Below, one piece after another: positions 1 through 64,000 of a stretch of 64,000 nt of DNA (positions within the stretch are counted from its first letter, which is position 1; each line of letters opens with the position of its first letter). A program made the translations under genes and the position numbers. The notes beneath the pieces are model-generated. The model searched no databases and had not been told where the DNA came from. It saw only the letters and a program-made list of their open reading frames with translations. Where the stretch lies: positions 5,332,001 to 5,396,000 of the forward strand of contig NZ_CP163518.1 of NCBI RefSeq assembly GCF_041080625.1. The letters are read 5' to 3'. Origin of the DNA: Streptomyces sp. CG1. GTDB taxonomy: Bacteria > Actinomycetota > Actinomycetes > Streptomycetales > Streptomycetaceae.

Positions 1-214
1 GGAGAGGGCGCGAGCAGGTCCCCGCATACCCGCCGCAAGCACTGCCCACGCGGCGTACGGAAGCTCTCCGCTCGATACTGGATATAGCGGACGGGTTGCC
101 GCTGTTCCTCGATCTTGTCCAGGAGACCGCGGCACTTCCCCTCAGCGCGCATCGTTACCATGCGTGGACGCACATTCCGACGACCACTGACGACGACGAG
201 GGACGGGCGAGCGC

Positions 215-2605
215 GTGGCCGAGGCGGCTCACTTCCAAGGGACCAGTGCCTCACCTGCCCGCCGGTGGCTACGGCGCACCGGCGCGCTGCTCGCCGGTGC
301 GCCACTGCTGGCCGGGCTGCTGCAGCTGCCCGCCGCGGCGCCCGCCCAGGCCGCCTCCGCGGACCCGGTGTCCGTATCCCTGGACTCGCTGACCCCCAGC
401 GCCCCCGCGGAGGGCGACACACTGACCGTGTCGGGCACGGTGACCAACAACGGCAAGCAGACCGTCACCGGCGCCCATGTGGGCCTGCAGATCGGCCCCA
501 TGCTGAACACCCGCTCGGCGATCGACACCATCGCCCAGCGCTCCGACGACCTGCAGTCCGGCATGGGCGCCGAGGTCGGCGGCAAGTACGTGGAGAAGTT
601 CGCAGCGCTGTCCCCGGGCGTCGCGGAGCACTTCAGCATCTCCGTCCCCGTGGACAAACTCGATCTCGGTGACGACGGCGTCTACGAGTTCGGTGTCTCC
701 CTCTCCGGCCAGACCGCCGCGCAGCCCTGGGACCAGGTACTCGGCATCCAGCGGACCTTCCTGCCGTGGCAGCCGTCGGGAGCCGACACCAAGACGAAGA
801 CGACGTTCCTGTGGCCGCTGATCTCCACGGTTCACATGACGGCCAAGACGGGCGCCGGTGAGCTTCAGACGCCGGTGTTCCTCAACGACGACCTGGCCAA
901 GGAGCTCGCGCCGGGCGGCCGGCTGGCGCAGATGGTGGCTCTGGGCAAGGAACTCGACGTCACCTGGGTGATCGACCCGGACCTGCTGGCCTCGGTCGAC
1001 GCGATGGCGACCGGCAACTACCGGCTGGCGGGCGACGGCGACACCACCACGCCCGGCCCGAAAGACCACCAGGCGATCGCCAAGCAGTGGCTGGCGAGCC
1101 TGCAGAACGCGGTGACGGGCAAGGAGGTCGTCGCGCTGCCCTTCGCCGACCCGGACCTCGCGTCCCTCGCGCACAACGGCACCAGCGTCACCGGCTCGCT
1201 CAGCCACCTCAAGGACGCCACCGACGTCGCCGCCACCACTGTCAAGACCGTGCTCCACGTCACACCGAGCACCGACTTCGCCTGGCCGGTGGAGGGTGCC
1301 GTCGATCCGGCGATCATGAAGGTCGCGACCTCCGCCGGAGCCGACCGCGTGATCGCCCGCAGCGACAGCCTGCAGGAGACCGCCGGGCTGCCGTATACGC
1401 CCTCCGCCGCCCGCCCGGTCGGCAGCGGCACCACGGCGGTGGTCTCCGACGCCCGGCTGTCCACGGCCTTCGAGGGCGATCTGACGAAGGCCGGCTCGGC
1501 CACGCTGGCCGTGCAGCAGTTCCTGGCCCAGAGCCTCGAGGTGAATGCACAGACGGACAAGCAGCGCAGTATCGTCGTCGCCCCGCAGCGCATGCCCACG
1601 GGAAGCCAGGCACAGGCGATGGCGGAGGCGCTGAAGACGCTCCAGGACGGTACCTGGTCCCAGTCCCAGGACCTCGGCGCGGCGGCGAAGGACAAGCCCG
1701 ATCCGAACGCCACCACGCGTATCCCGTCGGCATCCGCCTATCCCTCGTCGCTGCGGTCGCAGGAACTGCCGCAGGCGGCCTTCGAGCAGATCGAGCGCAC
1801 CCAGGACAAGCTCGTCAGCTTCCAGGTGATCCTTTCCGACCAGTCTCGCGTCGTCACGCCGTTCGGGCGGGCCATAAACCGTGAGATGTCCACGTCGTGG
1901 CGGGGCAGGAACGTGGAAGCGGGCGGCTACCGCGACGGCGTGGAGCAGTGGCTCGACAATCTGGCCAAGCAGGTCAAGCTGATCGACAAGTCGGAGACCA
2001 AGCTCTCCGGCCGCAGCGCCACCATCCCGGTGACCGTCCAGAACAACCTCGTCCAGCCCGTCGGCCATCTGGTCCTGCGCCTGACCTCGAACATGCCGAC
2101 CCGGCTGAAGATCGGCGGCAAGGCCTACGCCGAGCAGCCGGTCGAGATCTCCGGCGGACACAGCCAGTCCGTGAAGTTCAGCACGTCGGCCAACGCCAAC
2201 GGCCGGGTCACGGTGGTCGCCCAGCTGTACACCGAGGACGGCCAGAGGTACGGCGACCCCGTCAGCTTCGATGTGAAGGTCACCGAGATCACCCCCACCG
2301 TGATGCTGGTCATCGGCGGCGGTGTGCTGCTCCTCGTCCTCGCCGGCTTCCGTATGTACACCCAGCGCAAGCGCGCCGCGGCCCGCCAGGCGGAGGAGGA
2401 CGGCCCCGGCACCGCGGAGGCGGCCCCCGACGACCCCGGGAACCCCGACGCCCCCGTGGACCGTCTCCCGGAGAAGCCGGAGGAAGCGGAGGAATCGGAC
2501 TCAGCTTCCCGGGCAGAAGCCCCGGAGCACCCGAGTGACCCTGTGCCGGACACCGCACCGGAAAGCAACGACCCGTCCGGGACGGGTGAGAGAGTGGACC
2601 GTTGA
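215..2605 (+). CDS. DUF6049 family secreted/membrane-anchored protein
   Basis: A 796-residue protein starting at GTG. The N-terminus has a twin-arginine-like basic stretch (RRWLRRTG) followed by a hydrophobic segment and AQA-type residues, which reads as a signal peptide. A long extracellular part follows and contains beta-rich sections like those of NEW3/CARDB domains. Near residue 700 there is a single membrane segment (VMLVIGGGVLLLVLAGF), then a basic stop-transfer and an acidic, proline-rich cytoplasmic tail. Actinobacteria keep a DUF6049 gene directly upstream of murJ, as here with a 45-bp gap, so a role linked to the cell envelope is likely. The molecular function is not known and no catalytic motif is visible. 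Confidence 0.85.
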   Translation: MAEAAHFQGTSASPARRWLRRTGALLAGAPLLAGLLQLPAAAPAQAASADPVSVSLDSLTPSAPAEGDTLTVSGTVTNNGKQTVTGAHVGLQIGPMLNTRSAIDTIAQRSDDLQSGMGAEVGGKYVEKFAALSPGVAEHFSISVPVDKLDLGDDGVYEFGVSLSGQTAAQPWDQVLGIQRTFLPWQPSGADTKTKTTFLWPLISTVHMTAKTGAGELQTPVFLNDDLAKELAPGGRLAQMVALGKELDVTWVIDPDLLASVDAMATGNYRLAGDGDTTTPGPKDHQAIAKQWLASLQNAVTGKEVVALPFADPDLASLAHNGTSVTGSLSHLKDATDVAATTVKTVLHVTPSTDFAWPVEGAVDPAIMKVATSAGADRVIARSDSLQETAGLPYTPSAARPVGSGTTAVVSDARLSTAFEGDLTKAGSATLAVQQFLAQSLEVNAQTDKQRSIVVAPQRMPTGSQAQAMAEALKTLQDGTWSQSQDLGAAAKDKPDPNATTRIPSASAYPSSLRSQELPQAAFEQIERTQDKLVSFQVILSDQSRVVTPFGRAINREMSTSWRGRNVEAGGYRDGVEQWLDNLAKQVKLIDKSETKLSGRSATIPVTVQNNLVQPVGHLVLRLTSNMPTRLKIGGKAYAEQPVEISGGHSQSVKFSTSANANGRVTVVAQLYTEDGQRYGDPVSFDVKVTEITPTVMLVIGGGVLLLVLAGFRMYTQRKRAAARQAEEDGPGTAEAAPDDPGNPDAPVDRLPEKPEEAEESDSASRAEAPEHPSDPVPDTAPESNDPSGTGERVDR

Positions 2606-2650
2606 GCGATGTCGTGGCCGGTGGGCCCGGGACGATGAGGTGGGGTAAGC

Positions 2651-5011
2651 ATGAACGCGCCGTACGACGGTGATCGCGGCCATGGCGCGGCCGGCTCGGG
2701 CTACCCCGAGACGCCGCCGGAGCCCGGTCAGGTACCGCCGCAGCAACCGGCGGACATGTATCTCCAGGACGCCTACGACCACGACCCCTACCGGGCGCAG
2801 GACCTGACCGCCCAGGACCCGGTCGCCGAGGCGCTCTACGACCGCGCCGCGCACCCGCCGCCCGCCCCGGGCACGTACGAGCAGCAGCAGCCGCTCTACG
2901 GCCCGCCCGCCCAGTCGCCGCACGCACCCGACCCGCGGGTGTGGGCGCAGACCCCGCCGGAGCCGGACGGTGCGACCCCGTACAGGGCGTACGGCGACGA
3001 CCCGCGCACGACCGAGTTTGTGGGCGTGGACGACCTGGTCACGCACTCGGGTGAGGAGTATCACGAGCCGGACGCCTTCGCGCATCTCTTCAAGGACCAG
3101 CAGCAGAGTGGCGGGCCCGCGCCCATGGATCCGCCGGGCTTCTCCGGGCCGGCCGCCGATCCGGGCGCCGGGTACGGTCCCGCCGCCCCGTACCCGCCGG
3201 CGCACGGCCAGGGACCGCAGCAGGGCACCCCGTACGCCGAGGCCTCCTACCCGGCTGCCCAGGGCCCTGCGCAGCCTCCGGTGCCCGCCCCGGCCGCGGC
3301 GCCGGATCCCGCTGGTCCGCACCGGGACGCGGAACAGGAAGTGACCGCTCCCGCGGCTTCCGCCGCGCCCGCGAAGAAGGGCGGCAAGGCCGGCGGGCTG
3401 CTGAAGTCCAGTGCCGTGATGGCGGCGGGCACGATGGTCTCCCGCCTCACCGGTTTCATCCGCTCCGCGCTGATCGCCGCGGCGCTCGGCCTCGGCTTCC
3501 TCGCCGACTCCTTCCAGGTGGCCTACCAGCTGCCGACGATGATCTACATCCTCACCGTCGGCGGCGGTCTCAACTCCGTCTTCGTGCCGCAGCTGGTGCG
3601 GTCGATGAAGGAGGACGAGGACGGCGGCGAGGCCTTCGCGAACCGTCTGCTGACCCTGGTGATGGTGGCGCTGGCCGCGCTGACCGGTCTCGCGATGTTC
3701 GCGGCGCCACTGCTGGTGCGGTTGCTGTCTCCCACCATCGCCGGCAACCCGGCAGCCAACGAGGTCGCGGTCACCTTCACCCGCTACTTCCTGCCCTCGA
3801 TCTTCTTCATGGGCATCCATGTGGTGATGGGTCAGATCCTCAACGCGCGCGGCAAGTTCGGCGCGATGATGTGGACGCCGGTCCTGAACAACATCGTCAT
3901 CATCGTCTCGCTCGGTTTGTTCATCTGGGTCTACGGCACCGCCGCCAACTCCCACATGACGGTCACGAGCATCCCGCCGGAGGGCCAGCGCCTCCTGGGC
4001 GTCGGGGTGCTGCTCGGCCTGGTCGTCCAGGCACTGGCGATGATCCCGTACCTGCGCGAAACGGGCTTCCGGATCCGGCTGCGGTTCGACTGGAGGGGCC
4101 ACGGGCTGGGCAAGGCCGCGATGCTCGCCAAGTGGACGGTGCTGTTCGTCCTCGCCAACCAGGCGGGCGCCATGGTCGTCACCCAGCTGTCCACCGCTGC
4201 CGGCGAGCACTCCGGCATCAAGGGCACGGGCTTCGCCGCCTACGCCAACGCCCAGCTGATCTGGGGCCTGCCGCAGGCCATCATCACGGTCTCCCTGATG
4301 GCCGCCCTGCTGCCGCGTATCTCGCGCTCGGCCGCCGAGGGCGACGCCGGCGCCGTCCGCGACGACATCTCCCAGGGCCTGCGCACCACCGCCGTCGCCA
4401 TCGTCCCGATCGCCTTCGGCTTCCTCGCCCTCGCCATTCCGATGTGCACGCTGATCTTCGGCTCCGCGGGCATCGACTCGGCCACCAACATGGGCTACAT
4501 GCTGATGGCCTTCGGCCTCGGCCTGATCCCGTACTCGGTGCAGTACGTCGTCCTGCGCGCCTTCTACGCGTACGAAGACACCCGTACACCCTTCTACAAC
4601 ACCGTCATCGTCGCCGCGGTCAACGCGGGTGCCTCGGCGCTCTGCTACTTCCTGCTGCCGGCCCGCTGGGCGGTCGCGGGCATGGCGGCCGCGTACGGCC
4701 TCGCCTACGCGATCGGTGTGGGCGTCGCGTGGCGGCGGCTGCGCAAGCGGCTCGGCGGTGACCTGGACGGCGTCCGGGTGATGCGGACCTACGCACGCCT
4801 GTGCATCGCCTCGGTGCCCGCGGCCCTGCTCAGCGGCGCGGCCTGCTACGGCATCGGGCACACCCTGGGCCAGGGCGTCGTCGGTTCCTTCGCCGCGCTG
4901 GTCGCCGGCGGTGCCGTCCTGCTCGGCATCTTCTTCGTCGCCGCCCGGCGTATGCGCATCGAGGAACTCAACTCTCTCGTGGGCATGGTCCGGGGGCGTC
5001 TGGGCCGCTGA
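2651..5011 (+). CDS. murJ: Lipid II flippase MurJ (MviN family)
   Basis: MOP-superfamily transporter that flips the peptidoglycan precursor lipid II across the membrane. The first roughly 240 residues are a Pro/Gln/Tyr-rich disordered cytoplasmic extension typical of Streptomyces MurJ. The membrane core starts at about residue 250 (MAAGTMVSRLTGFIRSALI, the conserved N-terminal MviN signature) and runs to the C-terminus with about 14 hydrophobic helices. At 786 residues it is longer than E. coli MurJ (511) because of that extension. It lies between the DUF6049 gene and a pseudokinase gene, the standard actinobacterial arrangement, and is probably cotranscribed with both. The ATG at 2651 is preceded by a GAGGTGGGG-type ribosome binding site. 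Confidence 0.93.
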   Translation: MNAPYDGDRGHGAAGSGYPETPPEPGQVPPQQPADMYLQDAYDHDPYRAQDLTAQDPVAEALYDRAAHPPPAPGTYEQQQPLYGPPAQSPHAPDPRVWAQTPPEPDGATPYRAYGDDPRTTEFVGVDDLVTHSGEEYHEPDAFAHLFKDQQQSGGPAPMDPPGFSGPAADPGAGYGPAAPYPPAHGQGPQQGTPYAEASYPAAQGPAQPPVPAPAAAPDPAGPHRDAEQEVTAPAASAAPAKKGGKAGGLLKSSAVMAAGTMVSRLTGFIRSALIAAALGLGFLADSFQVAYQLPTMIYILTVGGGLNSVFVPQLVRSMKEDEDGGEAFANRLLTLVMVALAALTGLAMFAAPLLVRLLSPTIAGNPAANEVAVTFTRYFLPSIFFMGIHVVMGQILNARGKFGAMMWTPVLNNIVIIVSLGLFIWVYGTAANSHMTVTSIPPEGQRLLGVGVLLGLVVQALAMIPYLRETGFRIRLRFDWRGHGLGKAAMLAKWTVLFVLANQAGAMVVTQLSTAAGEHSGIKGTGFAAYANAQLIWGLPQAIITVSLMAALLPRISRSAAEGDAGAVRDDISQGLRTTAVAIVPIAFGFLALAIPMCTLIFGSAGIDSATNMGYMLMAFGLGLIPYSVQYVVLRAFYAYEDTRTPFYNTVIVAAVNAGASALCYFLLPARWAVAGMAAAYGLAYAIGVGVAWRRLRKRLGGDLDGVRVMRTYARLCIASVPAALLSGAACYGIGHTLGQGVVGSFAALVAGGAVLLGIFFVAARRMRIEELNSLVGMVRGRLGR

Positions 5012-5129
5012 GGTGGGGGTAGGCGCACAACCATCGTCCGCCGTCGTGTGTCGTGCATAGCGGCGGACTGTGGGCACAATTGGTTTCGGCGTCGGACAGC
5101 GTGCAACAGATGGGGAGGCAGGGACGACG

Positions 5130-6851
5130 GTGGCGGAACGGAGCACGGCTGCCGTCGACGTGGCAGACAACAGCGGCGAGCAGCCGCTGACCGCCAAGGC
5201 GGACCAGTCCACGGCCGACGGGGTGGCCAAGAACCCGGAGTGGGACACGGACAGCGACGAGGCACAGGGGAGCGGCGGGACCGAGGGTTCCGGGACTAAG
5301 GCCTCGCCTCCCGAACTGCACAGCGGTCACAAGCTCGCCAGACGCTACCGGCTGGAGGAGTGCGTCACCCGTCTGGACGGATTCAGCAGTTGGCGTGCGG
5401 TCGACGAGAAGCTCCGCCGAGCCGTCGGCGTCCACATCCTGCCCGCGGACCACACACGGGCTCGTTCCGTCCTGGCCGCCGCCCGTTCCTCCGCGCTGCT
5501 CGGCGATCCCCGTTTCGTCCAGGTCCTCGACGCCGTCGAGGAGAACGACCTCGTCTACGTCGTGCACGAATGGCTGCCCGACGCCACCGAACTGACCACG
5601 CTCCTCGCCCCCGGCCCCCTGGAGCCGCACGACGCCTACCAGATGGTCAGTCAGATCGCCTCCGCGATGGCCACCGCGCACCGTGAGGGCCTCGCCCACC
5701 TGCGACTGAACCCGAACGCCGTGCTGCGCGCCTCGACCGGCCAGTGGCGCATCCGGGGCCTCGCCGTGAACGCCGCGCTGCGCGGCATCAGCTCCGACAC
5801 CCCGCAGCGCACCGATACCGAGGCGATCGGCGCCCTGCTGTACGCGGCGCTGACCCAGCGCTGGCCGTACCCGAGCGACGCGTACGGCCTGTCCGGCCTG
5901 CCCAAGGGCGTCGGCCTCATCGCGCCGGACCAGGTGCGGGCCGGTGTGCACCGGGGCCTGTCCGAACTGGCCATGCGTGCACTCGCCAACGACGGGGCCA
6001 CCGCCTCCCGGCACGAGGCCGCGTGCACCACGCCGGAGGAGCTGGTGAAGGCGATCGGCGAGATGCCGCGCATCCGCCCGCCGGAGCCGGCGTTCACGGC
6101 CCCGCCGGAGTACCAGCGCACGACCTACCAGCAGGGCACGTACGGCCGCCAGGCGCCGCGCCCCGGCGTGACCCAGCCGATCGCGACCCCGCCGCCCCCG
6201 CTGCAGAGCCGCACCGGCAAGGCCCTGAAGTGGGCGGTGTCGGCCCTTCTCATCGCCGCCCTCGGCCTGGGCAGCTGGCAGTTGGCGGACGCGCTCATGG
6301 ACCAGGGCGGCAAGTCCGACGACACCAACAAGAGCCAGGAGACCGGCGACGGCGACAAGGGCGCCGGGAAGCCCAAGCCGACGCCGATAAGCATCAAGGG
6401 CAGCCAGGAGTTCGTCGCCAAGGGAGACCCGCAGCATCCCGGCGACGTCCAGAAGACCTACGACGGCAACGCGACCACCTACTGGCGGACCAAGACCTTC
6501 AACGAGGGGCCCCCGATCGCGCCGTACAAGCCCGGGGTCGGCATCGTCTACGACCTGGGCTCGGCCAAGGAGGTCAACGCTGCCACCATCGGGCTGCGCT
6601 ACCCCGGCGACCACACGACGATCGAGTTGTACGCGGCCGACTCGCTGTCCCCGTCGTCACTCGACTCGATGGTCAAGATCGGCAAGGTCATGACCACAGG
6701 CACCACGGCTACGGTGAAGGTCACCAAGTCGGTGAAGACGCAGTATGTCCTCGTGTGGCTGACGGCTGTGCCGTACTCCGGTCCTGACGCGGCCGCGTAC
6801 GCGCAGGCCGGCTACAAGCAGGGCATCGGCGAAGTGCAGTTCACAGGCTGA
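5130..6851 (+). CDS. Membrane-anchored pseudokinase associated with MurJ
   Basis: The N-terminal third (from about residue 65, HKLARRYRLEECV) follows a Ser/Thr kinase fold, but the HRD catalytic loop is replaced by HLRLNPN and no DFG motif is seen, so it should be catalytically dead. A Pro-rich linker, one membrane helix (LKWAVSALLIAALGLGSWQL) and an extracellular discoidin/F5-F8-like beta domain at the C-terminus follow. In mycobacteria the equivalent pseudokinase and extracellular domains are fused to the MviN transporter and the pseudokinase recruits the FHA protein FhaA. Here they form a separate gene next to murJ. I chose the GTG at 5130 over the ATG at 5070 because it follows a GGGGAGG sequence and removes an unconserved leader. 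Confidence 0.85.
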   Translation: MAERSTAAVDVADNSGEQPLTAKADQSTADGVAKNPEWDTDSDEAQGSGGTEGSGTKASPPELHSGHKLARRYRLEECVTRLDGFSSWRAVDEKLRRAVGVHILPADHTRARSVLAAARSSALLGDPRFVQVLDAVEENDLVYVVHEWLPDATELTTLLAPGPLEPHDAYQMVSQIASAMATAHREGLAHLRLNPNAVLRASTGQWRIRGLAVNAALRGISSDTPQRTDTEAIGALLYAALTQRWPYPSDAYGLSGLPKGVGLIAPDQVRAGVHRGLSELAMRALANDGATASRHEAACTTPEELVKAIGEMPRIRPPEPAFTAPPEYQRTTYQQGTYGRQAPRPGVTQPIATPPPPLQSRTGKALKWAVSALLIAALGLGSWQLADALMDQGGKSDDTNKSQETGDGDKGAGKPKPTPISIKGSQEFVAKGDPQHPGDVQKTYDGNATTYWRTKTFNEGPPIAPYKPGVGIVYDLGSAKEVNAATIGLRYPGDHTTIELYAADSLSPSSLDSMVKIGKVMTTGTTATVKVTKSVKTQYVLVWLTAVPYSGPDAAAYAQAGYKQGIGEVQFTG

Positions 6852-6876
6852 CGTCTCACCCGGACCGGAGGGGCAG

Positions 6877-7605
6877 ATGACGGAAGGCGCCGGATACGAC
6901 CGGGTGGGCGACAAGGATCTGCTCGCCCGTCATGTGGAAGGCGATCCCGATGCCTTCGGTGAGATCGTGCGGCGGCATCGGGATCGGCTCTGGGCGGTCG
7001 CTCTGCGGACGCTGGGGGACCGTGAGGAGGCCGCTGACGCGGTCCAGGACGCCCTGGTGTCGGCCTACCGGGCCGCTCATACCTTCCGGGGCCAGTCGGC
7101 GGTCACGACGTGGCTGCACCGGATCACGGTGAACGCCTGCCTGGACCGTGCCCGCAAGGTGGCCTCACGGAAGACCTCGCCGGTCGACGACACGGAGCGG
7201 CTGGAGCAGCTGCTGGAGCCGCACGAGTCGGCCTCGGCGCCGGCCGAGCGGAACGATGTGCAACGCCAGCTCTTCGAGGCGCTGGGCACGCTCCCGCACG
7301 ACCAGCGGGCCGCCCTGGTCCTGGTGGACATGCAGGGATATCCCGTGGCCGAGGCCGCCCGGATCCTCGATGTCCCGACGGGCACGGTGAAGAGCCGGTG
7401 CGCCCGGGGCAGAGCCCGGCTGCTGCCTCTCCTCACCCATCTACGGCCCGAAGGTCCCGGAAGCGGAAAAGAACCCGGCGCGGGACGGAACCGGGTGCAC
7501 GGGACATCCGTCCCACCGGCAACGGGGTCTCCAAACGGAAGAAGCCCTGAGGACACGAGACCGAGCGGTTCAGCCGTAGTGAAGGGCGGAGGTGGGCGAG
7601 CGTGA
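6877..7605 (+). CDS. sigM: ECF RNA polymerase sigma factor SigM
   Basis: A 242-residue sigma-70 family ECF factor. Region 2 is visible at about residues 20-90 (FGEIVRRHRDRLWAVALR, then DAVQDALVSAYRAAHTF) and region 4 at about 125-180 (LPHDQRAALVLVDMQGYPV, then the recognition helix around GTVKSRCARGRARL). It ends with a variable Ser/Gly/Pro-rich tail. The gene sits between the murJ-pseudokinase pair and trxBA and overlaps the following zinc anti-sigma gene by 4 bp, which is the conserved sigM-rsmA context of Streptomyces and the sigM context of mycobacteria. The overlap implies translational coupling of the sigma factor to its inhibitor. Confidence 0.9.
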   Translation: MTEGAGYDRVGDKDLLARHVEGDPDAFGEIVRRHRDRLWAVALRTLGDREEAADAVQDALVSAYRAAHTFRGQSAVTTWLHRITVNACLDRARKVASRKTSPVDDTERLEQLLEPHESASAPAERNDVQRQLFEALGTLPHDQRAALVLVDMQGYPVAEAARILDVPTGTVKSRCARGRARLLPLLTHLRPEGPGSGKEPGAGRNRVHGTSVPPATGSPNGRSPEDTRPSGSAVVKGGGGRA

Positions 7606-8549
7606 CTTCCACGACAGACACGGCCGGGCACCCGGACGTCGAGGAGATCTCCGACCTCACCGAAGGCCTTCTCCCTCCGGACCGCAGCAGGGACATACGA
7701 CAGCACCTGGACGCGTGCGAGCTGTGTGCGGACGTCCATGCCTCACTGGAGGAGATCCAGGCGCTGCTGGGATCCGTGTCGGGAGCAGAGCGCATGCCGG
7801 CCGACGTGGCCGGCCGTATCGATGCCGCCCTGGCCGCCGAGGCACTGCTCAGTGCCTCCGCTCCGGAGCCGCTGAGCGCCCCGGTCTCCTCGGTGACGGA
7901 GCCGGGCCGTGAGGACAGCGAGGGCCATGTTTCACGTGAAACATCGCTCCCCTCCGACCGACCCGCCGACCGGCCTGCCGGGCGCCCGCAGGCGGCGACT
8001 GGTCCCGGCCGCAAGGGGCGCGAGCGAGGCCGGCGCCGGCGCCGTGTGGTCCTCGGGGCTGTCCTCACCGCGGCCGTCCTCGGGGCCGGGTCGCTGGTGC
8101 TGCAGTCGCTCGGCGATCACGGCTCCGACACCACCGCACACGGAAGGCCGACGCCTTCCGTCGGGCCGTTCTCCGGTACCAGTGTCCAGAGCCAGGTGAA
8201 GGGTCTGCTCGCCACCGAGAAGAAGTCCCAGCGAGGATCCGGCACCCAGCGGCCCCGCTCGGGCCTCGAGTCCGAGCACAACACCCCTCAGTCGACCGAG
8301 AGCGCGAACACCCTGATCCAGACGAATGTCGCTGTCCCCGACTGCATCCGGTCGGCGCTTCACCGGGGCGACGACGTCCTGGGCGCCAAGACGGGAACGT
8401 ACGACGGGAAGTCCGCCTATCTCGTCGTGGTGCCCGATACCAATGACAGGGCACAGGTCACGGCCTATATCGTCGATGCGGCCTGCATCCGGCAACAGCC
8501 CGGCACCGCCGGCAAGGTGCTTCTGAAGCACTCCTTCCCCCGAATCTGA
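7602..8549 (+). CDS. Zinc-binding anti-sigma factor for SigM
   Basis: A 315-residue protein starting at GTG 7602 and overlapping the sigM stop. The N-terminal ZAS-type motif HLDACELC (H-x3-C-x2-C, about residues 35-42) marks the sigma-binding domain. A disordered Ser/Pro-rich region, a basic stretch and a single membrane helix (VVLGAVLTAAVLGAGSLVL) follow, then an extracytoplasmic Ser/Thr-rich part and a compact C-terminal domain with conserved cysteines. This fits a membrane-held anti-sigma factor that sequesters SigM until a signal arrives. A parS site lies inside the linker-coding part, read as the residues VSRET. The assignment to SigM rests on the gene overlap. Confidence 0.86.
   Translation: MTSTTDTAGHPDVEEISDLTEGLLPPDRSRDIRQHLDACELCADVHASLEEIQALLGSVSGAERMPADVAGRIDAALAAEALLSASAPEPLSAPVSSVTEPGREDSEGHVSRETSLPSDRPADRPAGRPQAATGPGRKGRERGRRRRRVVLGAVLTAAVLGAGSLVLQSLGDHGSDTTAHGRPTPSVGPFSGTSVQSQVKGLLATEKKSQRGSGTQRPRSGLESEHNTPQSTESANTLIQTNVAVPDCIRSALHRGDDVLGAKTGTYDGKSAYLVVVPDTNDRAQVTAYIVDAACIRQQPGTAGKVLLKHSFPRI
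7929..7942. promoter_or_regulatory. parS centromere site
   Basis: A perfect copy of the Streptomyces ParB-binding palindrome GTTTCACGTGAAAC, located inside the anti-sigma factor gene about 12 kb from oriC. Confidence 0.93.
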
Positions 8550-8605
8550 GTCTGCTGGACCGCTCCGTCAGTCCCCGCGCAGTGGGCGTGTGCCCCGACA
8601 CACCG

Positions 8606-8631
8606 GGAATGCGCGCCCCGTAGGATCCGTT
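8606..8631 (+). promoter_or_regulatory. SigR-type promoter of trxBA
   Basis: GGAAT at 8606-8610 and GTT at 8629-8631 are separated by exactly 18 bases, which matches the consensus of the thiol-oxidative-stress sigma factor SigR. It lies about 70 bp upstream of trxB, a classic SigR target in S. coelicolor. The remaining leader up to the GTG at 8703 contains a usable ribosome binding site. Confidence 0.85.
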
Positions 8632-8702
8632 GGGTGGGGTGAGAGCCCGGAAACGGGCTCGCACCGGTCGACTGATGCAGACCAGAGACGAGGAATCAAG
8701 CC

Positions 8703-9650
8703 GTGAGCGACGTCCGTAACGTGATCATCATCGGCTCCGGGCCCGCAGGCTACACCGCGGCGCTCTACACCGCGCGAGCGTCGCTGAAGCCCCTGGTGTT
8801 CGAGGGCGCTGTGACTGCCGGTGGCGCGCTGATGAACACCACCGAGGTGGAGAACTTCCCGGGCTTCCGCGACGGCATCATGGGCCCCGAGCTCATGGAC
8901 AACATGCGGGCGCAGGCCGAGCGCTTCGGTGCCGAGCTCATCCCGGACGACGTCGTCTCCGTCGACCTGGCCGGTGAGATCAAGACGGTCACGGACACCG
9001 CCGGTACGGTCCACAGGGCGAAGGCCGTCATCGTCACCACCGGCTCCCAGCACCGCAAGCTTGGCCTGCCCAACGAGGACGCCCTCTCGGGTCGTGGTGT
9101 CTCCTGGTGCGCCACCTGTGACGGGTTCTTCTTCAGGGACCACGACATCGCTGTGATCGGCGGCGGTGACACCGCGATGGAGGAGGCCACCTTCCTCTCG
9201 CGGTTCGCCAAGTCCGTGACGATCGTCCACCGCCGGGACAGCCTGCGCGCCTCCAAGGCGATGCAGGAACGCGCCTTCAACGACCCGAAGATCAAGTTCG
9301 TCTGGGACAGCGAGGTCGCCGAGATCCAGGGCGACCAGAAGCTCTCGGGTCTGAAGCTGCGCAACGTGAAGACCGGCGAGCTGTCGGAGCTGCCCGTCAC
9401 GGGTCTGTTCATCGCGATCGGCCACGACCCGCGCACCGAGCTGTTCAAGGGGCAGCTGGATCTGGACGACGAGGGCTACCTGAAGGTCGCCTCCCCGTCC
9501 ACCCAGACCAACCTGACCGGCGTCTTCGGCGCCGGCGATGTGGTGGACCACACCTACCGCCAGGCGATCACGGCGGCAGGCACCGGCTGCTCCGCCGCTC
9601 TGGACGCCGAGCGCTTCCTCGCCGCCCTCGCGGACGAGGACAAGGCCTGA
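8703..9650 (+). CDS. trxB: Thioredoxin-disulfide reductase
   Basis: A 315-residue flavoprotein that reduces thioredoxin with NADPH. The FAD-binding glycine motif ([14 protein letters not shown]) is at residues 8-21, the redox-active CATC at about residues 138-141 ([10 protein letters not shown]), the NADPH-binding [10 protein letters not shown] next, and the C-terminal FAD motif ([15 protein letters not shown]) near residue 280. Length and motif order are those of bacterial low-molecular-weight TrxB. It is the first gene of a trxB-trxA operon preceded by a SigR promoter, so induction by disulfide stress is expected. Start codon GTG. Confidence 0.97.
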
Positions 9651-9721
9651 CCCGAGAAGACCGCCGCGTCTGATCTTCCCCTTCCCCTGCCCCACCGCAC
9701 GATCAAGTTGAGGAGCCCGCT

Positions 9722-10051
9722 GTGGCCAACCTGAAGAATGTGACCGACGCTTCCTTCGACGAGGACGTCCTCAAGAGCGACAAGCCCGTCCTGGTGGACT
9801 TCTGGGCTGCCTGGTGCGGTCCGTGCCGCCAGATCGCCCCGTCTCTTGAGGCGATCGCCGCCGAGCACGGTGACAAGATCGAGGTCGTCAAGCTCAACAT
9901 CGACGAGAACCCGGCGACGGCCGCCAAGTACGGCGTCATGTCCATCCCGACCCTGAACGTCTACCAGGGCGGCGAGGTCGCCAAGACCATCGTCGGCGCA
10001 AAGCCGAAGGCGGCGATCGAGAGGGACCTCGCGGACTTCATCGCCGAGTGA
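9722..10051 (+). CDS. trxA: Thioredoxin
   Basis: A 109-residue thioredoxin with the active-site motif WCGPC (about residues 30-34), the conserved cis-proline region (SIPTLNVY) and normal full length. It receives electrons from the TrxB encoded 71 bp upstream. It begins at GTG after an AGGAG ribosome binding site. The operon appears to end at the strong hairpin starting at 10068. Confidence 0.97.
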
Positions 10052-10052
10052 C

Positions 10053-10066
10053 GTTTCACGTGAAAC
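10053..10066. promoter_or_regulatory. parS centromere site
   Basis: Perfect GTTTCACGTGAAAC palindrome, beginning one base after the trxA stop codon and just before the trxA terminator hairpin. Confidence 0.93.
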
Positions 10067-10067
10067 A

Positions 10068-10101
10068 CGAATGGGCCAACCCCTGTGGGTTGGCCCATTC
10101 G
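10068..10101 (+). terminator. trxBA terminator hairpin
   Basis: A perfect 15-bp stem (CGAATGGGCCAACCC and its complement) with a 4-base loop directly after trxA. There is no long T-run, as is usual in Streptomyces. Its symmetry would let it also stop transcription arriving from the convergent GNAT gene. Confidence 0.82.
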
Positions 10102-10147
10102 CATGAGGCCCTTCGGCTGACTCTCGTGCCTATCGCAGTCGCGCCCT

Positions 10148-10765
10148 CTACAGCGGCCTCAGCGCCGGCTCCTTCTGGACGGCTCCCAGGAGCCGGTCGA
10201 GTGCCAGCTCCACGTCTTCCTTCCAGGAGAGCGTCGACCGCAGCTCCAGCCGCAGCCGAGGATGCTTGGGGTGCTGCCGGACCGTTTTGAAGCCCACGGC
10301 CAGCAGATGATCCGCCGGCAGCATGCAGGCGGGTTCCTTCCAGCGGGCGTCACCGAAGGCCTCTATCGCCTTGAAGCCCCGGCGCAGCAGATCCTTGGCG
10401 ACTGTCTGCACCAGCACTCGGCCCAGCCCCTGCCCCTGATAGCCGGGCATGACGAATGCCGTCATCAGCTGTACGGCGTCCGGCGAGACCGGACTCGTGG
10501 GGAAGGCCGTCGAGCGCGGGACGTAGGCCGGAGGGGCGTAGAGCACGAAACCGACCGGCAAGTCGTCGACGTACACCAGCCGGCCGCACGACCCCCAGTC
10601 CAAGAGGACGGCGGAGATCCAGGCCTCCTTCTCCACCGCCGAGGTGCCCGCCTTTACAGCCGCTTCTCCGCTGACGGGGTCGAGCTCCCAGAAGACGCAC
10701 GAGCGACAACGTGGGGGAAGGTCCTGAAGGTTGTCCAGCGTGAGCGGCACGAGCCGACGCCCCAT
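10148..10765 (-). CDS. GNAT family N-acetyltransferase
   Basis: A 205-residue protein with the acetyl-CoA-binding motif A (MPGYQGQGLGRVLVQTV, about residues 108-124) typical of GCN5-related acetyltransferases, preceded by a beta-strand core (GRLVYVDDLPVGFVLYAPP). An N-terminal CRSC pair is unusual for the fold and may bind metal or be redox-active. It lies convergent to trxA and upstream-to-downstream behind parB on the same strand, a placement conserved in Streptomyces. The substrate is unknown. Confidence 0.88.
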   Translation of the reverse strand: MGRRLVPLTLDNLQDLPPRCRSCVFWELDPVSGEAAVKAGTSAVEKEAWISAVLLDWGSCGRLVYVDDLPVGFVLYAPPAYVPRSTAFPTSPVSPDAVQLMTAFVMPGYQGQGLGRVLVQTVAKDLLRRGFKAIEAFGDARWKEPACMLPADHLLAVGFKTVRQHPKHPRLRLELRSTLSWKEDVELALDRLLGAVQKEPALRPL

Positions 10766-10911
10766 GAAGGCTGTTCCTCGCTTCCTTCGCCCGCCGCATC
10801 ACGAGCGGCTGTCAGAACGCTCCGTTCCCTGAGCAGGCTGCCGACGAAACCGCCGACCGCTCCAAGACTCAGGCCAGCGCTCACCAGTCCGGTGCGGCTC
10901 ATCGATCGCAT
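10654..10911 (-). CDS. Possible small membrane protein upstream of the GNAT gene
   Basis: An 85-codon reading frame whose first 45 residues look protein-like: a start, a hydrophobic glycine-rich stretch (GLVSAGLSLGAVGGFVGSLL) and a charged amphipathic segment. Its last third overlaps the GNAT gene in another frame and looks like frame shadow there. Possibilities are a true small gene overlapping the GNAT start, a short protein with a damaged end, or chance. No homologue is recognised. Confidence 0.35.
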   Translation of the reverse strand: MRSMSRTGLVSAGLSLGAVGGFVGSLLRERSVLTAARDAAGEGSEEQPSWGVGSCRSRWTTFRTFPHVVARASSGSSTPSAEKRL

Positions 10912-11082
10912 GGTCCCCGACTCCCCACTCAGAGATGCAGATGCTGTCCGGTGGATGCGCCATAACCGTTCGCATCGTATCCACGAAGCGATTCGCTCGA
11001 TACCGCCTCAAAGCAAAGAGCGGGCCGTGTTCCGGTACCCACCGGACACAGTCCGCTCCCTGCATGGCCGAGTGCCGCAGGC

Positions 11083-12183
11083 TCAGTCGTCCTGCTCTTC
11101 CATCGTCTCCTCCTGCAGTTCCTGCGGCAGCACCGGTCCCTCACCGGGAGCGAGCGTGCCCAGGATCCGCTGGAGATCGTCCACGGAGGCGAACTCGACG
11201 GTGATCTTGCCCTTCTTCTGACCGAGGTCGACCTTCACCCGGGTCTCGAAGCGGTCCGACAGACGGGTAGCCAGCTCGTTCAGCGCCGGGGAGAGCCGGG
11301 AGCCGGCGCGCGGACCCTTGGGGCGCTGCGGCTTCTGAGGCCGCGAGCCCATGAGGGTCACGATCTCCTCGACGGCTCGCACCGACAGTCCCTCGGCCAC
11401 GATGCGGTGAGCCAGCCGGTCCTGCTCCTCGGGGTCCGTTACCGACAGCAGTGCTCGGGCGTGGCCGGCGGAGAGGACTCCGGCGGCAACCCGCTTCTGG
11501 ACCGTCGGTGAGAGCTTCAGCAGACGCAGCGTGTTGGAGACCTGGGGCCTAGAGCGCCCGATCCGGTCGGCCAGCTGGTCGTGCGTGCAGTTGAAGTCCT
11601 TCAGCAGCTGGTCGTAGGCGGCGGCCTCTTCCAGCGGGTTCAGCTGGGCCCGGTGCAGGTTCTCCAGCAGCGCGTCCAGAAGGAGCTTCTCGTCCTCCGT
11701 GGCCCGGACGATCGCCGGGATGGCCTCCAGGCCGGCCTCACGGCAGGCGCGCCAGCGACGCTCGCCCATGATGAGCTCATAGCGGGCCGGCCCCAGCTGC
11801 CGTACGACGACGGGCTGCAGGAGGCCGACCTCCTTGATGGAGGTGACCAGCTCGTGCAGCGCGTCCTCGTCGAAGACGTCACGTGGCTGGCGCGGGTTGG
11901 GCGAGATCGCATCGAGAGGGATCTCGGCGAAGTGCGCCCCCAAGGGAGGAGCCGGTGTCTCCATGACAGAGCTTGCCGAGGGCTCCTCGGTTTCATGTGA
12001 AACAGGCGGCAGCGTGGCCACCTTCGCTGCGGCCACCCCGCGGTCGGTCGTCAGCACCGGGACGGCTGCGGGGGAGGTGGAGGCTCCGCCTCCCAGCGCG
12101 GCCGGAGCCGGGGTCTTCTCGGTCGGGGCAGCGGGGATCAGTGCGCCAAGGCCACGACCCAGCCCCCTCCGTCGTTCACTCAC
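11083..12183 (-). CDS. parB: Chromosome partitioning protein ParB
   Basis: A 366-residue ParB/Spo0J CTPase-family protein. The N-terminal ParB domain has the box [13 protein letters not shown] (about residues 136-148), the central helix-turn-helix that reads parS follows ([21 protein letters not shown]), and the C-terminal dimerisation region closes with an acidic tail. The extreme N-terminus [17 protein letters not shown] is the conserved segment that contacts ParA. It overlaps the parA stop by 4 bp and is translated from GTG. It carries a near-perfect parS inside its own coding sequence. In Streptomyces ParB organises the many parS sites around oriC during sporulation. Confidence 0.96.
11990..12003. 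promoter_or_regulatory. parS-like site with one mismatch
   Basis: GTTTCATGTGAAAC, one base off the perfect palindrome, inside parB. Streptomyces ParB tolerates some single mismatches, so this is a probable weaker site. Confidence 0.75.
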
Positions 12184-13463
12184 TGGATCCCCTCCGCCAT
12201 GCTTGGGTCGTTCTGGGCGCCGAGGTGGGCCTGGCTCGCGTCATAGCTGATGCCGATGCCCTTCAGCGCGATTTCTCGGGCCGCCTCGAGATACGAGAGG
12301 GCACCGCTCGATCCAGGATCGTAAGTCAGCACCGTCTGCCCGTAGCTCGGCGCCTCGGAGATACGGACCGAGCGGGGAATGCTCGTCCGCAGCACCTCAT
12401 CGCCGAAGTGGGTGCGCACCTCTTCCGCGACCTGGGAGGCAAGACGCGTCCGGCCGTCGTACATGGTGAGCAGGATGGTCGACACATGCAGCGTGGGGTT
12501 GAGGTGCCCCCGCACCAGGTCGACGTTGCGCAGCAGCTGGCCCAGACCCTCGAGTGCGTAGTACTCGCACTGGATCGGGATGAGGACCTCCTGGCCCGCC
12601 ACCAGTGCGTTGACCGTCAAGAGGCCGAGCGAGGGCGGGCAGTCGATGAGGACGTAGTCCAAAGGCTGTTCGTACGCCTGGATCGCGCGCTGCAGCCGGC
12701 TCTCGCGGGCCACCAGGGACACCAACTCGATCTCCGCACCGGCGAGATCGATGGTGGCAGGGGCGCAGAAGAGACCTTCCACGTCAGGGACCGGCTGGAC
12801 GACCTCGGCGAGAGGCTTGCTCTCCACCAACACGTCGTAGATGGAAGGGACTTCGGCGTGGTGGTCGATCCCTAGGGCGGTGGACGCGTTGCCCTGCGGG
12901 TCGAGGTCGATCACCAGGACACGGCCGCCATGCAGAGCCAGCGAAGCAGCAAGGTTGACGGTCGTCGTCGTCTTGCCCACGCCGCCCTTCTGGTTGGCGA
13001 CCACGATGACTCGGGTCTGCTCCGGTCGCGGCAGACCTTCGCCGGCGCGGCCCAGAGCCTCTACCGCCAGTTGGGCCGCACGGCCGATGGGAGTGTCGTC
13101 CATCGGAGGCGGTGTTTCACGTGAAACATCCGCCCCCATCGACTCGGTACGGGGACCGGGGACCGGATCGGTCATCGGTCCCGCGATGTTGGCGTCGGAC
13201 CGCAAGGATTCACTCTCCTCGACTTCAGGCTCGCAATGAACAGAGCCTCCCATGCCTTCGGGGTCGTGAACCAGTGAGGCCTGGTGTTCTGTGGAGAATT
13301 CCACCTCTGTGGACAACTCCGTGCCCTTGGAGAGGGACGGAGTGCCTCGAGAGACGGGATCCTCGCCCAGGGAACCGAGGGGCTTGCGGTCGCGAGGTTC
13401 GGCCGCAGCTCGGCCGCGACTGATGATGCCGTGGAGCAGTGAGCGACGTTTCACGTGAAACAC
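12180..13463 (-). CDS. parA: Chromosome partitioning ATPase ParA
   Basis: ParA/Soj-family Walker ATPase that moves the ParB-parS complexes. The deviant Walker [10 protein letters not shown] lies near residue 155 in a [16 protein letters not shown] context, followed by [10 protein letters not shown] and the Walker B-like [14 protein letters not shown]. The ATPase part has normal length. The first roughly 140 residues are low-complexity and poorly conserved in type. The open frame begins at a GTG inside a parS site at 13463, but internal starts, for example the ATGs just before the second parS, are also possible, so the N-terminus is uncertain. It is transcribed ahead of parB with a 4-bp overlap. 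Confidence 0.93.
13114..13127. promoter_or_regulatory. parS centromere site
   Basis: Perfect GTTTCACGTGAAAC within the 5' part of parA. In the parA frame it is read as part of DVSRETPPP. Confidence 0.93.
13290..13316. other. Pair of DnaA boxes in the 5' part of parA
   Basis: TGTGGAGAA (13290-13298, reverse of TTCTCCACA) and TGTGGACAA (13308-13316, reverse of the perfect Streptomyces box TTGTCCACA) lie 18 bp apart. Two good boxes so close together outside oriC are unlikely by chance in GC-rich coding DNA. They could link parAB expression or segregation to replication. Confidence 0.6.
13448..13461. promoter_or_regulatory. parS centromere site at the parA start
   Basis: Perfect GTTTCACGTGAAAC overlapping the first codons of the longest parA frame, so ParB bound here could also affect parAB expression. 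Confidence 0.93.
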
Positions 13464-13611
13464 GATGCACAGCAGCGGCGACCGAATCTTCGCGACACTC
13501 CGGCCTGCGTAGGTTTGGCAGCTTGTGTGGAGTACGTCTCGTCGTCAGGACGGATCAGGGGCGCCCACACCTCAGCATGGGCGCCTCCCTCGGACTCAGC
13601 GATCTTCAGCG

Positions 13612-14328
13612 CTACCGGCGCCGACGGACGCGGCCGGCACGGGCCGCCTTCGCTCGCTTCGCCGCGAACCGCACACCGCCGGGGCTCTCGCCGACCTCGA
13701 CCCGCACGACGGTGGAGAGCGGATCCACCACTCCCTCGCCCACATGCAGAATGGACGTCTCCACCGCACCGAGCTTACTGAGAGCAGTGGCCGCGGCCTT
13801 CAATTCCTCCTCGGCGGTGTCCCCCTTGAGCGCCAGCATCTCGCCGTAGGGACGCAGCAGCGGGATGCCCCAGGTAGCCAGACGGTCCAGCGGGGCCACG
13901 GCCCGGGCGGTCACCACATGGACCGGCGGAAGCGTGCCCAGGACTTCCTCGGCACGCCCCCGCACGACGGTGACATGGTCCAGGCCGAGCAGCTCGACGA
14001 CCTCGGTGAGGAAGTTGGTGCGCCGCAGCAGCGGCTCCAACAGGGTGATGTTCAGGTCGTCCCGGACCAGGGCCAGCGGAATGCCCGGCAGGCCGGCACC
14101 GGAGCCGACATCGCAGACCGTCACGCCCTCGGGGACGGCCTCGGAGAGCACCGCGCAGTTCAGCAGATGCCGCTCCCACAGGCGGGGCACTTCCCGCGGG
14201 CCGATCAGGCCACGCTGCACGCCCGCCTCGGCGAGCAGCTCTGCGTAGCGGACCGCATCGGCGAAGCGATCACCAAACACTTCCCGCGCCTGTTCGGGCG
14301 CGGGGGGAAGCTCCGCTGCCTCCGTCAC
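13612..14328 (-). CDS. rsmG: 16S rRNA (guanine527-N7)-methyltransferase RsmG (GidB)
   Basis: S-adenosylmethionine-dependent methyltransferase acting on 16S rRNA in the 530 loop. Loss of it gives low-level streptomycin resistance in this genus. The SAM-binding motif VCDVGSGAGLPGIPLA and the preceding RLWERHLLNCAVL are both diagnostic. The C-terminus is short and basic. I prefer the GTG at 14328 (protein beginning MTEAAELP), which follows an AGGA sequence. A GTG at 14367 would add 13 residues. It lies between parA and jag in the standard order. Confidence 0.94.
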   Translation of the reverse strand: MTEAAELPPAPEQAREVFGDRFADAVRYAELLAEAGVQRGLIGPREVPRLWERHLLNCAVLSEAVPEGVTVCDVGSGAGLPGIPLALVRDDLNITLLEPLLRRTNFLTEVVELLGLDHVTVVRGRAEEVLGTLPPVHVVTARAVAPLDRLATWGIPLLRPYGEMLALKGDTAEEELKAAATALSKLGAVETSILHVGEGVVDPLSTVVRVEVGESPGGVRFAAKRAKAARAGRVRRRR

Positions 14329-14445
14329 GGGGACCGTCCTTCCGTACAGCGCCGGCGCTTCGCGCACCGGCCACCAGAACTACCAGGCTGACAAAGTTCG
14401 GCCCCGTCTGCTCTACAGACGGGGCCGGTAAAACGTGGGGTCCGA

Positions 14446-14958
14446 TCAGGCGGGCAGCACGACGACGAACCGCTGCGGCTCCTCGCCCTCTGACTCGCTG
14501 CGCAGTCCCGCGGCCTTGACCGCGTCGTGCACGACCTTGCGCTCGAACGGGGTCATCGGCTTGAGCTTGACGGGCTCGCCGGTGTTCTTGACCTCGGCGG
14601 CCGCCTTGGCACCGATCTCGGACAGCTCAGCGCGCTTCTTGGCCCGGTAACCCGCGATGTCCAGCATCAGCCGACTGCGGTCGCCGGTCTCCCGGTGCAC
14701 GGCCAGTCGCGTCAGCTCCTGCAGTGCCTCCAGCACCTCGCCGTCCCGGCCGACCAGCTTCTGCAGGTCGCGGCCGCCGGCATCGCTGATGATCGACACG
14801 GAGGCGCGATCGGCCTCGACGTCCATGTCGATGTCGCCGTCGAGGTCGGCGATGTCCAGCAGACCCTCCAGGTAGTCCGCCGCGATCTCACCCTCCTGCT
14901 CCAGGCGGGTCAGGGTATCTGCACCCTCGGCAGCGGCAGGGGTGGTGCCTTCCGTCAC
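14446..14958 (-). CDS. jag: Jag/KhpB-type single-stranded nucleic-acid-binding protein
   Basis: A 170-residue protein with an acidic N-terminus, a KH-like domain (LVGRDGEVLEALQELTRLAV) and a C-terminal R3H domain (KLKPMTPFERKVVHDAV). It sits directly after yidC on the same strand, 15 bp apart, as in most Gram-positive bacteria. KhpB homologues bind RNA and influence cell division and elongation. The role in Streptomyces is not established. Confidence 0.92.
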   Translation of the reverse strand: MTEGTTPAAAEGADTLTRLEQEGEIAADYLEGLLDIADLDGDIDMDVEADRASVSIISDAGGRDLQKLVGRDGEVLEALQELTRLAVHRETGDRSRLMLDIAGYRAKKRAELSEIGAKAAAEVKNTGEPVKLKPMTPFERKVVHDAVKAAGLRSESEGEEPQRFVVVLPA

Positions 14959-14973
14959 GGGATGGACTCCTTC

Positions 14974-16254
14974 TTACTTCTTGGACGGGGACTTGGGCCG
15001 CTGCGGGCCACCCTTGCGCTGGCCGGACTGGGCCTTGCTGCGGGTGCCCGAGCCGGGCTTCGCCTGCTCGGCAGCGGCGGGCTTGGCGTCCTGCGGCTCG
15101 TCGGACTTCTCCAGCGAGGTGGTCCCACCGGCCTGCTTGGGCCCGCCGGACTGACGCTGAGCCTTGGACTGGCGCTTGGGCTGCTGACGCCGGGCCGTGG
15201 CGCCGACGCCGGTCGCCGCCGAGGTGGTCTCTGCACCGTCCTCGGTCTGTTCCGCGGCCTGGGCCACGCTCTTCGCCACGGTGCCGTCAGCCTGAGCGGC
15301 GAGACCGGCCTTGTTCAGGGCGTTGATGAACTTGCGCTCGAACTCGTTGCGGTCGCGGCCCTTGGCGACGATCGCCTTGACGATGGTCTTCTCGCTGCGG
15401 CGGCCGACCTTGCCGTGGTGTGTGACGTGCTTGGTCAGGCGCTCCAGGTAGGCGGCCTGAGCCTTGGAACCCGGGGTCGGGTTGTTGCGGATGACGTACA
15501 TCTGCTGGCCCATGGTCCACACGTTGGTGGTCAGCCAGTAGACGAGGACACCGACCGGGAAGTTGATACCGAAGACGGCGAACATGACCGGGAAGACGTA
15601 CATCAGCATCTTCTGCTGCTGCATGAACGGCGTCTTCACCGTCGTGTCGACGTTCTTCGTCATCAGCTGGCGCTGCGTGTAGAACTGCGAGAACGACATC
15701 AGGACGATCATGATCGCCGTCACAACCCGGACGTCGGTCAGCGTGGCGCCCAGCGCCGCGACCTTGTCCGAGCTGTCCATGAACTTCGCGGCCAGCGGTG
15801 CCCCGAAGATGTGCGCCTTACGGGCACTGGCGAGCAGCGGCTCGTTGATGACGCCGATCGTCTTGCCCGTCGCGATGCCGTTCAGCACGTGATACAGGGC
15901 GAAGAAGAACGGGGACTGCGCCAGGATGGGAAGGCACGAGGAGAGCGGGTTGGTGCCCGTCTCCTTGTACAGCTTCATCATCTCTTCGGACTGACGCTGC
16001 TTGTCGTTCTTGTAGCGCTCCTGGATCTTCTTCATCTCAGGCTGGAGCGTCTGCATCGCCCGCGTCGACTTGATCTGCTTCACGAAGAGCGGGATCAGGC
16101 AGATACGGATCAGGATCACCAGAGACACGATGGACAGGCCCCAGGCCCACCCGCTGTCGGCGCCGAAGATCGCGCCGTACATCTTGTGGAACTGGACGAT
16201 GACCCAGGAAACGGGTGTCGTGATGAAGCTGAAGAGGCTGGCAATCGTGTCCAC
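14974..16254 (-). CDS. yidC: Membrane protein insertase YidC
   Basis: A 426-residue YidC/Oxa1 family insertase. It shows the first membrane helix at residues 5-30, the conserved core ([16 protein letters not shown] cytoplasmic hairpin, then [20 protein letters not shown]), three further helices and a long positively charged C-terminal tail with Lys/Arg/Gln-rich sequence that can contact ribosomes. No lipoprotein Cys is present. It lies between yidD and jag in a tightly packed operon rpmH-rnpA-yidD-yidC-jag-rsmG. Confidence 0.95.
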
Positions 16255-16257
16255 TAA

Positions 16258-16623
16258 TCATGCTCCTTGGGCATGGGACGAGGTCTCTGCGGCCGGGCTC
16301 GAAGGAAGCCCGGAAGGGGGCTTCACTTCGGTGGCCGGTTCGCCGGCGGAGGGCCCGCCCTTGCGTGCGCGCCGAGCGTTGCGCAGCATTTCGTGCCACC
16401 GGGGACGCTTGCGCGGCGGAACATGGTCCACACCGCCCAGCGACCACGGATTGCACCGGAGGATGCGCCAGGCGGTCAGTGCCGTTCCCTTGATCGCACC
16501 GTGCCGGTCGATGGCCGTGTAGCCGTAGTGGGAGCACGACGGGTAGTACTTGCACACCGGCCCCAGCAGTGGACTGATCGTCCACTGGTACAGCTTGATC
16601 AGAGCCAGCAGCGGGTACTTCAT
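16258..16623 (-). CDS. yidD: Membrane protein insertion efficiency factor YidD
   Basis: A 121-residue member of the YidD family. The diagnostic core is [26 protein letters not shown] and its conserved cysteines near residues 20-35. An amphipathic N-terminal helix and a basic C-terminal extension flank it. It overlaps rnpA by 4 bp and precedes yidC by 3 bp, which fits its helper role in YidC-dependent insertion. Confidence 0.94.
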
Positions 16624-16991
16624 CGCGCGCCCCCTCCCAGTAGTCGCTGAAGAGCGGCATCCAGGTCTCGGGCCAGCTGTGCATGGTCTGCGTCGCCCGC
16701 TCCGGGCAGCGCTCGTACGACTACCAGGCTACCGGGGTCAAACAGGGCGATACGGTCACGCATCAGATGGCGCAGTCTGCGCTTCACTTTGTTGCGCACG
16801 ACCGCGCCACCCACAGCTTTGCTCACGACGAAACCCGCACGCGTCGGGGGAGCGCTCTCCCCAGGCGCGTGCGGGTCCGTGGCACCGCTACGAAGGTGGA
16901 CGACGAGAGTCGGGCGTCCTGCCCGGCGTCCTCGTCGGACCGCGGTCGCGAAGTCCTCGCGCCGCCTCAGCCGGTTCTCGGTAGGCAGCAC
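16620..16991 (-). CDS. rnpA: Ribonuclease P protein component
   Basis: A 123-residue basic protein that assists the RNase P RNA in maturing tRNA 5' ends. It contains the family motif near the N-terminus ([16 protein letters not shown]) and the central RNR-type region ([15 protein letters not shown], residues about 65-79). It begins at GTG between rpmH and yidD, its usual place. Confidence 0.94.
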
Positions 16992-17012
16992 GACGTCATG
17001 ACCTGATCGGGA

Positions 17013-17150
17013 TCAGGCGGACAGGCGGGCGCGACCCTTGCTACGGCGGGACGCGAGAATCGCGCGGCCGGCACGGGTGCGCATACGCAGCCGGAAGCCG
17101 TGGGTCTTCGCGCGACGACGGTTGTTCGGCTGGAAGGTGCGCTTGCTCAC
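17013..17150 (-). CDS. rpmH: Ribosomal protein bL34
   Basis: A 45-residue, extremely basic protein beginning at GTG with the bL34 start [18 protein letters not shown] and ending [10 protein letters not shown]. It is the first gene of the leftward operon and divergent from dnaA. It is shorter than the usual ORF-calling cut-off but unmistakable. Confidence 0.97.
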
Positions 17151-17368
17151 TCGGGGGCTCCAGAAATCAAATCGGTGGTGGCGGGTGCCGTCTTGGCTGT
17201 CACCGTGCGCCCACGAGTAGCTCGCGTCACGCCCGAGTGCACCGCTTCCCGATCACCTGACGTGACCTGTGCCCTTCGGAGGCAGGCGGCAGCAGCCATC
17301 GACAACTCGACCTGGTTACGGTACGCGGGGCTACGCCATCCGGTCAAACCGGGGGTCACGGAGAGACA

Positions 17369-17389
17369 CTATCCACAGGCTGGGGACAA
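17369..17389. promoter_or_regulatory. DnaA boxes in the dnaA promoter region
   Basis: CTATCCACA (17369-17377) and the reverse of TTGTCCCCA (17381-17389) lie 3 bp apart about 160 bp upstream of dnaA, in the 396-bp divergent gap between rpmH and dnaA. Autoregulation of dnaA through paired upstream boxes is known in Streptomyces, and this is the obvious candidate. The rest of the gap (17151-17546) should hold the rpmH and dnaA promoters, which I cannot place exactly. Confidence 0.7.
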
Positions 17390-17546
17390 CAACTTGAACC
17401 GCACCCGCCGCGCTGACTACCGTGGCTGAACTCCGATTCGTTCTTTTGTCCCCCGCCCCGGCGGGTTTGACCCACCGACCACCCGATGTACATCCCGACC
17501 CGTCTCGCGATCACACGATCGTGGGACCTGTGAGAGAGCGTGCCCT

Positions 17547-19556
17547 GTGGCTGACGTACCTGCCGATCTTGCCGCAGTGTGGCCACGAGTACTGGAGCAG
17601 CTCCTCGGAGAGGGCCGCGGTCAGGGTGTCGAGGCGAAGGACGAGCACTGGATCCGGCGCTGCCAGCCGCTCGCGCTGGTGGCGGACACCGCTCTGCTCG
17701 CCGTACCGAACGAATTCGCGAAAGGCGTACTGGAGGGCCGTCTCGCACCGATCGTCAGCGAGACGCTGAGCCGCGAGTGCGGCCGCCCCATCCGTATCGC
17801 GATCACCGTGGACGACTCCGCGGGCGAACCGCCGGCCCCCGCGGCGCCGGTGCAGCAGCCGCCCAAGCCACGCTACGAAGAGCCGGAGCTGCCATCCGGC
17901 CCGTCGTACGAGGAACGGTCGTACGACGGCTACGGCCGCCACCGCGCCCCCGAGCAGCCGCCGGCCGAGCCGCAGTCCCGCGCCGACCAGCTGCCCACCG
18001 GCCGCGCCGACCAGCTCCCCGTCGTACGCCCGGCGTACCCGTCGGAGTACCAGCGCCGTGAGCCCGGCACCTGGCCGCGGCCCGGGCAGGACGAGTACGG
18101 CTGGCAGCAGCCGCGGCTCGGCTTCCCCGAGCGCGACCCGTACGCGTCGCCGTCGTCCCAGGACGCCTACGGCTCCGGCCCGGACACCTACGGCTCGCCG
18201 CCCTCGGACTACCGCCCACAGGGCATGGACCGGCCGTCGTACGAGCAGCAGCGCGGCAAGTACGACAACCCGCGCGGCGACTACGAAAGCCCGCGCGCGG
18301 ACTACGACCCCGGGCGCCCGGACTACGACACAGCGCGCCCCGACTACGACCCGTCCCGGACCGAGTACGACCAGCGCGACCCCGTCCGCCGTGAGCTGCC
18401 CGAGCAGTCGACGGGCGGCGGCCCGGCGCATCGCGGCGGTCACGGGCGCCCGGACCTGCCCACGACCGGCGCCCCCGGCCCGCTGGCCGCACAGCCGGCG
18501 CCGGCGAGCGGTCCCGGCGAGCCGACGGCACGGCTGAACCCGAAGTACCTCTTCGACACGTTCGTCATCGGCGCCTCCAACCGGTTCGCACACGCGGCCG
18601 CGGTGGCCGTCGCCGAGGCACCGGCGAAGGCGTACAACCCCCTTTTCATCTACGGGGAGTCGGGGCTCGGCAAGACGCATCTGCTGCACGCCATCGGGCA
18701 CTACGCGCGCAGCCTCTACCCGGGCACGCGCGTGCGGTACGTCAGCTCGGAGGAGTTCACCAACGAGTTCATCAACTCCATCCGCGACGGCAAGGGCGAC
18801 AGCTTTCGCAAGCGCTACCGCGAGATGGACATCCTGCTCGTCGACGACATCCAGTTCCTCGCGGACAAGGAGTCGACGCAGGAGGAGTTCTTCCACACCT
18901 TCAACACGCTCCACAACGCCAACAAGCAGATCGTGCTCTCCTCCGACCGGCCGCCGAAGCAGCTGGTCACGCTGGAGGACCGGCTGCGGAACCGTTTCGA
19001 GTGGGGTCTGATCACCGACGTCCAGCCGCCCGAGCTGGAGACGCGTATCGCGATTCTCCGCAAGAAGGCGGTGCAGGAGCAGCTCAACGCCCCGCCGGAG
19101 GTGCTGGAGTTCATCGCCTCCCGGATCTCGCGGAACATCCGTGAGCTGGAGGGTGCGCTGATCCGGGTGACGGCGTTCGCGTCGCTCAACCGGCAGCCGG
19201 TGGACCTGGGCCTGACGGAGATCGTCCTGAAGGACCTGATCCCCGGCGGCGAGGACAGCGCGCCCGAGATCACGGCGACTGCGATCATGGGGGCCACCGC
19301 GGACTACTTCGGGCTGACGGTGGAGGACCTGTGCGGCACCTCACGCGGCCGGGCGCTGGTCACCGCGCGGCAGATCGCGATGTATCTGTGCCGGGAGCTG
19401 ACGGATCTGTCGCTCCCGAAGATCGGGGCGCAGTTCGGGGGACGTGACCACACGACCGTGATGCATGCCGATCGCAAGATCCGTGCGCTGATGGCCGAGC
19501 GGCGGTCGATCTACAACCAGGTCACCGAGCTGACGAACCGCATCAAGAACGGCTGA
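17547..19556 (+). CDS. dnaA: Chromosomal replication initiator DnaA
   Basis: A 669-residue initiator starting at GTG. Domain I covers about residues 1-85. Domain II is an exceptionally long acidic, Pro/Tyr-rich linker (about 90-330) with tandem DYDP/RPDYD-type repeats, typical of Streptomyces. The AAA+ domain begins near [13 protein letters not shown], with Walker [10 protein letters not shown] (about residue 370) and Walker B LLVDDIQF. The C-terminal box-binding domain ends with the signature [15 protein letters not shown]. It lies immediately before oriC and binds the many boxes there. Confidence 0.97.
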
Positions 19557-19578
19557 CGCCGGCTGTACGCCGGCTCTG

Positions 19579-19614
19579 AGGGCGCCTTCGGGATACCGCA
19601 TCCCGGGGCGCCCT
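19579..19614 (+). terminator. dnaA terminator hairpin
   Basis: An AGGGCGCC/GGCGCCCT stem with an inner GGGAT/ATCCC pairing, 22 bp after the dnaA stop, followed by a short T-containing stretch. It separates dnaA transcription from oriC. Confidence 0.65.
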
Positions 19615-19699
19615 TCGCTTTCGCTGCGCGCCTGTCCTTCGTTCCTTGTGTTCCTTGCCGCGTGCTGCGGCTGGCCGGGGTTGGGGCGCTCGCCGGCGC

Positions 19700-20310
19700 G
19701 GGCAGGGTGGCTGTGGATCGCCGGATCGCCGGATCGCCGACTGTGGAGTGTTGCTCGTTCGTCGTCGGGTGTTCGAATTCGTGCCTGGTTACGGCCACTC
19801 TCCACAGATTCGCTGACTTTTTTCCGTCCACATCCTGGGGACTGGGGAGTTGTCCCGAGCGGCGTCCACAGGGAGCCTGTTCATATGGTGTTCGCCCAGC
19901 TCAGCTGCCTGTGGAATCGTGGACGAACGATCTCCACAGACTGTGGACAAAAGGAAGATCCACAGGCTGTGTACAGAGTTGTCCACCGCCGACCCACAGG
20001 CTGAGGCTGGTTGTCCCCAGTGATCCCCAGCTTCTCCACATGGCTGTCCACTGTTCGGCAACGCGACGCACCCGATCACCGCGTCGAGTGAAAGCCGTCA
20101 CACGAAGGTGCCGGATTGGGGTGTGGGAAACGTGGGTAAACCTGGGGACGCAGCTGGGGAGAACTGCCCTCGGGCTGTGGGCGGTGTGTGCAGAACTTTC
20201 TGTTCTCCACAGAGACACCTGGTTGTCCACCGCCTCCGCCCACAGGACCAGTGGACAAAATTCCGGCTCTGAGCTGGGCAAACGCGGTTATCCACGGTAT
20301 CCACAGGCCC
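19700..20310. other. oriC: Replication origin oriC
   Basis: The dnaA-dnaN gap of nearly 1 kb contains no gene but many 9-bp DnaA boxes. Examples are TGTGGACAA at 19942, AGATCCACA at 19956, TTGTCCACC at 19979 and 20223, TTCTCCACA at 20032 and 20203, AGTGGACAA at 20250, TTATCCACG at 20288 and GTATCCACA at 20297, with weaker ones at 19712, 19742, 19798, 19824, 19862, 19910 and 19930. Boxes occur in both orientations and in two groups separated by a box-poor stretch near 20060-20190, as described for Streptomyces origins. No E. coli-like AT-rich 13-mers are visible. The dnaN promoter should lie between 20310 and 20530. Confidence 0.95.
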
Positions 20311-20530
20311 TACTACTACTCCCGACTAGAGAGAGTTCGGCATTCGTTTTGAAGCGGGGGCTGTGCACAACTCGCTGTCTCGAGCCCGGCTGCCTCTCGG
20401 TGCGACTTGACCCCGACGGGCACCTACTGTCAGTGCGGTGCGTCAGACTGGTCCCCGGTGTCCTTCCCTTCGCAGTGGGCGGTGACACCGAGTCGGAGGA
20501 CTCAGTAGCAACAGCAGGAGGCGGCTTACG

Positions 20531-21661
20531 GTGAAGATCCGGGTGGAACGCGACGTACTCGCGGAGGCAGTGGCGTGGGCGGCACGCAGCCTCCCGGCCC
20601 GTCCGCCGGCGCCTGTCCTCGCCGGCCTCCTCCTCAAGGCCGAGGACGGCCAGCTGAGCCTGTCGAGCTTCGACTACGAGGTCTCCGCGCGTGTGTCGGT
20701 GGAGGCCGAGGTCGAAGAGGACGGCACCGTCCTCGTCTCGGGCCGCCTGCTCGCCGACATCTCCCGCGCTCTCCCCAACCGTCCGGTGGAGATTTCCACA
20801 GACGGTGTACGGGCGACCGTGGTCTGCGGGTCCTCCCGGTTCACCCTCCACACACTGCCTGTGGAGGAGTATCCGGCGCTGCCGCAGATGCCGAACGCCA
20901 CGGGCACCGTCCCCGGCGAGGTCTTCGCGGCTGCCGTGTCCCAGGTGGCCATCGCCGCCGGCCGTGACGACACGCTGCCCGTCCTCACCGGTGTGCGCAT
21001 CGAGATCGAGGGCGACACGGTCACCCTGGCCTCCACCGACCGCTACCGCTTCGCGGTCCGTGAGTTCCTGTGGAAGCCGGAGAACCCGGAGGCCTCCGCG
21101 GTCGCCCTGGTCCCGGCCAAGACGCTCCTGGACACGGCCAAGTCGCTCGGCGCCGGTGACAGCGTGACGCTGGCGCTGTCCGGGTCGGGTGCCGGTGAGG
21201 GCCTGATCGGTTTCGAGGGCGCAGGGCGTCGTACGACCACGCGGCTGCTCGAGGGTGACCTGCCGAAGTACCGGACGCTGTTCCCGACCGAGTTCAACTC
21301 CGTCGCCGTGATCGAGACCGCGCCCTTCGTGGAGGCCGTGAAGCGTGTGGCGCTGGTGGCCGAGCGGAACACCCCGGTGCGGCTGAGCTTCGAGCAGGGT
21401 GTGCTGATCCTCGAGGCCGGGTCCAGCGACGATGCACAGGCTGTGGAAAGGGTCGACGCCCAGCTGGAGGGCGACGACATCTCCATCGCCTTCAACCCGA
21501 CGTTCCTGCTGGACGGTCTGAGCGCGATCGACTCTCCGGTGGCTCAGCTGTCGTTCACGACGTCCACGAAGCCGGCGCTGCTCAGTGGGAAGCCGGCGGT
21601 GGATGCCGAGGCCGACGACGCGTACAAGTACCTGATCATGCCGGTGCGGCTCAGCGGCTGA
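20531..21661 (+). CDS. dnaN: DNA polymerase III sliding clamp (beta subunit)
   Basis: A 376-residue three-domain beta clamp, recognisable by the N-terminal MKIRVERDVLAEAVAWAA, the repeated-fold segments and the C-terminal DDAYKYLIMPVRL motif that forms part of the protein-binding pocket. It starts at GTG 20531 right after oriC, in the standard dnaA-oriC-dnaN order. It tethers the replicative polymerase to DNA. Confidence 0.97.
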   Translation: MKIRVERDVLAEAVAWAARSLPARPPAPVLAGLLLKAEDGQLSLSSFDYEVSARVSVEAEVEEDGTVLVSGRLLADISRALPNRPVEISTDGVRATVVCGSSRFTLHTLPVEEYPALPQMPNATGTVPGEVFAAAVSQVAIAAGRDDTLPVLTGVRIEIEGDTVTLASTDRYRFAVREFLWKPENPEASAVALVPAKTLLDTAKSLGAGDSVTLALSGSGAGEGLIGFEGAGRRTTTRLLEGDLPKYRTLFPTEFNSVAVIETAPFVEAVKRVALVAERNTPVRLSFEQGVLILEAGSSDDAQAVERVDAQLEGDDISIAFNPTFLLDGLSAIDSPVAQLSFTTSTKPALLSGKPAVDAEADDAYKYLIMPVRLSG

Positions 21662-21665
21662 CCGT

Positions 21666-21674
21666 TTGTCCACA
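21666..21674. other. Perfect DnaA box downstream of dnaN
   Basis: TTGTCCACA, five bases after the dnaN stop, in the 194-bp gap before gnd. Less perfect relatives (AATCCACA, GATCCACA) occur again just after gnd at about 22732-22748. These lie outside the compact origin. Confidence 0.6.
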
Positions 21675-21855
21675 GCTGTGCACGGCGCCGGACGCCCTCT
21701 GTGGGTGCCTGGCGCCGTGCATGCCGGAAATCCGCAGGTCAGTGGGCCAACGTATGAGCGCGTATGCCCACAGCTGTGCGTGAACGGGCGGGTTTAGGCT
21801 CGGCTCGGCACCTCGGTGTCTGTCACGCCACACAGCGACCTAAGGAACACAACTG

Positions 21856-22731
21856 ATGGAGCTCGGTCTCGTCGGCCTCGGCAAGATGGGCGGCAACATG
21901 CGCGAGCGGATCCGCCGCGCGGGCCACACCGTTCTCGGATACGACCGCAACGCGGACCTCGCGGATGTCCACAGCCTCGAAGAGCTTGTGGGCAAGCTCA
22001 GCGGTCCGCGCGTGGTCTGGGTGATGGTCCCGGCCGGCGAGCCCACCCAGTCGACCATCGACCAGCTTGCCGAGCTGCTGGAGCCCGGCGACGTGGTCGT
22101 GGACGGCGGCAACTCCCGCTGGACGGACGACGAGAGGCACGCCGAGGAACTCGCCGCCAAGGGCATAGGGTTCGTGGACTGCGGTGTGTCCGGCGGTGTC
22201 TGGGGGCTGGAGAACGGCTACGCGCTGATGTACGGCGGCGACGTCGAGAACGTCGCCAAGGTGCAGCCGGTCTTCGACGCGCTGAAGCCGGAGGGCGACT
22301 TCGGCTCGGTGCACGCCGGCAAGGTCGGAGCGGGCCATTTCGCGAAGATGGTCCACAACGGCATCGAGTACGCGATGATGCAGGCCTACGCCGAGGGCTG
22401 GGAGCTGCTGGAGAAGGTCGACTCCGTCACGGACGTCCGTGAGGTGTTCCGGTCGTGGCAGGAAGGCACCGTCATCCGGTCCTGGCTGTTGGACCTCGCC
22501 GTCAATGCGCTCGACGAGGACGAGCACCTGGACGGGCTGCGCGGTTATGCACAGGACTCCGGTGAGGGACGCTGGACTGTGGAGGCCGCGATCGACAACG
22601 CGGTGCCGCTGCCGGCGATCACCGCGTCGCTGTTCGCGCGCTTCGCCTCGCGGCAGGAGGACTCGCCGCAGATGAAGATGATCGCCGCGCTGCGCAACCA
22701 GTTCGGCGGTCACGCCGTCGAGAAGAAGTAA
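21856..22731 (+). CDS. gnd: 6-phosphogluconate dehydrogenase, short NAD-type form
   Basis: A 291-residue decarboxylating dehydrogenase of the pentose phosphate pathway. Features are the Rossmann motif [12 protein letters not shown] at the N-terminus, the substrate-binding [15 protein letters not shown] (about residues 108-122) and [20 protein letters not shown] with the catalytic Lys. It is the short form lacking the long C-terminal part of E. coli Gnd (468 residues). Its place between dnaN and recF is an old actinobacterial peculiarity. Confidence 0.93.
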
Positions 22732-22813
22732 TCCACAGATCCACAGGGCCGCCCCCGCGAGCCCCGTGGGTCCACAGTTCATCAGCACTCTGGGGAAGGC
22801 CGGCGGAACGACC

Positions 22814-23935
22814 ATGCACGTCACGCATCTTTCGCTGGCCGACTTCCGCTCGTACGCCCGGGCCGAGGTTCCGCTCGACCCGGGCGTGACCGCCTTCGTC
22901 GGTCCCAACGGGCAGGGCAAGACGAACCTGGTGGAGGCGGTCGGGTATCTCGCCACGCTCGGCAGCCACCGGGTCGCCTCCGACGCCCCCCTGGTCCGCA
23001 TGGGGGCCGAGCGCGCCGTCATCCGGGCGCAGGTCCGGCAGGGCGACCGGCAGCAGCTGGTCGAGCTGGAGCTGAACCCCGGCAAGGCCAACCGCGCCCG
23101 CATCAACCGGTCCTCGCAGGTCAGGCCCCGCGACATCCTCGGCATCGTCCGCACGGTCCTGTTCGCGCCCGAGGATCTCGCGTTGGTGAAGGGGGACCCC
23201 GGGGAGCGGCGGCGGTTCCTCGACGAGCTGATCACCGCCCGGTCGCCGCGCATGGCAGGGGTGCGGTCCGACTACGAGCGGGTGCTCAAGCAGCGCAACA
23301 CCCTGCTGAAGACCGCCGCGCTCGCGCGCAGGCACGGCGGGCGGTCCATGGATCTGTCCACCCTCGACGTGTGGGACCAGCATCTCGCGCGCGCGGGTGC
23401 CGAACTGCTCGCCCAGCGGCTCGATCTCATCGCCGCGCTCCAGCCGCTCGCGGACAAGGCGTACGAGCAGCTTGCCCCCGGCGGTGGGCCGATCACTCTC
23501 GACTACAAGCCGTCCGCGCCGGGTGAGGCGCACGCGCGCGAAGATCTCTACGTCCAGCTGATGGCCGCCCTGGCGGAGGCGCGTAAGCAGGAGATCGAGC
23601 GTGGTGTGACCCTCGTAGGCCCTCACCGGGATGATTTGATTCTCAAACTTGGTCAGCTGCCCGCCAAGGGGTACGCCTCGCACGGCGAGTCCTGGTCCTA
23701 CGCCCTCGCGTTGCGTCTGGCCTCCTACGATCTGCTGCGGGCCGAGGGCAATGAGCCGGTGCTGGTCCTGGACGACGTCTTCGCCGAGCTGGACGCGCGC
23801 CGGCGCGAACGGCTGGCCGAGCTGGTCGCGCCCGGCGAGCAGGTGCTGGTCACCGCCGCCGTGGACGACGACGTACCGGATGTACTGGTCGGTGCGCGGT
23901 ATGCGGTGGCCGACGGGGCGGTGGAGCGCGTATGA
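22814..23935 (+). CDS. recF: DNA replication and repair protein RecF
   Basis: A 373-residue SMC-like ATPase that loads RecA at gaps. It has the conserved N-terminus ([19 protein letters not shown]), Walker [14 protein letters not shown] (residues about 34-46), the signature-like [16 protein letters not shown] and Walker [12 protein letters not shown]. The ATG at 22814 matches the family N-terminus better than the upstream ATG in the same frame. It overlaps the next gene by 4 bp. Confidence 0.96.
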
Positions 23936-24495
23936 GTACCGGCAGTACAGGCAGCACCGGCGAGCCCACTCCCAAGGATCCTCAGAAGACGCCCGAACCC
24001 TCCGGTGTCGATCTCGCACGCGTGGCGTTGCGGGCGGCGCGGGAGCAGGCACGCGCGCGTGGGGACGCGGCGCGGCAGAAGAAACAGGCCCGGCGTGGCG
24101 GCGGGCTGCGCTCCGGCGCGCGCGCCGACGGCCGCGACCCGATGGCGCTGGGCGCCGCGATCAACCGGCTGCTGACCGAGCGCGGCTGGGAGACGCCCGC
24201 GGCGGTGGGTGGTGTCATGGGCCGCTGGCCGCAGATCGTCGGTGAGGACCTGGCCAAGCACTGTGTGCCGCAGCGGTACGACGAGGACGAACGCGTGCTG
24301 ACCGTGCAGTGCGACTCGACGGCCTGGGCGACCCAGCTGCGCCATCTCGCGCCCGCGCTGGTCGCCCGGCTCAACGAGGACCTGGGCCACGGCACCGTAC
24401 GGATGATCAAGGTGCTCAACCCCGGCGGTCCGGCCCGCCGCTACGGCCCGCTGCGCGCTCCGGGCAGCTCCGGCCCCGGCGACACCTATGCGTGA
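23932..24495 (+). CDS. DUF721 family protein
   Basis: A 187-residue DciA/DUF721-type protein. The disordered basic N-terminal third is followed by the conserved domain ([26 protein letters not shown] ... [21 protein letters not shown]). DciA members load the replicative helicase in bacteria lacking DnaC. The actinobacterial protein between recF and gyrB is the best candidate for that role here, by family membership only. Confidence 0.85.
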
Positions 24496-26990
<2,495 letters not shown>

Positions 26991-27032
26991 GTCGGTCTCA
27001 GCTGACCGCACCAGGAAGGATCTTCACCAGCA

Positions 27033-29630
27033 ATGGCCGACGAGAACACTCCGGAAAACCCTGAGACCGAGGGCGGCGAGGTCGTCATGCGTGTCGAGCC
27101 CGTCGGGCTCGAGACGGAGATGCAGCGTTCGTACCTGGACTACGCGATGTCCGTCATCGTGTCCCGTGCGCTGCCCGACGTCCGGGACGGCCTCAAGCCC
27201 GTCCACCGTCGTGTGCTCTACGCGATGTACGACGGCGGCTACCGCCCCGACCGCGGCTTCTACAAGTGCGCGCGCGTGGTCGGTGACGTCATGGGTAACT
27301 ACCACCCCCACGGCGACAGTTCGATCTACGACGCCCTGGTGCGCCTCGCCCAGCCGTGGTCGATGCGGATGCCGTTGGTGGACTCCAACGGCAACTTCGG
27401 CTCTCCGGGCAACGACCCGGCGGCCGCCATGCGGTACACCGAGTGCAAGATGGCGCCGCTGTCGATGGAGATGGTCCGCGACATCGACGAGGAGACCGTC
27501 GACTTCACGGACAACTACGACGGCCGCTCCCAGGAGCCGACCGTCCTGCCCTCCCGCTTCCCGAACCTGCTGATCAACGGCTCGGCCGGTATCGCGGTCG
27601 GTATGGCGACCAACATCCCGCCGCACAATCTGCGTGAGGTCGCGGCCGGCGCCCAGTGGTACCTGGAGAACCCGGAGGCCTCGCACGAGGAGCTGCTCGA
27701 CGCCCTCATCGAGCGCATCAAGGGCCCGGACTTCCCGACCGGTGCCCTGGTGGTGGGCCGCAAGGGCATCGAGGAGGCGTACCGCACCGGGCGCGGCTCC
27801 ATCACGATGCGCGCGGTGGTCGAGGTCGAGGAGATCCAGGGACGTCAGTGCCTGGTCGTGACCGAACTGCCGTACCAGGTCAACCCGGACAACCTGGCAC
27901 AGAAGATCGCCGACCTGGTGAAGGACGGCAAGATCGGCGGCATTGCCGACGTCCGCGACGAGACGTCGTCCCGTACCGGCCAGCGCCTGGTGATCGTCCT
28001 GAAGCGGGACGCGGTCGCCAAGGTCGTGCTGAACAACCTGTACAAGCACACGGACCTGCAGACGAACTTCGGCGCCAACATGCTGGCGCTGGTCGACGGT
28101 GTGCCGCGCACGCTGTCCCTGGACGCGTTCATCCGGCACTGGGTGACGCACCAGATCGAGGTCATCGTCCGCCGGACCCGGTTCCGGCTGCGCAAGGCCG
28201 AGGAGCGCGCGCACATCCTGCGCGGTCTGCTGAAGGCCCTGGACGCCATCGACGAGGTCATCGCGCTGATCCGGCGCAGCGAGACCGTCGAGGTCGCGCG
28301 CACGGGCCTGATGGGCCTGCTGGAGATCGACGAGATCCAGGCCAACGCGATCCTCGAGATGCAGCTGCGGCGCCTGGCGGCCCTGGAGCGGCAGAAGATC
28401 GTCCAGGAGCACGACGAACTCCAGGCGAAGATCAGCGAGTACAACGCGATCCTCGCCTCGCCGGTCCGCCAGCGCGGGATCGTCAGCGAGGAACTGGCCG
28501 CGATCGTCGAGAAGTACGGCGACGACCGCAAGACCATGCTGGTGCCCTACGACGGTGACATGTCCATCGAGGACCTGATCGCCGAAGAGGACATCGTCGT
28601 CACCGTCTCGCGCGGCGGCTACGTCAAGCGGACCAAGACGGACGACTACCGCGCGCAGAAGCGCGGCGGCAAGGGCGTGCGCGGCACGAAGCTGAAGGAA
28701 GACGACATCGTCGACCACTTCTTCGTCTCCACGACCCACCACTGGCTGCTGTTCTTCACCAACAAGGGCCGGGTGTACCGGGCGAAGGCGTACGAACTGC
28801 CCGAGGCCGGCCGGGACGCGCGCGGTCAGCACGTGGCGAACCTGCTCGCCTTCCAGCCGGACGAGGCGATCGCCGAGATCCTCGCGATCCGCGACTACGA
28901 GGCGGCGCCGTACCTGGTCCTGGCCACCAAGTCCGGCTTGGTCAAGAAGACGCCTCTGAAGGATTACGATTCGCCTCGCTCCGGCGGTGTGATCGCGATC
29001 AACCTGCGCGAGCGCGAGGACGGCATCGACGACGAACTGATCGGCGCCGAACTCGTCTCGGCCGACGACGATCTCGTTCTGATCAGCAAGAAGGCGCAGT
29101 CGATCAGGTTCACGGCCTCGGACGACACGCTGCGCCCGATGGGCCGTGCCACCTCCGGTGTGAAGGGCATGAGTTTCCGCGAGGGCGATGAACTTCTGTC
29201 GATGAATGTGGTGCGACCCGGTACGTTCGTGTTCACTGCCACCGATGGTGGGTACGCGAAGCGGACCGCCGTCGACGAGTACCGCGTCCAGGGCCGCGGT
29301 GGCCTGGGTATCAAGGCCGCCAAGATCGTGGAGGACCGTGGTTCGCTCGTCGGCGCGCTGATCGTCGAGGAGACGGACGAGATCCTCGCGATCACTCTCT
29401 CCGGCGGTGTGATTCGTACGCGAGTCAACGAGGTCAGGGAGACGGGCCGTGACACCATGGGCGTCCAACTGATCAACCTGGGCAAGCGCGATGCCGTGGT
29501 CGGTATCGCACGTAACGCCGAGGCGGGGCGCGAGGCGGAGGAAGTCGACGGCGACGTGGTCGTGGACGAGACCGCCGAGGGTGGCGCGATCGCCGGCACG
29601 GACGAGGGTGAGTCGCCCTCGGCCGAGTAG
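27033..29630 (+). CDS. gyrA: DNA gyrase subunit A
   Basis: An 865-residue breakage-reunion subunit. The N-terminal winged-helix region carries the quinolone-determining stretch ([18 protein letters not shown]). The catalytic tyrosine lies in [10 protein letters not shown] (about residue 135). The C-terminal beta-pinwheel contains the GyrA box ([10 protein letters not shown]), which distinguishes gyrase from topoisomerase IV ParC. A short acidic tail ends the protein. It introduces negative supercoils together with GyrB. Confidence 0.97.
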
Positions 29631-29648
29631 CACGAGGAGTGAGTCATC

Positions 29649-30371
29649 GTGAGCGGAGCCACGGGCGCCGGATCGGCCGGTACCTCCAGGGGTACGGAAA
29701 CGGACGGCGGCGGCCGTGGCTCCGCGCATGCGGTGCGTGCGGCAGACCCGCACACGACCAACCTGAAGCCGGTGAAGGTGTCCGAGAACGGCTCCTCCGG
29801 CACACCTGGATCCCAGGGGGGAACCGTGACGGACACTCGAGGCCCGGCCGCGGCCGGCGAGGCACAGTCGTCGTCTCCGCTCCCCGGGGAGCGGCGCCCG
29901 GAGCAGCCCGCCGGGCCGTACCACCCGCCGCAGGCCTATGCGGCGCAGCCGCCGGCCGGTGCCGTACGGCGGCCGCGCACCGGGGCCCGGACGGCGCCGC
30001 GCACCCGTAAGGCGCGGCTGCGGGTGGCCAAGGCCGACCCGTGGTCGGTGATGAAGGTCAGCTTCCTGCTCTCCATCGCGCTCGGCATCTGCACGATCGT
30101 CGCCTCGGCGGTGCTGTGGATGGTCATGGACGCGATGGGCGTGTTCTCGACGGTGGGCGGCACGATCTCGGAGGCGACCGGCTCGAACGAGGCGAACGGC
30201 TTCGATCTGCAAGCGTTCCTGTCGCTCCCCCACGTCCTGATGTTCACGACGATCATCGCCGTCATCGACGTGGTCCTGGCCACCGCCCTCGCGACGCTTG
30301 GCGCGTTCATCTACAACCTCTCCGCGGGCTTCGTGGGCGGCATCGAGCTGACCCTCGCCGAGGACGAGTGA
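29649..30371 (+). CDS. DUF3566 family membrane protein
   Basis: A 240-residue protein starting at GTG 19 bp after gyrA. The first 120 residues are disordered and rich in Gly/Pro/Ser. The DUF3566 domain follows, with two membrane helices (VSFLLSIALGICTIVASAVLW near residue 135 and VLMFTTIIAVIDVVLATALATL near 195) and a conserved polar loop. An orthologous gene follows gyrA in mycobacteria as well. Its function is unknown; the position suggests cotranscription with gyrBA. Confidence 0.88.
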   Translation: MSGATGAGSAGTSRGTETDGGGRGSAHAVRAADPHTTNLKPVKVSENGSSGTPGSQGGTVTDTRGPAAAGEAQSSSPLPGERRPEQPAGPYHPPQAYAAQPPAGAVRRPRTGARTAPRTRKARLRVAKADPWSVMKVSFLLSIALGICTIVASAVLWMVMDAMGVFSTVGGTISEATGSNEANGFDLQAFLSLPHVLMFTTIIAVIDVVLATALATLGAFIYNLSAGFVGGIELTLAEDE

Positions 30372-30492
30372 GACCCTCCGTACGCCCCGCGGCTCCCTGA
30401 CCTGATGGTCCCCCGACAACCGATTTTGGGACTGACGTGGTCGTGCGCTAATCTTCAGGAGTCAGCGCGCGGGACATACCGCACAGCGCGGC

Positions 30493-30566
30493 GGGGCTAT
30501 AGCTCAGTTGGTTAGAGCGCATCCCTGATAAGGATGAGGCCACAGGTTCAAATCCTGTTAGCCCCA
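30493..30566 (+). tRNA. tRNA-Ile (GAT)
   Basis: A 74-base cloverleaf: acceptor GGGGCTA/TAGCCCC, D-arm AGCTCAGTTGGTTAGAGC, anticodon loop CTGATAA (anticodon GAT) and T-arm CAGGTTCAAATCCTG. CCA is not encoded. The gene follows gyrA and the DUF3566 gene, a conserved actinobacterial location. Confidence 0.97.
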
Positions 30567-30573
30567 CATCAGA

Positions 30574-30609
30574 CGAAGACCCCCGGTCCACTTGGGCCGG
30601 GGGTCTTCG
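30574..30609 (+). terminator. tRNA-Ile terminator
   Basis: A long GC-rich hairpin (CGAAGACCCCCGG paired with CCGGGGGTCTTCG around a short asymmetric apex) starting 8 bp after the tRNA. Confidence 0.8.
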
Positions 30610-30816
30610 GCATGCAGGGGAGGTGCACAGGCGTACGGCCGCCGCGAGGAGAGCCACCGGAAGGGCGCGCGGGCGTCGCAGGAAGTGGGTGGGGGCGCGT
30701 AGAAAAGGCCCGATCGCTGGCGACGGGGGATGCACCAGCGATCGGGCTGTGGCCAAGGGTAACAAGATTGTGCGGCTTGCGGGGCAAGTCGGCTGGGAAT
30801 CAATCAGGTTGGCCGA

Positions 30817-33800
30817 TCATCGACCGCACGGAGGGTCGTAGGAGAGGCGGGGCAGGTATTCGTGCCACCTCTGCGGGGTCAGCACGCCCCGGGTGACCGA
30901 GCAGATGTGCTCGGTCGCCGCGTCGGTGTCCAGACTGAGGAGCCGGACCGTGTTGTCGCCGCTGGAGAGGCCCAGGACGCGGCTCCTGGGGCTGAAGGAC
31001 AGGAAATTGCCCGTCTGGCCGTTGGGGCTCATCGACTGGCCGATGGGCCTCGCCGAGCCGGGGTCGGTGACGTTCCACAGCCGGACCGTGTTGTCGTCGC
31101 CGCCGCTGGCCAGAGTGCGCCCGTCGGGGGTGAAGGTCAGTGAGGTCACCGCCTCGCTGTGGCCGATGAGCGGCTTGCCGAGCGGGGACACCGAGGTGGG
31201 GTCGGTGACGTTCCACAGCCGGACCGTGTCGTCGTCGCTGCCGCTGGCCAGGGTGTGGCCGTCGGGTGTGTACGCGAGCGCGTTGACCGGCCCGGAGTGC
31301 CCGGCGACCGGCGTGCCGAGCAGGGTCGGGCGGGCCGGGTCGGTGACGTTCCACAGGCGGATGGTGCTGTCCGCGCTGCCGCTGGCCAGGGTGTGGCCGT
31401 CCGGGCTGAAGACGAGGGCGTTGATGTACCCCCGGTGGCCGCTGACCGGCTCGCCGAGCGGTACGGCGTGCGCGGGGTCGGTGACGTTCCACAGCTGGAA
31501 CCTGTGGTCGTCGTAGGCGGTGGCGAGGGTGTGGCCGTCCGGGCTGTAGGCCAGCGCGTTGGGGCCCATGAAGCGGTTCTGCAGGGCGAGGGGCGCTCCG
31601 GCGGGGACCGGACGGCCGGGGTCGGTGACGTTCCACAGGTACACCAACCGGTTGGGGGTGAGGACCACGAGGGTGCGGCCGTCGGGAGAGAACAGCACCC
31701 GCCGGCCGTCCTTTCCTTGCATGAACGGGTCGCCCAGCGGCACGGGCCGGCCGGGTCGCGCCACGTCCCACAGCCGGACCCGGCCGTCCCGGGCCACCGT
31801 GGCCAGCACCTTTCCGTCCGGGCGGAACACCGCGCTGCGGCCGATCACGTCGGTGGTCGGTACCGACCACAGCCGCACCTTGCCGTCGCCGCTGCCGGTG
31901 GCGAGGGTCCGCCCGTCGGGGCTGAACCCCAGGGCGTACATCTCGCCGCTGCTGCCCGCGAGGGGCTGGCCGACCTGCGAGGGGGACGTCGGATCGGTCA
32001 CGTTCCACAGGCTCGCCGTGCTGTCCGCGCTCGCCGCGGCCAGTCTGCGGCCGTCCGGGCTGAAGGCCACCGACCAGATCGGACCGGTGTGGCCGGTCAG
32101 CGGGGAGCCCAGCGGGGACGGGTGCGCGGGGTCGGCCACGTCCCACAGCCGGATCGTGTCGTCCGCGCTGCCGCTGGCCAGGGTGTGGCCGTCGGGGCTG
32201 AACGCCACCGAGTGCACGAGGTCCGTGTGGCCCTTCAGGGCCGTGCGGTACGGCTGCGGGTGGCGCGGGTCGGCCACGTTCCACAGCAGGATCGTGCGGT
32301 CGTCGCCGCCCGCCGCGAGGGTGTGGCCGTCGGGGCTGAACGCGAGGCTGCGTACCGCGGCGCTGTGACCGGTCAGCGGGGAGCCCAGCGCGGAGGCATG
32401 GGCGGGGTCGGCCACGTTCCACAGCCGTACCGTCCGGTCCTCGCTCGCCGAGGCCAGCGTGTGGCCGTCAGGGCTGAAGGCGATCAGGTAGATCGTGCCC
32501 TTGTGGCCGGTCAGCGGCTTGCCGAGCGGCTCCGGCCGGGCGGGGTCGGTCACGTCCCACAGCCGGATCGTCCCGTCGTCGCCTGCGCTGGCGAGGGTGT
32601 GTCCGTCCGGGCTGAAGACCGCGCTGCTCACCCAGCCGGTGTGCCCGGTCAGCGGCTTGCCGAGAGGCTCGGGTCGGCTCGGGTCGGCCACGTTCCACAG
32701 CCGGACCGTCCGGTCGTAGCTGGCCGTGGCCAGGGTCTTTCCGTCGGGACTGAAGGTGGTGAGGTAGACGGCGCCGGTGTGGCCGGACAGGGGGGTGGCC
32801 AGCGGCGCGTTCACGATCGAGATGAGCCTGCTGTACGTCCCCTCGTCGTCCGGGCGCAGCTGATGGGCGACCAGGTCGAGCTGCGCGGACAGGGACGGAT
32901 CCGTGTGCTGGACCCGGTCGGCCTCGGCGAGCACCTGCTCGAAGACGGCGTCGTCCCGCTGCTGCCAGGCGATGACCGCCGAAACTCCCGCGACCAGCGC
33001 CAGCACCACCAGTGCCGCAACCGCGGCCCGGCTGATCCATACCGTGCGCTTGCGCAGCCGTACCGAGGCGGCCAGGAACTCCACCGCGCTGCGGGTCAGA
33101 AAGGTGTCGCCGGCCGACCTGGCCCAGCTGCGGGCCTGCTCCAGCCGGGAGCCCCGATACAGCAGCGAGCTGTCCCGGTCCGAGTCCTCCCAGGCCCGGC
33201 CGTCCTCCTCCAGCCGCTGGCGCAGCAGCTGATCGCCCCGGTCATCGTCGATCCAGTGCCGCAGCCGGGGCCAGGCGTGCAGCAGCGCCTCGTGGGTGAT
33301 CTCCACGGTGTCCGCGTCCAGCGTCACCAGCCGGGCCCGGACCAGGGCCTCGAGAGACTCCTCCGTCTTGCCGGGGTCGGCCGACTCCGCCGCGAGCTGG
33401 CGCCGGGTACCGCGCCGGCGGGTGGCCTGGGTGTCCTCACCGAGGCGGACCAGCCGCAGCAGGAGCAGCCGGGCGGCCGCACGGGCCGCCGGGTCGAGTC
33501 CTGACCAGGCCCGCTCGGCGGTCGCCGCCACGGCTCCCTGGATCCCGCCGGCCGCGCGGTAGCCGGCGAGCGTCAGCCGTCCGGCCTTGCGGCGCTGCCA
33601 GGTGGCGAGCAGGGCGTGCGAGAGCAGCGGGAGTACGCCCGCGTCGTGCGCGCCGCGTGGACCGTCGGCGCTCACCTCGCGGACGATCAGTTCGGCGAGC
33701 CCCGCCTCCAGCTCCAGACCCACCGCCTTGGCCGGTCCGGTCACCGCCTCGCGCAGCTCGGCGCTGGTCAGCGGGCCGAGCACCATGTGCCGGTGCTGGA

Positions 33801-34914
33801 GGGCGTCGGCCAGTTCCGGGTAGCCGAGGCACTGCTCGTAGAAGTCGGCGCGGATACCGAGGACGACGAGGACCGGGGCGGGCCCGTACGAGCCGGCGGA
33901 CGGGGTGCAGGCGGCGTGCAGCAGCTGGATGAACGTACGCCGGTCGGCCTCGTCCGCGCCGAGTGTGAACGCCTCCTCGAACTGGTCCACGACGACGACC
34001 GGCCGGGTATCGGCGGCCGCCTCACGGCGGGCCCACGCCGAGACGGCCTCGCGCGCCGCCCGGGCCACCCGAGGCGAGTCGGAACCGGGAACCCCCGGAT
34101 TCTCCGTCGCCTCCTGTTCGGCCCGGCGCGCGTCGGCGACGACGTCGGTGAGATCGGGGATACGACGGACCAGCTCACCCAGAGGGTCGGCACCCGGGAC
34201 GAGGTGCAGGACGCAGTCGCCCGCTTTCTTGCCGTTACCGCTGGTGCTCGCGGGCGAGACGGGGGAGATGAGGGTGTCGGCCGGCGTGCCGGATCCGTCC
34301 CGCAGGGCGCCGCCGCGCAGGGCCGGCACCAGGCCGGCGTTCAGCAGCGAGGACTTGCCCGCTCCTGAGGCGCCCACGAGCATCACCAGACCGCCGGTCC
34401 GCTCCGCGGCCCGCAGCTGCGCGACGAGCGCGCTCGTGCTCCGCTCGCGGCCGAAGAACCACCGGGCGTCCTCCTGCCGGTACGGGGCCAGCCCGCGGTA
34501 GGGGCACACGCCTCCGGCAACGGGCGGGTCCTGGACGGGCCGTCGCTGGTCCTCCTCGGCGGGCGGTGCGGGCCGGTCGCCGACCGGGTCGGCCAGCGCG
34601 CGCTCCCACAGCCGTTGCCAGTGCACGAGGTCGTACAGGCCCGAGGACACCGGCGCGGGCCGCAGCCGGCGCGCCTCCGGGATCAGGATGTGCAGTACCG
34701 CCGCGAGGGCGGTGAACTGAGCCGGCACGTTCTTGGCCCGGCGCCAGTCGCTGATCCGCTGCGCCGACACCCGCACGGGCCGCCCGCGCTCGTCCACTCG
34801 CTGCAGCCGTACGACCGCCTCGGCGACGCTCTTGAGGGGAGGGTTTCCAGCCTCCTTGTAGAGCAGCGCGAGGCGCTCGGCGAAAGCTGTGCGTGTCCCT
34901 GAGTCGGAACCCAA
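30817..34914 (-). CDS. Giant nSTAND NTPase with transmembrane segment and 14 WD40 repeats
   Basis: A 1365-residue signal-transduction-type protein. The first roughly 110 residues resemble a helix-turn-helix-like adaptor domain (QRISDWRRAKNVPAQFTAL). An nSTAND domain follows (CPYRGLAPYRQEDARWFFGRE, Walker A GASGAGKSSLLNAG, Walker B VVVVDQFEEAF), then winged-helix and helical parts, one membrane helix (AAVAALVVLALVAGVSAVIAW) and a C-terminal half made of 14 WD40 repeats (FSPDGHTLASGS..TIRLW pattern), enough for two seven-bladed propellers. Such proteins occur in many copies in Streptomyces. Roles in signalling or phage defence have been proposed for nSTAND proteins, but no effector domain is seen here. 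It is a monocistronic leftward gene. Confidence 0.88.
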   Translation of the reverse strand: MGSDSGTRTAFAERLALLYKEAGNPPLKSVAEAVVRLQRVDERGRPVRVSAQRISDWRRAKNVPAQFTALAAVLHILIPEARRLRPAPVSSGLYDLVHWQRLWERALADPVGDRPAPPAEEDQRRPVQDPPVAGGVCPYRGLAPYRQEDARWFFGRERSTSALVAQLRAAERTGGLVMLVGASGAGKSSLLNAGLVPALRGGALRDGSGTPADTLISPVSPASTSGNGKKAGDCVLHLVPGADPLGELVRRIPDLTDVVADARRAEQEATENPGVPGSDSPRVARAAREAVSAWARREAAADTRPVVVVDQFEEAFTLGADEADRRTFIQLLHAACTPSAGSYGPAPVLVVLGIRADFYEQCLGYPELADALQHRHMVLGPLTSAELREAVTGPAKAVGLELEAGLAELIVREVSADGPRGAHDAGVLPLLSHALLATWQRRKAGRLTLAGYRAAGGIQGAVAATAERAWSGLDPAARAAARLLLLRLVRLGEDTQATRRRGTRRQLAAESADPGKTEESLEALVRARLVTLDADTVEITHEALLHAWPRLRHWIDDDRGDQLLRQRLEEDGRAWEDSDRDSSLLYRGSRLEQARSWARSAGDTFLTRSAVEFLAASVRLRKRTVWISRAAVAALVVLALVAGVSAVIAWQQRDDAVFEQVLAEADRVQHTDPSLSAQLDLVAHQLRPDDEGTYSRLISIVNAPLATPLSGHTGAVYLTTFSPDGKTLATASYDRTVRLWNVADPSRPEPLGKPLTGHTGWVSSAVFSPDGHTLASAGDDGTIRLWDVTDPARPEPLGKPLTGHKGTIYLIAFSPDGHTLASASEDRTVRLWNVADPAHASALGSPLTGHSAAVRSLAFSPDGHTLAAGGDDRTILLWNVADPRHPQPYRTALKGHTDLVHSVAFSPDGHTLASGSADDTIRLWDVADPAHPSPLGSPLTGHTGPIWSVAFSPDGRRLAAASADSTASLWNVTDPTSPSQVGQPLAGSSGEMYALGFSPDGRTLATGSGDGKVRLWSVPTTDVIGRSAVFRPDGKVLATVARDGRVRLWDVARPGRPVPLGDPFMQGKDGRRVLFSPDGRTLVVLTPNRLVYLWNVTDPGRPVPAGAPLALQNRFMGPNALAYSPDGHTLATAYDDHRFQLWNVTDPAHAVPLGEPVSGHRGYINALVFSPDGHTLASGSADSTIRLWNVTDPARPTLLGTPVAGHSGPVNALAYTPDGHTLASGSDDDTVRLWNVTDPTSVSPLGKPLIGHSEAVTSLTFTPDGRTLASGGDDNTVRLWNVTDPGSARPIGQSMSPNGQTGNFLSFSPRSRVLGLSSGDNTVRLLSLDTDAATEHICSVTRGVLTPQRWHEYLPRLSYDPPCGR

Positions 34915-35320
34915 GGCCCCACCCCTTTACTTTCCCCCCGCATCTGGACGTCCGGACCGGAAAACCCACCTTATACGCCTGACCTGCGGGTAAGCACTGG
35001 ACCGGAGGTCGCGGTCTCCTCGCGGGCGGGCAACAGATGGCAGGATCCGGACGCGGTAGCGAACCGGTCACACACCGTCCGACGCCGTCCCACACCATCC
35101 GAACAGGCCACGGCCCTGTGCCCGGAGCGGCAGAGCCACGGCGCCGAGTGATCTCGGCCAACTTCCACCGACGACCTACGAGCGGACACCGCCTTCGGGC
35201 GGTTCCCTTCTTCGACCCGTGCCGAGCCGACGTGGCATGGGTCGACATCCCGCACCGTTCGGCACCGGTCCCCACGAGGGGAGGGACCGGTGCCGGGCGG
35301 GTGGGGGTGTGTCCGGGGGA
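34915..35320. other. Gene-free stretch upstream of the nSTAND gene
   Basis: About 400 bp without a supported gene. It must contain the leftward promoter of the nSTAND/WD40 gene and ends at the extragenic parS palindrome. Overlapping open frames here have no protein-like composition. Confidence 0.5.
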
Positions 35321-35352
35321 CCGGGTGATGTTTCACGTGAAACATCACCCGG
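35321..35352. promoter_or_regulatory. parS site inside a 32-bp perfect palindrome
   Basis: The core GTTTCACGTGAAAC is at 35330-35343. The symmetry extends nine bases further on each side (CCGGGTGAT and its complement), giving a perfect 32-bp palindrome in an intergenic gap. It could double as a bidirectional hairpin terminator for the gene ending at 35387. It is about 22 kb from the parAB cluster of sites and on the other side of oriC. Confidence 0.93.
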
Positions 35353-35386
35353 TGTCATGCGTTCTGTCTGATCTGCGCGTTCTGCC

Positions 35387-35965
35387 TCAGTCTGCCATCG
35401 TGATCGCTTCGAACCAGCCGGCCGCTCGGGCTGTGGCCACGGCGTGCCGCTCGGCCTCCTGGGCGCAGGCGTTCAGCGCCGTGTCCTGACCCCGCGCGCC
35501 GCCACCAGCCGCGGCCGCGGCGGCCCGGGATGCATCGAGCGCGGCGCGCAGAGCTGTTGCGGAGGCTGCGGCGGGCGCCGTGGGCGCTGCCGTGACGAAT
35601 GCTGTGATGGATGCCGTGGCCGAGGGTGTGGCTGAAGGCGTGGTGTCGCCGTCCCGTGCTGCGGCCACCTGGGCGGCGAGCGCAGCGGTGGCGGCGGCGT
35701 TGCGGGCGCAGCGGGCGTCCGCCGCGGGGTCCGGGGCGGACGCGGTCAGCGCGGCGAGCGACTTGGCCGACAGCCGCAGCGCGTTGGCGGCCCGGCCGAC
35801 GGGGTCCCTCGGTACGACCTCGGCCTGGTCCTGACCGACACCGGCGTACCGGCACGCGGCGACCGCACGGTCGTAGGCGCTGTGTGCGCGGGCCCCGTGG
35901 AGCCTGCGCAGCGCCTCGGCCTCCGTGATCACTCCGGCGGCTGTTCCTGCTTCCTGTTCGCTCAT
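35387..35965 (-). CDS. Ala-rich hypothetical protein
   Basis: A 192-residue protein beginning at ATG 35965 after a GGGAGG ribosome binding site. It is extremely alanine-rich, with a short helical N-terminal part (ITEAEALRRLHGARAHSAYDRAVAACRYAG) and a Thr/Pro/Ala low-complexity middle. No signal peptide or catalytic motif is visible and I recognise no family. Codon pattern and ribosome binding site support a real gene. It is divergent from the next hypothetical gene. Confidence 0.6.
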   Translation of the reverse strand: MSEQEAGTAAGVITEAEALRRLHGARAHSAYDRAVAACRYAGVGQDQAEVVPRDPVGRAANALRLSAKSLAALTASAPDPAADARCARNAAATAALAAQVAAARDGDTTPSATPSATASITAFVTAAPTAPAAASATALRAALDASRAAAAAAGGGARGQDTALNACAQEAERHAVATARAAGWFEAITMAD

Positions 35966-36162
35966 CCTCGGCCTCCCTCGTCCGGGACGAAACCGCACCC
36001 CTGCTCCGGGGTGCGGGCAGGGTGCCACGCCGGCCGTGAAGAGACCAGAAGCGCGGGTCGGGTCCGGGCGGACCCTGGTCATCTGACGAACCGTCAGATA
36101 CGGTTCCCTCCGCCGGCTGTTCCCGCAGGGGTGAACGTCCTGTTCCCGAAGGGGTGTGTGCC

Positions 36163-36663
36163 ATGCAGAAACGTCCCCCGTGCCCGCCACCGCCCGGTGC
36201 TCCGCGCTGGGTCGCGATGTTCCACCGGCCCGACCAGGACTCCTGGACGGTGGGCGCCGAGTCCCCCGACCAGGCTCCCGTGCTGTACGCCGTCGGCGAC
36301 ATGACCCAGACCGTGCGGGCGCGCGGCGAGGAGGTGACGGTCGCGCTCTGGGGACCCGGAGACAGCTCCGACGGCGCCGACGGCACTGACGGTGCCTGGC
36401 ACCTCTTCGACGCCCCCGCCGCGAGGGAAACCGCCCCTGCCCCCGCCGCCCCGCCCGCGCCCGGCGCCGGTGCGCCGGCCAAGCTCGCGGAACGCATGAC
36501 CGGCCGCCGGCACCAGGTACTCCTGGCCGGTCTGAGCAAGGCGGGCCTGTACGACCTGAGTGCCGAGGACGGCGAGGCGGTACGGGCGATGGCCGAGCTG
36601 CTCGACGAGCCGACGGTCCGCCGGGTGGCCCACTGGCTCTCGGTCGCCGGCGGGCAGGGGTAG
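36163..36663 (+). CDS. Hypothetical protein
   Basis: A 166-residue protein. The N-terminal half (RWVAMFHRPDQDSWTVGAE) has a compact beta-strand character and the C-terminal half is helical (KLAERMTGRRHQVLLAGLSK ... TVRRVAHWLSVAG), joined by a Pro/Ala linker. I prefer the ATG at 36163 because a GAAGGGG ribosome binding site lies 8 bases upstream; the GTG at 36154 is an alternative. No known domain is recognised. Confidence 0.6.
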   Translation: MQKRPPCPPPPGAPRWVAMFHRPDQDSWTVGAESPDQAPVLYAVGDMTQTVRARGEEVTVALWGPGDSSDGADGTDGAWHLFDAPAARETAPAPAAPPAPGAGAPAKLAERMTGRRHQVLLAGLSKAGLYDLSAEDGEAVRAMAELLDEPTVRRVAHWLSVAGGQG

Positions 36664-36740
36664 CGCACACGGGTCCGGTTCGGAGTGCGGTTCGCCGGGC
36701 AGTGACGTCCTGGAAGCCACCTTCTAGGACTGGAGGGCGT

Positions 36741-36926
36741 ATGAAGGTCTCCGTCGACCGCGCGCTGTGCTACGGCTCCGCCGAGTGCGCGCACCGGGCG
36801 CCGGACGTGTTCGCGTTCGAGGACGGATACGGCGTCGTACGGCCCGGCCATGAGGAGTCCGCCGACGACCCGCGGGTCCTGGAAGCGGTCGAGAAGTGCC
36901 CGTCACAGGCGATCTCACTCCGGTGA
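36741..36926 (+). CDS. Small [3Fe-4S]-type ferredoxin
   Basis: A 61-residue ferredoxin, MKVSVDRALCYGSAECAHRA at the start and EKCPSQAI near the end. The cysteine spacing C-x5-C followed by a distant CP motif gives three ligands, which is typical of the [3Fe-4S] ferredoxins that feed electrons to cytochromes P450. No P450 or ferredoxin reductase gene lies nearby, so it is an orphan electron carrier. The start is the ATG at 36741 after TGGAGGG. Confidence 0.9.
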   Translation: MKVSVDRALCYGSAECAHRAPDVFAFEDGYGVVRPGHEESADDPRVLEAVEKCPSQAISLR

Positions 36927-36972
36927 CAACTCAACGTCCCCGGACGGTAACCCAGCGCGCTCATGCGGGAGT

Positions 36973-37752
36973 TCAGGGAGTGCGTGCGCCGGCCGGGTAG
37001 GTCCACCCGAGGTCGGCCAGGGCGCGGGTCCGGGCCTCGGCGACCGCCGTACGGGCCGCGCGCTCGACAGGGTCGGCGTGGGACGCCTGGCCCGTGACCT
37101 GGCCGTCCCACTTGCGGTACAGCAGGCCGGTCTCCGCCGAGAACCAGCCGCGGCTCACCGCGTCCAGCGCCAGCAGCAGGCCGGTGTCCTCGGAGGCCGG
37201 CAGGGCCATCCAGCCGCCGAGTGCGACGAGCAGCTCCCGCCGGACGCACAGGGTCGCCGGATGGACCGGCGCGCGAAAGTCGTTCCGCTTCCAGTGCTCG
37301 AACACGGAACCGCGGTCGAGCGGGCCGTCGTCCGGTTCGCCGGGGAAACCGGCCGTGGAGCCGTCGGGCAACAGGTCGAGGGCCCGGGACGTCGTCCAGC
37401 CGATGGTGCGGTCCGCCTCCAGCACGGCCAGATCGCGGGTCAGCGCGCCCGGCGTGAGCCGGTCGTCGGCGTCCAGGACCTTCACATACGCGCCCCCGGC
37501 GCGCGCCAGCGCGATCGTACGGGCGACTCCGGGCCCGCCCGGCCGGCCCTGGCCGAAGCTCACGCGCGCGTCGTCCGGGACATACGGGCGGACCTCGTCC
37601 GTCGTGCCGTCCTGCTGGATCACCCATTCCCACGTCCAGCCACTGGGCAGCCTCTGCTCGCACAGGGACGCGTGGGCTTCCGGCAGGAAGCGGGCGGACG
37701 GGCCGTGAACAGCGGTGATGACGGTGACGCGCCGGGACACGGCAGCACTCAC
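36973..37752 (-). CDS. Family 2 glycosyltransferase
   Basis: A 259-residue GT-A fold enzyme. The nucleotide-sugar binding N-terminus (VTVITAVHGPSARFLPEAHASL), the DxD-type metal site (VKVLDADDRLTPG, about residue 92) and the acceptor-side ED motif (LPASEDTGLLLAL) are present. No membrane segment is visible, so it is probably cytoplasmic. I chose the GTG at 37752 (protein MSAAVSRRVTVITAVHG) because a GGAAAGG sequence precedes it. The donor and acceptor are unknown. Confidence 0.85.
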   Translation of the reverse strand: MSAAVSRRVTVITAVHGPSARFLPEAHASLCEQRLPSGWTWEWVIQQDGTTDEVRPYVPDDARVSFGQGRPGGPGVARTIALARAGGAYVKVLDADDRLTPGALTRDLAVLEADRTIGWTTSRALDLLPDGSTAGFPGEPDDGPLDRGSVFEHWKRNDFRAPVHPATLCVRRELLVALGGWMALPASEDTGLLLALDAVSRGWFSAETGLLYRKWDGQVTGQASHADPVERAARTAVAEARTRALADLGWTYPAGARTP

Positions 37753-37859
37753 CACCTTTCCGGGAGCGTCGCGGGTGTGTGCGCCATGGTGTCCGTCATG
37801 TCGCCCGGGTGACAACAGCGGGTGAGAAGAGGAAAAGACCTCCGGGTGAGAACAGCGCG

Positions 37860-37889
37860 AGACCCCCGGCCGAACCCGGCCGGGGGTCT
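37860..37889 (-). terminator. Strong hairpin terminator
   Basis: A perfect 12-bp stem AGACCCCCGGCC/GGCCGGGGGTCT with a 6-base loop, placed 75 bp beyond the stop of the leftward DUF6344-like gene and upstream of the glycosyltransferase. Confidence 0.8.
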
Positions 37890-37963
37890 GTTCGTATCGA
37901 CTGATGCGTACGCAAGTCGCCCTGTGTCGAGACGTTGCGGTATTGCGAGGGGGAGGCGGGGGG

Positions 37964-38311
37964 TCAGCAGTCGAGTCTGGCCGCCGCGGGTTCTTCAGGA
38001 ACGGCCGTGCTCTCCGGGGTGTCGCTGAGGGGACGGTGCCGGCAGCTCGGGGACTTTCCATGGGCCTCGGCCCGGATGCGTTGCTTCATCGTGGGGGGCA
38101 GCGCTCTGGAATAGGACCAGGCCCAGTGGCGTGGCGCCGGGATCGTCGGGGCGGTCCGCTGTGCGGTACCGGTGCGGGTGCTGCTCTCGGGCTGAGCTGC
38201 GGCCGCCGCGGTCGTGGCGGTCGTGGTGGTGATGAGTCCGAGCGCCGTGCACAGCGCGAGGAAGGCGGTGACGATGGCGGTCCACAGGTTCATGACCTTG
38301 TTCTGGGTCAT
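37964..38311 (-). CDS. DUF6344-like small exported or membrane protein
   Basis: A 115-residue protein beginning MTQNKVMNLWTAIVTAFLAL, followed by a Thr/Ala-rich segment. This is one hydrophobic helix at the N-terminus that can serve as an uncleaved signal anchor. The rest is polar and basic with a C-terminal Cys. The N-terminus resembles the DUF6344 family of Streptomyces. Function unknown. Confidence 0.7.
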   Translation of the reverse strand: MTQNKVMNLWTAIVTAFLALCTALGLITTTTATTAAAAAQPESSTRTGTAQRTAPTIPAPRHWAWSYSRALPPTMKQRIRAEAHGKSPSCRHRPLSDTPESTAVPEEPAAARLDC

Positions 38312-38660
38312 GGCCCCTCACTTTCGGGTCGGGCGATTTGCGTACTTTCCTCATGATGTGTATGTGGGCCGCGAAGTGGTGGACCGACGCCCGTGGCGCG
38401 TCGATGTTCAGATCAACACCACCCGGATGGCGGTAAGAGGGCCGGAAAACTCCCAAAAGCTGGTGAGGGTGAGCGAAGAGGGAGCAAAGTAACGGTCCGT
38501 GGAGGTGTGATCACCCTCCGATCGGAATGGTGCCGGACCAGGGCTATTGCGCTGCCGGAGGCGGGAGTTGGGGCCTCACGCAGATCACCGATCGATATCG
38601 GTCGGTGTGTATAGTCGGGCGGCAGAGGTCCCCTACGTCAAGGAAAGACGAGGTCGCGCG
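38312..38660. other. Gene-free divergent region
   Basis: About 350 bp between the leftward DUF6344-like gene and the rightward DLW-39 gene. It should contain both promoters. No other gene, repeat or strong hairpin is seen. Confidence 0.5.
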
Positions 38661-38789
38661 GTGAAGAAGCTGCTCCTGGTCGCACTGGCCGCCATCGGCG
38701 GGCTCCTCGTGTACCGCCAGATCCAGGCGGATCGCGCCGAGCAGGATCTGTGGACGGAGGCGACTGACTCCGTGCCCACGGGTTCGTGA
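38661..38789 (+). CDS. DLW-39 family small protein
   Basis: A 42-residue protein starting at GTG: an N-terminal hydrophobic helix (KKLLLVALAAIGGLLVYRQI) and a short polar tail with the signature EQDLWTEATD that names the DLW-39 family. A GAAAGACGAGG stretch supplies the ribosome binding site and a strong terminator follows 26 bp after the stop. It is conserved across actinobacteria near gyrA. Function unknown, probably membrane-attached. Confidence 0.88.
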   Translation: MKKLLLVALAAIGGLLVYRQIQADRAEQDLWTEATDSVPTGS

Positions 38790-38814
38790 GTGTCGATACC
38801 AGAATCTGAACAGA

Positions 38815-38842
38815 CCCCGACCGCCTGAGCGGTCGGGGTTTT
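38815..38842 (+). terminator. Rho-independent terminator after the DLW-39 gene
   Basis: A perfect 10-bp stem CCCCGACCGC/GCGGTCGGGG with a 4-base loop, followed by TTTT. Confidence 0.93.
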
Positions 38843-38946
38843 GTGTTGTCCCCTGCCAGGTGTCGCTTCCTGTTGCGGGGGCCCGGCGGGTGCTGTAGGC
38901 GTTCATGTGGTCCGGTACGGCGAGTGCGACCAGGGGAGGGCGGCAC

Positions 38947-40332
38947 GTGCGGGGGCGAGGGCTACGTACGGCGTGGCGGTGGCGGGAGCGGCGGTTCGGC
39001 CGGCGGGCGGTGTCCGGTGCCGGTGCGGTGCGGACGGTTCTGCTGTCGGGACTGTGCGCACTGCTCGTCCTGCCGACGGTCGGTACCGCGCCCGCGGCCG
39101 CTGCCGAGGACGGGCGGTCGTACGCCTTCGCGCCCGGCGCCCGTGACGTCGCGGGCGCGACGGGCCCCGCCACGGCCGGGCGGCTGGACCCCGGCCGTAT
39201 CTACCGCAGCTCCCTGCCGAGGAACGGCAGGCTCTACTACCGGCTCGACCTCACCGCCGCCGACACGGCGTACGTCCCCGTCACCGCCGTACCCCCGGCG
39301 AACGCCACCGTCTCCGCCACCGACGGCATCAGGGTGTCGGTCCAGGACGCGCAGGGCACGCCCTGCGGCTACGCCGCCGCCCGCTTCGGCGCCGGCCTCA
39401 GCCCGCGCCCGGTCACCGCGCTGGGACAGCGGGAGGCGGGCAAGGCGCTGTGCCAGGGCAAGGGGACGTTCTACGTGCTCGTCGAGCGCCTCGACGCCGA
39501 GGGCTCCGGTACGGCGGGCCCGGCACAGCGCTGGGGCCTGGAGATCGCGCCCGCCACGGAACCGGGCCCGGCCCGGGCCGGCTCCACCTCCGCGCCGCAG
39601 ACCTGGGACTCCGCCACCCCCGAGCCGCTCGGCGGTACGCCCCGCGACGCCTCCGGCGGCACCGGTTTCGCCTCGGCCCGCGCGCTGGGCCAAGGGGTGT
39701 GGCGGACCGGCCTCGTGCCCGGTGAGACCCGGTTCTACAAGGTGCCGGTCGACTGGGGCCGGCAACTGAACGCCTCCGCCGAGCTGGACGGTGCCTCGGG
39801 ACACGGGTATGTCGGCGGCGCCTTGAACCTCTCCCTCTACAACCCCGTCCGCGGCTACGTCGAGGAGGCCGCCCTCGGCTACACCGGCATCCGGAGACCC
39901 GCCGTACTCACACCGCTCCCGCCGGTGGAGTACGCCAACCGCTACGCCGCTCCCGCCGGGGTGACCTCGGTCCGCTTCGCCGGCGACTACTACCTGGTGC
40001 TGCATCTCAGCCGGCAGCTGACCGGCCTGTACGGGCAGGGTCCGTTCGGTGTGACGCTGCAGGTCCGGGAGGCCGGGCGGGCGCACGCGGGGCCGCAGTA
40101 CGCCGGGCGGCCCGTGCCGGGCGATGCGTTCACGCTCACCGGGCCGGACCAGGCGGCGGCGCTCACCGGGGGCACGGCGGGCATCGGGAGTACCGGGGGC
40201 GACTCCGGGATGAAGCTCGTCGCGATCGGCGGGATCGGCCTGGGCACCGTGCTGCTGCTGGTGCTCGCCGTCTGGACGCTGACGGCGCGGCGGGCTCAGA
40301 CGCGGGTCAACGCCCAGAAGCCCACCGCGTAA
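38947..40332 (+). CDS. Secreted, C-terminally membrane-anchored protein of unknown function
   Basis: A 461-residue protein. The N-terminus has arginine pairs (WRWRERRFGRRAV) before a hydrophobic helix and an APAAAAE cleavage-like site, so export through Sec or Tat is expected. A large extracytoplasmic beta-rich domain resembling those of von Willebrand or pre-peptidase type follows. One C-terminal membrane helix (LVAIGGIGLGTVLLLVLAVW) and a short basic tail finish it. I prefer the GTG at 38947, eight bases after GGGGAGG, over the ATG at 38905. Its last 37 bp overlap the 3' end of the convergent kinase gene, which suggests a functional or regulatory pairing. Confidence 0.75.
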   Translation: MRGRGLRTAWRWRERRFGRRAVSGAGAVRTVLLSGLCALLVLPTVGTAPAAAAEDGRSYAFAPGARDVAGATGPATAGRLDPGRIYRSSLPRNGRLYYRLDLTAADTAYVPVTAVPPANATVSATDGIRVSVQDAQGTPCGYAAARFGAGLSPRPVTALGQREAGKALCQGKGTFYVLVERLDAEGSGTAGPAQRWGLEIAPATEPGPARAGSTSAPQTWDSATPEPLGGTPRDASGGTGFASARALGQGVWRTGLVPGETRFYKVPVDWGRQLNASAELDGASGHGYVGGALNLSLYNPVRGYVEEAALGYTGIRRPAVLTPLPPVEYANRYAAPAGVTSVRFAGDYYLVLHLSRQLTGLYGQGPFGVTLQVREAGRAHAGPQYAGRPVPGDAFTLTGPDQAAALTGGTAGIGSTGGDSGMKLVAIGGIGLGTVLLLVLAVWTLTARRAQTRVNAQKPTA

Positions 40333-41768
40333 CAGGCCAGCGCCAGCAGCAGCATGGGGATCGCCACCTTGGCCGGCGGCCCGGTCCGCCGGCTCCGTCC
40401 CGCCCGGCGCGACCGGCTCGCCCGATGCCGTTGCGCCGGCGCGCCGGAGATCGGCTGAGGCGGGGGCGGGGGCGGAGCCTGCGCGTCCTGGGTGGTGTAC
40501 GAAGCGGTGGAGGTGTCATGCCCTGTCATCGCGCTCGGGGTGGGGGTGTGGGGGGAGTAGTACGGCTGGTGAGGCGGGAGTGGGGAGGGGAGGGCGGAAG
40601 GGGGCTGGGGCAGCTGGACGTACGGGGGGTACGGGGAGGGAGCGCCGGTGTGCGGTAGCTGTTCGGCGGCCTGCCGGGGCGGTTGTTGCGGGTACGGCTC
40701 GGGGGTGGAGGGCTCTTGGGGAGGCGGGAGACGGAAGCTGCCGGTGTCCGAGAGGGAGCCGGTGCCCGGGTCGGCTAGGGAATCCGTGCCGGGACCGGGA
40801 CTGGGGGCGGGGTCGGCAGCCGGCACGGGAGTCGTATCCACGCCCTCGACCGGCTCGACCAGTTCCAGGGCCACTCCGGAGGCTTGCTTGAGGGGGCCGT
40901 CGGGGGCGAAACCGGGCGGCAGCGGCCCGAGTTGGTCGAAGATCTCGATCAGCTCGTCGTCGGGTTCGGGCTCCGGCAGGAGCTCCGTGGCAGCGGCGAG
41001 GGCCTTGCGCGCACCCGTGGCGGTGCGGAAGCGCGCGTCCGGGTCGGGCTGGAGCAGGGTCGCGACGACCTGCCAGAGCGGTTCCGGGATGCCCTTGGGC
41101 GGGCCGGGCGTCCCGTGGTCCGCGAAGTACTCCACGAGCGCCTTGGCGTCGGGCTTGGCGCCTTCGAGGAGATAGAGCGCGACCAGGCCCACGGCGAACA
41201 GGTCGGCGGGGAAGTCGGGTTCGGAGCCGAGCATCTGCTCGGGCGCGAGATAACCGGGCGTGCCCACCACGAGGTTGGTCTCCGTCAGCCGGGGTTCGCC
41301 GAGCCGCATGGCGATGCCGAAGTCGGACAGCCGCAGCCGCGGCCGGCCGGTTCCGGTGGCCTCGAGGAGGACGTTGGCGGGCTTGATGTCCCGGTGGATG
41401 ACGCCCTCGGCGTGGACGGCGGCGAGGCCGGACAGGAGCTGGTCGAGCAGGGTGCACACGAACGCGGGCGGCAGGGGGCCGTAGTCACCGACGAGATGGA
41501 CCAGTGAGCCGCCGCCGACCAGATCCATGGTGAAGAGCACCTTGTCGTCGTCGGCGGCCCAGCTGGCCGGGGCGAGGACATGCGGGTGATCGATCCGCAG
41601 AGCCTGCTCGCGGACGAAGCGCAGCAGGGAGTGGGCGTCGCGCTGCTGGAGCACCTTGGCGGCCACATAGCGCCGTCGACGATGGTCCCAGGCGCGCCAT
41701 ACGGCACCCACGCCACCGCGTCCGATCGGGTCGGCCAGCTCGTACCGTCCGGCGAAGACCTCACCCAT
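40296..41768 (-). CDS. Membrane-anchored Ser/Thr protein kinase (PknB-like)
   Basis: A 490-residue kinase. The Gly loop (IGRGGVGAVWRA, residues 16-27), the ATP-anchoring Lys in VAAKV, the catalytic loop HRDIKPANVLL and the metal-binding SDFGIAM are all intact, so it should be active. A TPGYLAPEQM activation segment follows. After the kinase fold (about residue 270) comes a 180-residue Pro-rich linker, a basic stretch and one C-terminal membrane helix (IPMLLLALACYAVGFWALT), with essentially no extracellular domain. It is convergent with the preceding secreted protein gene. Confidence 0.92.
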   Translation of the reverse strand: MGEVFAGRYELADPIGRGGVGAVWRAWDHRRRRYVAAKVLQQRDAHSLLRFVREQALRIDHPHVLAPASWAADDDKVLFTMDLVGGGSLVHLVGDYGPLPPAFVCTLLDQLLSGLAAVHAEGVIHRDIKPANVLLEATGTGRPRLRLSDFGIAMRLGEPRLTETNLVVGTPGYLAPEQMLGSEPDFPADLFAVGLVALYLLEGAKPDAKALVEYFADHGTPGPPKGIPEPLWQVVATLLQPDPDARFRTATGARKALAAATELLPEPEPDDELIEIFDQLGPLPPGFAPDGPLKQASGVALELVEPVEGVDTTPVPAADPAPSPGPGTDSLADPGTGSLSDTGSFRLPPPQEPSTPEPYPQQPPRQAAEQLPHTGAPSPYPPYVQLPQPPSALPSPLPPHQPYYSPHTPTPSAMTGHDTSTASYTTQDAQAPPPPPPQPISGAPAQRHRASRSRRAGRSRRTGPPAKVAIPMLLLALACYAVGFWALTRV

Positions 41769-42010
41769 GGCAGCCCATCACTCCTCCCCCTGGCCCCCCG
41801 CCAGTCCCCCGGTCCCCTTACTTCCCTGCTTTCCCACTTCCCTTGCTTTCCCCTGATCTTCCCCGGTCTCTCCCCCGGCTTCTCTCCCGCGATGCGTGAG
41901 ATGGATGAGTGATACGGCCCCGTCCCCGCTCGAGGACTGGTCCCCTGGTCCCCCATGGGCCTCGGCTCCGGCCCGGCTCCCGGACCCCCTCCGTGAACCG
42001 GGCCGGGCGC

Positions 42011-42559
42011 CTAATTCTGGTGGGACTGGTAGTGCGCGACGGCGTCGGAGGTGCGGCCGGCGCCGTAGACACGGAGGAACTCCGCAAGTTCCGGATGGGT
42101 CGGGGCGAGGCTGTCCGCGGCGTCGATGATGTCGCCCGCGGCGGCCACCGAGCGCAGCAGCGACTGGATTTCGCGGACCACCCGCTTGACCGTCGGCGCG
42201 CCCGAACCGCTCGTGGTCTGGGTCGTGTTGCTGAGCACGGAGCCCCCCTGCGACTTCTTGATCTCGTCCATGCGCTGGGTCGCCTCGGCGGCGCTCACGC
42301 TGCCGTCCGCGACCTGGGCCGCCAGCTCCTGCAGCAGCTGCACCCGCTGGACCACGGCGGGATTGCCGATCTTCGCGCGCTGGCCGCTCATCAGCTGCGA
42401 GAGCATCGGAGCGGACAGCCCCAGGACCGCCGCGAGACGAGCCTGATTCAGCCCGAGATCTTCGATGAGCTTACGGAAGAGCGCCCCCAGCGGCTCTCCG
42501 TACCAGTTCCGCTGCAGCTCCCGCGCTCTCGCGGTGGCTTCCTGCTGTGCGGCGTCCAT
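42011..42559 (-). CDS. XRE-type helix-turn-helix DNA-binding protein
   Basis: A 182-residue regulator. The N-terminal helix-turn-helix (LGLNQARLAAVLGLSAPMLSQLMSGQ, about residues 35-60) is of the Cro/CI type. The C-terminal half is a helical domain that may mediate oligomerisation. It is transcribed towards the kinase gene with a 240-bp gap, so the two may form a unit. The target is unknown. Confidence 0.85.
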   Translation of the reverse strand: MDAAQQEATARARELQRNWYGEPLGALFRKLIEDLGLNQARLAAVLGLSAPMLSQLMSGQRAKIGNPAVVQRVQLLQELAAQVADGSVSAAEATQRMDEIKKSQGGSVLSNTTQTTSGSGAPTVKRVVREIQSLLRSVAAAGDIIDAADSLAPTHPELAEFLRVYGAGRTSDAVAHYQSHQN

Positions 42560-42741
42560 TGCGTCTCCCCATCGCTTCCCCTGAAAACCGCGGTTCGCTG
42601 TAGCGAACCACGTCGAGCATCTTACGGAGAGTGGTCATCTGCGGGGACCCCCAATCTTTTTGCGGAACACCGGGGGTGACCCGGTACTCTGGTCTGCGGC
42701 ACCCGCCGGAACGCGACATCTCCGGCAGGTCGCTGCTTCCC

Positions 42742-42814
42742 GGGGCCTTAGCTCAGTTGGTAGAGCGCCGTCTTTGCATGGCGGATGTCAGGGGTTCGAC
42801 TCCCCTAGGCTCCA
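42742..42814 (+). tRNA. tRNA-Ala (TGC)
   Basis: A 73-base cloverleaf: acceptor GGGGCCT/AGGCTCC, D-arm TAGCTCAGTTGGTAGAGC, anticodon stem CCGTC/GGCGG with loop TTTGCAT (anticodon TGC), T-arm AGGGGTTCGACTCCCCT. CCA is not encoded. In Streptomyces this gene usually lies close behind tRNA-Ile; here 12 kb separates them. The biosynthetic cluster begins just downstream. Confidence 0.97.
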
Positions 42815-43475
42815 CTCGGAAATGCCCTCTGACCTGCGGAAACGTGGTTTCAGGGGGTATTTTTGTGCCCATCATGTGCCCACTGGTGGACGTATCCGTG
42901 TCCATTGGGAGTGCGGAGGCCCTTGATCCTCAAGGGTTTCACGTGATCTTGTCTCCCCTGTGGAGCCCCTAGGTTCCGGTGGCCTGTGGGGGCTGAGGTC
43001 GGGACGCGGTTGCGGTGACGCTCTTCCTGAGTCAGCCCTATCCGCCTCGTACATGCCACGCATGCCACGCGGCTCCTGCCCCAGTGCTGCTCGTCGTAGT
43101 GCGCGTAGTCGGCGAAAGCCACCACGAGCAGCGTCCACAGCGCTGCTGTGCAGCGCGCGCACGGCGGCAGATGCGCGGCAGATCCGCGAAGCCGGCGAGG
43201 GCGGAACTGCCGCTGCGGGACGCGAGGAGCGACAGACCGATGAGATGGGCGGCGTCGGAGATCAGGCCGAAGGCGAAGGGGGTGACGGGGCGACGGCGGA
43301 GCCCGGGCGCCGGCGGCGGTCGGCGCCCGCTATGAGGCGGAAGCCCGCGGTGTGGGCTTCCCAAGGCAGCTCTGCGAGAAGGGCCAGGTCAGACCGCGTT
43401 TTGATCTGGCGTTCTCATTTCTCCATGGAGCTCTCGGGTGCCAAGCAGGGAGTCTTGTTGGTTCCCGCCGGGCCG
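42815..43475. other. Gene-poor junction between tRNA-Ala and the biosynthetic cluster
   Basis: About 660 bp with only fragmentary open frames. Directly after the tRNA there is a tandem TGTGCCCA (around 42863-42881), and at 42966-42977 a 12-base near-copy (11 of 12 matches) of the tRNA 3' end CCCCTAGGCTCC. A leftward fragment around 43150-43300 encodes a hydrophobic stretch (FAFGLISDAAHLIGLSLLA). This reads as the worn remains of an element once integrated at the tRNA, but no integrase can be recognised. Confidence 0.4.
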
Positions 43476-44252
43476 TCACGGGTGCATGCGGAGCCGTACC
43501 TCGGCGCAGTCGCAGTCCGTGACTGCGACTGCGCCCTGCCACCCGTCGGGCAGCGCAAGTTCGGCCACCTGCCAGTGCTTCCTGTCCGCGGTCACGGCAA
43601 TGGGCCCTTCCAGCAACGGACGGACCTCGACCGCTTTGAGGTCGGTCGCAATGCCTGTCCCGACGCCCTTGAGCACGGCTTCTTTCCGGGTCCAGCCGCG
43701 CAGAAAGCTTCGGAGCCGCTCGGGGCCCTCCGGCAGCGCGCACACCCTGTCGGCCTCGGCGGGCGAGAACGCCCTTCTGGCCAGGTCTTCGACCGGCATC
43801 CGGCGGACGCGTTCCACATCCACTCCCGTCGGTCTGTCCGCGACCGCGAGTAGGCCGAGCCCCGAGCTGTGACTGATGCTGATCCAGCTGTCGTTCGCCG
43901 GCTCCGTGATCCTGGGCGGCCCGTGGTCCGGGTGCCCGCACCCCGGACAGGCGTGCCGCCCGAACCGGATCCGTCCCGGCTGTGTGTCCAGCAGCGGGGC
44001 GAGGATACGGCGGATGACGGCCCTGCAACTGACGAACTCCGCGGCGTGTTCGGGATGTCCCATCTGTGCCAAGCGGTCGCGCTCGGTGCTGTCCAGGAGG
44101 ACCAGATCGTCTGGGGTGACCGTCTCCTTCGTGCGCCACCACCACACGTCAACGGTTCCGGTGCCGGCGGTCTGAGCTTCGGGCTCCGTGCTCCGCCTGG
44201 CCAGGTGGCGCACCCTTGCTCCCGTCTCAGGAGGCGCGGAGTGCGGCATCAT
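43476..44252 (-). CDS. Sfp-type 4'-phosphopantetheinyl transferase
   Basis: A 258-residue enzyme that would convert the cluster's carrier proteins to holo form using coenzyme A. The conserved elements WISISHSSGLGLLAVAD, the Mg-binding GVDVERVRR and the WTRKEAVLKGVGTG signature are present in order, so it belongs to the Sfp/Gsp branch used by secondary metabolism rather than the short AcpS branch. It is the last gene of the leftward operon. Four cysteines in the middle (ACPGCGHPDHG) form an unusual insertion that could bind zinc. Confidence 0.93.
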   Translation of the reverse strand: MMPHSAPPETGARVRHLARRSTEPEAQTAGTGTVDVWWWRTKETVTPDDLVLLDSTERDRLAQMGHPEHAAEFVSCRAVIRRILAPLLDTQPGRIRFGRHACPGCGHPDHGPPRITEPANDSWISISHSSGLGLLAVADRPTGVDVERVRRMPVEDLARRAFSPAEADRVCALPEGPERLRSFLRGWTRKEAVLKGVGTGIATDLKAVEVRPLLEGPIAVTADRKHWQVAELALPDGWQGAVAVTDCDCAEVRLRMHP

Positions 44253-44297
44253 GGTCGTTTTCTCCCTGTCGGTCGTGCGGCCAGGCGTCCAGCACGT

Positions 44298-44975
44298 TCA
44301 GCCGCAGCCGCCCGCATGGCCTTGGTCGAGCATCGGGGTCGGGGACGCGGCTGCGTCGCCTCGGCGAGCCCGGGCCAGGTCGACGAAGGCCGCGAGTCGG
44401 TCCACTCCCCAGAACTTCTCGAATCCATCGATGAAGTAGGGGACTCCGAACACTCCGTCGCGGTGGATCAGTTCGAGATGGCGGATGCCGTCAGCGCGCA
44501 GGGCCGGGTCGGTGCCCGCGGTGGCGAGTGCCTCGGGGTCGATCCCGAGGTTCCGGCCGATGTCGGCCATGACCTCGCGGTCCGAGATGTTCCTGCCCTG
44601 CTCCCAGCGAGCCCGGTACACGGCGTCGATGAACACCCGCCCCCTGCCGTGCCGTTCAGCCACCAGATACGCCAGGTGGGCCACCTCCCACACGGGTTCC
44701 TTGTCCTGCGGCCAGACCATGTCGAGGCCGCGCTCCCGGGTCAGGCGGCGCACGTCCTGCAGGATGTACAGATGCTTCTCCCGGGACATCGGGACGTAGG
44801 GAAGTGTGATGCCCCGCTGGGCGAGTTCCTGGGTGGCGGCCGTGTCGGGCTCCCAGAACGGCAGCCAGTCGATCTCCTCGGCGACATCGGGATAGCGCTC
44901 CAGCAGGTCCCGGTACGCGATCCAGGAGTAGGGGCTGCGGAACGAGAAGTACCAGCGGGGCCCGCGACGGGCCAT
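44298..44975 (-). CDS. DsbA-like 2-hydroxychromene-2-carboxylate isomerase/kappa-GST family protein
   Basis: A 225-residue protein of the thioredoxin-fold DsbA superfamily. The start WYFSFRSPYSWIAYRDLL carries Ser where DsbA has CxxC, as in HCCA isomerase and kappa glutathione transferases, and the C-terminal FGVPYFIDGFEKFWGVDRLAAF matches the family's substrate and cis-Pro region. Members catalyse glutathione-dependent cis-trans or ring isomerisation. In a polyene-type cluster the natural inference is isomerisation of chain double bonds, but Streptomyces lacks glutathione and the thiol cofactor, if any, is unknown. Confidence 0.85.
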   Translation of the reverse strand: MARRGPRWYFSFRSPYSWIAYRDLLERYPDVAEEIDWLPFWEPDTAATQELAQRGITLPYVPMSREKHLYILQDVRRLTRERGLDMVWPQDKEPVWEVAHLAYLVAERHGRGRVFIDAVYRARWEQGRNISDREVMADIGRNLGIDPEALATAGTDPALRADGIRHLELIHRDGVFGVPYFIDGFEKFWGVDRLAAFVDLARARRGDAAASPTPMLDQGHAGGCG

Positions 44976-45014
44976 GAGGACCTCCAGGGTAGTGCGTGCA
45001 GGGGAAACGCGCCG

Positions 45015-46118
45015 TCAGCGAAGTCGCAGCAGGGCGCAGCCGACCGACCCGGTTCGATCCACCGCGGTGACCAGGCCGATCCGGCCCGCCGTCTCGGTCG
45101 CGTGCGTCTCGGCGTGAGCGAGAAGGGCAGCCAGCTGGAAACCGGCGGCCGCCGCACCGGTGTCGCCGATCAGCTCGTGGGGCGTGAGGCGGACGGCGCT
45201 GTGCGCGCCCAGGGTCTCGTCGAGGGCGGCCCGTTCGTCCGCTCCGGCCGGGTTGGTGCTGCCGGAGGTTGCGACCACGGTCACCTCGTCGGCGCTCACC
45301 TCGGCCTGCGCGAGGGCCCGGCGCAGGCAGGAGGCGAGTGCGGGGCGTACGTTGCCTCCGAGCGCGACGCCCAGTTCGACGGCGAGGATCTCGGCGAGCA
45401 CCGGCTGGTCGTCACCCCGGGCGGGCTCGATGAGCAGCATGGCGCTGCCCTCGCCGAGCGGTGGCGCGGGTTCGGTGTCCGGGTCGGCACTGTGGTGCTC
45501 GAGCCAGGCGCGGGCCGGCGAGAATTCCTCCGCGCAGCCGCACAGGACGCTGTCGGCGTGGCCCGAAGTGAGGAGCCGACGGGCGTAGTTGAGGGCGTGC
45601 AGGCCGGCGCTGCGGCCGCCGGCGATGGTGGTGTTGGGCCCCTTGAGCTGGTACCAGATGGCGCTCTGGCCGCTCGCGCAGTTCATCACGGTGTTGGGGA
45701 ACTGCGCCGGATCCACGAAGTACGGCTGCTCGCCGGTGAGCGAGTCGCGGGTGAAGTCCATCATGGACTGCGCGCTGCCAGTGGTGGTGCCGAGGGCGAA
45801 GGCCGCGCCCTCGCCCGTGCCGACCCGCTGGTTGCGGTCGCTCTCGCCGAGCAGGGCGCCGACCGCGGTCACGGTGAGACCGGTGACCCGGTCCATGGAG
45901 CGAGTCCCCTTGCGGCCGAGCACCTTGCGGGTGTCGAAGCCGGGCACCAGACAGGCGTCGGGCCTGGGCATGTCGGCATAGTCGGGGCCGACAGGCGCGA
46001 GCGTGGTGCGGCGGTCCCGCATGCCCGAGGCGAACGCGGCCCGGCCGATGCCGAAGGGCGAGACGGCGGACCATGCGGTGATGATCAGAGGGTGTGCAGC
46101 CGTTGAGGTAGCAGTCAT
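45015..46118 (-). CDS. Ketosynthase-fold protein lacking all catalytic residues (chain-length-factor-like)
   Basis: A 367-residue thiolase-fold protein of the beta-ketoacyl synthase family. At the nucleophile position (GPNTTIAGGRSAGLHAL) Cys is replaced by Arg, the HGTGT histidine position reads TSGSTNPAG, and the K..GH element reads ELIGDTG, so none of the three active-site residues survives. It should act as a structural partner, like a chain length factor, rather than as a condensing enzyme. It overlaps the hydrolase stop by 4 bp. No KS gene is directly adjacent, so its partner is uncertain. Confidence 0.85.
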   Translation of the reverse strand: MTATSTAAHPLIITAWSAVSPFGIGRAAFASGMRDRRTTLAPVGPDYADMPRPDACLVPGFDTRKVLGRKGTRSMDRVTGLTVTAVGALLGESDRNQRVGTGEGAAFALGTTTGSAQSMMDFTRDSLTGEQPYFVDPAQFPNTVMNCASGQSAIWYQLKGPNTTIAGGRSAGLHALNYARRLLTSGHADSVLCGCAEEFSPARAWLEHHSADPDTEPAPPLGEGSAMLLIEPARGDDQPVLAEILAVELGVALGGNVRPALASCLRRALAQAEVSADEVTVVATSGSTNPAGADERAALDETLGAHSAVRLTPHELIGDTGAAAAGFQLAALLAHAETHATETAGRIGLVTAVDRTGSVGCALLRLR

Positions 46119-46993
46119 TCTCGTCGCGTTTCTGTGCTGAGGGGCCCCGCGGGGCGGGGCCTGGTGCCGAGGGCTTCTCGGGGCACCAGGACCGAGTCGA
46201 AGAAGGCCTGGAGCTCTGCGCCGAACAGCTCCGGCTCGTCCACCATCGGGAAGTGACCGCTGTCGGCGAGGACGCGGAGACGGGCGTCGGGCAGCGCCCC
46301 GGCAAGCGCGGTGGCGTTGTCCGGTGGTGCGGCGAAGTCCCGCGCGCCGCCGATCACCAGACACGGTGCGGTGATCCGGGCGGTCTGCAGATCCGGCGTC
46401 CGCAGGTACAGGTCGAAGAAGCGGACCCATCCGGCGGGCCCGATCCACTCCCTGACCCGCTCCGCCATGGCGATCTCGGTTTCGGGGGAGATGCGGGCCC
46501 GGGACTGGACGTGGATGCCCTCGCGCAGGATCAGATGGAAGTCGTTGAGGTAGTAGCTGATGGTGGCCCAGTCGAAGGCGTCGGGACGCGCCCGGTAGAA
46601 CGGGGCGACCAGGACCAGGGCCCGGACACCGAAGCGGGCGAAGGGGTCTTCGGCCGCACGGGACGCCTGGTCGAGCAGTTCCAGCAGGACGTTGGAGGTC
46701 ATCGAGTGGGCGACGACCACGTCGGGGCCGCCAGGCACGGCGAGCAGCGCCTGCTCCACCCAGCCGCCCAGGTCGGGGTCGCGCCCCCAGTCTGCCAACC
46801 CCTGTCCACGCCAGGGCAGTCGGCCGAGCCAGATCTCCCGGCCAGGACCGAGGACGTCCGCGGCCCGCTGCCACATCGTGTCGTTCCCGGCGAGCCCGTG
46901 CAGGAACAGGACCTTGGGGGCGCCGGGCGCCGCGGCACCGTGGCGCCGCACCTCGACCGGGGTCGCGGGCCCGTCGTGCCGGGGACGCAGCAC
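46115..46993 (-). CDS. Alpha/beta hydrolase
   Basis: A 292-residue enzyme with the oxyanion region LFLHGLAGNDTMW near the N-terminus, the nucleophile elbow AHSMTS with Ser (about residue 100), an acid in GGARDFAAPP and the catalytic His in ADSGHFPMVDEP. The order and spacing are those of the fold. It could be a type II thioesterase, a lactonase/esterase or a release enzyme for the polyketide. I placed the start at GTG 46993, 1 bp beyond the previous stop, since upstream codons belong to the preceding gene. Confidence 0.85.
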   Translation of the reverse strand: MLRPRHDGPATPVEVRRHGAAAPGAPKVLFLHGLAGNDTMWQRAADVLGPGREIWLGRLPWRGQGLADWGRDPDLGGWVEQALLAVPGGPDVVVAHSMTSNVLLELLDQASRAAEDPFARFGVRALVLVAPFYRARPDAFDWATISYYLNDFHLILREGIHVQSRARISPETEIAMAERVREWIGPAGWVRFFDLYLRTPDLQTARITAPCLVIGGARDFAAPPDNATALAGALPDARLRVLADSGHFPMVDEPELFGAELQAFFDSVLVPREALGTRPRPAGPLSTETRRE

Positions 46994-46994
46994 C

Positions 46995-47954
46995 TCAGGT
47001 CCCCTGCGGGGCCAGCAGGGCCACCCCGGCGGCCGGTTCCGCCACGTCCGCACCGGCGACCGCGTACACCAGGCCCTTGCCGCCGTCGGCGAACCACGCG
47101 GTTGCGGCGACGGCTTGGAGCACCCCGAGCGCACCCGAGGCACGGGCGGGTCCGAAGCCGTCCCGGGGGACGCCGGGCAGCAGGTCGTCGGGGAGGGGGC
47201 CGGAGCCGGTCTGCGGAGTCTGCCAGCGGGCCGGCTCCATGCCGGGGTCCAGTGCGCGGAGCCGCTCGATGCAGGACCGGACATCGTCGGCTTGGCGATA
47301 GCCCCGGTAGACGGCGCGGGCCCGGGCGGAGCGCTGCTGGGCGGCCTCCGCCCGCTCCAGGACGACTGCCGCGCCGCCGTCCACCACGGCACGGTCGTCG
47401 CCGAACAGTCGGCGTACCGTGTCGTTGTCCGGCTCGACACCGAGGACCAGGACCCGGTCCACCCGGCCTGCAGTGATCATGGTCGCGGCCCAGTGCAGGG
47501 CGTCCAGACCCGAGGTGGCGCCGTTGCACACCATCAGATTGGGACCGCGCAGGCCGAACCGGATCGCCACGGAAGAGGCGATGACGTTGCTCGAGGCGTT
47601 CGGCAGGTCCATCGGTGAGGTGCCGGACACCGTCTCGGCATGGATGGTGTCCAGGGCCCGGGTGACGGTGTCCAGGTTGCCGAGGTTGGAGCTCGCGACC
47701 ACCCCGACGCTCTCGGCCGGTACGGTCAGCCCGTCCGCGTCGAGCAGCCCGGTGTCCTGCAGCGTCTTCGCGGCGATGGCGTACGCCAGCTGCGTGGCCC
47801 GGTCCTTGTAGCGCAGGCCCTTCTTGCCGACCGTCTGCTCGGGCGCGACGGGTTCCGAGCCCGGGGCGGGGCCTGCGGCCAGGGCCGTCGGCGTATCGGC
47901 GCCGGGGACGAGGACGCCGACCCCGGAGATCACGATCTGCGAGGACTGGCTCAT
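46995..47954 (-). CDS. Short ketosynthase-like protein (chain-length-factor-like)
   Basis: A 319-residue ketosynthase homologue about 60-100 residues shorter than active enzymes. By alignment to GPNYAIxTACA-type sequences, its GPNLMVCNGATSGLDAL places Ala at the nucleophile position, with a Cys three residues earlier. No HGTGT or K..GH element can be found because that region is missing. It overlaps the complete KS gene upstream by 4 bp (47951-47954), so the two probably form a KS/CLF heterodimer. If the shifted Cys were used it would be a new arrangement, which I consider unlikely. Confidence 0.85.
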   Translation of the reverse strand: MSQSSQIVISGVGVLVPGADTPTALAAGPAPGSEPVAPEQTVGKKGLRYKDRATQLAYAIAAKTLQDTGLLDADGLTVPAESVGVVASSNLGNLDTVTRALDTIHAETVSGTSPMDLPNASSNVIASSVAIRFGLRGPNLMVCNGATSGLDALHWAATMITAGRVDRVLVLGVEPDNDTVRRLFGDDRAVVDGGAAVVLERAEAAQQRSARARAVYRGYRQADDVRSCIERLRALDPGMEPARWQTPQTGSGPLPDDLLPGVPRDGFGPARASGALGVLQAVAATAWFADGGKGLVYAVAGADVAEPAAGVALLAPQGT

Positions 47955-49090
47955 CGTCCCGCCTCCACGATCGCGACGGCGTTGATCCCGCCGAAGCCGA
48001 AGGCGTTCAACTGCATCAGGGTCATCTCCTCGTTGTGCGGCGCGCCGGTGACGAATCGGAAACCGGCCGCCTCGTCCACCGGGTCATCCAGGCCCACCGT
48101 GGGCGGCACCCGGCTCTCGGCCAGGGCGCGCAGGCCCACCACCAGGTTCAGCAGACCGGAGCCGCCGGAGGTGTGCCCGGTCATCGACTTGACAGCGGTC
48201 ATCAGCGGGCGGGCGCGGTCCGCGCCGAGCACTTCGGCGAGGGCGACCGCCTCGGCCTCGTCGTTGAGCAGGGTGCCGGTGCCGTGCAGCATCACCAGAT
48301 CCAGATCAGCCGGGGTGACCTGGGCCATCCGGTGTGCCTCGCGCATCGCCACAGCGATTCCCTCCGGGGATGGCGCTGTGGCGTGGTACGCGTCGCAGTT
48401 CACGGCGACGCCGCGCAGCCGCCCGTGCACCTGCTCGCCGAAGCCGTCGCGGCGAAGTACGACCGCGGCGGCGCCGTCGCCCATCAGGACACCGGTGCGG
48501 TTGCGGTCGAAGGGCCGTACCCGGTCCGGGGCCTGCGGATGGACGCGTTCCAGCAGCCCGTGCATGCTCTCCGTCAGGACATCGACGCCGGCGACGATCA
48601 CCGCGTCCGGGGCGTCCTCCTGAGCTAGCAGGTCGGAGCCCATGGCGAGCGCGTACAGGGAGGCGGAGCAGGCGTTGGAGAAGGTGTGGGCCTGCACGGC
48701 GCCGAAGCGTTCACGCAGCACCGGGCCGAAGTCCAGGTCCTTTTCCGTCAGTTGGTGCTCGCCGCGCCACCACAGCTCCAGGGAGCGCAGTTCGCGCAGG
48801 CCGGTGCCGACCAGGACAGGGACACCGCTCAGGTCCTCGCCGAGCCCGGCCCCCTTGGCCGCCTGGGCGACGGCGTCGAGCAGCAGGGCGCTCGCCCGGC
48901 CCGGGACGTCCTGGCCCTCGGCCGGGCGGTTGTCCACCTCGTAGGCGTGCCGGGCCCGGAAGTTGGCGCGGTCGAAGCCGCGCAGCGGGGCGTGCCCGGT
49001 CTTTCCCGCGCACAGGTTCTCAAACAGCTCGTCGACGTCCCGGCCGATACTCGCCACGGCCCCGATGCCGGTGATGGCCTGGTTCAGCAC
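47951..49090 (-). CDS. Beta-ketoacyl-ACP synthase (ketosynthase alpha)
   Basis: A 379-residue type II condensing enzyme. The nucleophile is in FSNACSASLYAL (about residue 140), the first His in LHGTGTLLND and the second in VKSMTGHTSG, so the full Cys-His-His set is present. It extends ACP-bound chains by decarboxylative condensation. It overlaps the following short partner by 4 bp and the preceding KS by 7 bp (stop at 49084), giving a run of translationally coupled genes. Confidence 0.93.
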   Translation of the reverse strand: MLNQAITGIGAVASIGRDVDELFENLCAGKTGHAPLRGFDRANFRARHAYEVDNRPAEGQDVPGRASALLLDAVAQAAKGAGLGEDLSGVPVLVGTGLRELRSLELWWRGEHQLTEKDLDFGPVLRERFGAVQAHTFSNACSASLYALAMGSDLLAQEDAPDAVIVAGVDVLTESMHGLLERVHPQAPDRVRPFDRNRTGVLMGDGAAAVVLRRDGFGEQVHGRLRGVAVNCDAYHATAPSPEGIAVAMREAHRMAQVTPADLDLVMLHGTGTLLNDEAEAVALAEVLGADRARPLMTAVKSMTGHTSGGSGLLNLVVGLRALAESRVPPTVGLDDPVDEAAGFRFVTGAPHNEEMTLMQLNAFGFGGINAVAIVEAGR

Positions 49091-50415
49091 AGCGCCTTCT
49101 CCTTGTCTTCCGCGCCGGACGCGGCGTATTCCGTGTCGGATGCGGCGGCCGTGTCAGCTGCGTCGTACCTGCCGAAGAGGACCACCGCGTTGTTGCCGCC
49201 GAAGGCCAGCCCGTTGTTCTGCACGACCTTGAGGTCGGCGTCGATGGCCTCGTTCGGCACACAGTCGACGTCGCACTCCGGGTCCGGCGTGACGTGATTG
49301 ATGGTCGGCGGCGCGAAACGGTTGTCGATGGCCAGCGCGCAGCCGATGGCGCCGAGCGCGCTCGCCGCGCCCATGCTGTGCCCGAGCATCGACTTCATGG
49401 ACACGGTGCGCGGCGGCCGGCCGCCGAACACCTGGCGGATCGCGCCGACCTCGGTGACGTCGTTGGCCTTGGTGCCGGTGCCGTGCGCGGAGATCAGGTC
49501 CACCTGCTCCGGGGTGATCCCCGAGTTCTCCAGAGCCCGCTCCATGCACCGGGCGACGCTCGCCTGGTTCGGCGCGACCTGGTGGTAGGCGTCGCAGTTG
49601 AGGCCGTAGCCGAGGACTTCGGCGTAGATGTGGGCACCACGGGCGAGCGCCGACTCCAGGCGTTCCAGGACGAGCACGCCCGCGCCCTCGCCGGTCAGGA
49701 TGCCCTGACGGTCGACGTCGAAGGGCTGACAGCGGTCGGGGGCGATGGTGCCGAGCCGGTAGAAGCCGGTGAAGGTCTTGCGGCACATCGCATCCGCGCC
49801 GCCGCAGAACGCGAACTCCGCCTCGCCCGAGCTGACTGCGTCGTAGCCGTAGCCGATGGCGTAGTTACCGGCTGCACAGGCGGTCGGTACGGTCACCGCC
49901 TCGACGTCGGACAGACCGAGCTCCTGGGCGATGGCGACCGACAGGTGCCCGGCGGGAACCCGCCGGGCCGCGGCCGGGTCCATCTTCTCGGCGCCCAGGG
50001 TGATCTCGGTCTCGACCAGCTGGTCGAGGTCATAGGACTCCCCATCGGTGGTGCCGATGGATATCAGGCCACGCCGCTCGCGCAGGGCGGCGGGATCGAG
50101 GCCGGAGTCCTCCACAGCCATACGAGCCGCGGCCACCGAGAACTGCGCAGCCCGCCCGAGCTGGTCGAGCTGGAGGTTGGTGATCCACCGGCCCGGGTCG
50201 AACCGGGTGACCTCGCACCCGGTCGAGTGGGAGTATCCGCTGGTTTCGAACACCGAGATGGGCCGCGCCCCGCTGCGCCCCGCACGGAGTCCGGCGAGGA
50301 ACTCCGTCGCGCCCAGGCCGATGCTGGACACCACCCCCAAGCCGGTGAGCACGACCCGGTGGCCGCTGCCCTTCGCCGCTCCCTTGGCCGGCTCGAAGAC
50401 TTGCTGTGCTGACAT
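49084..50415 (-). CDS. Beta-ketoacyl-ACP synthase, FabF-like
   Basis: A 443-residue condensing enzyme with all three active-site residues: Cys in VPTACAAGNYAIG, His in SAHGTGTKAND and Lys/His in MKSMLGHSMGAASA. It is the KS of the cluster closest to primary FabF in length and motif wording. It could start chains or extend them without a CLF. An ACP gene lies 72 bp upstream and the next KS overlaps its end. Confidence 0.93.
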   Translation of the reverse strand: MSAQQVFEPAKGAAKGSGHRVVLTGLGVVSSIGLGATEFLAGLRAGRSGARPISVFETSGYSHSTGCEVTRFDPGRWITNLQLDQLGRAAQFSVAAARMAVEDSGLDPAALRERRGLISIGTTDGESYDLDQLVETEITLGAEKMDPAAARRVPAGHLSVAIAQELGLSDVEAVTVPTACAAGNYAIGYGYDAVSSGEAEFAFCGGADAMCRKTFTGFYRLGTIAPDRCQPFDVDRQGILTGEGAGVLVLERLESALARGAHIYAEVLGYGLNCDAYHQVAPNQASVARCMERALENSGITPEQVDLISAHGTGTKANDVTEVGAIRQVFGGRPPRTVSMKSMLGHSMGAASALGAIGCALAIDNRFAPPTINHVTPDPECDVDCVPNEAIDADLKVVQNNGLAFGGNNAVVLFGRYDAADTAAASDTEYAASGAEDKEKALC

Positions 50416-50487
50416 GCCACCCTTCCGATCCGGTGTGATCCGACTGCGCCGACTCCTGGGGCGCCCGCGTGCGGGCGCCGGGCGCGA

Positions 50488-50742
50488 CTACCAGCCGGCA
50501 GCCTCGGACACCACCTGGTACACGCCGTCGATGTTCACCATCCGCGGCAGCTCGGACTGGTCGATCACGACGCTGAACTTCTTCTCCAGAGCCGCGAGGA
50601 TCTCAATGGCACGCAGCGAATCCGCCTTGTGGTCCTCCTTGAAGAGGCTGGTCGGCGTGACCTCGTCCTCCTCGATCTCCAGAATGTCGCACACAATCTC
50701 CTTGATGATCTCGATACGCTCGGCGAGCTGGGTCTCGGGCAT
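50488..50742 (-). CDS. Acyl carrier protein
   Basis: An 84-residue ACP. The phosphopantetheine attachment serine lies in HKADSLRAIEI (about residue 42). Charged helices typical of carrier proteins flank it (IVCDILEIEEDEV). It differs clearly from the other two ACPs of the cluster. The start is the ATG at 50742 with an AAGGAGAA ribosome binding site. A 158-bp gap upstream separates it from the dehydratase gene, so it may have its own promoter. Confidence 0.94.
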   Translation of the reverse strand: MPETQLAERIEIIKEIVCDILEIEEDEVTPTSLFKEDHKADSLRAIEILAALEKKFSVVIDQSELPRMVNIDGVYQVVSEAAGW

Positions 50743-50900
50743 GTGGAATTCTCCTTGAAAAAGGGTTTGTTGGGATTTCTCGGAATGCTTCCGGTGGGGC
50801 CGCAATGGCTTCCTTGAAATAGATTCTCGGCCCAGCGAGGGGGCGGCAGAAGGGAATCTGCAGGAAGCTGTCAGAGGAATTCTCCGGCGGATTTGGCGAC
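50743..50900. promoter_or_regulatory. Intergenic gap with shared 16-bp motif
   Basis: A 158-bp gap ahead of the ACP-KS-KS genes, less GC-rich than its surroundings. It contains GCAGGAAGCTGTCAGA at 50860-50875, which recurs with one change in the divergent promoter region at 58126-58141. It probably holds an internal promoter. Confidence 0.45.
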
Positions 50901-51881
50901 TTAGCCGACCAATGCGCCGGCGGGCCGGCGGGCGAGCACGGCCGCGCCCACGGTCAGGACGACCTCGCCCCGTACCCGGGTGGTGCCCTCGAAGATCTGG
51001 ACGCCGTCGACCGTGCGGGCGAGCCGCACGGAGTGTTCCAGCAGGTCGCCTGGGAGCACCGGGGTGCCGAAGGCGAGATCGGTGTAGCCGCCGAGCATCA
51101 GGACCTCGTCGGCCAGCACGTCCGTGTTGGCGCGCTCGGCGGTGGCGAGCACCGCTGCGGCCTGGTTGAAGGACTCCATGAGGAGTCCGATCGGATAGCT
51201 GTAGGCGCCCGGGTCGGCTGCCTCGTCCGCGAGCCACCGGTACCAGGGCTCGCCGAAGGTCACCGCTTTGACCGCGGTGACCCGGTCGCCGGGGTGGAAG
51301 GTGTCGACCCGATCGATGAGCAGGAGCTGGTCGCGATGCGGGATCCGGGCCATCACCTCGGGCAGCGACAGCGGGCCAAGACCGGCCCTGCTGCCGGAAG
51401 CCGGCTCCCCGGCGGCCGGCCCGCCGACCGCGGGCAGCGGCGCGACGGGAGCGTCCGCGCTCTCGTAGCGCAGCCGGATCCGAGCCACCTGGTGGTCGTC
51501 CGTGGCCGCCGTGACCCGGCACACCCAGCCCTGCGTGTCGCGCTTCCACCGCAAGGTGAAGTGCAGGGTGTCACCGGGGTAGGAGGGGTGCAGGAAGCGG
51601 GCCGACTCCAGACGGGCGAGGCGCAGCCGAGGGACGTCGGCGGGTGTGTGGACCAGGGCCGCACGGTGCGCGGTCTCGACGAGGAAGACCCCGGCGAAGA
51701 TCGGGAAGCCGCGGTAGTGGCCCTGGAAGACCAGCTCGTCCCGGTCGAGTGGCAGAGTGACCGTCGCGCCGTCGAAGCCGTCGGTACTGACGGAGCCGTA
51801 GTAACCGTAGGCGCCGGTCCATCCGGTACGCAGCTCGGTGAACGGTGTGCGCACCGACCGGCATTCGGGATGGAGGGTCAT
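50901..51881 (-). CDS. Fused double hot-dog dehydratase (FabA/FabZ-like didomain)
   Basis: A 326-residue protein with two hot-dog domains. The N-terminal one (about residues 1-150) carries the His motif FQGHYRGFPIFAGVFLVE. The C-terminal one (about 185-326) begins with MARIPHRDQLLLIDRVD and has YPIGLLMESFNQAAAVLA where FabZ has its catalytic acid helix. Together they match, in order, the two separate dehydratase genes at 62636 and 63070. It should remove water from 3-hydroxyacyl-ACP to give conjugated enoyl chains. The stop overlaps nothing; its start overlaps the stop of the following ACP by 4 bp. Confidence 0.88.
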   Translation of the reverse strand: MTLHPECRSVRTPFTELRTGWTGAYGYYGSVSTDGFDGATVTLPLDRDELVFQGHYRGFPIFAGVFLVETAHRAALVHTPADVPRLRLARLESARFLHPSYPGDTLHFTLRWKRDTQGWVCRVTAATDDHQVARIRLRYESADAPVAPLPAVGGPAAGEPASGSRAGLGPLSLPEVMARIPHRDQLLLIDRVDTFHPGDRVTAVKAVTFGEPWYRWLADEAADPGAYSYPIGLLMESFNQAAAVLATAERANTDVLADEVLMLGGYTDLAFGTPVLPGDLLEHSVRLARTVDGVQIFEGTTRVRGEVVLTVGAAVLARRPAGALVG

Positions 51882-52138
51882 GCGGCGACTTTCCCGGACA
51901 GCAGGGTGTAGGTCTGGCCGAAGTTGGTGATCAGGCCGAACTCCTCCTCGGAGATCTTCACGCCGAACTTCTTCTCCAGCTGGACCAGGATTTCCAGGCC
52001 CATCAGGGAGTCGACGCCGAGGTCCTCGATGTAGTGGGCGTCGTCGGTGACCTCGTCGACCTCGACGTCCAGGGCATCGGCGACGAGTTCGCGCAATTCG
52101 TCCTTGTCGAGCACAGCAGTCGTCATCTTCTTCTTCCT
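51876..52138. repeat. 263-bp duplicated ACP block, copy 1
   Basis: This stretch and 55520-55782 are identical except for one base (A in GCGCAATTCG here, G in the other copy). The repeat covers the whole ACP gene, its ribosome binding site and a few flanking bases, and stops abruptly outside them. The single change is silent. Confidence 0.97.
51878..52126 (-). CDS. Acyl carrier protein, duplicate copy 1
   Basis: An 82-residue ACP with the attachment serine in GVDSLMGLEI (about residue 40). The protein is identical to the one encoded at 55522-55770. The gene lies between the thioester-reductase-like SDR and the fused dehydratase and overlaps the latter by 4 bp. Having the same ACP twice in one operon may raise the carrier supply or reflect a very recent rearrangement. 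Confidence 0.95.
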   Translation of the reverse strand: MTTAVLDKDELRELVADALDVEVDEVTDDAHYIEDLGVDSLMGLEILVQLEKKFGVKISEEEFGLITNFGQTYTLLSGKVAA

Positions 52139-52168
52139 TTACGGGAGTTGGATACCCATGTGGTCGGA

Positions 52169-53194
52169 TCAGGCCGCGACGAGCGCCCACGGTTCCGGGA
52201 CCCGCCGGGCGTGCCGGGACTTGGCGTCGGCCCACCAGCGGACCGAGCGGTCCAGCACCTCGGCCGGGTCGGCGACCACCTGGGTGGGACGGAACGGGGT
52301 GGGCATGTTGGCGTAGCCCTCGAACGCGGAGAGCAGCTGCATGGCGCGCTTCTGCACATCGGAGAAGTGCGCCGCAACCAGCGGCAGATGGAACTCGCGC
52401 CAGGTGTCGGAGGGGATGACCGGGGCCACCGGGACCGGAGCGATACCCCGCTCGGCCCGCCATGCGTTGACCGAGCGGCAGATCCCCTCGACCAGGTCGG
52501 TCACCCGCAGGCAGCCCGCCCCCGACGCGATGGTCTCCACCACCGGGGCGGCCGGCGGCCCGCCCAGGGCGGCAGCCACGACGACCTGCGCCACCTGGTC
52601 CACCGGCGCAAGCTCGATGAACCCCGCCGGATCGCCGACCAGCGCAGGCGCGAGCCCGGAGACCAGCGACTGCACCATGGCGTACGGGCCCGTGAGGCGG
52701 GCGATCGAGCCGTCGACGCGCCGCCCGAAGACCAGCGGGGGCCGCACGATGGTCAGCGGACCCTGGTGCCGGGCCCGTACCAGCTCCTCGGACCGGGCCT
52801 TGGACCACTCGTAGGTGTTGCGGAAGCGGCCGAACCCGGCGTCGGAGTCCACGGTGGCCGGGTTCTGGCCTTCGACGTACGCGGTCGAGATGTGCACCAG
52901 ATGGGTGTCGCGGTCGACGACGTCGAGCACGGCCTCGGTGGTGCGCACATTGGCCGCGACGGCTTCGTCCTCGGACATCGTCCAGCGAGTGGACGCGGCG
53001 CTGTGGATCACCACGTCCCAGTGCCCGCGCAGCTCGGCGGGGGGCGGCTCGGCGCCGAGCACCCAACGGCTCTCTCCGGGCCGCAGGGGTCGGCGTGTCA
53101 CCGAGGTCACCTCGGCCTTGTCGCCGAACGCGGCCAGCTGGTCGGCGACTTCACTGCCGACCACGCCGCCGGAACCGGTCAGCAGGATCTTCAT
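52169..53194 (-). CDS. NAD(P)-dependent thioester-reductase-like SDR
   Basis: A 341-residue extended short-chain dehydrogenase. The nucleotide-binding motif is TGSGGVVGSEVADQL (residues 6-20), the catalytic pair is in YEWSK (YxxxK, about residue 135) after STAYVEGQ, and the body follows the male-sterility/thioester reductase pattern. Such proteins release ACP-bound acyl chains as aldehydes or alcohols. Here it could be the chain terminator or a tailoring ketoreductase acting on a sugar-like substrate. It starts at ATG 53194. Confidence 0.82.
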   Translation of the reverse strand: MKILLTGSGGVVGSEVADQLAAFGDKAEVTSVTRRPLRPGESRWVLGAEPPPAELRGHWDVVIHSAASTRWTMSEDEAVAANVRTTEAVLDVVDRDTHLVHISTAYVEGQNPATVDSDAGFGRFRNTYEWSKARSEELVRARHQGPLTIVRPPLVFGRRVDGSIARLTGPYAMVQSLVSGLAPALVGDPAGFIELAPVDQVAQVVVAAALGGPPAAPVVETIASGAGCLRVTDLVEGICRSVNAWRAERGIAPVPVAPVIPSDTWREFHLPLVAAHFSDVQKRAMQLLSAFEGYANMPTPFRPTQVVADPAEVLDRSVRWWADAKSRHARRVPEPWALVAA

Positions 53195-53240
53195 CGAGTA
53201 CTCCTCAGGGATCGGGCGGTACGAGCGGGGACGGCGGCCC

Positions 53241-53693
53241 TCACGCGGTCGTCGCGGGAGTACCGGCGGCCCGCTCGGCGATCCGGCCGAGCACGGCCTC
53301 CGCGAACTCCCGCAGCGCCTGCTCGGTGATGGGGTGGAGCGTGGCGTCCAGCAGAGGGATACCGGCCTCGAAGGTGAGCGCCAGCTCCACGGCGGACCCG
53401 GTGCCCTCGGCCTCGACCAGCCAGTGGCCGGCCAGGGACGCGAGGGCGCCGCTGGTCTGAGCAAAGTCGATCCGGCGCGCAGCGTGGTCGAAGGTGGCCT
53501 CCTCCTGCCAGCTGAGGCGGGCCGCGCCGAGCAGCACGGTCCAGCGGCTGCTCCGCCGGTCCGCTTCCTGCCGCAGTACGTCGACGGCGACGATCTCCGG
53601 GACGTAGGAGGGGAAGGAGTCGCTGTACGCGAGCGCCTCCCACACCCGCTGCGGGGGCGCTTCGCTCGCGTGACGCGCGATGACGGTGGGCAT
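53241..53693 (-). CDS. SRPBCC-fold protein (polyketide cyclase/START-like)
   Basis: A 150-residue protein of the Bet v 1-like SRPBCC superfamily, with the conserved start VIARHASEAPPQRVWEALAY, a curved beta-sheet pattern and a C-terminal helix (ALREFAEAVLGRIAER). Members hold hydrophobic molecules in a deep cavity and some cyclise or aromatise polyketides. Here it could fold or ring-close the polyene or shield it. No catalytic residue can be assigned. Confidence 0.82.
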   Translation of the reverse strand: MPTVIARHASEAPPQRVWEALAYSDSFPSYVPEIVAVDVLRQEADRRSSRWTVLLGAARLSWQEEATFDHAARRIDFAQTSGALASLAGHWLVEAEGTGSAVELALTFEAGIPLLDATLHPITEQALREFAEAVLGRIAERAAGTPATTA

Positions 53694-53735
53694 GACTGGT
53701 TTTCTCCTGTTCTGGGAGGGGCGGAGCGGGAGTGC

Positions 53736-53847
53736 GGGCCAAGTGGCGGGAGGGCCGGGAGGGGAGTGCCGGCGGAGGGAAGGCCGATGACCCGACGGGG
53801 CCGTTCCGGCACCGGCCCTCCCGCCACTTGGCCCCGGGTCATCGGCC
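53736..53847. repeat. Inverted repeats with two overlapping, mutually exclusive stems
   Basis: A perfect 23-bp inverted repeat joins 53736-53758 to 53812-53834. A second perfect 13-bp repeat joins 53782-53794, inside the first loop, to 53835-53847, outside it. Only one of the two stems can form at a time in a simple fold, an attenuator-like or pseudoknot topology. It fills the gap between the exporter and SRPBCC genes and its outer arm enters the last codons of the exporter. Confidence 0.8.
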
Positions 53848-55488
53848 CGAAGCCACCGGCTCCTCGGTGCCGCCGAGCCGGCCGTCGAGCCCCGCTGCGG
53901 TCTGTTCGCCGCGGGCGCTCTCGTGCAGGTCCCCGGACCGGACGGTCAGGAGCACGAGGACCGTCCCGAGGGCGACCAGGGCCGAGCAGGCGCCCATGGT
54001 GTCCCGCAGGCCGCTCACGAAGGCCGCGTGCGCGGCGTCGGCGGCCCGTGCGGCGAGCCCGCCGGGCAGGGTGGCCACCGCCTCCTTGCCGGCGCCGCTG
54101 GCCACGGCCTCGCCGAACTCGTGGACCTTTCCGCCCAGTGGACCGGCGATCTGCGAGCTGTTCAGGGAGTCGGTGACCCGGCTCTGGAAGAGCGCGCCGA
54201 AGCCGGCGATGCCGACGGCGATGCCGACCTGCTGGAACGTCTCACCGATGCCGGAGGCCATGCCCGCCTTCTCCGGCTCCGCCACACCGACCGACAGGGC
54301 CGCGCGCATCGGCGTGTAGATGCCCATGCCGATTCCCTGCACGATCATGCTGGGCAGCAGCGCGGTCCAACTGCTGTTCTTGTCGATCAGCAGCATCAGG
54401 CCGATACCGGTGGCCATGAGTGCCCCCGACGCGGAGGCCAGGAGCTTCGGCGAGACGGTCGCGGTCAGCGAGCCGCCGATGCCGCCCGCCACGAAGATCG
54501 TCAAGGTCATCGGCAGGAAGCGCAGACCGGTCTCCCACGCGGTGAGGCCCAGCGCGTTCTGCAGATACGAGATCTCCAGGAAGATCGAGCCGAGCACGGC
54601 CGCGTTCCACATCAGCGCGGCCATGGAGATCCCGTTGAAGGTCGGGATGCGGAACAACGAGAGATCCAGCATGGCCGTCTCACCCCGCCGCCGCTCGATG
54701 AGGTAGAAGACCACGAGCAGCACGACGGATGCGGCGAACATGCCCAGGATGAGCGCACTGGTCCAGCCTTCCGCATGGCCGCGCAGGAACCCGGTCACCA
54801 GGAGCCCGAGCGCGCCGGAGAAGACCACCAGACCCGCCCAGTCCACCGGGTGGTGCGCCGTGCCCTTGGACTCCCGGATGCGCAGGGCGCCGGCCGTGAT
54901 CGCGAACAAGCCGACCGGGACGTTCAGCAGGAAGATCCAGCGCCAGCTCAGGTACTGGGTGAGCGCGCCGCCGATGAGCGGTCCGAAGGCGATGGCGAGC
55001 CCGCCCACAGCGCCGAAGACACCGAACGCCTTGCCGCGGTCCTTGCCGTGGAACGCGTTGCCGATCAGTGCGGGCCCGACCGCGAAGAGCACGGCAGCAC
55101 CTATGCCCTGCACACCGCGGGCCAGGTTCAGGACGAGGATGTCCTGCGCGAGTCCGCAGACGAGCGAGCCGAGTGTGAAGACCACGAAACCGAGGGTGAA
55201 TATCCGTTTGCGGCCCAGCTTGTCGGCGAGTGATCCGGCCGTGAGCAGGAACACGGCGAGAGTCAGGGCGTACGCGTCGAGCACCCACTGCAGATCGGTG
55301 AAGCCGACGTCGAACGCGGTCCGCAGATCGGGCAGGGCGACGTTCACGACGGTGAGGTCGAGCAGCAGCATGAAGGTGGCAGCCGAGACCACGGCGAGGG
55401 TCCAGCCGCGCCCCAGGCTGTCCGGGGACCGATGCGATGTCGCGCCGATTTCGTTGCCGGCCACGTCAGGTGATGTCCTTTCAGGCAT
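53839..55488 (-). CDS. MFS exporter of the DHA2 (EmrB/QacA) family
   Basis: A 549-residue drug:H+ antiporter-type protein with about 14 membrane helices. Family motifs include DLTVVNVALPDLRTAF in the first helix, LADKLGRKRIFTLG in the loop after helix 2 and GPLIGGALTQYLSWRWIFLLNVPVG in the antiporter motif C region. It most likely exports the cluster's product and gives self-resistance. It starts at ATG 55488 and sits between two ACP-containing segments of the leftward operon. Confidence 0.93.
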   Translation of the reverse strand: MPERTSPDVAGNEIGATSHRSPDSLGRGWTLAVVSAATFMLLLDLTVVNVALPDLRTAFDVGFTDLQWVLDAYALTLAVFLLTAGSLADKLGRKRIFTLGFVVFTLGSLVCGLAQDILVLNLARGVQGIGAAVLFAVGPALIGNAFHGKDRGKAFGVFGAVGGLAIAFGPLIGGALTQYLSWRWIFLLNVPVGLFAITAGALRIRESKGTAHHPVDWAGLVVFSGALGLLVTGFLRGHAEGWTSALILGMFAASVVLLVVFYLIERRRGETAMLDLSLFRIPTFNGISMAALMWNAAVLGSIFLEISYLQNALGLTAWETGLRFLPMTLTIFVAGGIGGSLTATVSPKLLASASGALMATGIGLMLLIDKNSSWTALLPSMIVQGIGMGIYTPMRAALSVGVAEPEKAGMASGIGETFQQVGIAVGIAGFGALFQSRVTDSLNSSQIAGPLGGKVHEFGEAVASGAGKEAVATLPGGLAARAADAAHAAFVSGLRDTMGACSALVALGTVLVLLTVRSGDLHESARGEQTAAGLDGRLGGTEEPVASGR

Positions 55489-55519
55489 GAATGATGAGCC
55501 CTTTCGGAATGTGGCGGGC

Positions 55520-55782
55520 GGTCATGCGGCGACTTTCCCGGACAGCAGGGTGTAGGTCTGGCCGAAGTTGGTGATCAGGCCGAACTCCTCCTCGGAGATC
55601 TTCACGCCGAACTTCTTCTCCAGCTGGACCAGGATTTCCAGGCCCATCAGGGAGTCGACGCCGAGGTCCTCGATGTAGTGGGCGTCGTCGGTGACCTCGT
55701 CGACCTCGACGTCCAGGGCATCGGCGACGAGTTCGCGCAGTTCGTCCTTGTCGAGCACAGCAGTCGTCATCTTCTTCTTCCT
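55520..55782. repeat. 263-bp duplicated ACP block, copy 2
   Basis: Second copy of the near-identical block described at 51876-52138; 262 of 263 bases agree. Confidence 0.97.
55522..55770 (-). CDS. Acyl carrier protein, duplicate copy 2
   Basis: An 82-residue ACP identical in sequence to the one at 51878-52126, with its attachment serine in GVDSLMGLEI. It lies directly behind the KS/CLF pair 56800-58002/55826-56803, the classical KS-CLF-ACP order of a minimal type II polyketide synthase. Confidence 0.95.
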   Translation of the reverse strand: MTTAVLDKDELRELVADALDVEVDEVTDDAHYIEDLGVDSLMGLEILVQLEKKFGVKISEEEFGLITNFGQTYTLLSGKVAA

Positions 55783-55825
55783 ATCCGAGGCGCTTGAGGA
55801 ATGCGCAGGGCGATCAGTGGGCCGG

Positions 55826-56803
55826 TCAGGCGGTTTCCGGCAGGACACGGGCGACGAGGACACAACCTTCCGCCGTCGCGGTGACGACCAGGTGTTCGCC
55901 GCCGGGGCGGGCCAGAGCGTGCGCCACCTCCCGGACGGCGAGCAGGCAGCCGGTGCCGGCGTCCAGGACATCGGGGACGCCCAGGGTGTCCGCGAGCGCC
56001 GCCGCGACGGCCCCCGCGACCGCCGAGCCGTCACCGATCAACCGCACCGATGCGGCGGCCGCGGGATCCGCTGCGAGCCGGGCCCGGGTGCCGGCCAGCA
56101 CCGACCGGGCGCGTTCGGTCCCCGCCTCGCCCATGGCGGCGTGCGGGGGGAGCGAGGCCGAGGCCACCTGGATGCGTCCCAGTGCCCTCCCGGCGCGGGA
56201 CCGCACCGCGGCCGCCTCCTCGATGACCAGGGCGAATGCTCCGTCCTCGGTCGTCCCGGAGCTGTGCACCGCCGCCTTGTCCGCCTCCGGAGCCGGGACT
56301 TCGGTGGCACCCGCGAGCAACCAGCGGGCGCGTCCGTAGTGCAGCGCGCGCAGCCCTGCCTGGAGTGCTTCGAGCCCTGCCGAGCGGGGACTGTGCACGG
56401 CCAGGCTGAACCCCTTGAGGCCGTACTCCATCGCGACGCGGCTCGAGACCAGGTTCGGGGAGAAGTACGGCACGGCGGCGGGCGAGATCAGATGGGCCTC
56501 GCCGGCCACGGTGGCCCGGTCGACCTCGGCATGCACCGCGGACACCCCGTGGTTGGTGCCGACTGCGACCGCCCGCTCGTCCTCGGGCACGGCCAGAAGC
56601 GCGTCCTGGATGCCGTCCGGTACCAGGGCTCGCTTGGCAGCAGCGAGCATGTACTGACAGGACGCCGGGATATGGCGGTATCCGCGCCCCAACTCGGCGC
56701 GCTGGTCGAACCACTGCGCCGGTTCGGGCCCGGCGTCCGGGGGCAGCACCGAACCGACGGCCGTGACGACGAACTCGGCATCGGCAGGTCGGGAGAAGGT
56801 CAT
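55826..56803 (-). CDS. Chain length factor (ketosynthase beta)
   Basis: A 325-residue ketosynthase-fold protein without the nucleophile: the segment LAVHSPRSAGLEAL has Arg where KS has Cys and where aromatic-type CLFs have Gln. The C-terminal His elements are also lost. It overlaps the preceding KS by 4 bp, so the two should form a heterodimer. Length and sequence style are very close to the second CLF at 61601-62578. The start is the ATG at 56803. Confidence 0.9.
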   Translation of the reverse strand: MTFSRPADAEFVVTAVGSVLPPDAGPEPAQWFDQRAELGRGYRHIPASCQYMLAAAKRALVPDGIQDALLAVPEDERAVAVGTNHGVSAVHAEVDRATVAGEAHLISPAAVPYFSPNLVSSRVAMEYGLKGFSLAVHSPRSAGLEALQAGLRALHYGRARWLLAGATEVPAPEADKAAVHSSGTTEDGAFALVIEEAAAVRSRAGRALGRIQVASASLPPHAAMGEAGTERARSVLAGTRARLAADPAAAASVRLIGDGSAVAGAVAAALADTLGVPDVLDAGTGCLLAVREVAHALARPGGEHLVVTATAEGCVLVARVLPETA

Positions 56804-58002
56804 GACGGTGCTCCGGTCAGCGCGAGGGAGATGTTGTTGCCGCCGAAGGCGTACGCGTTCACCAGCGCCACCCCGGAGTCGAGGACCGTGGGCGTGGCGG
56901 GCAGGTACACCGGGCACTCCGGGTCGAGCTCGGAGACCGGCGGATTGCCGGGGATGGTGCGGTGGTGGAGGCACAGGGCGGCGAGGACGGTGCCCAGCAC
57001 TGCGGCCCCGCCCGCCAGATGGCCGACGATCGCCTTCAGGTTGTGCAGCGGGATCCGGTCCAGCCGCGGCCCGAACACCCCGGCCATGGCGGCGGCCTCG
57101 GTTGAGTCGTTGAGTTTCGTCCCGGTGGCGTGCGGCACGATCAGCGCGACGTCCTCGGGTGTCGCGCCGGCCTCGGAGAGCGCGGCCCGCATGGCACGGG
57201 CCGCCTGCGCGCCGGTGGGGTCCGGGGCGGTGGGGTGCGCGGCATCGCAGCTCCAGCCGGATCCGGCGAGCCGCGCGTAGATCCGTGCACCGCGCTGCCG
57301 GGCGTGCTCGACCGTCTCCAGCACCACGGCACCCGCACCCTCGCCGAGCATCACCCCGGCCCGGTCGCGGGCGAACGGCCGGGGCCGTTCGGAACCCTGC
57401 GCGCCCATCCTGTTGAAGGCGGCCACCGTGACCCGCGAGTAGGCCTCCACACCGCCCGCGACCACCACGTCCGCCTCACCGGCGCGGATCATCTCGGCGC
57501 CGAGCGCGATCGCATAGCCGCTGCCTGCACAGGCGTTGCTCAAACTGACGGCGCCCGCACCCGCGCCGATCCGCGCGGCCAGCGCCGAGGCCTGTGCGAA
57601 CGGCGGTGAGGCACCGGTCAGCTGCGCGGCCTGCCCGGCCCGGGCCAGCTCCACCTGGCGCGCGTCGCCGACACTGGACCCCGTCACCACCGCCACAGAG
57701 TCCGGCGCCACGTCGTCCAGCCGGGCATCCGCGTACGCCTCGAGGCCCGCCTGAAGGGTGTAGCGGCCGGCCGGGCCGAGGCCCGGGTCCGCACCGGCTG
57801 CCCCTGCGGCCGTAGACGTGCCGCATTCGCCTGTCACGACCTGCGGCACCAGGTAGTAGAGCGGCAGCGGCACCCGGGCGTCCGGGTCGGGGACCCGGTC
57901 GGGGGGTGCGGTGTCGCCGGTCATGACGCGGGTCCAGAAGGTTTCGACACCGGCGCCGAGGCGGCAGACGGCGCCAAGGCCGGTGATGGCGATCTCGCTC
58001 AC
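56800..58002 (-). CDS. Ketosynthase alpha, first gene of the leftward operon
   Basis: A 400-residue condensing enzyme with Cys in LSNACAGSGYAIALG, His in VPHATGTKLNDS and Lys/His in LKAIVGHLAGG. VPHATGTKLND is shared with the KS at 60420, so the two form a subfamily. It pairs with the CLF encoded next. I chose the GTG at 58002 (protein MSEIAITGLGAVCRLGAG) because a GAGGAAG sequence precedes it. Confidence 0.93.
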   Translation of the reverse strand: MSEIAITGLGAVCRLGAGVETFWTRVMTGDTAPPDRVPDPDARVPLPLYYLVPQVVTGECGTSTAAGAAGADPGLGPAGRYTLQAGLEAYADARLDDVAPDSVAVVTGSSVGDARQVELARAGQAAQLTGASPPFAQASALAARIGAGAGAVSLSNACAGSGYAIALGAEMIRAGEADVVVAGGVEAYSRVTVAAFNRMGAQGSERPRPFARDRAGVMLGEGAGAVVLETVEHARQRGARIYARLAGSGWSCDAAHPTAPDPTGAQAARAMRAALSEAGATPEDVALIVPHATGTKLNDSTEAAAMAGVFGPRLDRIPLHNLKAIVGHLAGGAAVLGTVLAALCLHHRTIPGNPPVSELDPECPVYLPATPTVLDSGVALVNAYAFGGNNISLALTGAPS

Positions 58003-58247
58003 CGTGCACCCACTTCCTCTCTGCTGGGGACCTCGGGCCCGGCCGACACTAAGGAGGCCGCGGCGGGTGCGACAGGTGATCGGCAGCAAGCTGTAACCGC
58101 CTGCCGCCCGGCGCTGCACCGTGGCGCAGGAAGCTGACAGAACCGCAGGCCGGAGAGGGTGCCGACGCTAGCTTCGGTGCAGCCCGGGGCGGTGCTGGCC
58201 CACGGGAACGACGTGAGACGACTTCCGAAGAGGAACGGCTGACACCC
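58003..58247. promoter_or_regulatory. Divergent promoter region of the cluster
   Basis: A 245-bp gap between the two divergent operons, which should contain both main promoters. It holds two related motifs in direct orientation 43 bp apart: GCAGCAAGCTGTAA (58083-58096) and GCAGGAAGCTGACAGA (58126-58141). The second is also found at 50860-50875. No regulator gene is seen in the part of the cluster within the window. Confidence 0.6.
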
Positions 58248-59243
58248 ATGTCCATGACCGACACGAACACGGACCACGCTCTCGAGGCCGCGGTGACCGC
58301 ACTGGTCAGCCGGCCCAGCGAGGTCACGGTGCGCCCTCGCTACGAGGGCAACAACATCAACACCTGGATCGGCTTCAAGCACGTCAACTACATGGTGGAA
58401 GAGGCCGTCCTGGCGCACTTCCGTACGCACGGCCTGCCCTCGCGCGTGCTGTTCGAGGACTACGGCCTCGGTCTGGAGATCACGGACCTCGACACCCGTA
58501 TCCTCAACGCCTTCCACCTGGACGAGGCGGCCACCGCCAAGGTGGAGCCGGTGGGCGACGGCAGCGCACTCTCCTTCCGGGTCGTCCTGACCAAGGACGG
58601 CGAGACCAAGGACGTCACCGCCAAGGTCAGGGTGGCGCTGCGCCGCGAGCGGTACGTCGACCCGACCGACTCCGTGCCGGCCGAGCTGAAGCGATTCGCC
58701 GTCGAGAAGATCGCCACCGCCGAGCCGGTCCGCGACGCGGAGCTCGTCCCGGGAGCGGACCTGGGCCTGACCGCCACGCACAACACCGACGCGCTGCTCA
58801 AGGAGCTCACCGAGGGTGCCAACGCGATCGCCTGGCGGTGGCGGATCGCCTACCCGTACTGCCACAACAACGAGCGCCTGCAGATGTCCGGCTATCTGCG
58901 TCTGATGGAGGAGGCCAAGGACCGCCTCGTCGCACACCGGGGCATCTCGATCAAGACCCTGCTGGACGACCGCAAGTGGATCCCCGTCGTCCCGCGCTCC
59001 ACGATCACCTTCCTCGACGAGGCGCTGATGGAGGAGGAACTGCACATCGTCTTCACCGTCGAGGAGATCTTCAAGGACGTCACCTACACCTCGCGGATGG
59101 ACTGCTACGTCATCCGCGACGGCAAGCTCGTGCCCACCGCGACGGGCACCATCGTGCACGGCTATGCGGACTTCACCAACCGCAAGGACTGGTCCCTGGT
59201 CTCCTTCGACGAGCACGTCCTCGCGGCGCTGCGCGGCGAGTGA
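58248..59243 (+). CDS. Double hot-dog thioesterase-like protein
   Basis: A 331-residue protein made of two hot-dog domains of the 4-hydroxybenzoyl-CoA thioesterase type. The first (about residues 25-150) contains GNNINTWIGFKHVNYMVEEA and the second (about 190-325) contains AYPYCHNNERLQMSGYLRLM and VPRSTITFLDEALMEEELHI. It could hydrolyse acyl-ACP thioesters for editing or release. It leads the rightward operon and is followed 5 bp later by the first DsrE-fold gene. An ATG at 58254 is an alternative start. Confidence 0.78.
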   Translation: MSMTDTNTDHALEAAVTALVSRPSEVTVRPRYEGNNINTWIGFKHVNYMVEEAVLAHFRTHGLPSRVLFEDYGLGLEITDLDTRILNAFHLDEAATAKVEPVGDGSALSFRVVLTKDGETKDVTAKVRVALRRERYVDPTDSVPAELKRFAVEKIATAEPVRDAELVPGADLGLTATHNTDALLKELTEGANAIAWRWRIAYPYCHNNERLQMSGYLRLMEEAKDRLVAHRGISIKTLLDDRKWIPVVPRSTITFLDEALMEEELHIVFTVEEIFKDVTYTSRMDCYVIRDGKLVPTATGTIVHGYADFTNRKDWSLVSFDEHVLAALRGE

Positions 59244-59248
59244 CGAGC

Positions 59249-59575
59249 ATGCCCCGCTTCGTACTGGTCGAGTCGACCGGACGCGAGTCGGGTCCGGGAG
59301 CGGCCCGCTTCCTCGCGGACGCGACGGCTCTGGCCCTGGCCGGACACCCGATACGGGTGGTGCTCGTCCAAGAGGGCGTCACCGCCGCGCTGCCCGGCGC
59401 GCTGCCCGGACTCGACCAGGCGCTGCAGGCAGGCGTCGAGCTGCGGGTAGACGCCTTCTCGGTGACTCAACGAGGCCTGACTGCAGCGGAGTTGGTGCCA
59501 GAAGCCCGGATGACCGGAATGGACGAGGTGGCCGACGCCCTGCTCGCCCCGGACACCAAGGTGGTGTGGCACTGA
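59249..59575 (+). CDS. DsrH/TusB-like small protein
   Basis: A 108-residue alpha/beta protein that resembles the DsrE superfamily, in particular DsrH/TusB: an N-terminal strand, helix, then IRVVLVQEGVTAALPG matching the DsrH-type LxxDGV region, and a C-terminal W (KVVWH). It has no cysteine, as expected for the non-catalytic subunit. In known systems TusBCD passes persulfide sulfur between carriers. The next gene starts within its stop codon. The assignment is from pattern only. Confidence 0.6.
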   Translation: MPRFVLVESTGRESGPGAARFLADATALALAGHPIRVVLVQEGVTAALPGALPGLDQALQAGVELRVDAFSVTQRGLTAAELVPEARMTGMDEVADALLAPDTKVVWH

Positions 59576-59979
59576 TGGCCCGTACCCCGCAGACCGAAGT
59601 CCTGCTCGTGGTGATGGGTCCCCCGCACGCCGGTGAGCTGACCACGTCGGTGTTCCGGCTGCTCCAGGCGCTCCTGGAGCGCGGCGCCACCGTCCAGGTG
59701 TGGGCCTGCGGCTACAGCGCCATGCTGAGCCAGGAGGCCCTGGGGGAGCGCAAGCCCGCCAACCTTCTCCACCGGTACGCCGAGTACCCGACGACCGTGA
59801 CGCTGATCCGCGAGCTGCTGGACTCCTTTCCGGGCCGGCTGCACTGGTTCGGCTGCCGGGCCTGCAGCGAACACCGCGGCGCCTGCGGTCACATTCCCGA
59901 GGTCCGCATGCGGGCCCCGCACACCTTCGGCGGACACGTCCGCTCCGCCACCCGGACCCTGTTCATGGGGGTGGCCTGA
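59575..59979 (+). CDS. DsrE/TusD-like cysteine-rich protein
   Basis: A 134-residue protein of DsrE-like fold (EVLLVVMGPPHAGELTTSVFRLLQALLERG at the start). Two elements carry cysteines: WACGYSAM near residue 44, and FGCRACSEHRGACGHIP near residue 95, the latter with three Cys and two His. This is more than the single persulfide Cys of TusD and could hold a metal or a polysulfide. Its start codon overlaps the preceding stop (TGATG) and the next gene begins one base after its stop. Confidence 0.65.
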   Translation: MARTPQTEVLLVVMGPPHAGELTTSVFRLLQALLERGATVQVWACGYSAMLSQEALGERKPANLLHRYAEYPTTVTLIRELLDSFPGRLHWFGCRACSEHRGACGHIPEVRMRAPHTFGGHVRSATRTLFMGVA

Positions 59980-59980
59980 G

Positions 59981-60358
59981 ATGACCTCACTGGCGATCGT
60001 GGAGCGCGCCTACCGCGGCGCGGTGGAGGTCGCGTACTTCGACGCGCTCTTCCTGGGCATCGAGATCCACCGACAGCTCGGGCTTGACGTCGTGCTGCGC
60101 GGCGAGGCGGTCACCTACGCGGTCGAGGCCGCCCCCGCACCGCCCCTGAAGATCGGCGGGCGCCTCCTGGAGGCCCTGGACGCGCCCCGCGAGGACCTGC
60201 TGCGGCTGCGCGAGGCGGGCGTCGGCATCTGGGTGGAGGAGGACGGCCTGGCCGCCCTCGGGATCGGCCGGGAGCGGCTGATCGACGGGGTGCGGTGCGC
60301 GGCGCCCGGCGAACTGGCGGCCCGCTGGCCGGAGTACGACCGGGTCTTCTATCTCTGA
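59981..60358 (+). CDS. DsrF/TusC-like small protein
   Basis: A 125-residue DsrE-superfamily-like protein: an N-terminal strand, then AVEVAYFDALFLGIEIHRQLGLDVVLRGEAVTYAV, which has the form of the DsrE/DsrF helix and following strand, and a C-terminal region with one Cys (GVRCAAPGEL). With the two preceding genes it makes a complete B-D-C-like set in one operon. No TusA, TusE or cysteine desulfurase gene is visible in the window. Confidence 0.58.
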   Translation: MTSLAIVERAYRGAVEVAYFDALFLGIEIHRQLGLDVVLRGEAVTYAVEAAPAPPLKIGGRLLEALDAPREDLLRLREAGVGIWVEEDGLAALGIGRERLIDGVRCAAPGELAARWPEYDRVFYL

Positions 60359-60419
60359 CGCACCGCCACCGACAGGGCGTGCGGCACCACGATCACGAAC
60401 GGAAAGCGGGAGAAAACAG

Positions 60420-61604
60420 GTGACCGAAGTCGTCATCACCGGCCTGGGGGCGCTCTGCCATCTCGGCGCGGGCGTGGACCGGTTCTGGCAGGGGCTGCTC
60501 GACCCTGTCCCGCCCACCCCGGCCGTCGCCCCTGACCCCCTGGCTCATGTGCCCATACCAGCCTTCTACTTCCTGCCCGAGGGCGCGCTGCCCGAGTGCC
60601 CCGAGACCGTGGACGGCCTCGCGATCGGCCGCGCCACCCGGGCCGCCCTCGCCGTGGCCCAGGAGGCTGTGTCCGACGCGGGGCTGAACGAAGCCGACGG
60701 CGCCCGCACCGCCGTGCTGTTCGGCTCCTCCATCGCCGACGCGTACGTCATCGAGCAGTGGCGCGGCACCAAGTCATTCCCCGAGGACGACCGCTGGACC
60801 CCGGTGTTCGCCACCGCGTCGGTCGTCGCACGGGAGCTGGGCGCACACGGCACGGCGAGCACCTTCAGCAATGCCTGTTCCGGCAGCGGCTACTCGATGG
60901 CGACCGGCGCCGACATGATCCGGGCCGGCGAAGCGGATGTCGTGGTCGCGGGCGGCTTCGAGACATACTCACGGGTCGCACACGCCGCCTTCAACCAGGT
61001 GGGAGCGCTTGACCCGGACAGCTGCCGGCCCTTCGACGCGACCCGGGGCGGCACCGTGCTCGGGGAAGGCGCGGGCGCGGTCGTCCTGGAACGGGCGGAC
61101 GCGGCGCGGGCCCGTGGCGCCCGTGTCTACGCCACGCTGACCGGCTCCGGCTGGAGCTGCGAGGCGTACCACGCCACTGGGCTCGACCCGGAGGGCGGCC
61201 AGATCGTCCGCGCCATGCGCGACGCCCTGGCGGAGGCGGGCTGCACCCCCGACGACATCGACTTCGTCGTCCCGCACGCCACCGGCACCAAGCTCAACGA
61301 CCTCATCGAGACCCAGGCGATGTACGGGGTGTTCGGTGAGCGGACCCCACAGATTCCGTTGCACAGCCTCAAGGCGCTGATCGGGCACACCGGCGGGGCA
61401 TCGGGCGGGCTCGGCGTCGTAGCGGCCGCGCTCTTCCTGCACCACGGCGTGATGGCCCCGAACCTGCCGGTGGCGCACCCCGACCCCGAGTGCCGGGTGC
61501 GGGTGCCGGTCGGGCGCACCCCGGTCGGCCGCATCGGGATGGTCAACTCCTATGCCTTCGGCGGCAACAACATGTCCCTTCTGCTGCGAGGTGAGTCGCG
61601 ATGA
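60420..61604 (+). CDS. Ketosynthase alpha of the rightward operon
   Basis: A 394-residue condensing enzyme starting at GTG 60420 after an AGCGGGAG-type ribosome binding site. Cys is in FSNACSGSGYSMATG, His in VPHATGTKLNDL and Lys/His in LKALIGHTGGASGG. It is the closest relative in the window of the KS at 56800-58002. It overlaps the CLF gene by 4 bp and should form a heterodimer with it. Confidence 0.93.
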   Translation: MTEVVITGLGALCHLGAGVDRFWQGLLDPVPPTPAVAPDPLAHVPIPAFYFLPEGALPECPETVDGLAIGRATRAALAVAQEAVSDAGLNEADGARTAVLFGSSIADAYVIEQWRGTKSFPEDDRWTPVFATASVVARELGAHGTASTFSNACSGSGYSMATGADMIRAGEADVVVAGGFETYSRVAHAAFNQVGALDPDSCRPFDATRGGTVLGEGAGAVVLERADAARARGARVYATLTGSGWSCEAYHATGLDPEGGQIVRAMRDALAEAGCTPDDIDFVVPHATGTKLNDLIETQAMYGVFGERTPQIPLHSLKALIGHTGGASGGLGVVAAALFLHHGVMAPNLPVAHPDPECRVRVPVGRTPVGRIGMVNSYAFGGNNMSLLLRGESR

Positions 61605-62578
61605 CCGCCCTGAGGACCGCTGTCGGCGCCCCGGCGGCCGGCACCGCCGTCATGGACCCGGTGGTGACCGGCGTCGGCGTCGTCACCCGGGAGACCATCG
61701 ACCCGGCGGGCGAGCGGGGCGCCGCCTGGTTCGACCTGCGTGCCCAACTCGGCCGTGGCTACAAGTACTTGCCGAAGGCCAGCCAGTATCTGCTCGCCGC
61801 CACCGCGCGGGCGCTCGCCGACACGGGCGCCGACCTGGCCGACGTACCCGAGCATCACCGAGCGGTCACCATCGGCACCAACAACGGCATGTCCCAGCTG
61901 TACGGCGAGTTCGACCGCACCGTGATCGAGGGTGACTCGACGCTGCTCAGCCCGGCCACGGTGCCGTACTTCTCGGTCAACCTCGTCGGCAGCCGGGTGG
62001 CGATGGAGCACGCCTTGAAGGGCTACAGCCTGGGCGTGCACAGCCCCCGGGTGGCAGGCCTGGAGGCGGTCGAGCACGGCAGCAGGGCGTTGCGCGCCGG
62101 GCGGGCGAGGTGGCTGCTGGCAGGCGCCGCCGAGTCCCCCCTCGACTGGTCGGAACCGGGCAGCGAAGGCAGCGAGGACGGTGCGGTGGCCCTCGTCGTG
62201 GAGCCCGCGGCCGCCGTAGCCGCGCGCGGCGGCCGGGCGCACGGACGGGTCCGAGTGCGCAGCTTCCTGCTGCCGCCGCCGCTGGCGGCCACCGGGGACG
62301 GGACGGCTGCCCGGCTGCTCGGCGCAGCCCTCCACGGGCTCGGTGTGAGCGGCTCCCGCCCGCCGGTGCGACTGGTGGGCGCGGACGATGTCGTCACCGA
62401 AGCCGTCGCGGCAGCCCTGGGCGACGGGGTGACCCGTTACCCGGCCGGAGTCGGTTGTCTGGCGCCGGTGCTCCATGCCACCGAGGCCCTGCTCCGGGGG
62501 GACGCAGAGCAGTTGGTCGTCGGCGTCGCCGCCCAGGGCAATGTGTCGGTCGCCCGCGTGACGCCCGTGGCCGGCTGA
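61601..62578 (+). CDS. Chain length factor of the rightward operon
   Basis: A 325-residue KS-fold protein with GVHSPRVAGLEAV at the nucleophile position (Arg in place of Cys) and no HGTGT element. It shares length and long stretches of sequence style (RGYKYLPKASQYLLAA; PYFSVNLVGSRVAMEHALKG) with the CLF at 55826. The two KS/CLF pairs therefore come from one duplication and flank the divergent promoter. Confidence 0.9.
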   Translation: MTALRTAVGAPAAGTAVMDPVVTGVGVVTRETIDPAGERGAAWFDLRAQLGRGYKYLPKASQYLLAATARALADTGADLADVPEHHRAVTIGTNNGMSQLYGEFDRTVIEGDSTLLSPATVPYFSVNLVGSRVAMEHALKGYSLGVHSPRVAGLEAVEHGSRALRAGRARWLLAGAAESPLDWSEPGSEGSEDGAVALVVEPAAAVAARGGRAHGRVRVRSFLLPPPLAATGDGTAARLLGAALHGLGVSGSRPPVRLVGADDVVTEAVAAALGDGVTRYPAGVGCLAPVLHATEALLRGDAEQLVVGVAAQGNVSVARVTPVAG

Positions 62579-62635
62579 ATCCCCCAACCCCACCCACCCC
62601 CAGAACTCGCTTCCAGAGAGAGGAGTAGCACCACC

Positions 62636-63073
62636 ATGACCGTGGGTTTCGCCACCCCGCTCCAGCGCACCGTGCAGCCGACGCACTCCGGCCCGGACGG
62701 CATCACCGCCCGGATCACCGTGGACGCCGATGAGCAGGTGTTCCGCGGACACTACCCGGGCTTCCCGATCTTCCCCGGGGTCTGCCTCGTCGAGTGCGTC
62801 CACCACGCCGCCCACACCCGACCGCCCGCGCCCGGCCGCCCAGTGCTCACCGCCGTGGAGTCGGTGCGCTTCCTCAGCCCCGTCTTCCCCGGCGACGAGG
62901 TGAGCGTGGAGCTCACCTGGAAGCTCAAGGCCGGTTCCTGGAAGGCGTATGCGGCGGTGTCCACGGCGCGCGGAAAGAGCGCGCAGATCCGCCTCGCATA
63001 CGAGTTCGAGGCGGCAGGGGCCGAGACGGCCGGGGAAGCGACGAAGTCCGTCGTGCTGGAGGAGACATCATGA
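62636..63073 (+). CDS. Hot-dog dehydratase, first half of a split pair
   Basis: A 145-residue single hot-dog protein with the catalytic-type His motif FRGHYPGFPIFPGVCLVE (about residue 40). It corresponds to the N-terminal domain of the fused protein at 50901. The next gene overlaps its end by 4 bp and corresponds to the other half, so the two should act as a heterodimer that dehydrates 3-hydroxyacyl-ACP. Confidence 0.86.
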   Translation: MTVGFATPLQRTVQPTHSGPDGITARITVDADEQVFRGHYPGFPIFPGVCLVECVHHAAHTRPPAPGRPVLTAVESVRFLSPVFPGDEVSVELTWKLKAGSWKAYAAVSTARGKSAQIRLAYEFEAAGAETAGEATKSVVLEETS

Positions 63074-63585
63074 TCAGCACAACCCAGCTCAAGCAGACAC
63101 TGCCCCACCGCTACCCCATGCTGCTCGTCGACCGCGTCACCGAGATCGACCCGGGCGTCTCCCTCACCGCCGTCAAGGCCGTCACCTGTAACGAGCCCTG
63201 GTACGCCGACGTGGCGGACGACGCCGATCACGCCTACCCGGTCTCCCTCCTCGTCGAGTCCTGGTGCCAGTCCGCAGGGGTCCTCGCGACCTGGCAGCGG
63301 ATCACCGCCGCGGAACGGGAGGGCCTGGTCATGCTCTTCGGCTCGATCAGCGGGATCGAGGTGCACGGCAGGGCCGTGCCCGGAAGCCTGATCGAGCACC
63401 GGGTGCGCCATGTGCGCAGCGTCGGCACAACGCTGATCTTCGAGGGCGAGAGCCTGCTCGACGGCCGGCCGCTGCTGACCGTCGGCTCCATCGTGATCAC
63501 CATGCGTCCGGGCGGCGAACTGGCCGCACCGGAGGACAGCAGCACCGATATCCGTCCGGAACGAGGAGAGTTGACCCGTGCCTGA
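63070..63585 (+). CDS. FabZ-like dehydratase, second half of a split pair
   Basis: A 171-residue FabA/FabZ-type hot-dog protein beginning with KQTLPHRYPMLLVDRVTEID, the canonical FabZ His element. The acid-bearing helix reads YPVSLLVESWCQSAGVLA, so the position of the usual Glu is taken by the E of VES in a shifted context. It matches the C-terminal domain of the fused protein at 50901. It overlaps the following reductase gene by 8 bp. Confidence 0.88.
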   Translation: MISTTQLKQTLPHRYPMLLVDRVTEIDPGVSLTAVKAVTCNEPWYADVADDADHAYPVSLLVESWCQSAGVLATWQRITAAEREGLVMLFGSISGIEVHGRAVPGSLIEHRVRHVRSVGTTLIFEGESLLDGRPLLTVGSIVITMRPGGELAAPEDSSTDIRPERGELTRA

Positions 63586-64000
63586 GAAGAATGAGACCCC
63601 GACCGCCAAGGTGGCCCTGGTCACCGGAGGCTCCCGTGGCATCGGCCGCGCCTGTGTGCTGCGCCTGGCCCGGGAGGGCTACGACGTGGCCTTCTGCTAC
63701 GCGTCGCAGGCCGAGGCCGCCGAGCTGGTCCGCAAGGAGGCAGCCGGGTACGGCACCCGGATCCTCCCCCTGCAGGCCGATGTCGCCTCTGCCGACTCCG
63801 TGCGCGCCATGGTCAAGCAGGTGGGCGAGGAACTCGGGCCCATCGACGCGCTGGTCACCTCGGCCGGAATCACCCGGGACAACCCGCTGCTCCTGATGAC
63901 CGACGAGCAGTGGCAGCAGACGCTCGACGTCAACCTCACCGGCACCTACAACGTGTGCCGCGCGGTCGTCTTCGACATGCTCAAGCGCCGTTCCGGCAGC
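63578..64000 (+). CDS. 3-oxoacyl-ACP reductase, FabG-like (cut by window end)
   Basis: The first 141 residues of a classical SDR: the NADPH-binding TGGSRGIGRACVLRLA near residue 15, the LQADVAS acid position and the VTSAGITRDNPLL strand. The catalytic Ser-Tyr-Lys part lies beyond the edge. It would reduce the 3-keto group after each condensation and complete the KS-KR-DH set for polyene assembly. It starts at GTG 63578, overlapping the dehydratase stop. Confidence 0.92.
   Translation, partial: MPEKNETPTAKVALVTGGSRGIGRACVLRLAREGYDVAFCYASQAEAAELVRKEAAGYGTRILPLQADVASADSVRAMVKQVGEELGPIDALVTSAGITRDNPLLLMTDEQWQQTLDVNLTGTYNVCRAVVFDMLKRRSGS

Follow-up and report, generated by a model that had tools for sequence, protein, structure and literature searches.

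What would three small genes resembling the subunits of a sulfur-relay complex do in a polyketide cluster? The question is raised by a 64,000-nucleotide stretch of DNA, referred to here as the window (positions 5332001-5396000 of contig 1 of an 11.1-Mb genome), in which three coupled genes (the trio, genes 1 to 3) lie in series, flanked by the gene for a double-hotdog protein and by a ketosynthase (KS) and chain length factor (CLF) pair at 60420-62578. The original prediction had considered carriage of sulfur or recruitment to a new task. On the data below, the trio is best read as a sulfur-relay fold put to new use in a benzene-ring cyclase, with a likely role in ring closure rather than in sulfur carriage.

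The trio and its host cluster

A cluster of 35 genes, with borders of our own choice, was analysed (Table 1). It contains four KS and four CLF genes together with KR, hotdog dehydratase and acyl carrier protein (ACP) genes, in agreement with the polyene-type type II polyketide synthase (PKS) setting claimed originally; a MAT gene is carried beside these, the DSBA-type isomerase homologue and the trio. The placement of the trio between a thioesterase and a KS/CLF pair was confirmed as well, the former being the PF13279 hotdog protein upstream and the latter KS3/CLF3 downstream. Scanning 34 of the 35 cluster genes against Pfam (LuxR3 left out; two proteins without any family) gave no match to a flavoprotein family, and a multimodular NRPS was not found among the genes inspected.

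Table 1 Features of the host cluster, with coordinates counted from the first nucleotide of the window
Place	Feature	Coordinates	Strand	Evidence or remark
1	Phosphopantetheinyl transferase	43476..44213	-	PF01648
2	DSBA-family protein, likely polyene Z-isomerase	44298..44975	-	PF01323, 71.5 bits; Kcn15 counterpart by gene order
3	Chain length factor (label KSx)	45015..46121	-	
4	Alpha/beta hydrolase	46115..46984	-	
5	Chain length factor (label KS1c)	46995..47954	-	
6	Ketosynthase KS1b	47951..49090	-	
7	Ketosynthase KS1a	49084..50415	-	
8	Acyl carrier protein	50488..50736	-	Kcn4 counterpart by gene order
9	Double-hotdog FabA-like dehydratase	50901..51776	-	
10	Acyl carrier protein	51878..52126	-	
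11	SDR, thioester-reductase-like	52169..53194	-	PF07993
12	Polyketide_cyc protein	53241..53693	-	PF03364
13	MFS transporter	53839..55464	-	PF07690
14	Acyl carrier protein	55522..55770	-	PF00550
15	Chain length factor CLF1	55826..56809	-	
16	Ketosynthase KS2	56800..58002	-	
17	Double-hotdog thioesterase-like protein (4HBT_2), directly upstream of trio	58248..59243	+	PF13279, 42.1 bits
18	Trio gene 1 (TusB/DsrH-like, 108 aa)	59249..59575	+	PF02635, 28.6 bits; by gene order Mbg18 / Kcn19
19	Trio gene 2 (TusD/DsrE/YchN-like, 134 aa)	59575..59979	+	Profile, model, invariant Cys; by gene order Mbg19 / Kcn18
20	Trio gene 3 (DsrE-fold, 125 aa, profile-close to gene 1)	59981..60358	+	Profile, model; by gene order Mbg20 / Kcn17
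21	Ketosynthase KS3	60420..61604	+	PF00109/PF02801; Cys153, HATGT, GHT present
22	Chain length factor CLF3	61601..62578	+	KS motifs not found
	FabA/ApeI-like dehydratase	62636..63073	+	
	FabA-like dehydratase	63070..63585	+	
	Ketoreductase KR	63578..64000	+	Continues to 64336 counted from window start

Genes 1 and 2 were missed by a crude GC-frame gene caller, which called an antisense ORF instead. They were accepted as true genes because both are kept as proteins at every fetched locus, and, the caller being crude, gene borders were set from ORF lists, homology and overlaps.

The ACP genes at places 10 and 14 encode the same 82-residue protein and share an exact 220-base repeat (51876-52095 and 55520-55739); judged from these sequences, the twins are products of a recent duplication or gene conversion within one cluster. 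After the KR gene comes a small DUF3995 membrane protein (L033:1406-1840) with relatives in the clusters of loci L003 and L004. Near the cluster, an AMP-ligase/carrier/thioesterase protein (L033:9484-12252) is followed by an epimerase (12327-13259), and these two may act in acyl-chain loading or release.

Fold and conserved residues

The DsrE relation of the trio was recovered through profiles and models rather than single-sequence searches, in which gene 2 gave nothing useful in Pfam, NCBIfam or PDB and genes 1 and 3 gave no match in PDB. In the Pfam check suggested originally, gene 1 matched PF02635 as listed in Table 1, and PF04077 (DsrH) was matched by 6 of 26 gene 1 members. Against PDB, the gene 1 profile was closest to DsrH (2hy5_C, E 0.021) and TusB (2d1p_C, E 0.21), and profile-profile comparison gave 76% probability with TusB and 95% with gene 3. 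For gene 2, the best PDB profile match was Escherichia coli YchN (1jx7, E 0.001), CKTCTDGRG being aligned with CRACSEHRG; the match to E. coli TusD, used as a single sequence, was weak (12%), that of gene 3 to TusC weaker still (4%), and genes 2 and 3 did not match each other in profile comparison. Predicted structures of genes 2 and 3 have the DsrE fold, and the fold of gene 1 was assigned by Pfam only. By profile for all three subunits and by predicted structure for genes 2 and 3, the trio is thus DsrE/TusBCD-related, which bears out the DsrE/DsrF/DsrH-like fold claimed for it. The trio scored 13.9 bits with TIGR03011 (TusB equivalog), far below the cut-off of 49.2, and had no further NCBIfam match at E up to 1. 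Profile searches of PDB found nothing solved that is closer than DsrE-family proteins, so the active site seems to be structurally undescribed in that database. The shared fold in itself shows no function.

Residues C45, C94, C97, R28, W43, W91, R101 and G102 of gene 2 are invariant in 122 of 122 aligned members, forming the pattern C45 plus C94-x-x-C97-x3-R101-G102. In all, eleven residues are strictly invariant, among them three Cys and two Trp. In the alignments, C94 falls at the first Cys in the YchN motif and at Cys78 of E. coli TusD, which we take to be the working cysteine and persulfide carrier of that protein. Of the unusual Cys/His-rich element that had been pointed out in the middle protein, C94 and C97 are thus invariant; H106 is shared by 113 of the 122 members, and C104, the third Cys, is substituted by T, V or A in 95 of them. 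All 26 aligned rows of gene 1 share a C-terminal VWH, and no Cys is conserved among them; in gene 3, residues R12, G13, E16, L39, R40 and G41 are invariant or nearly so (120 rows). Mirror-tree distances of genes 2 and 3 were strongly correlated (Spearman 0.79), and those of gene 1 only weakly with genes 2 and 3 (0.34 and 0.30), a point against the best reading.

The trio shares with TusBCD/DsrEFH the three DsrE-type subunits from adjacent genes and the TusD Cys78 position, kept as C94. It differs in the additional invariant C45 and C97, in the TusB-like subunit without conserved Cys, in falling below the TusB equivalog cut-off, and in that no match to the TusE/DsrC partner (PF04358) was found in the source genome; among 14 control genomes, only E. 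coli gave such a match. YchN differs from gene 2 in having no adjoining TusB- or TusC-like gene in E. coli.

Related clusters and genome distribution

Relatives of genes 2 and 3 that are 88% and 86% identical, respectively, occur in Streptomyces sp. SANK 60404, presumably the strain of the mbg cluster. Window genes were numbered from the phosphopantetheinyl transferase gene (43476), a starting point that we infer. Active-site Cys, HGTGT/HATGT and GH motifs were found at places 6, 7, 16 and 21; the ketosynthase-like proteins at places 3, 5, 15 and 22 lack those His motifs. The passages of PMC13311259 on the mbg cluster (BGC0002441) give the validated KS-CLF pairs as 7-3, 6-5, 16-15 and 21-22. 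All eight KS/CLF genes of the window match these numbers exactly, leaving the trio at 18-20. Tables in PMC10525797 and PMC11945845 give BGC0002441 the name o-dialkylbenzene. The window cluster is a relative from another strain, and is likened to mbg by published gene numbers.

The second comparison was made with the kitacinnamycin (kcn) cluster. A glycosyltransferase of genome G140 (L062:11092-12255) showed no mismatch to PDB 6j31 'kcn28' in an alignment of 388 residues, and G140 therefore holds the kitacinnamycin cluster. Published landmarks, as given in the relevant part of PMC6510318, are kcn4-kcn15 and kcn33 for the PKS, with kcn7 as KS and kcn14 as KR, Kcn21-23 for the NRPS, Kcn27 for the P450 and Kcn28 for the glycosyltransferase. 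ORF counting in G140 gave ACP, KS1a, KS1b, KS1c, hydrolase, hotdog and CLF at places 4-10; ACP, two hotdogs, KR, DSBA-like and UbiB/ABC1-like proteins at 11-16; the trio at 17 (gene 3), 18 (gene 2) and 19 (gene 1), L035:9559-10701; and a membrane protein, NRPS (21-23), three genes (24-26), P450 (27) and glycosyltransferase (28) at 20-28. Genes 16, 20 and 24-27 were recognised by eye from translations, not by family scan. The count agrees with the published places of KR, NRPS, P450 and glycosyltransferase; the mismatch is at place 7, which holds a CLF-like gene in the count, whereas kcn7 is a KS in that part of PMC6510318. The G140 trio is thus likely to be Kcn17-19, an identity obtained by gene counting that is partly based on ORFs judged by eye. 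The gene at the kcn16 place (L035:6606-9479) looks, by translation alone, like a UbiB/ABC1 atypical kinase.

By tblastn, genes 1, 2 and 3 of the window share 43, 57 and 47% identity with their G140 counterparts. Both trios consist of three jointly encoded subunits, each homologous to its counterpart at the kcn17-19 place. They differ in surroundings: the kcn trio runs opposite to the PKS genes and is next to large NRPS genes, and the window trio forms part of a PKS operon, with a hotdog gene on one side and a KS/CLF pair on the other. Gene for gene, then, the window trio matches the one at the kcn17-19 place, and by this analogy it very probably forms a complex, of predicted DsrE/TusBCD fold, that would close an ACP-bound polyene to a benzene ring.

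The 2022 kitacinnamycin paper reportedly describes a three-protein complex that acts first by electrocyclisation and then by dehydrogenation, and of which homologues occur in numerous highly reducing type II PKS clusters. Benzene-ring closure by Kcn17-19 is reported in a passage of PMC9321520 citing Shi et al. 2022 (10.1021/jacs.2c02855); if the trio corresponds to Kcn17-19, the earlier remark that no role in polyketide assembly was known no longer applies. The suggestion that the trio had been recruited for another task was right. A ring-closing function has accordingly been published for relatives already, the window trio being an additional member, and an unexplained conserved trio is joined to a published reaction, in which a linear polyene is turned into a benzene ring. 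YssX of the youssoufene cluster, for which the same passage reports the same benzene-forming reaction, is named there as a separate cyclase and is set apart here by that description. For epoxinnamide, a product with a cinnamoyl-type ring, that source (PMC9321520) reports that homologues of Kcn17-19 and YssX are missing from the cluster; rings of this kind must therefore also arise by other routes, and not all of them depend on the trio. Literature searches outside subscription journals, under DsrE with polyketide or cinnamoyl terms, found no paper on a DsrE-type ring former.

Searching 297 genomes of the taxonomic family with gene 2 gave 25 genomes, two of which were dropped as weak. The match in G068 (E 8e-5) sits over a thioredoxin-reductase-like reading frame and that in G144 (E 5e-4) over a frame unlike gene 2, both without gene 1 or gene 3 beside them, and both vanish in the gene 2 profile search at E up to 1e-6. 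That profile search placed the trio in 23 of 297 genomes (24 loci). Scanning of named genomes gave four loci, of which those of Streptantibioticus silvisoli and S. acidipaludis repeat two loci of the family search and those of S. scabichelini and Streptomyces sp. SAJ15 are additional. At all 25 fetched loci (the window not counted), genes 1 and 3 lie less than 300 bp from gene 2 and the gene order is kept. A survey for KS/CLF co-occurrence in other genomes, as proposed originally, found a KS/CLF-like gene near the trio at 24 of the 25, the exception being a contig of 4,164 bp.

The DSBA-type isomerase was found in 53 of the 297 genomes after two matches, in G057 (E 5e-11) and G084 (E 1e-11), had been dropped from 55. 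It is present in 22 of 23 trio genomes versus 31 of 274 others (p 9e-18; Fisher 9.4e-18, or 2.6e-17 with G057 and G084 kept), G039 having the trio and no isomerase match. The polyene ketosynthase KS1a (E up to 1e-100) occurs in 93 of 297 genomes, including all 23 with the trio versus 70 of 274 others (p 3e-13), and all 53 isomerase genomes carry it. The pattern is therefore nearly nested, from polyene KS to isomerase to trio. On the same contig, the isomerase lies within 40 kb at 20 of 24 trio loci. Against the pattern, it is on another contig or absent at three of the remaining four, the fourth being L048 (below), and 31 of the 53 isomerase genomes lack the trio. These 31 genomes with KS and isomerase are places to look for other benzene-forming proteins, YssX or new ones, and for genome miners the three genes offer a marker of benzene-forming polyene clusters.

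One genome, G061, has a second trio (L048, contig 36) beside a KS3/CLF3-like pair, an ACP, two hotdogs and a KR; neither a DSBA-type isomerase nor a KS1a match was found on its contig. This trio may close a ring with no help from that isomerase, or may rely on borrowing it.

Proposed ring closure and alternative functions

The following course of reaction is proposed. KS/CLF pairs, KR and hotdog dehydratases would build an all-E polyene on the ACP, in which the DSBA-type protein at place 2 would turn one double bond to Z. The trio would bind the bent hexatriene, allowing 6-pi-electrocyclisation, and would help two hydrogens to leave, so that an ortho-substituted benzene results; once the ring is formed, its arm may be extended by another KS/CLF pair. 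An isomerase step and ring closure are also proposed for a related cluster in the pertinent part of PMC9381841. What was observed comprises homology, gene order, the predicted folds of genes 2 and 3, invariant residues, and the joint occurrence of the trio with genes for polyene KS and isomerase-type proteins; from these we infer the order of events, complex formation, the substrate, catalysis and an oxidant held by the trio. Since no flavoprotein was found in the 34 cluster genes scanned, the two-electron oxidant would be held by the trio, come from elsewhere in the cell, or be oxygen. Inside the trio, the CxxC of gene 2 together with C45 is a candidate for it. In its most specific form, a TusBCD-fold hetero-oligomer would have been rebuilt as pericyclase and aromatase, with C94, the former persulfide cysteine, and the newly gained C97 and C45 taking up two electrons as the six-membered ring becomes aromatic, by disulfide chemistry and no flavin, which we regard as unlikely. 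The sulfur-relay fold and the kept TusD Cys position make the chemistry of the ring former directly testable.

One narrower form is contained in this explanation, and its probability is part of that of the whole. In it, a possible but minority case, electrocyclisation is spontaneous, or takes place on the isomerase, once the Z bond has been made, and the trio only dehydrogenates and aromatises, oxidising a cyclohexadiene, perhaps via the CxxC or a bound flavin. The invariant CxxC and C45 could be a redox set suited to this, and the lack of a flavoprotein family in the scanned genes points the same way, as does the mbg paper, in which the isomerase is reportedly named electrocyclase and FAD/FMN invoked for dehydrogenation; against it, ring closure itself is assigned to Kcn17-19 in the passage of PMC9321520 mentioned above.

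Ring closure by the trio is also to be weighed against a role as accessory scaffold, helping KS/CLF meet the ACP with no catalysis of its own. The KS or CLF gene near the trio at nearly every fetched locus fits such a role, but the eleven strictly invariant residues of gene 2 look like an active site and 70 of the 93 genomes that carry the same KS have no trio, making such a role very improbable.

Least probable, and hardly to be expected, is the persulfide relay, placing sulfur on the ACP-bound chain or handing it to another enzyme: the kinship with TusBCD/DsrEFH in profile and fold, the invariant C94 and a single copy of TusA in the genome speak for it, but TusA is more than 2 Mb away from the trio, PF04358 is unmatched in the source genome, the TusB-like subunit lacks a conserved Cys, the distribution of the trio across the 297 genomes follows that of the polyene KS and isomerase genes, the role reported for Kcn17-19 is ring closure (PMC9321520, passage cited above), and the acyl part of kitacinnamycin is given as propenyl-cinnamoyl in PMC6510318, in the part concerned. 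Sulfur relay was set aside as main reading on TusA distance, the absent TusE/DsrC match and Cys conservation, and the predicted sulfur in the product is not supported. The same genome has a second, stronger PF02635 match (41.6 bits) at C1:4975644-4975961, about 0.4 Mb away.
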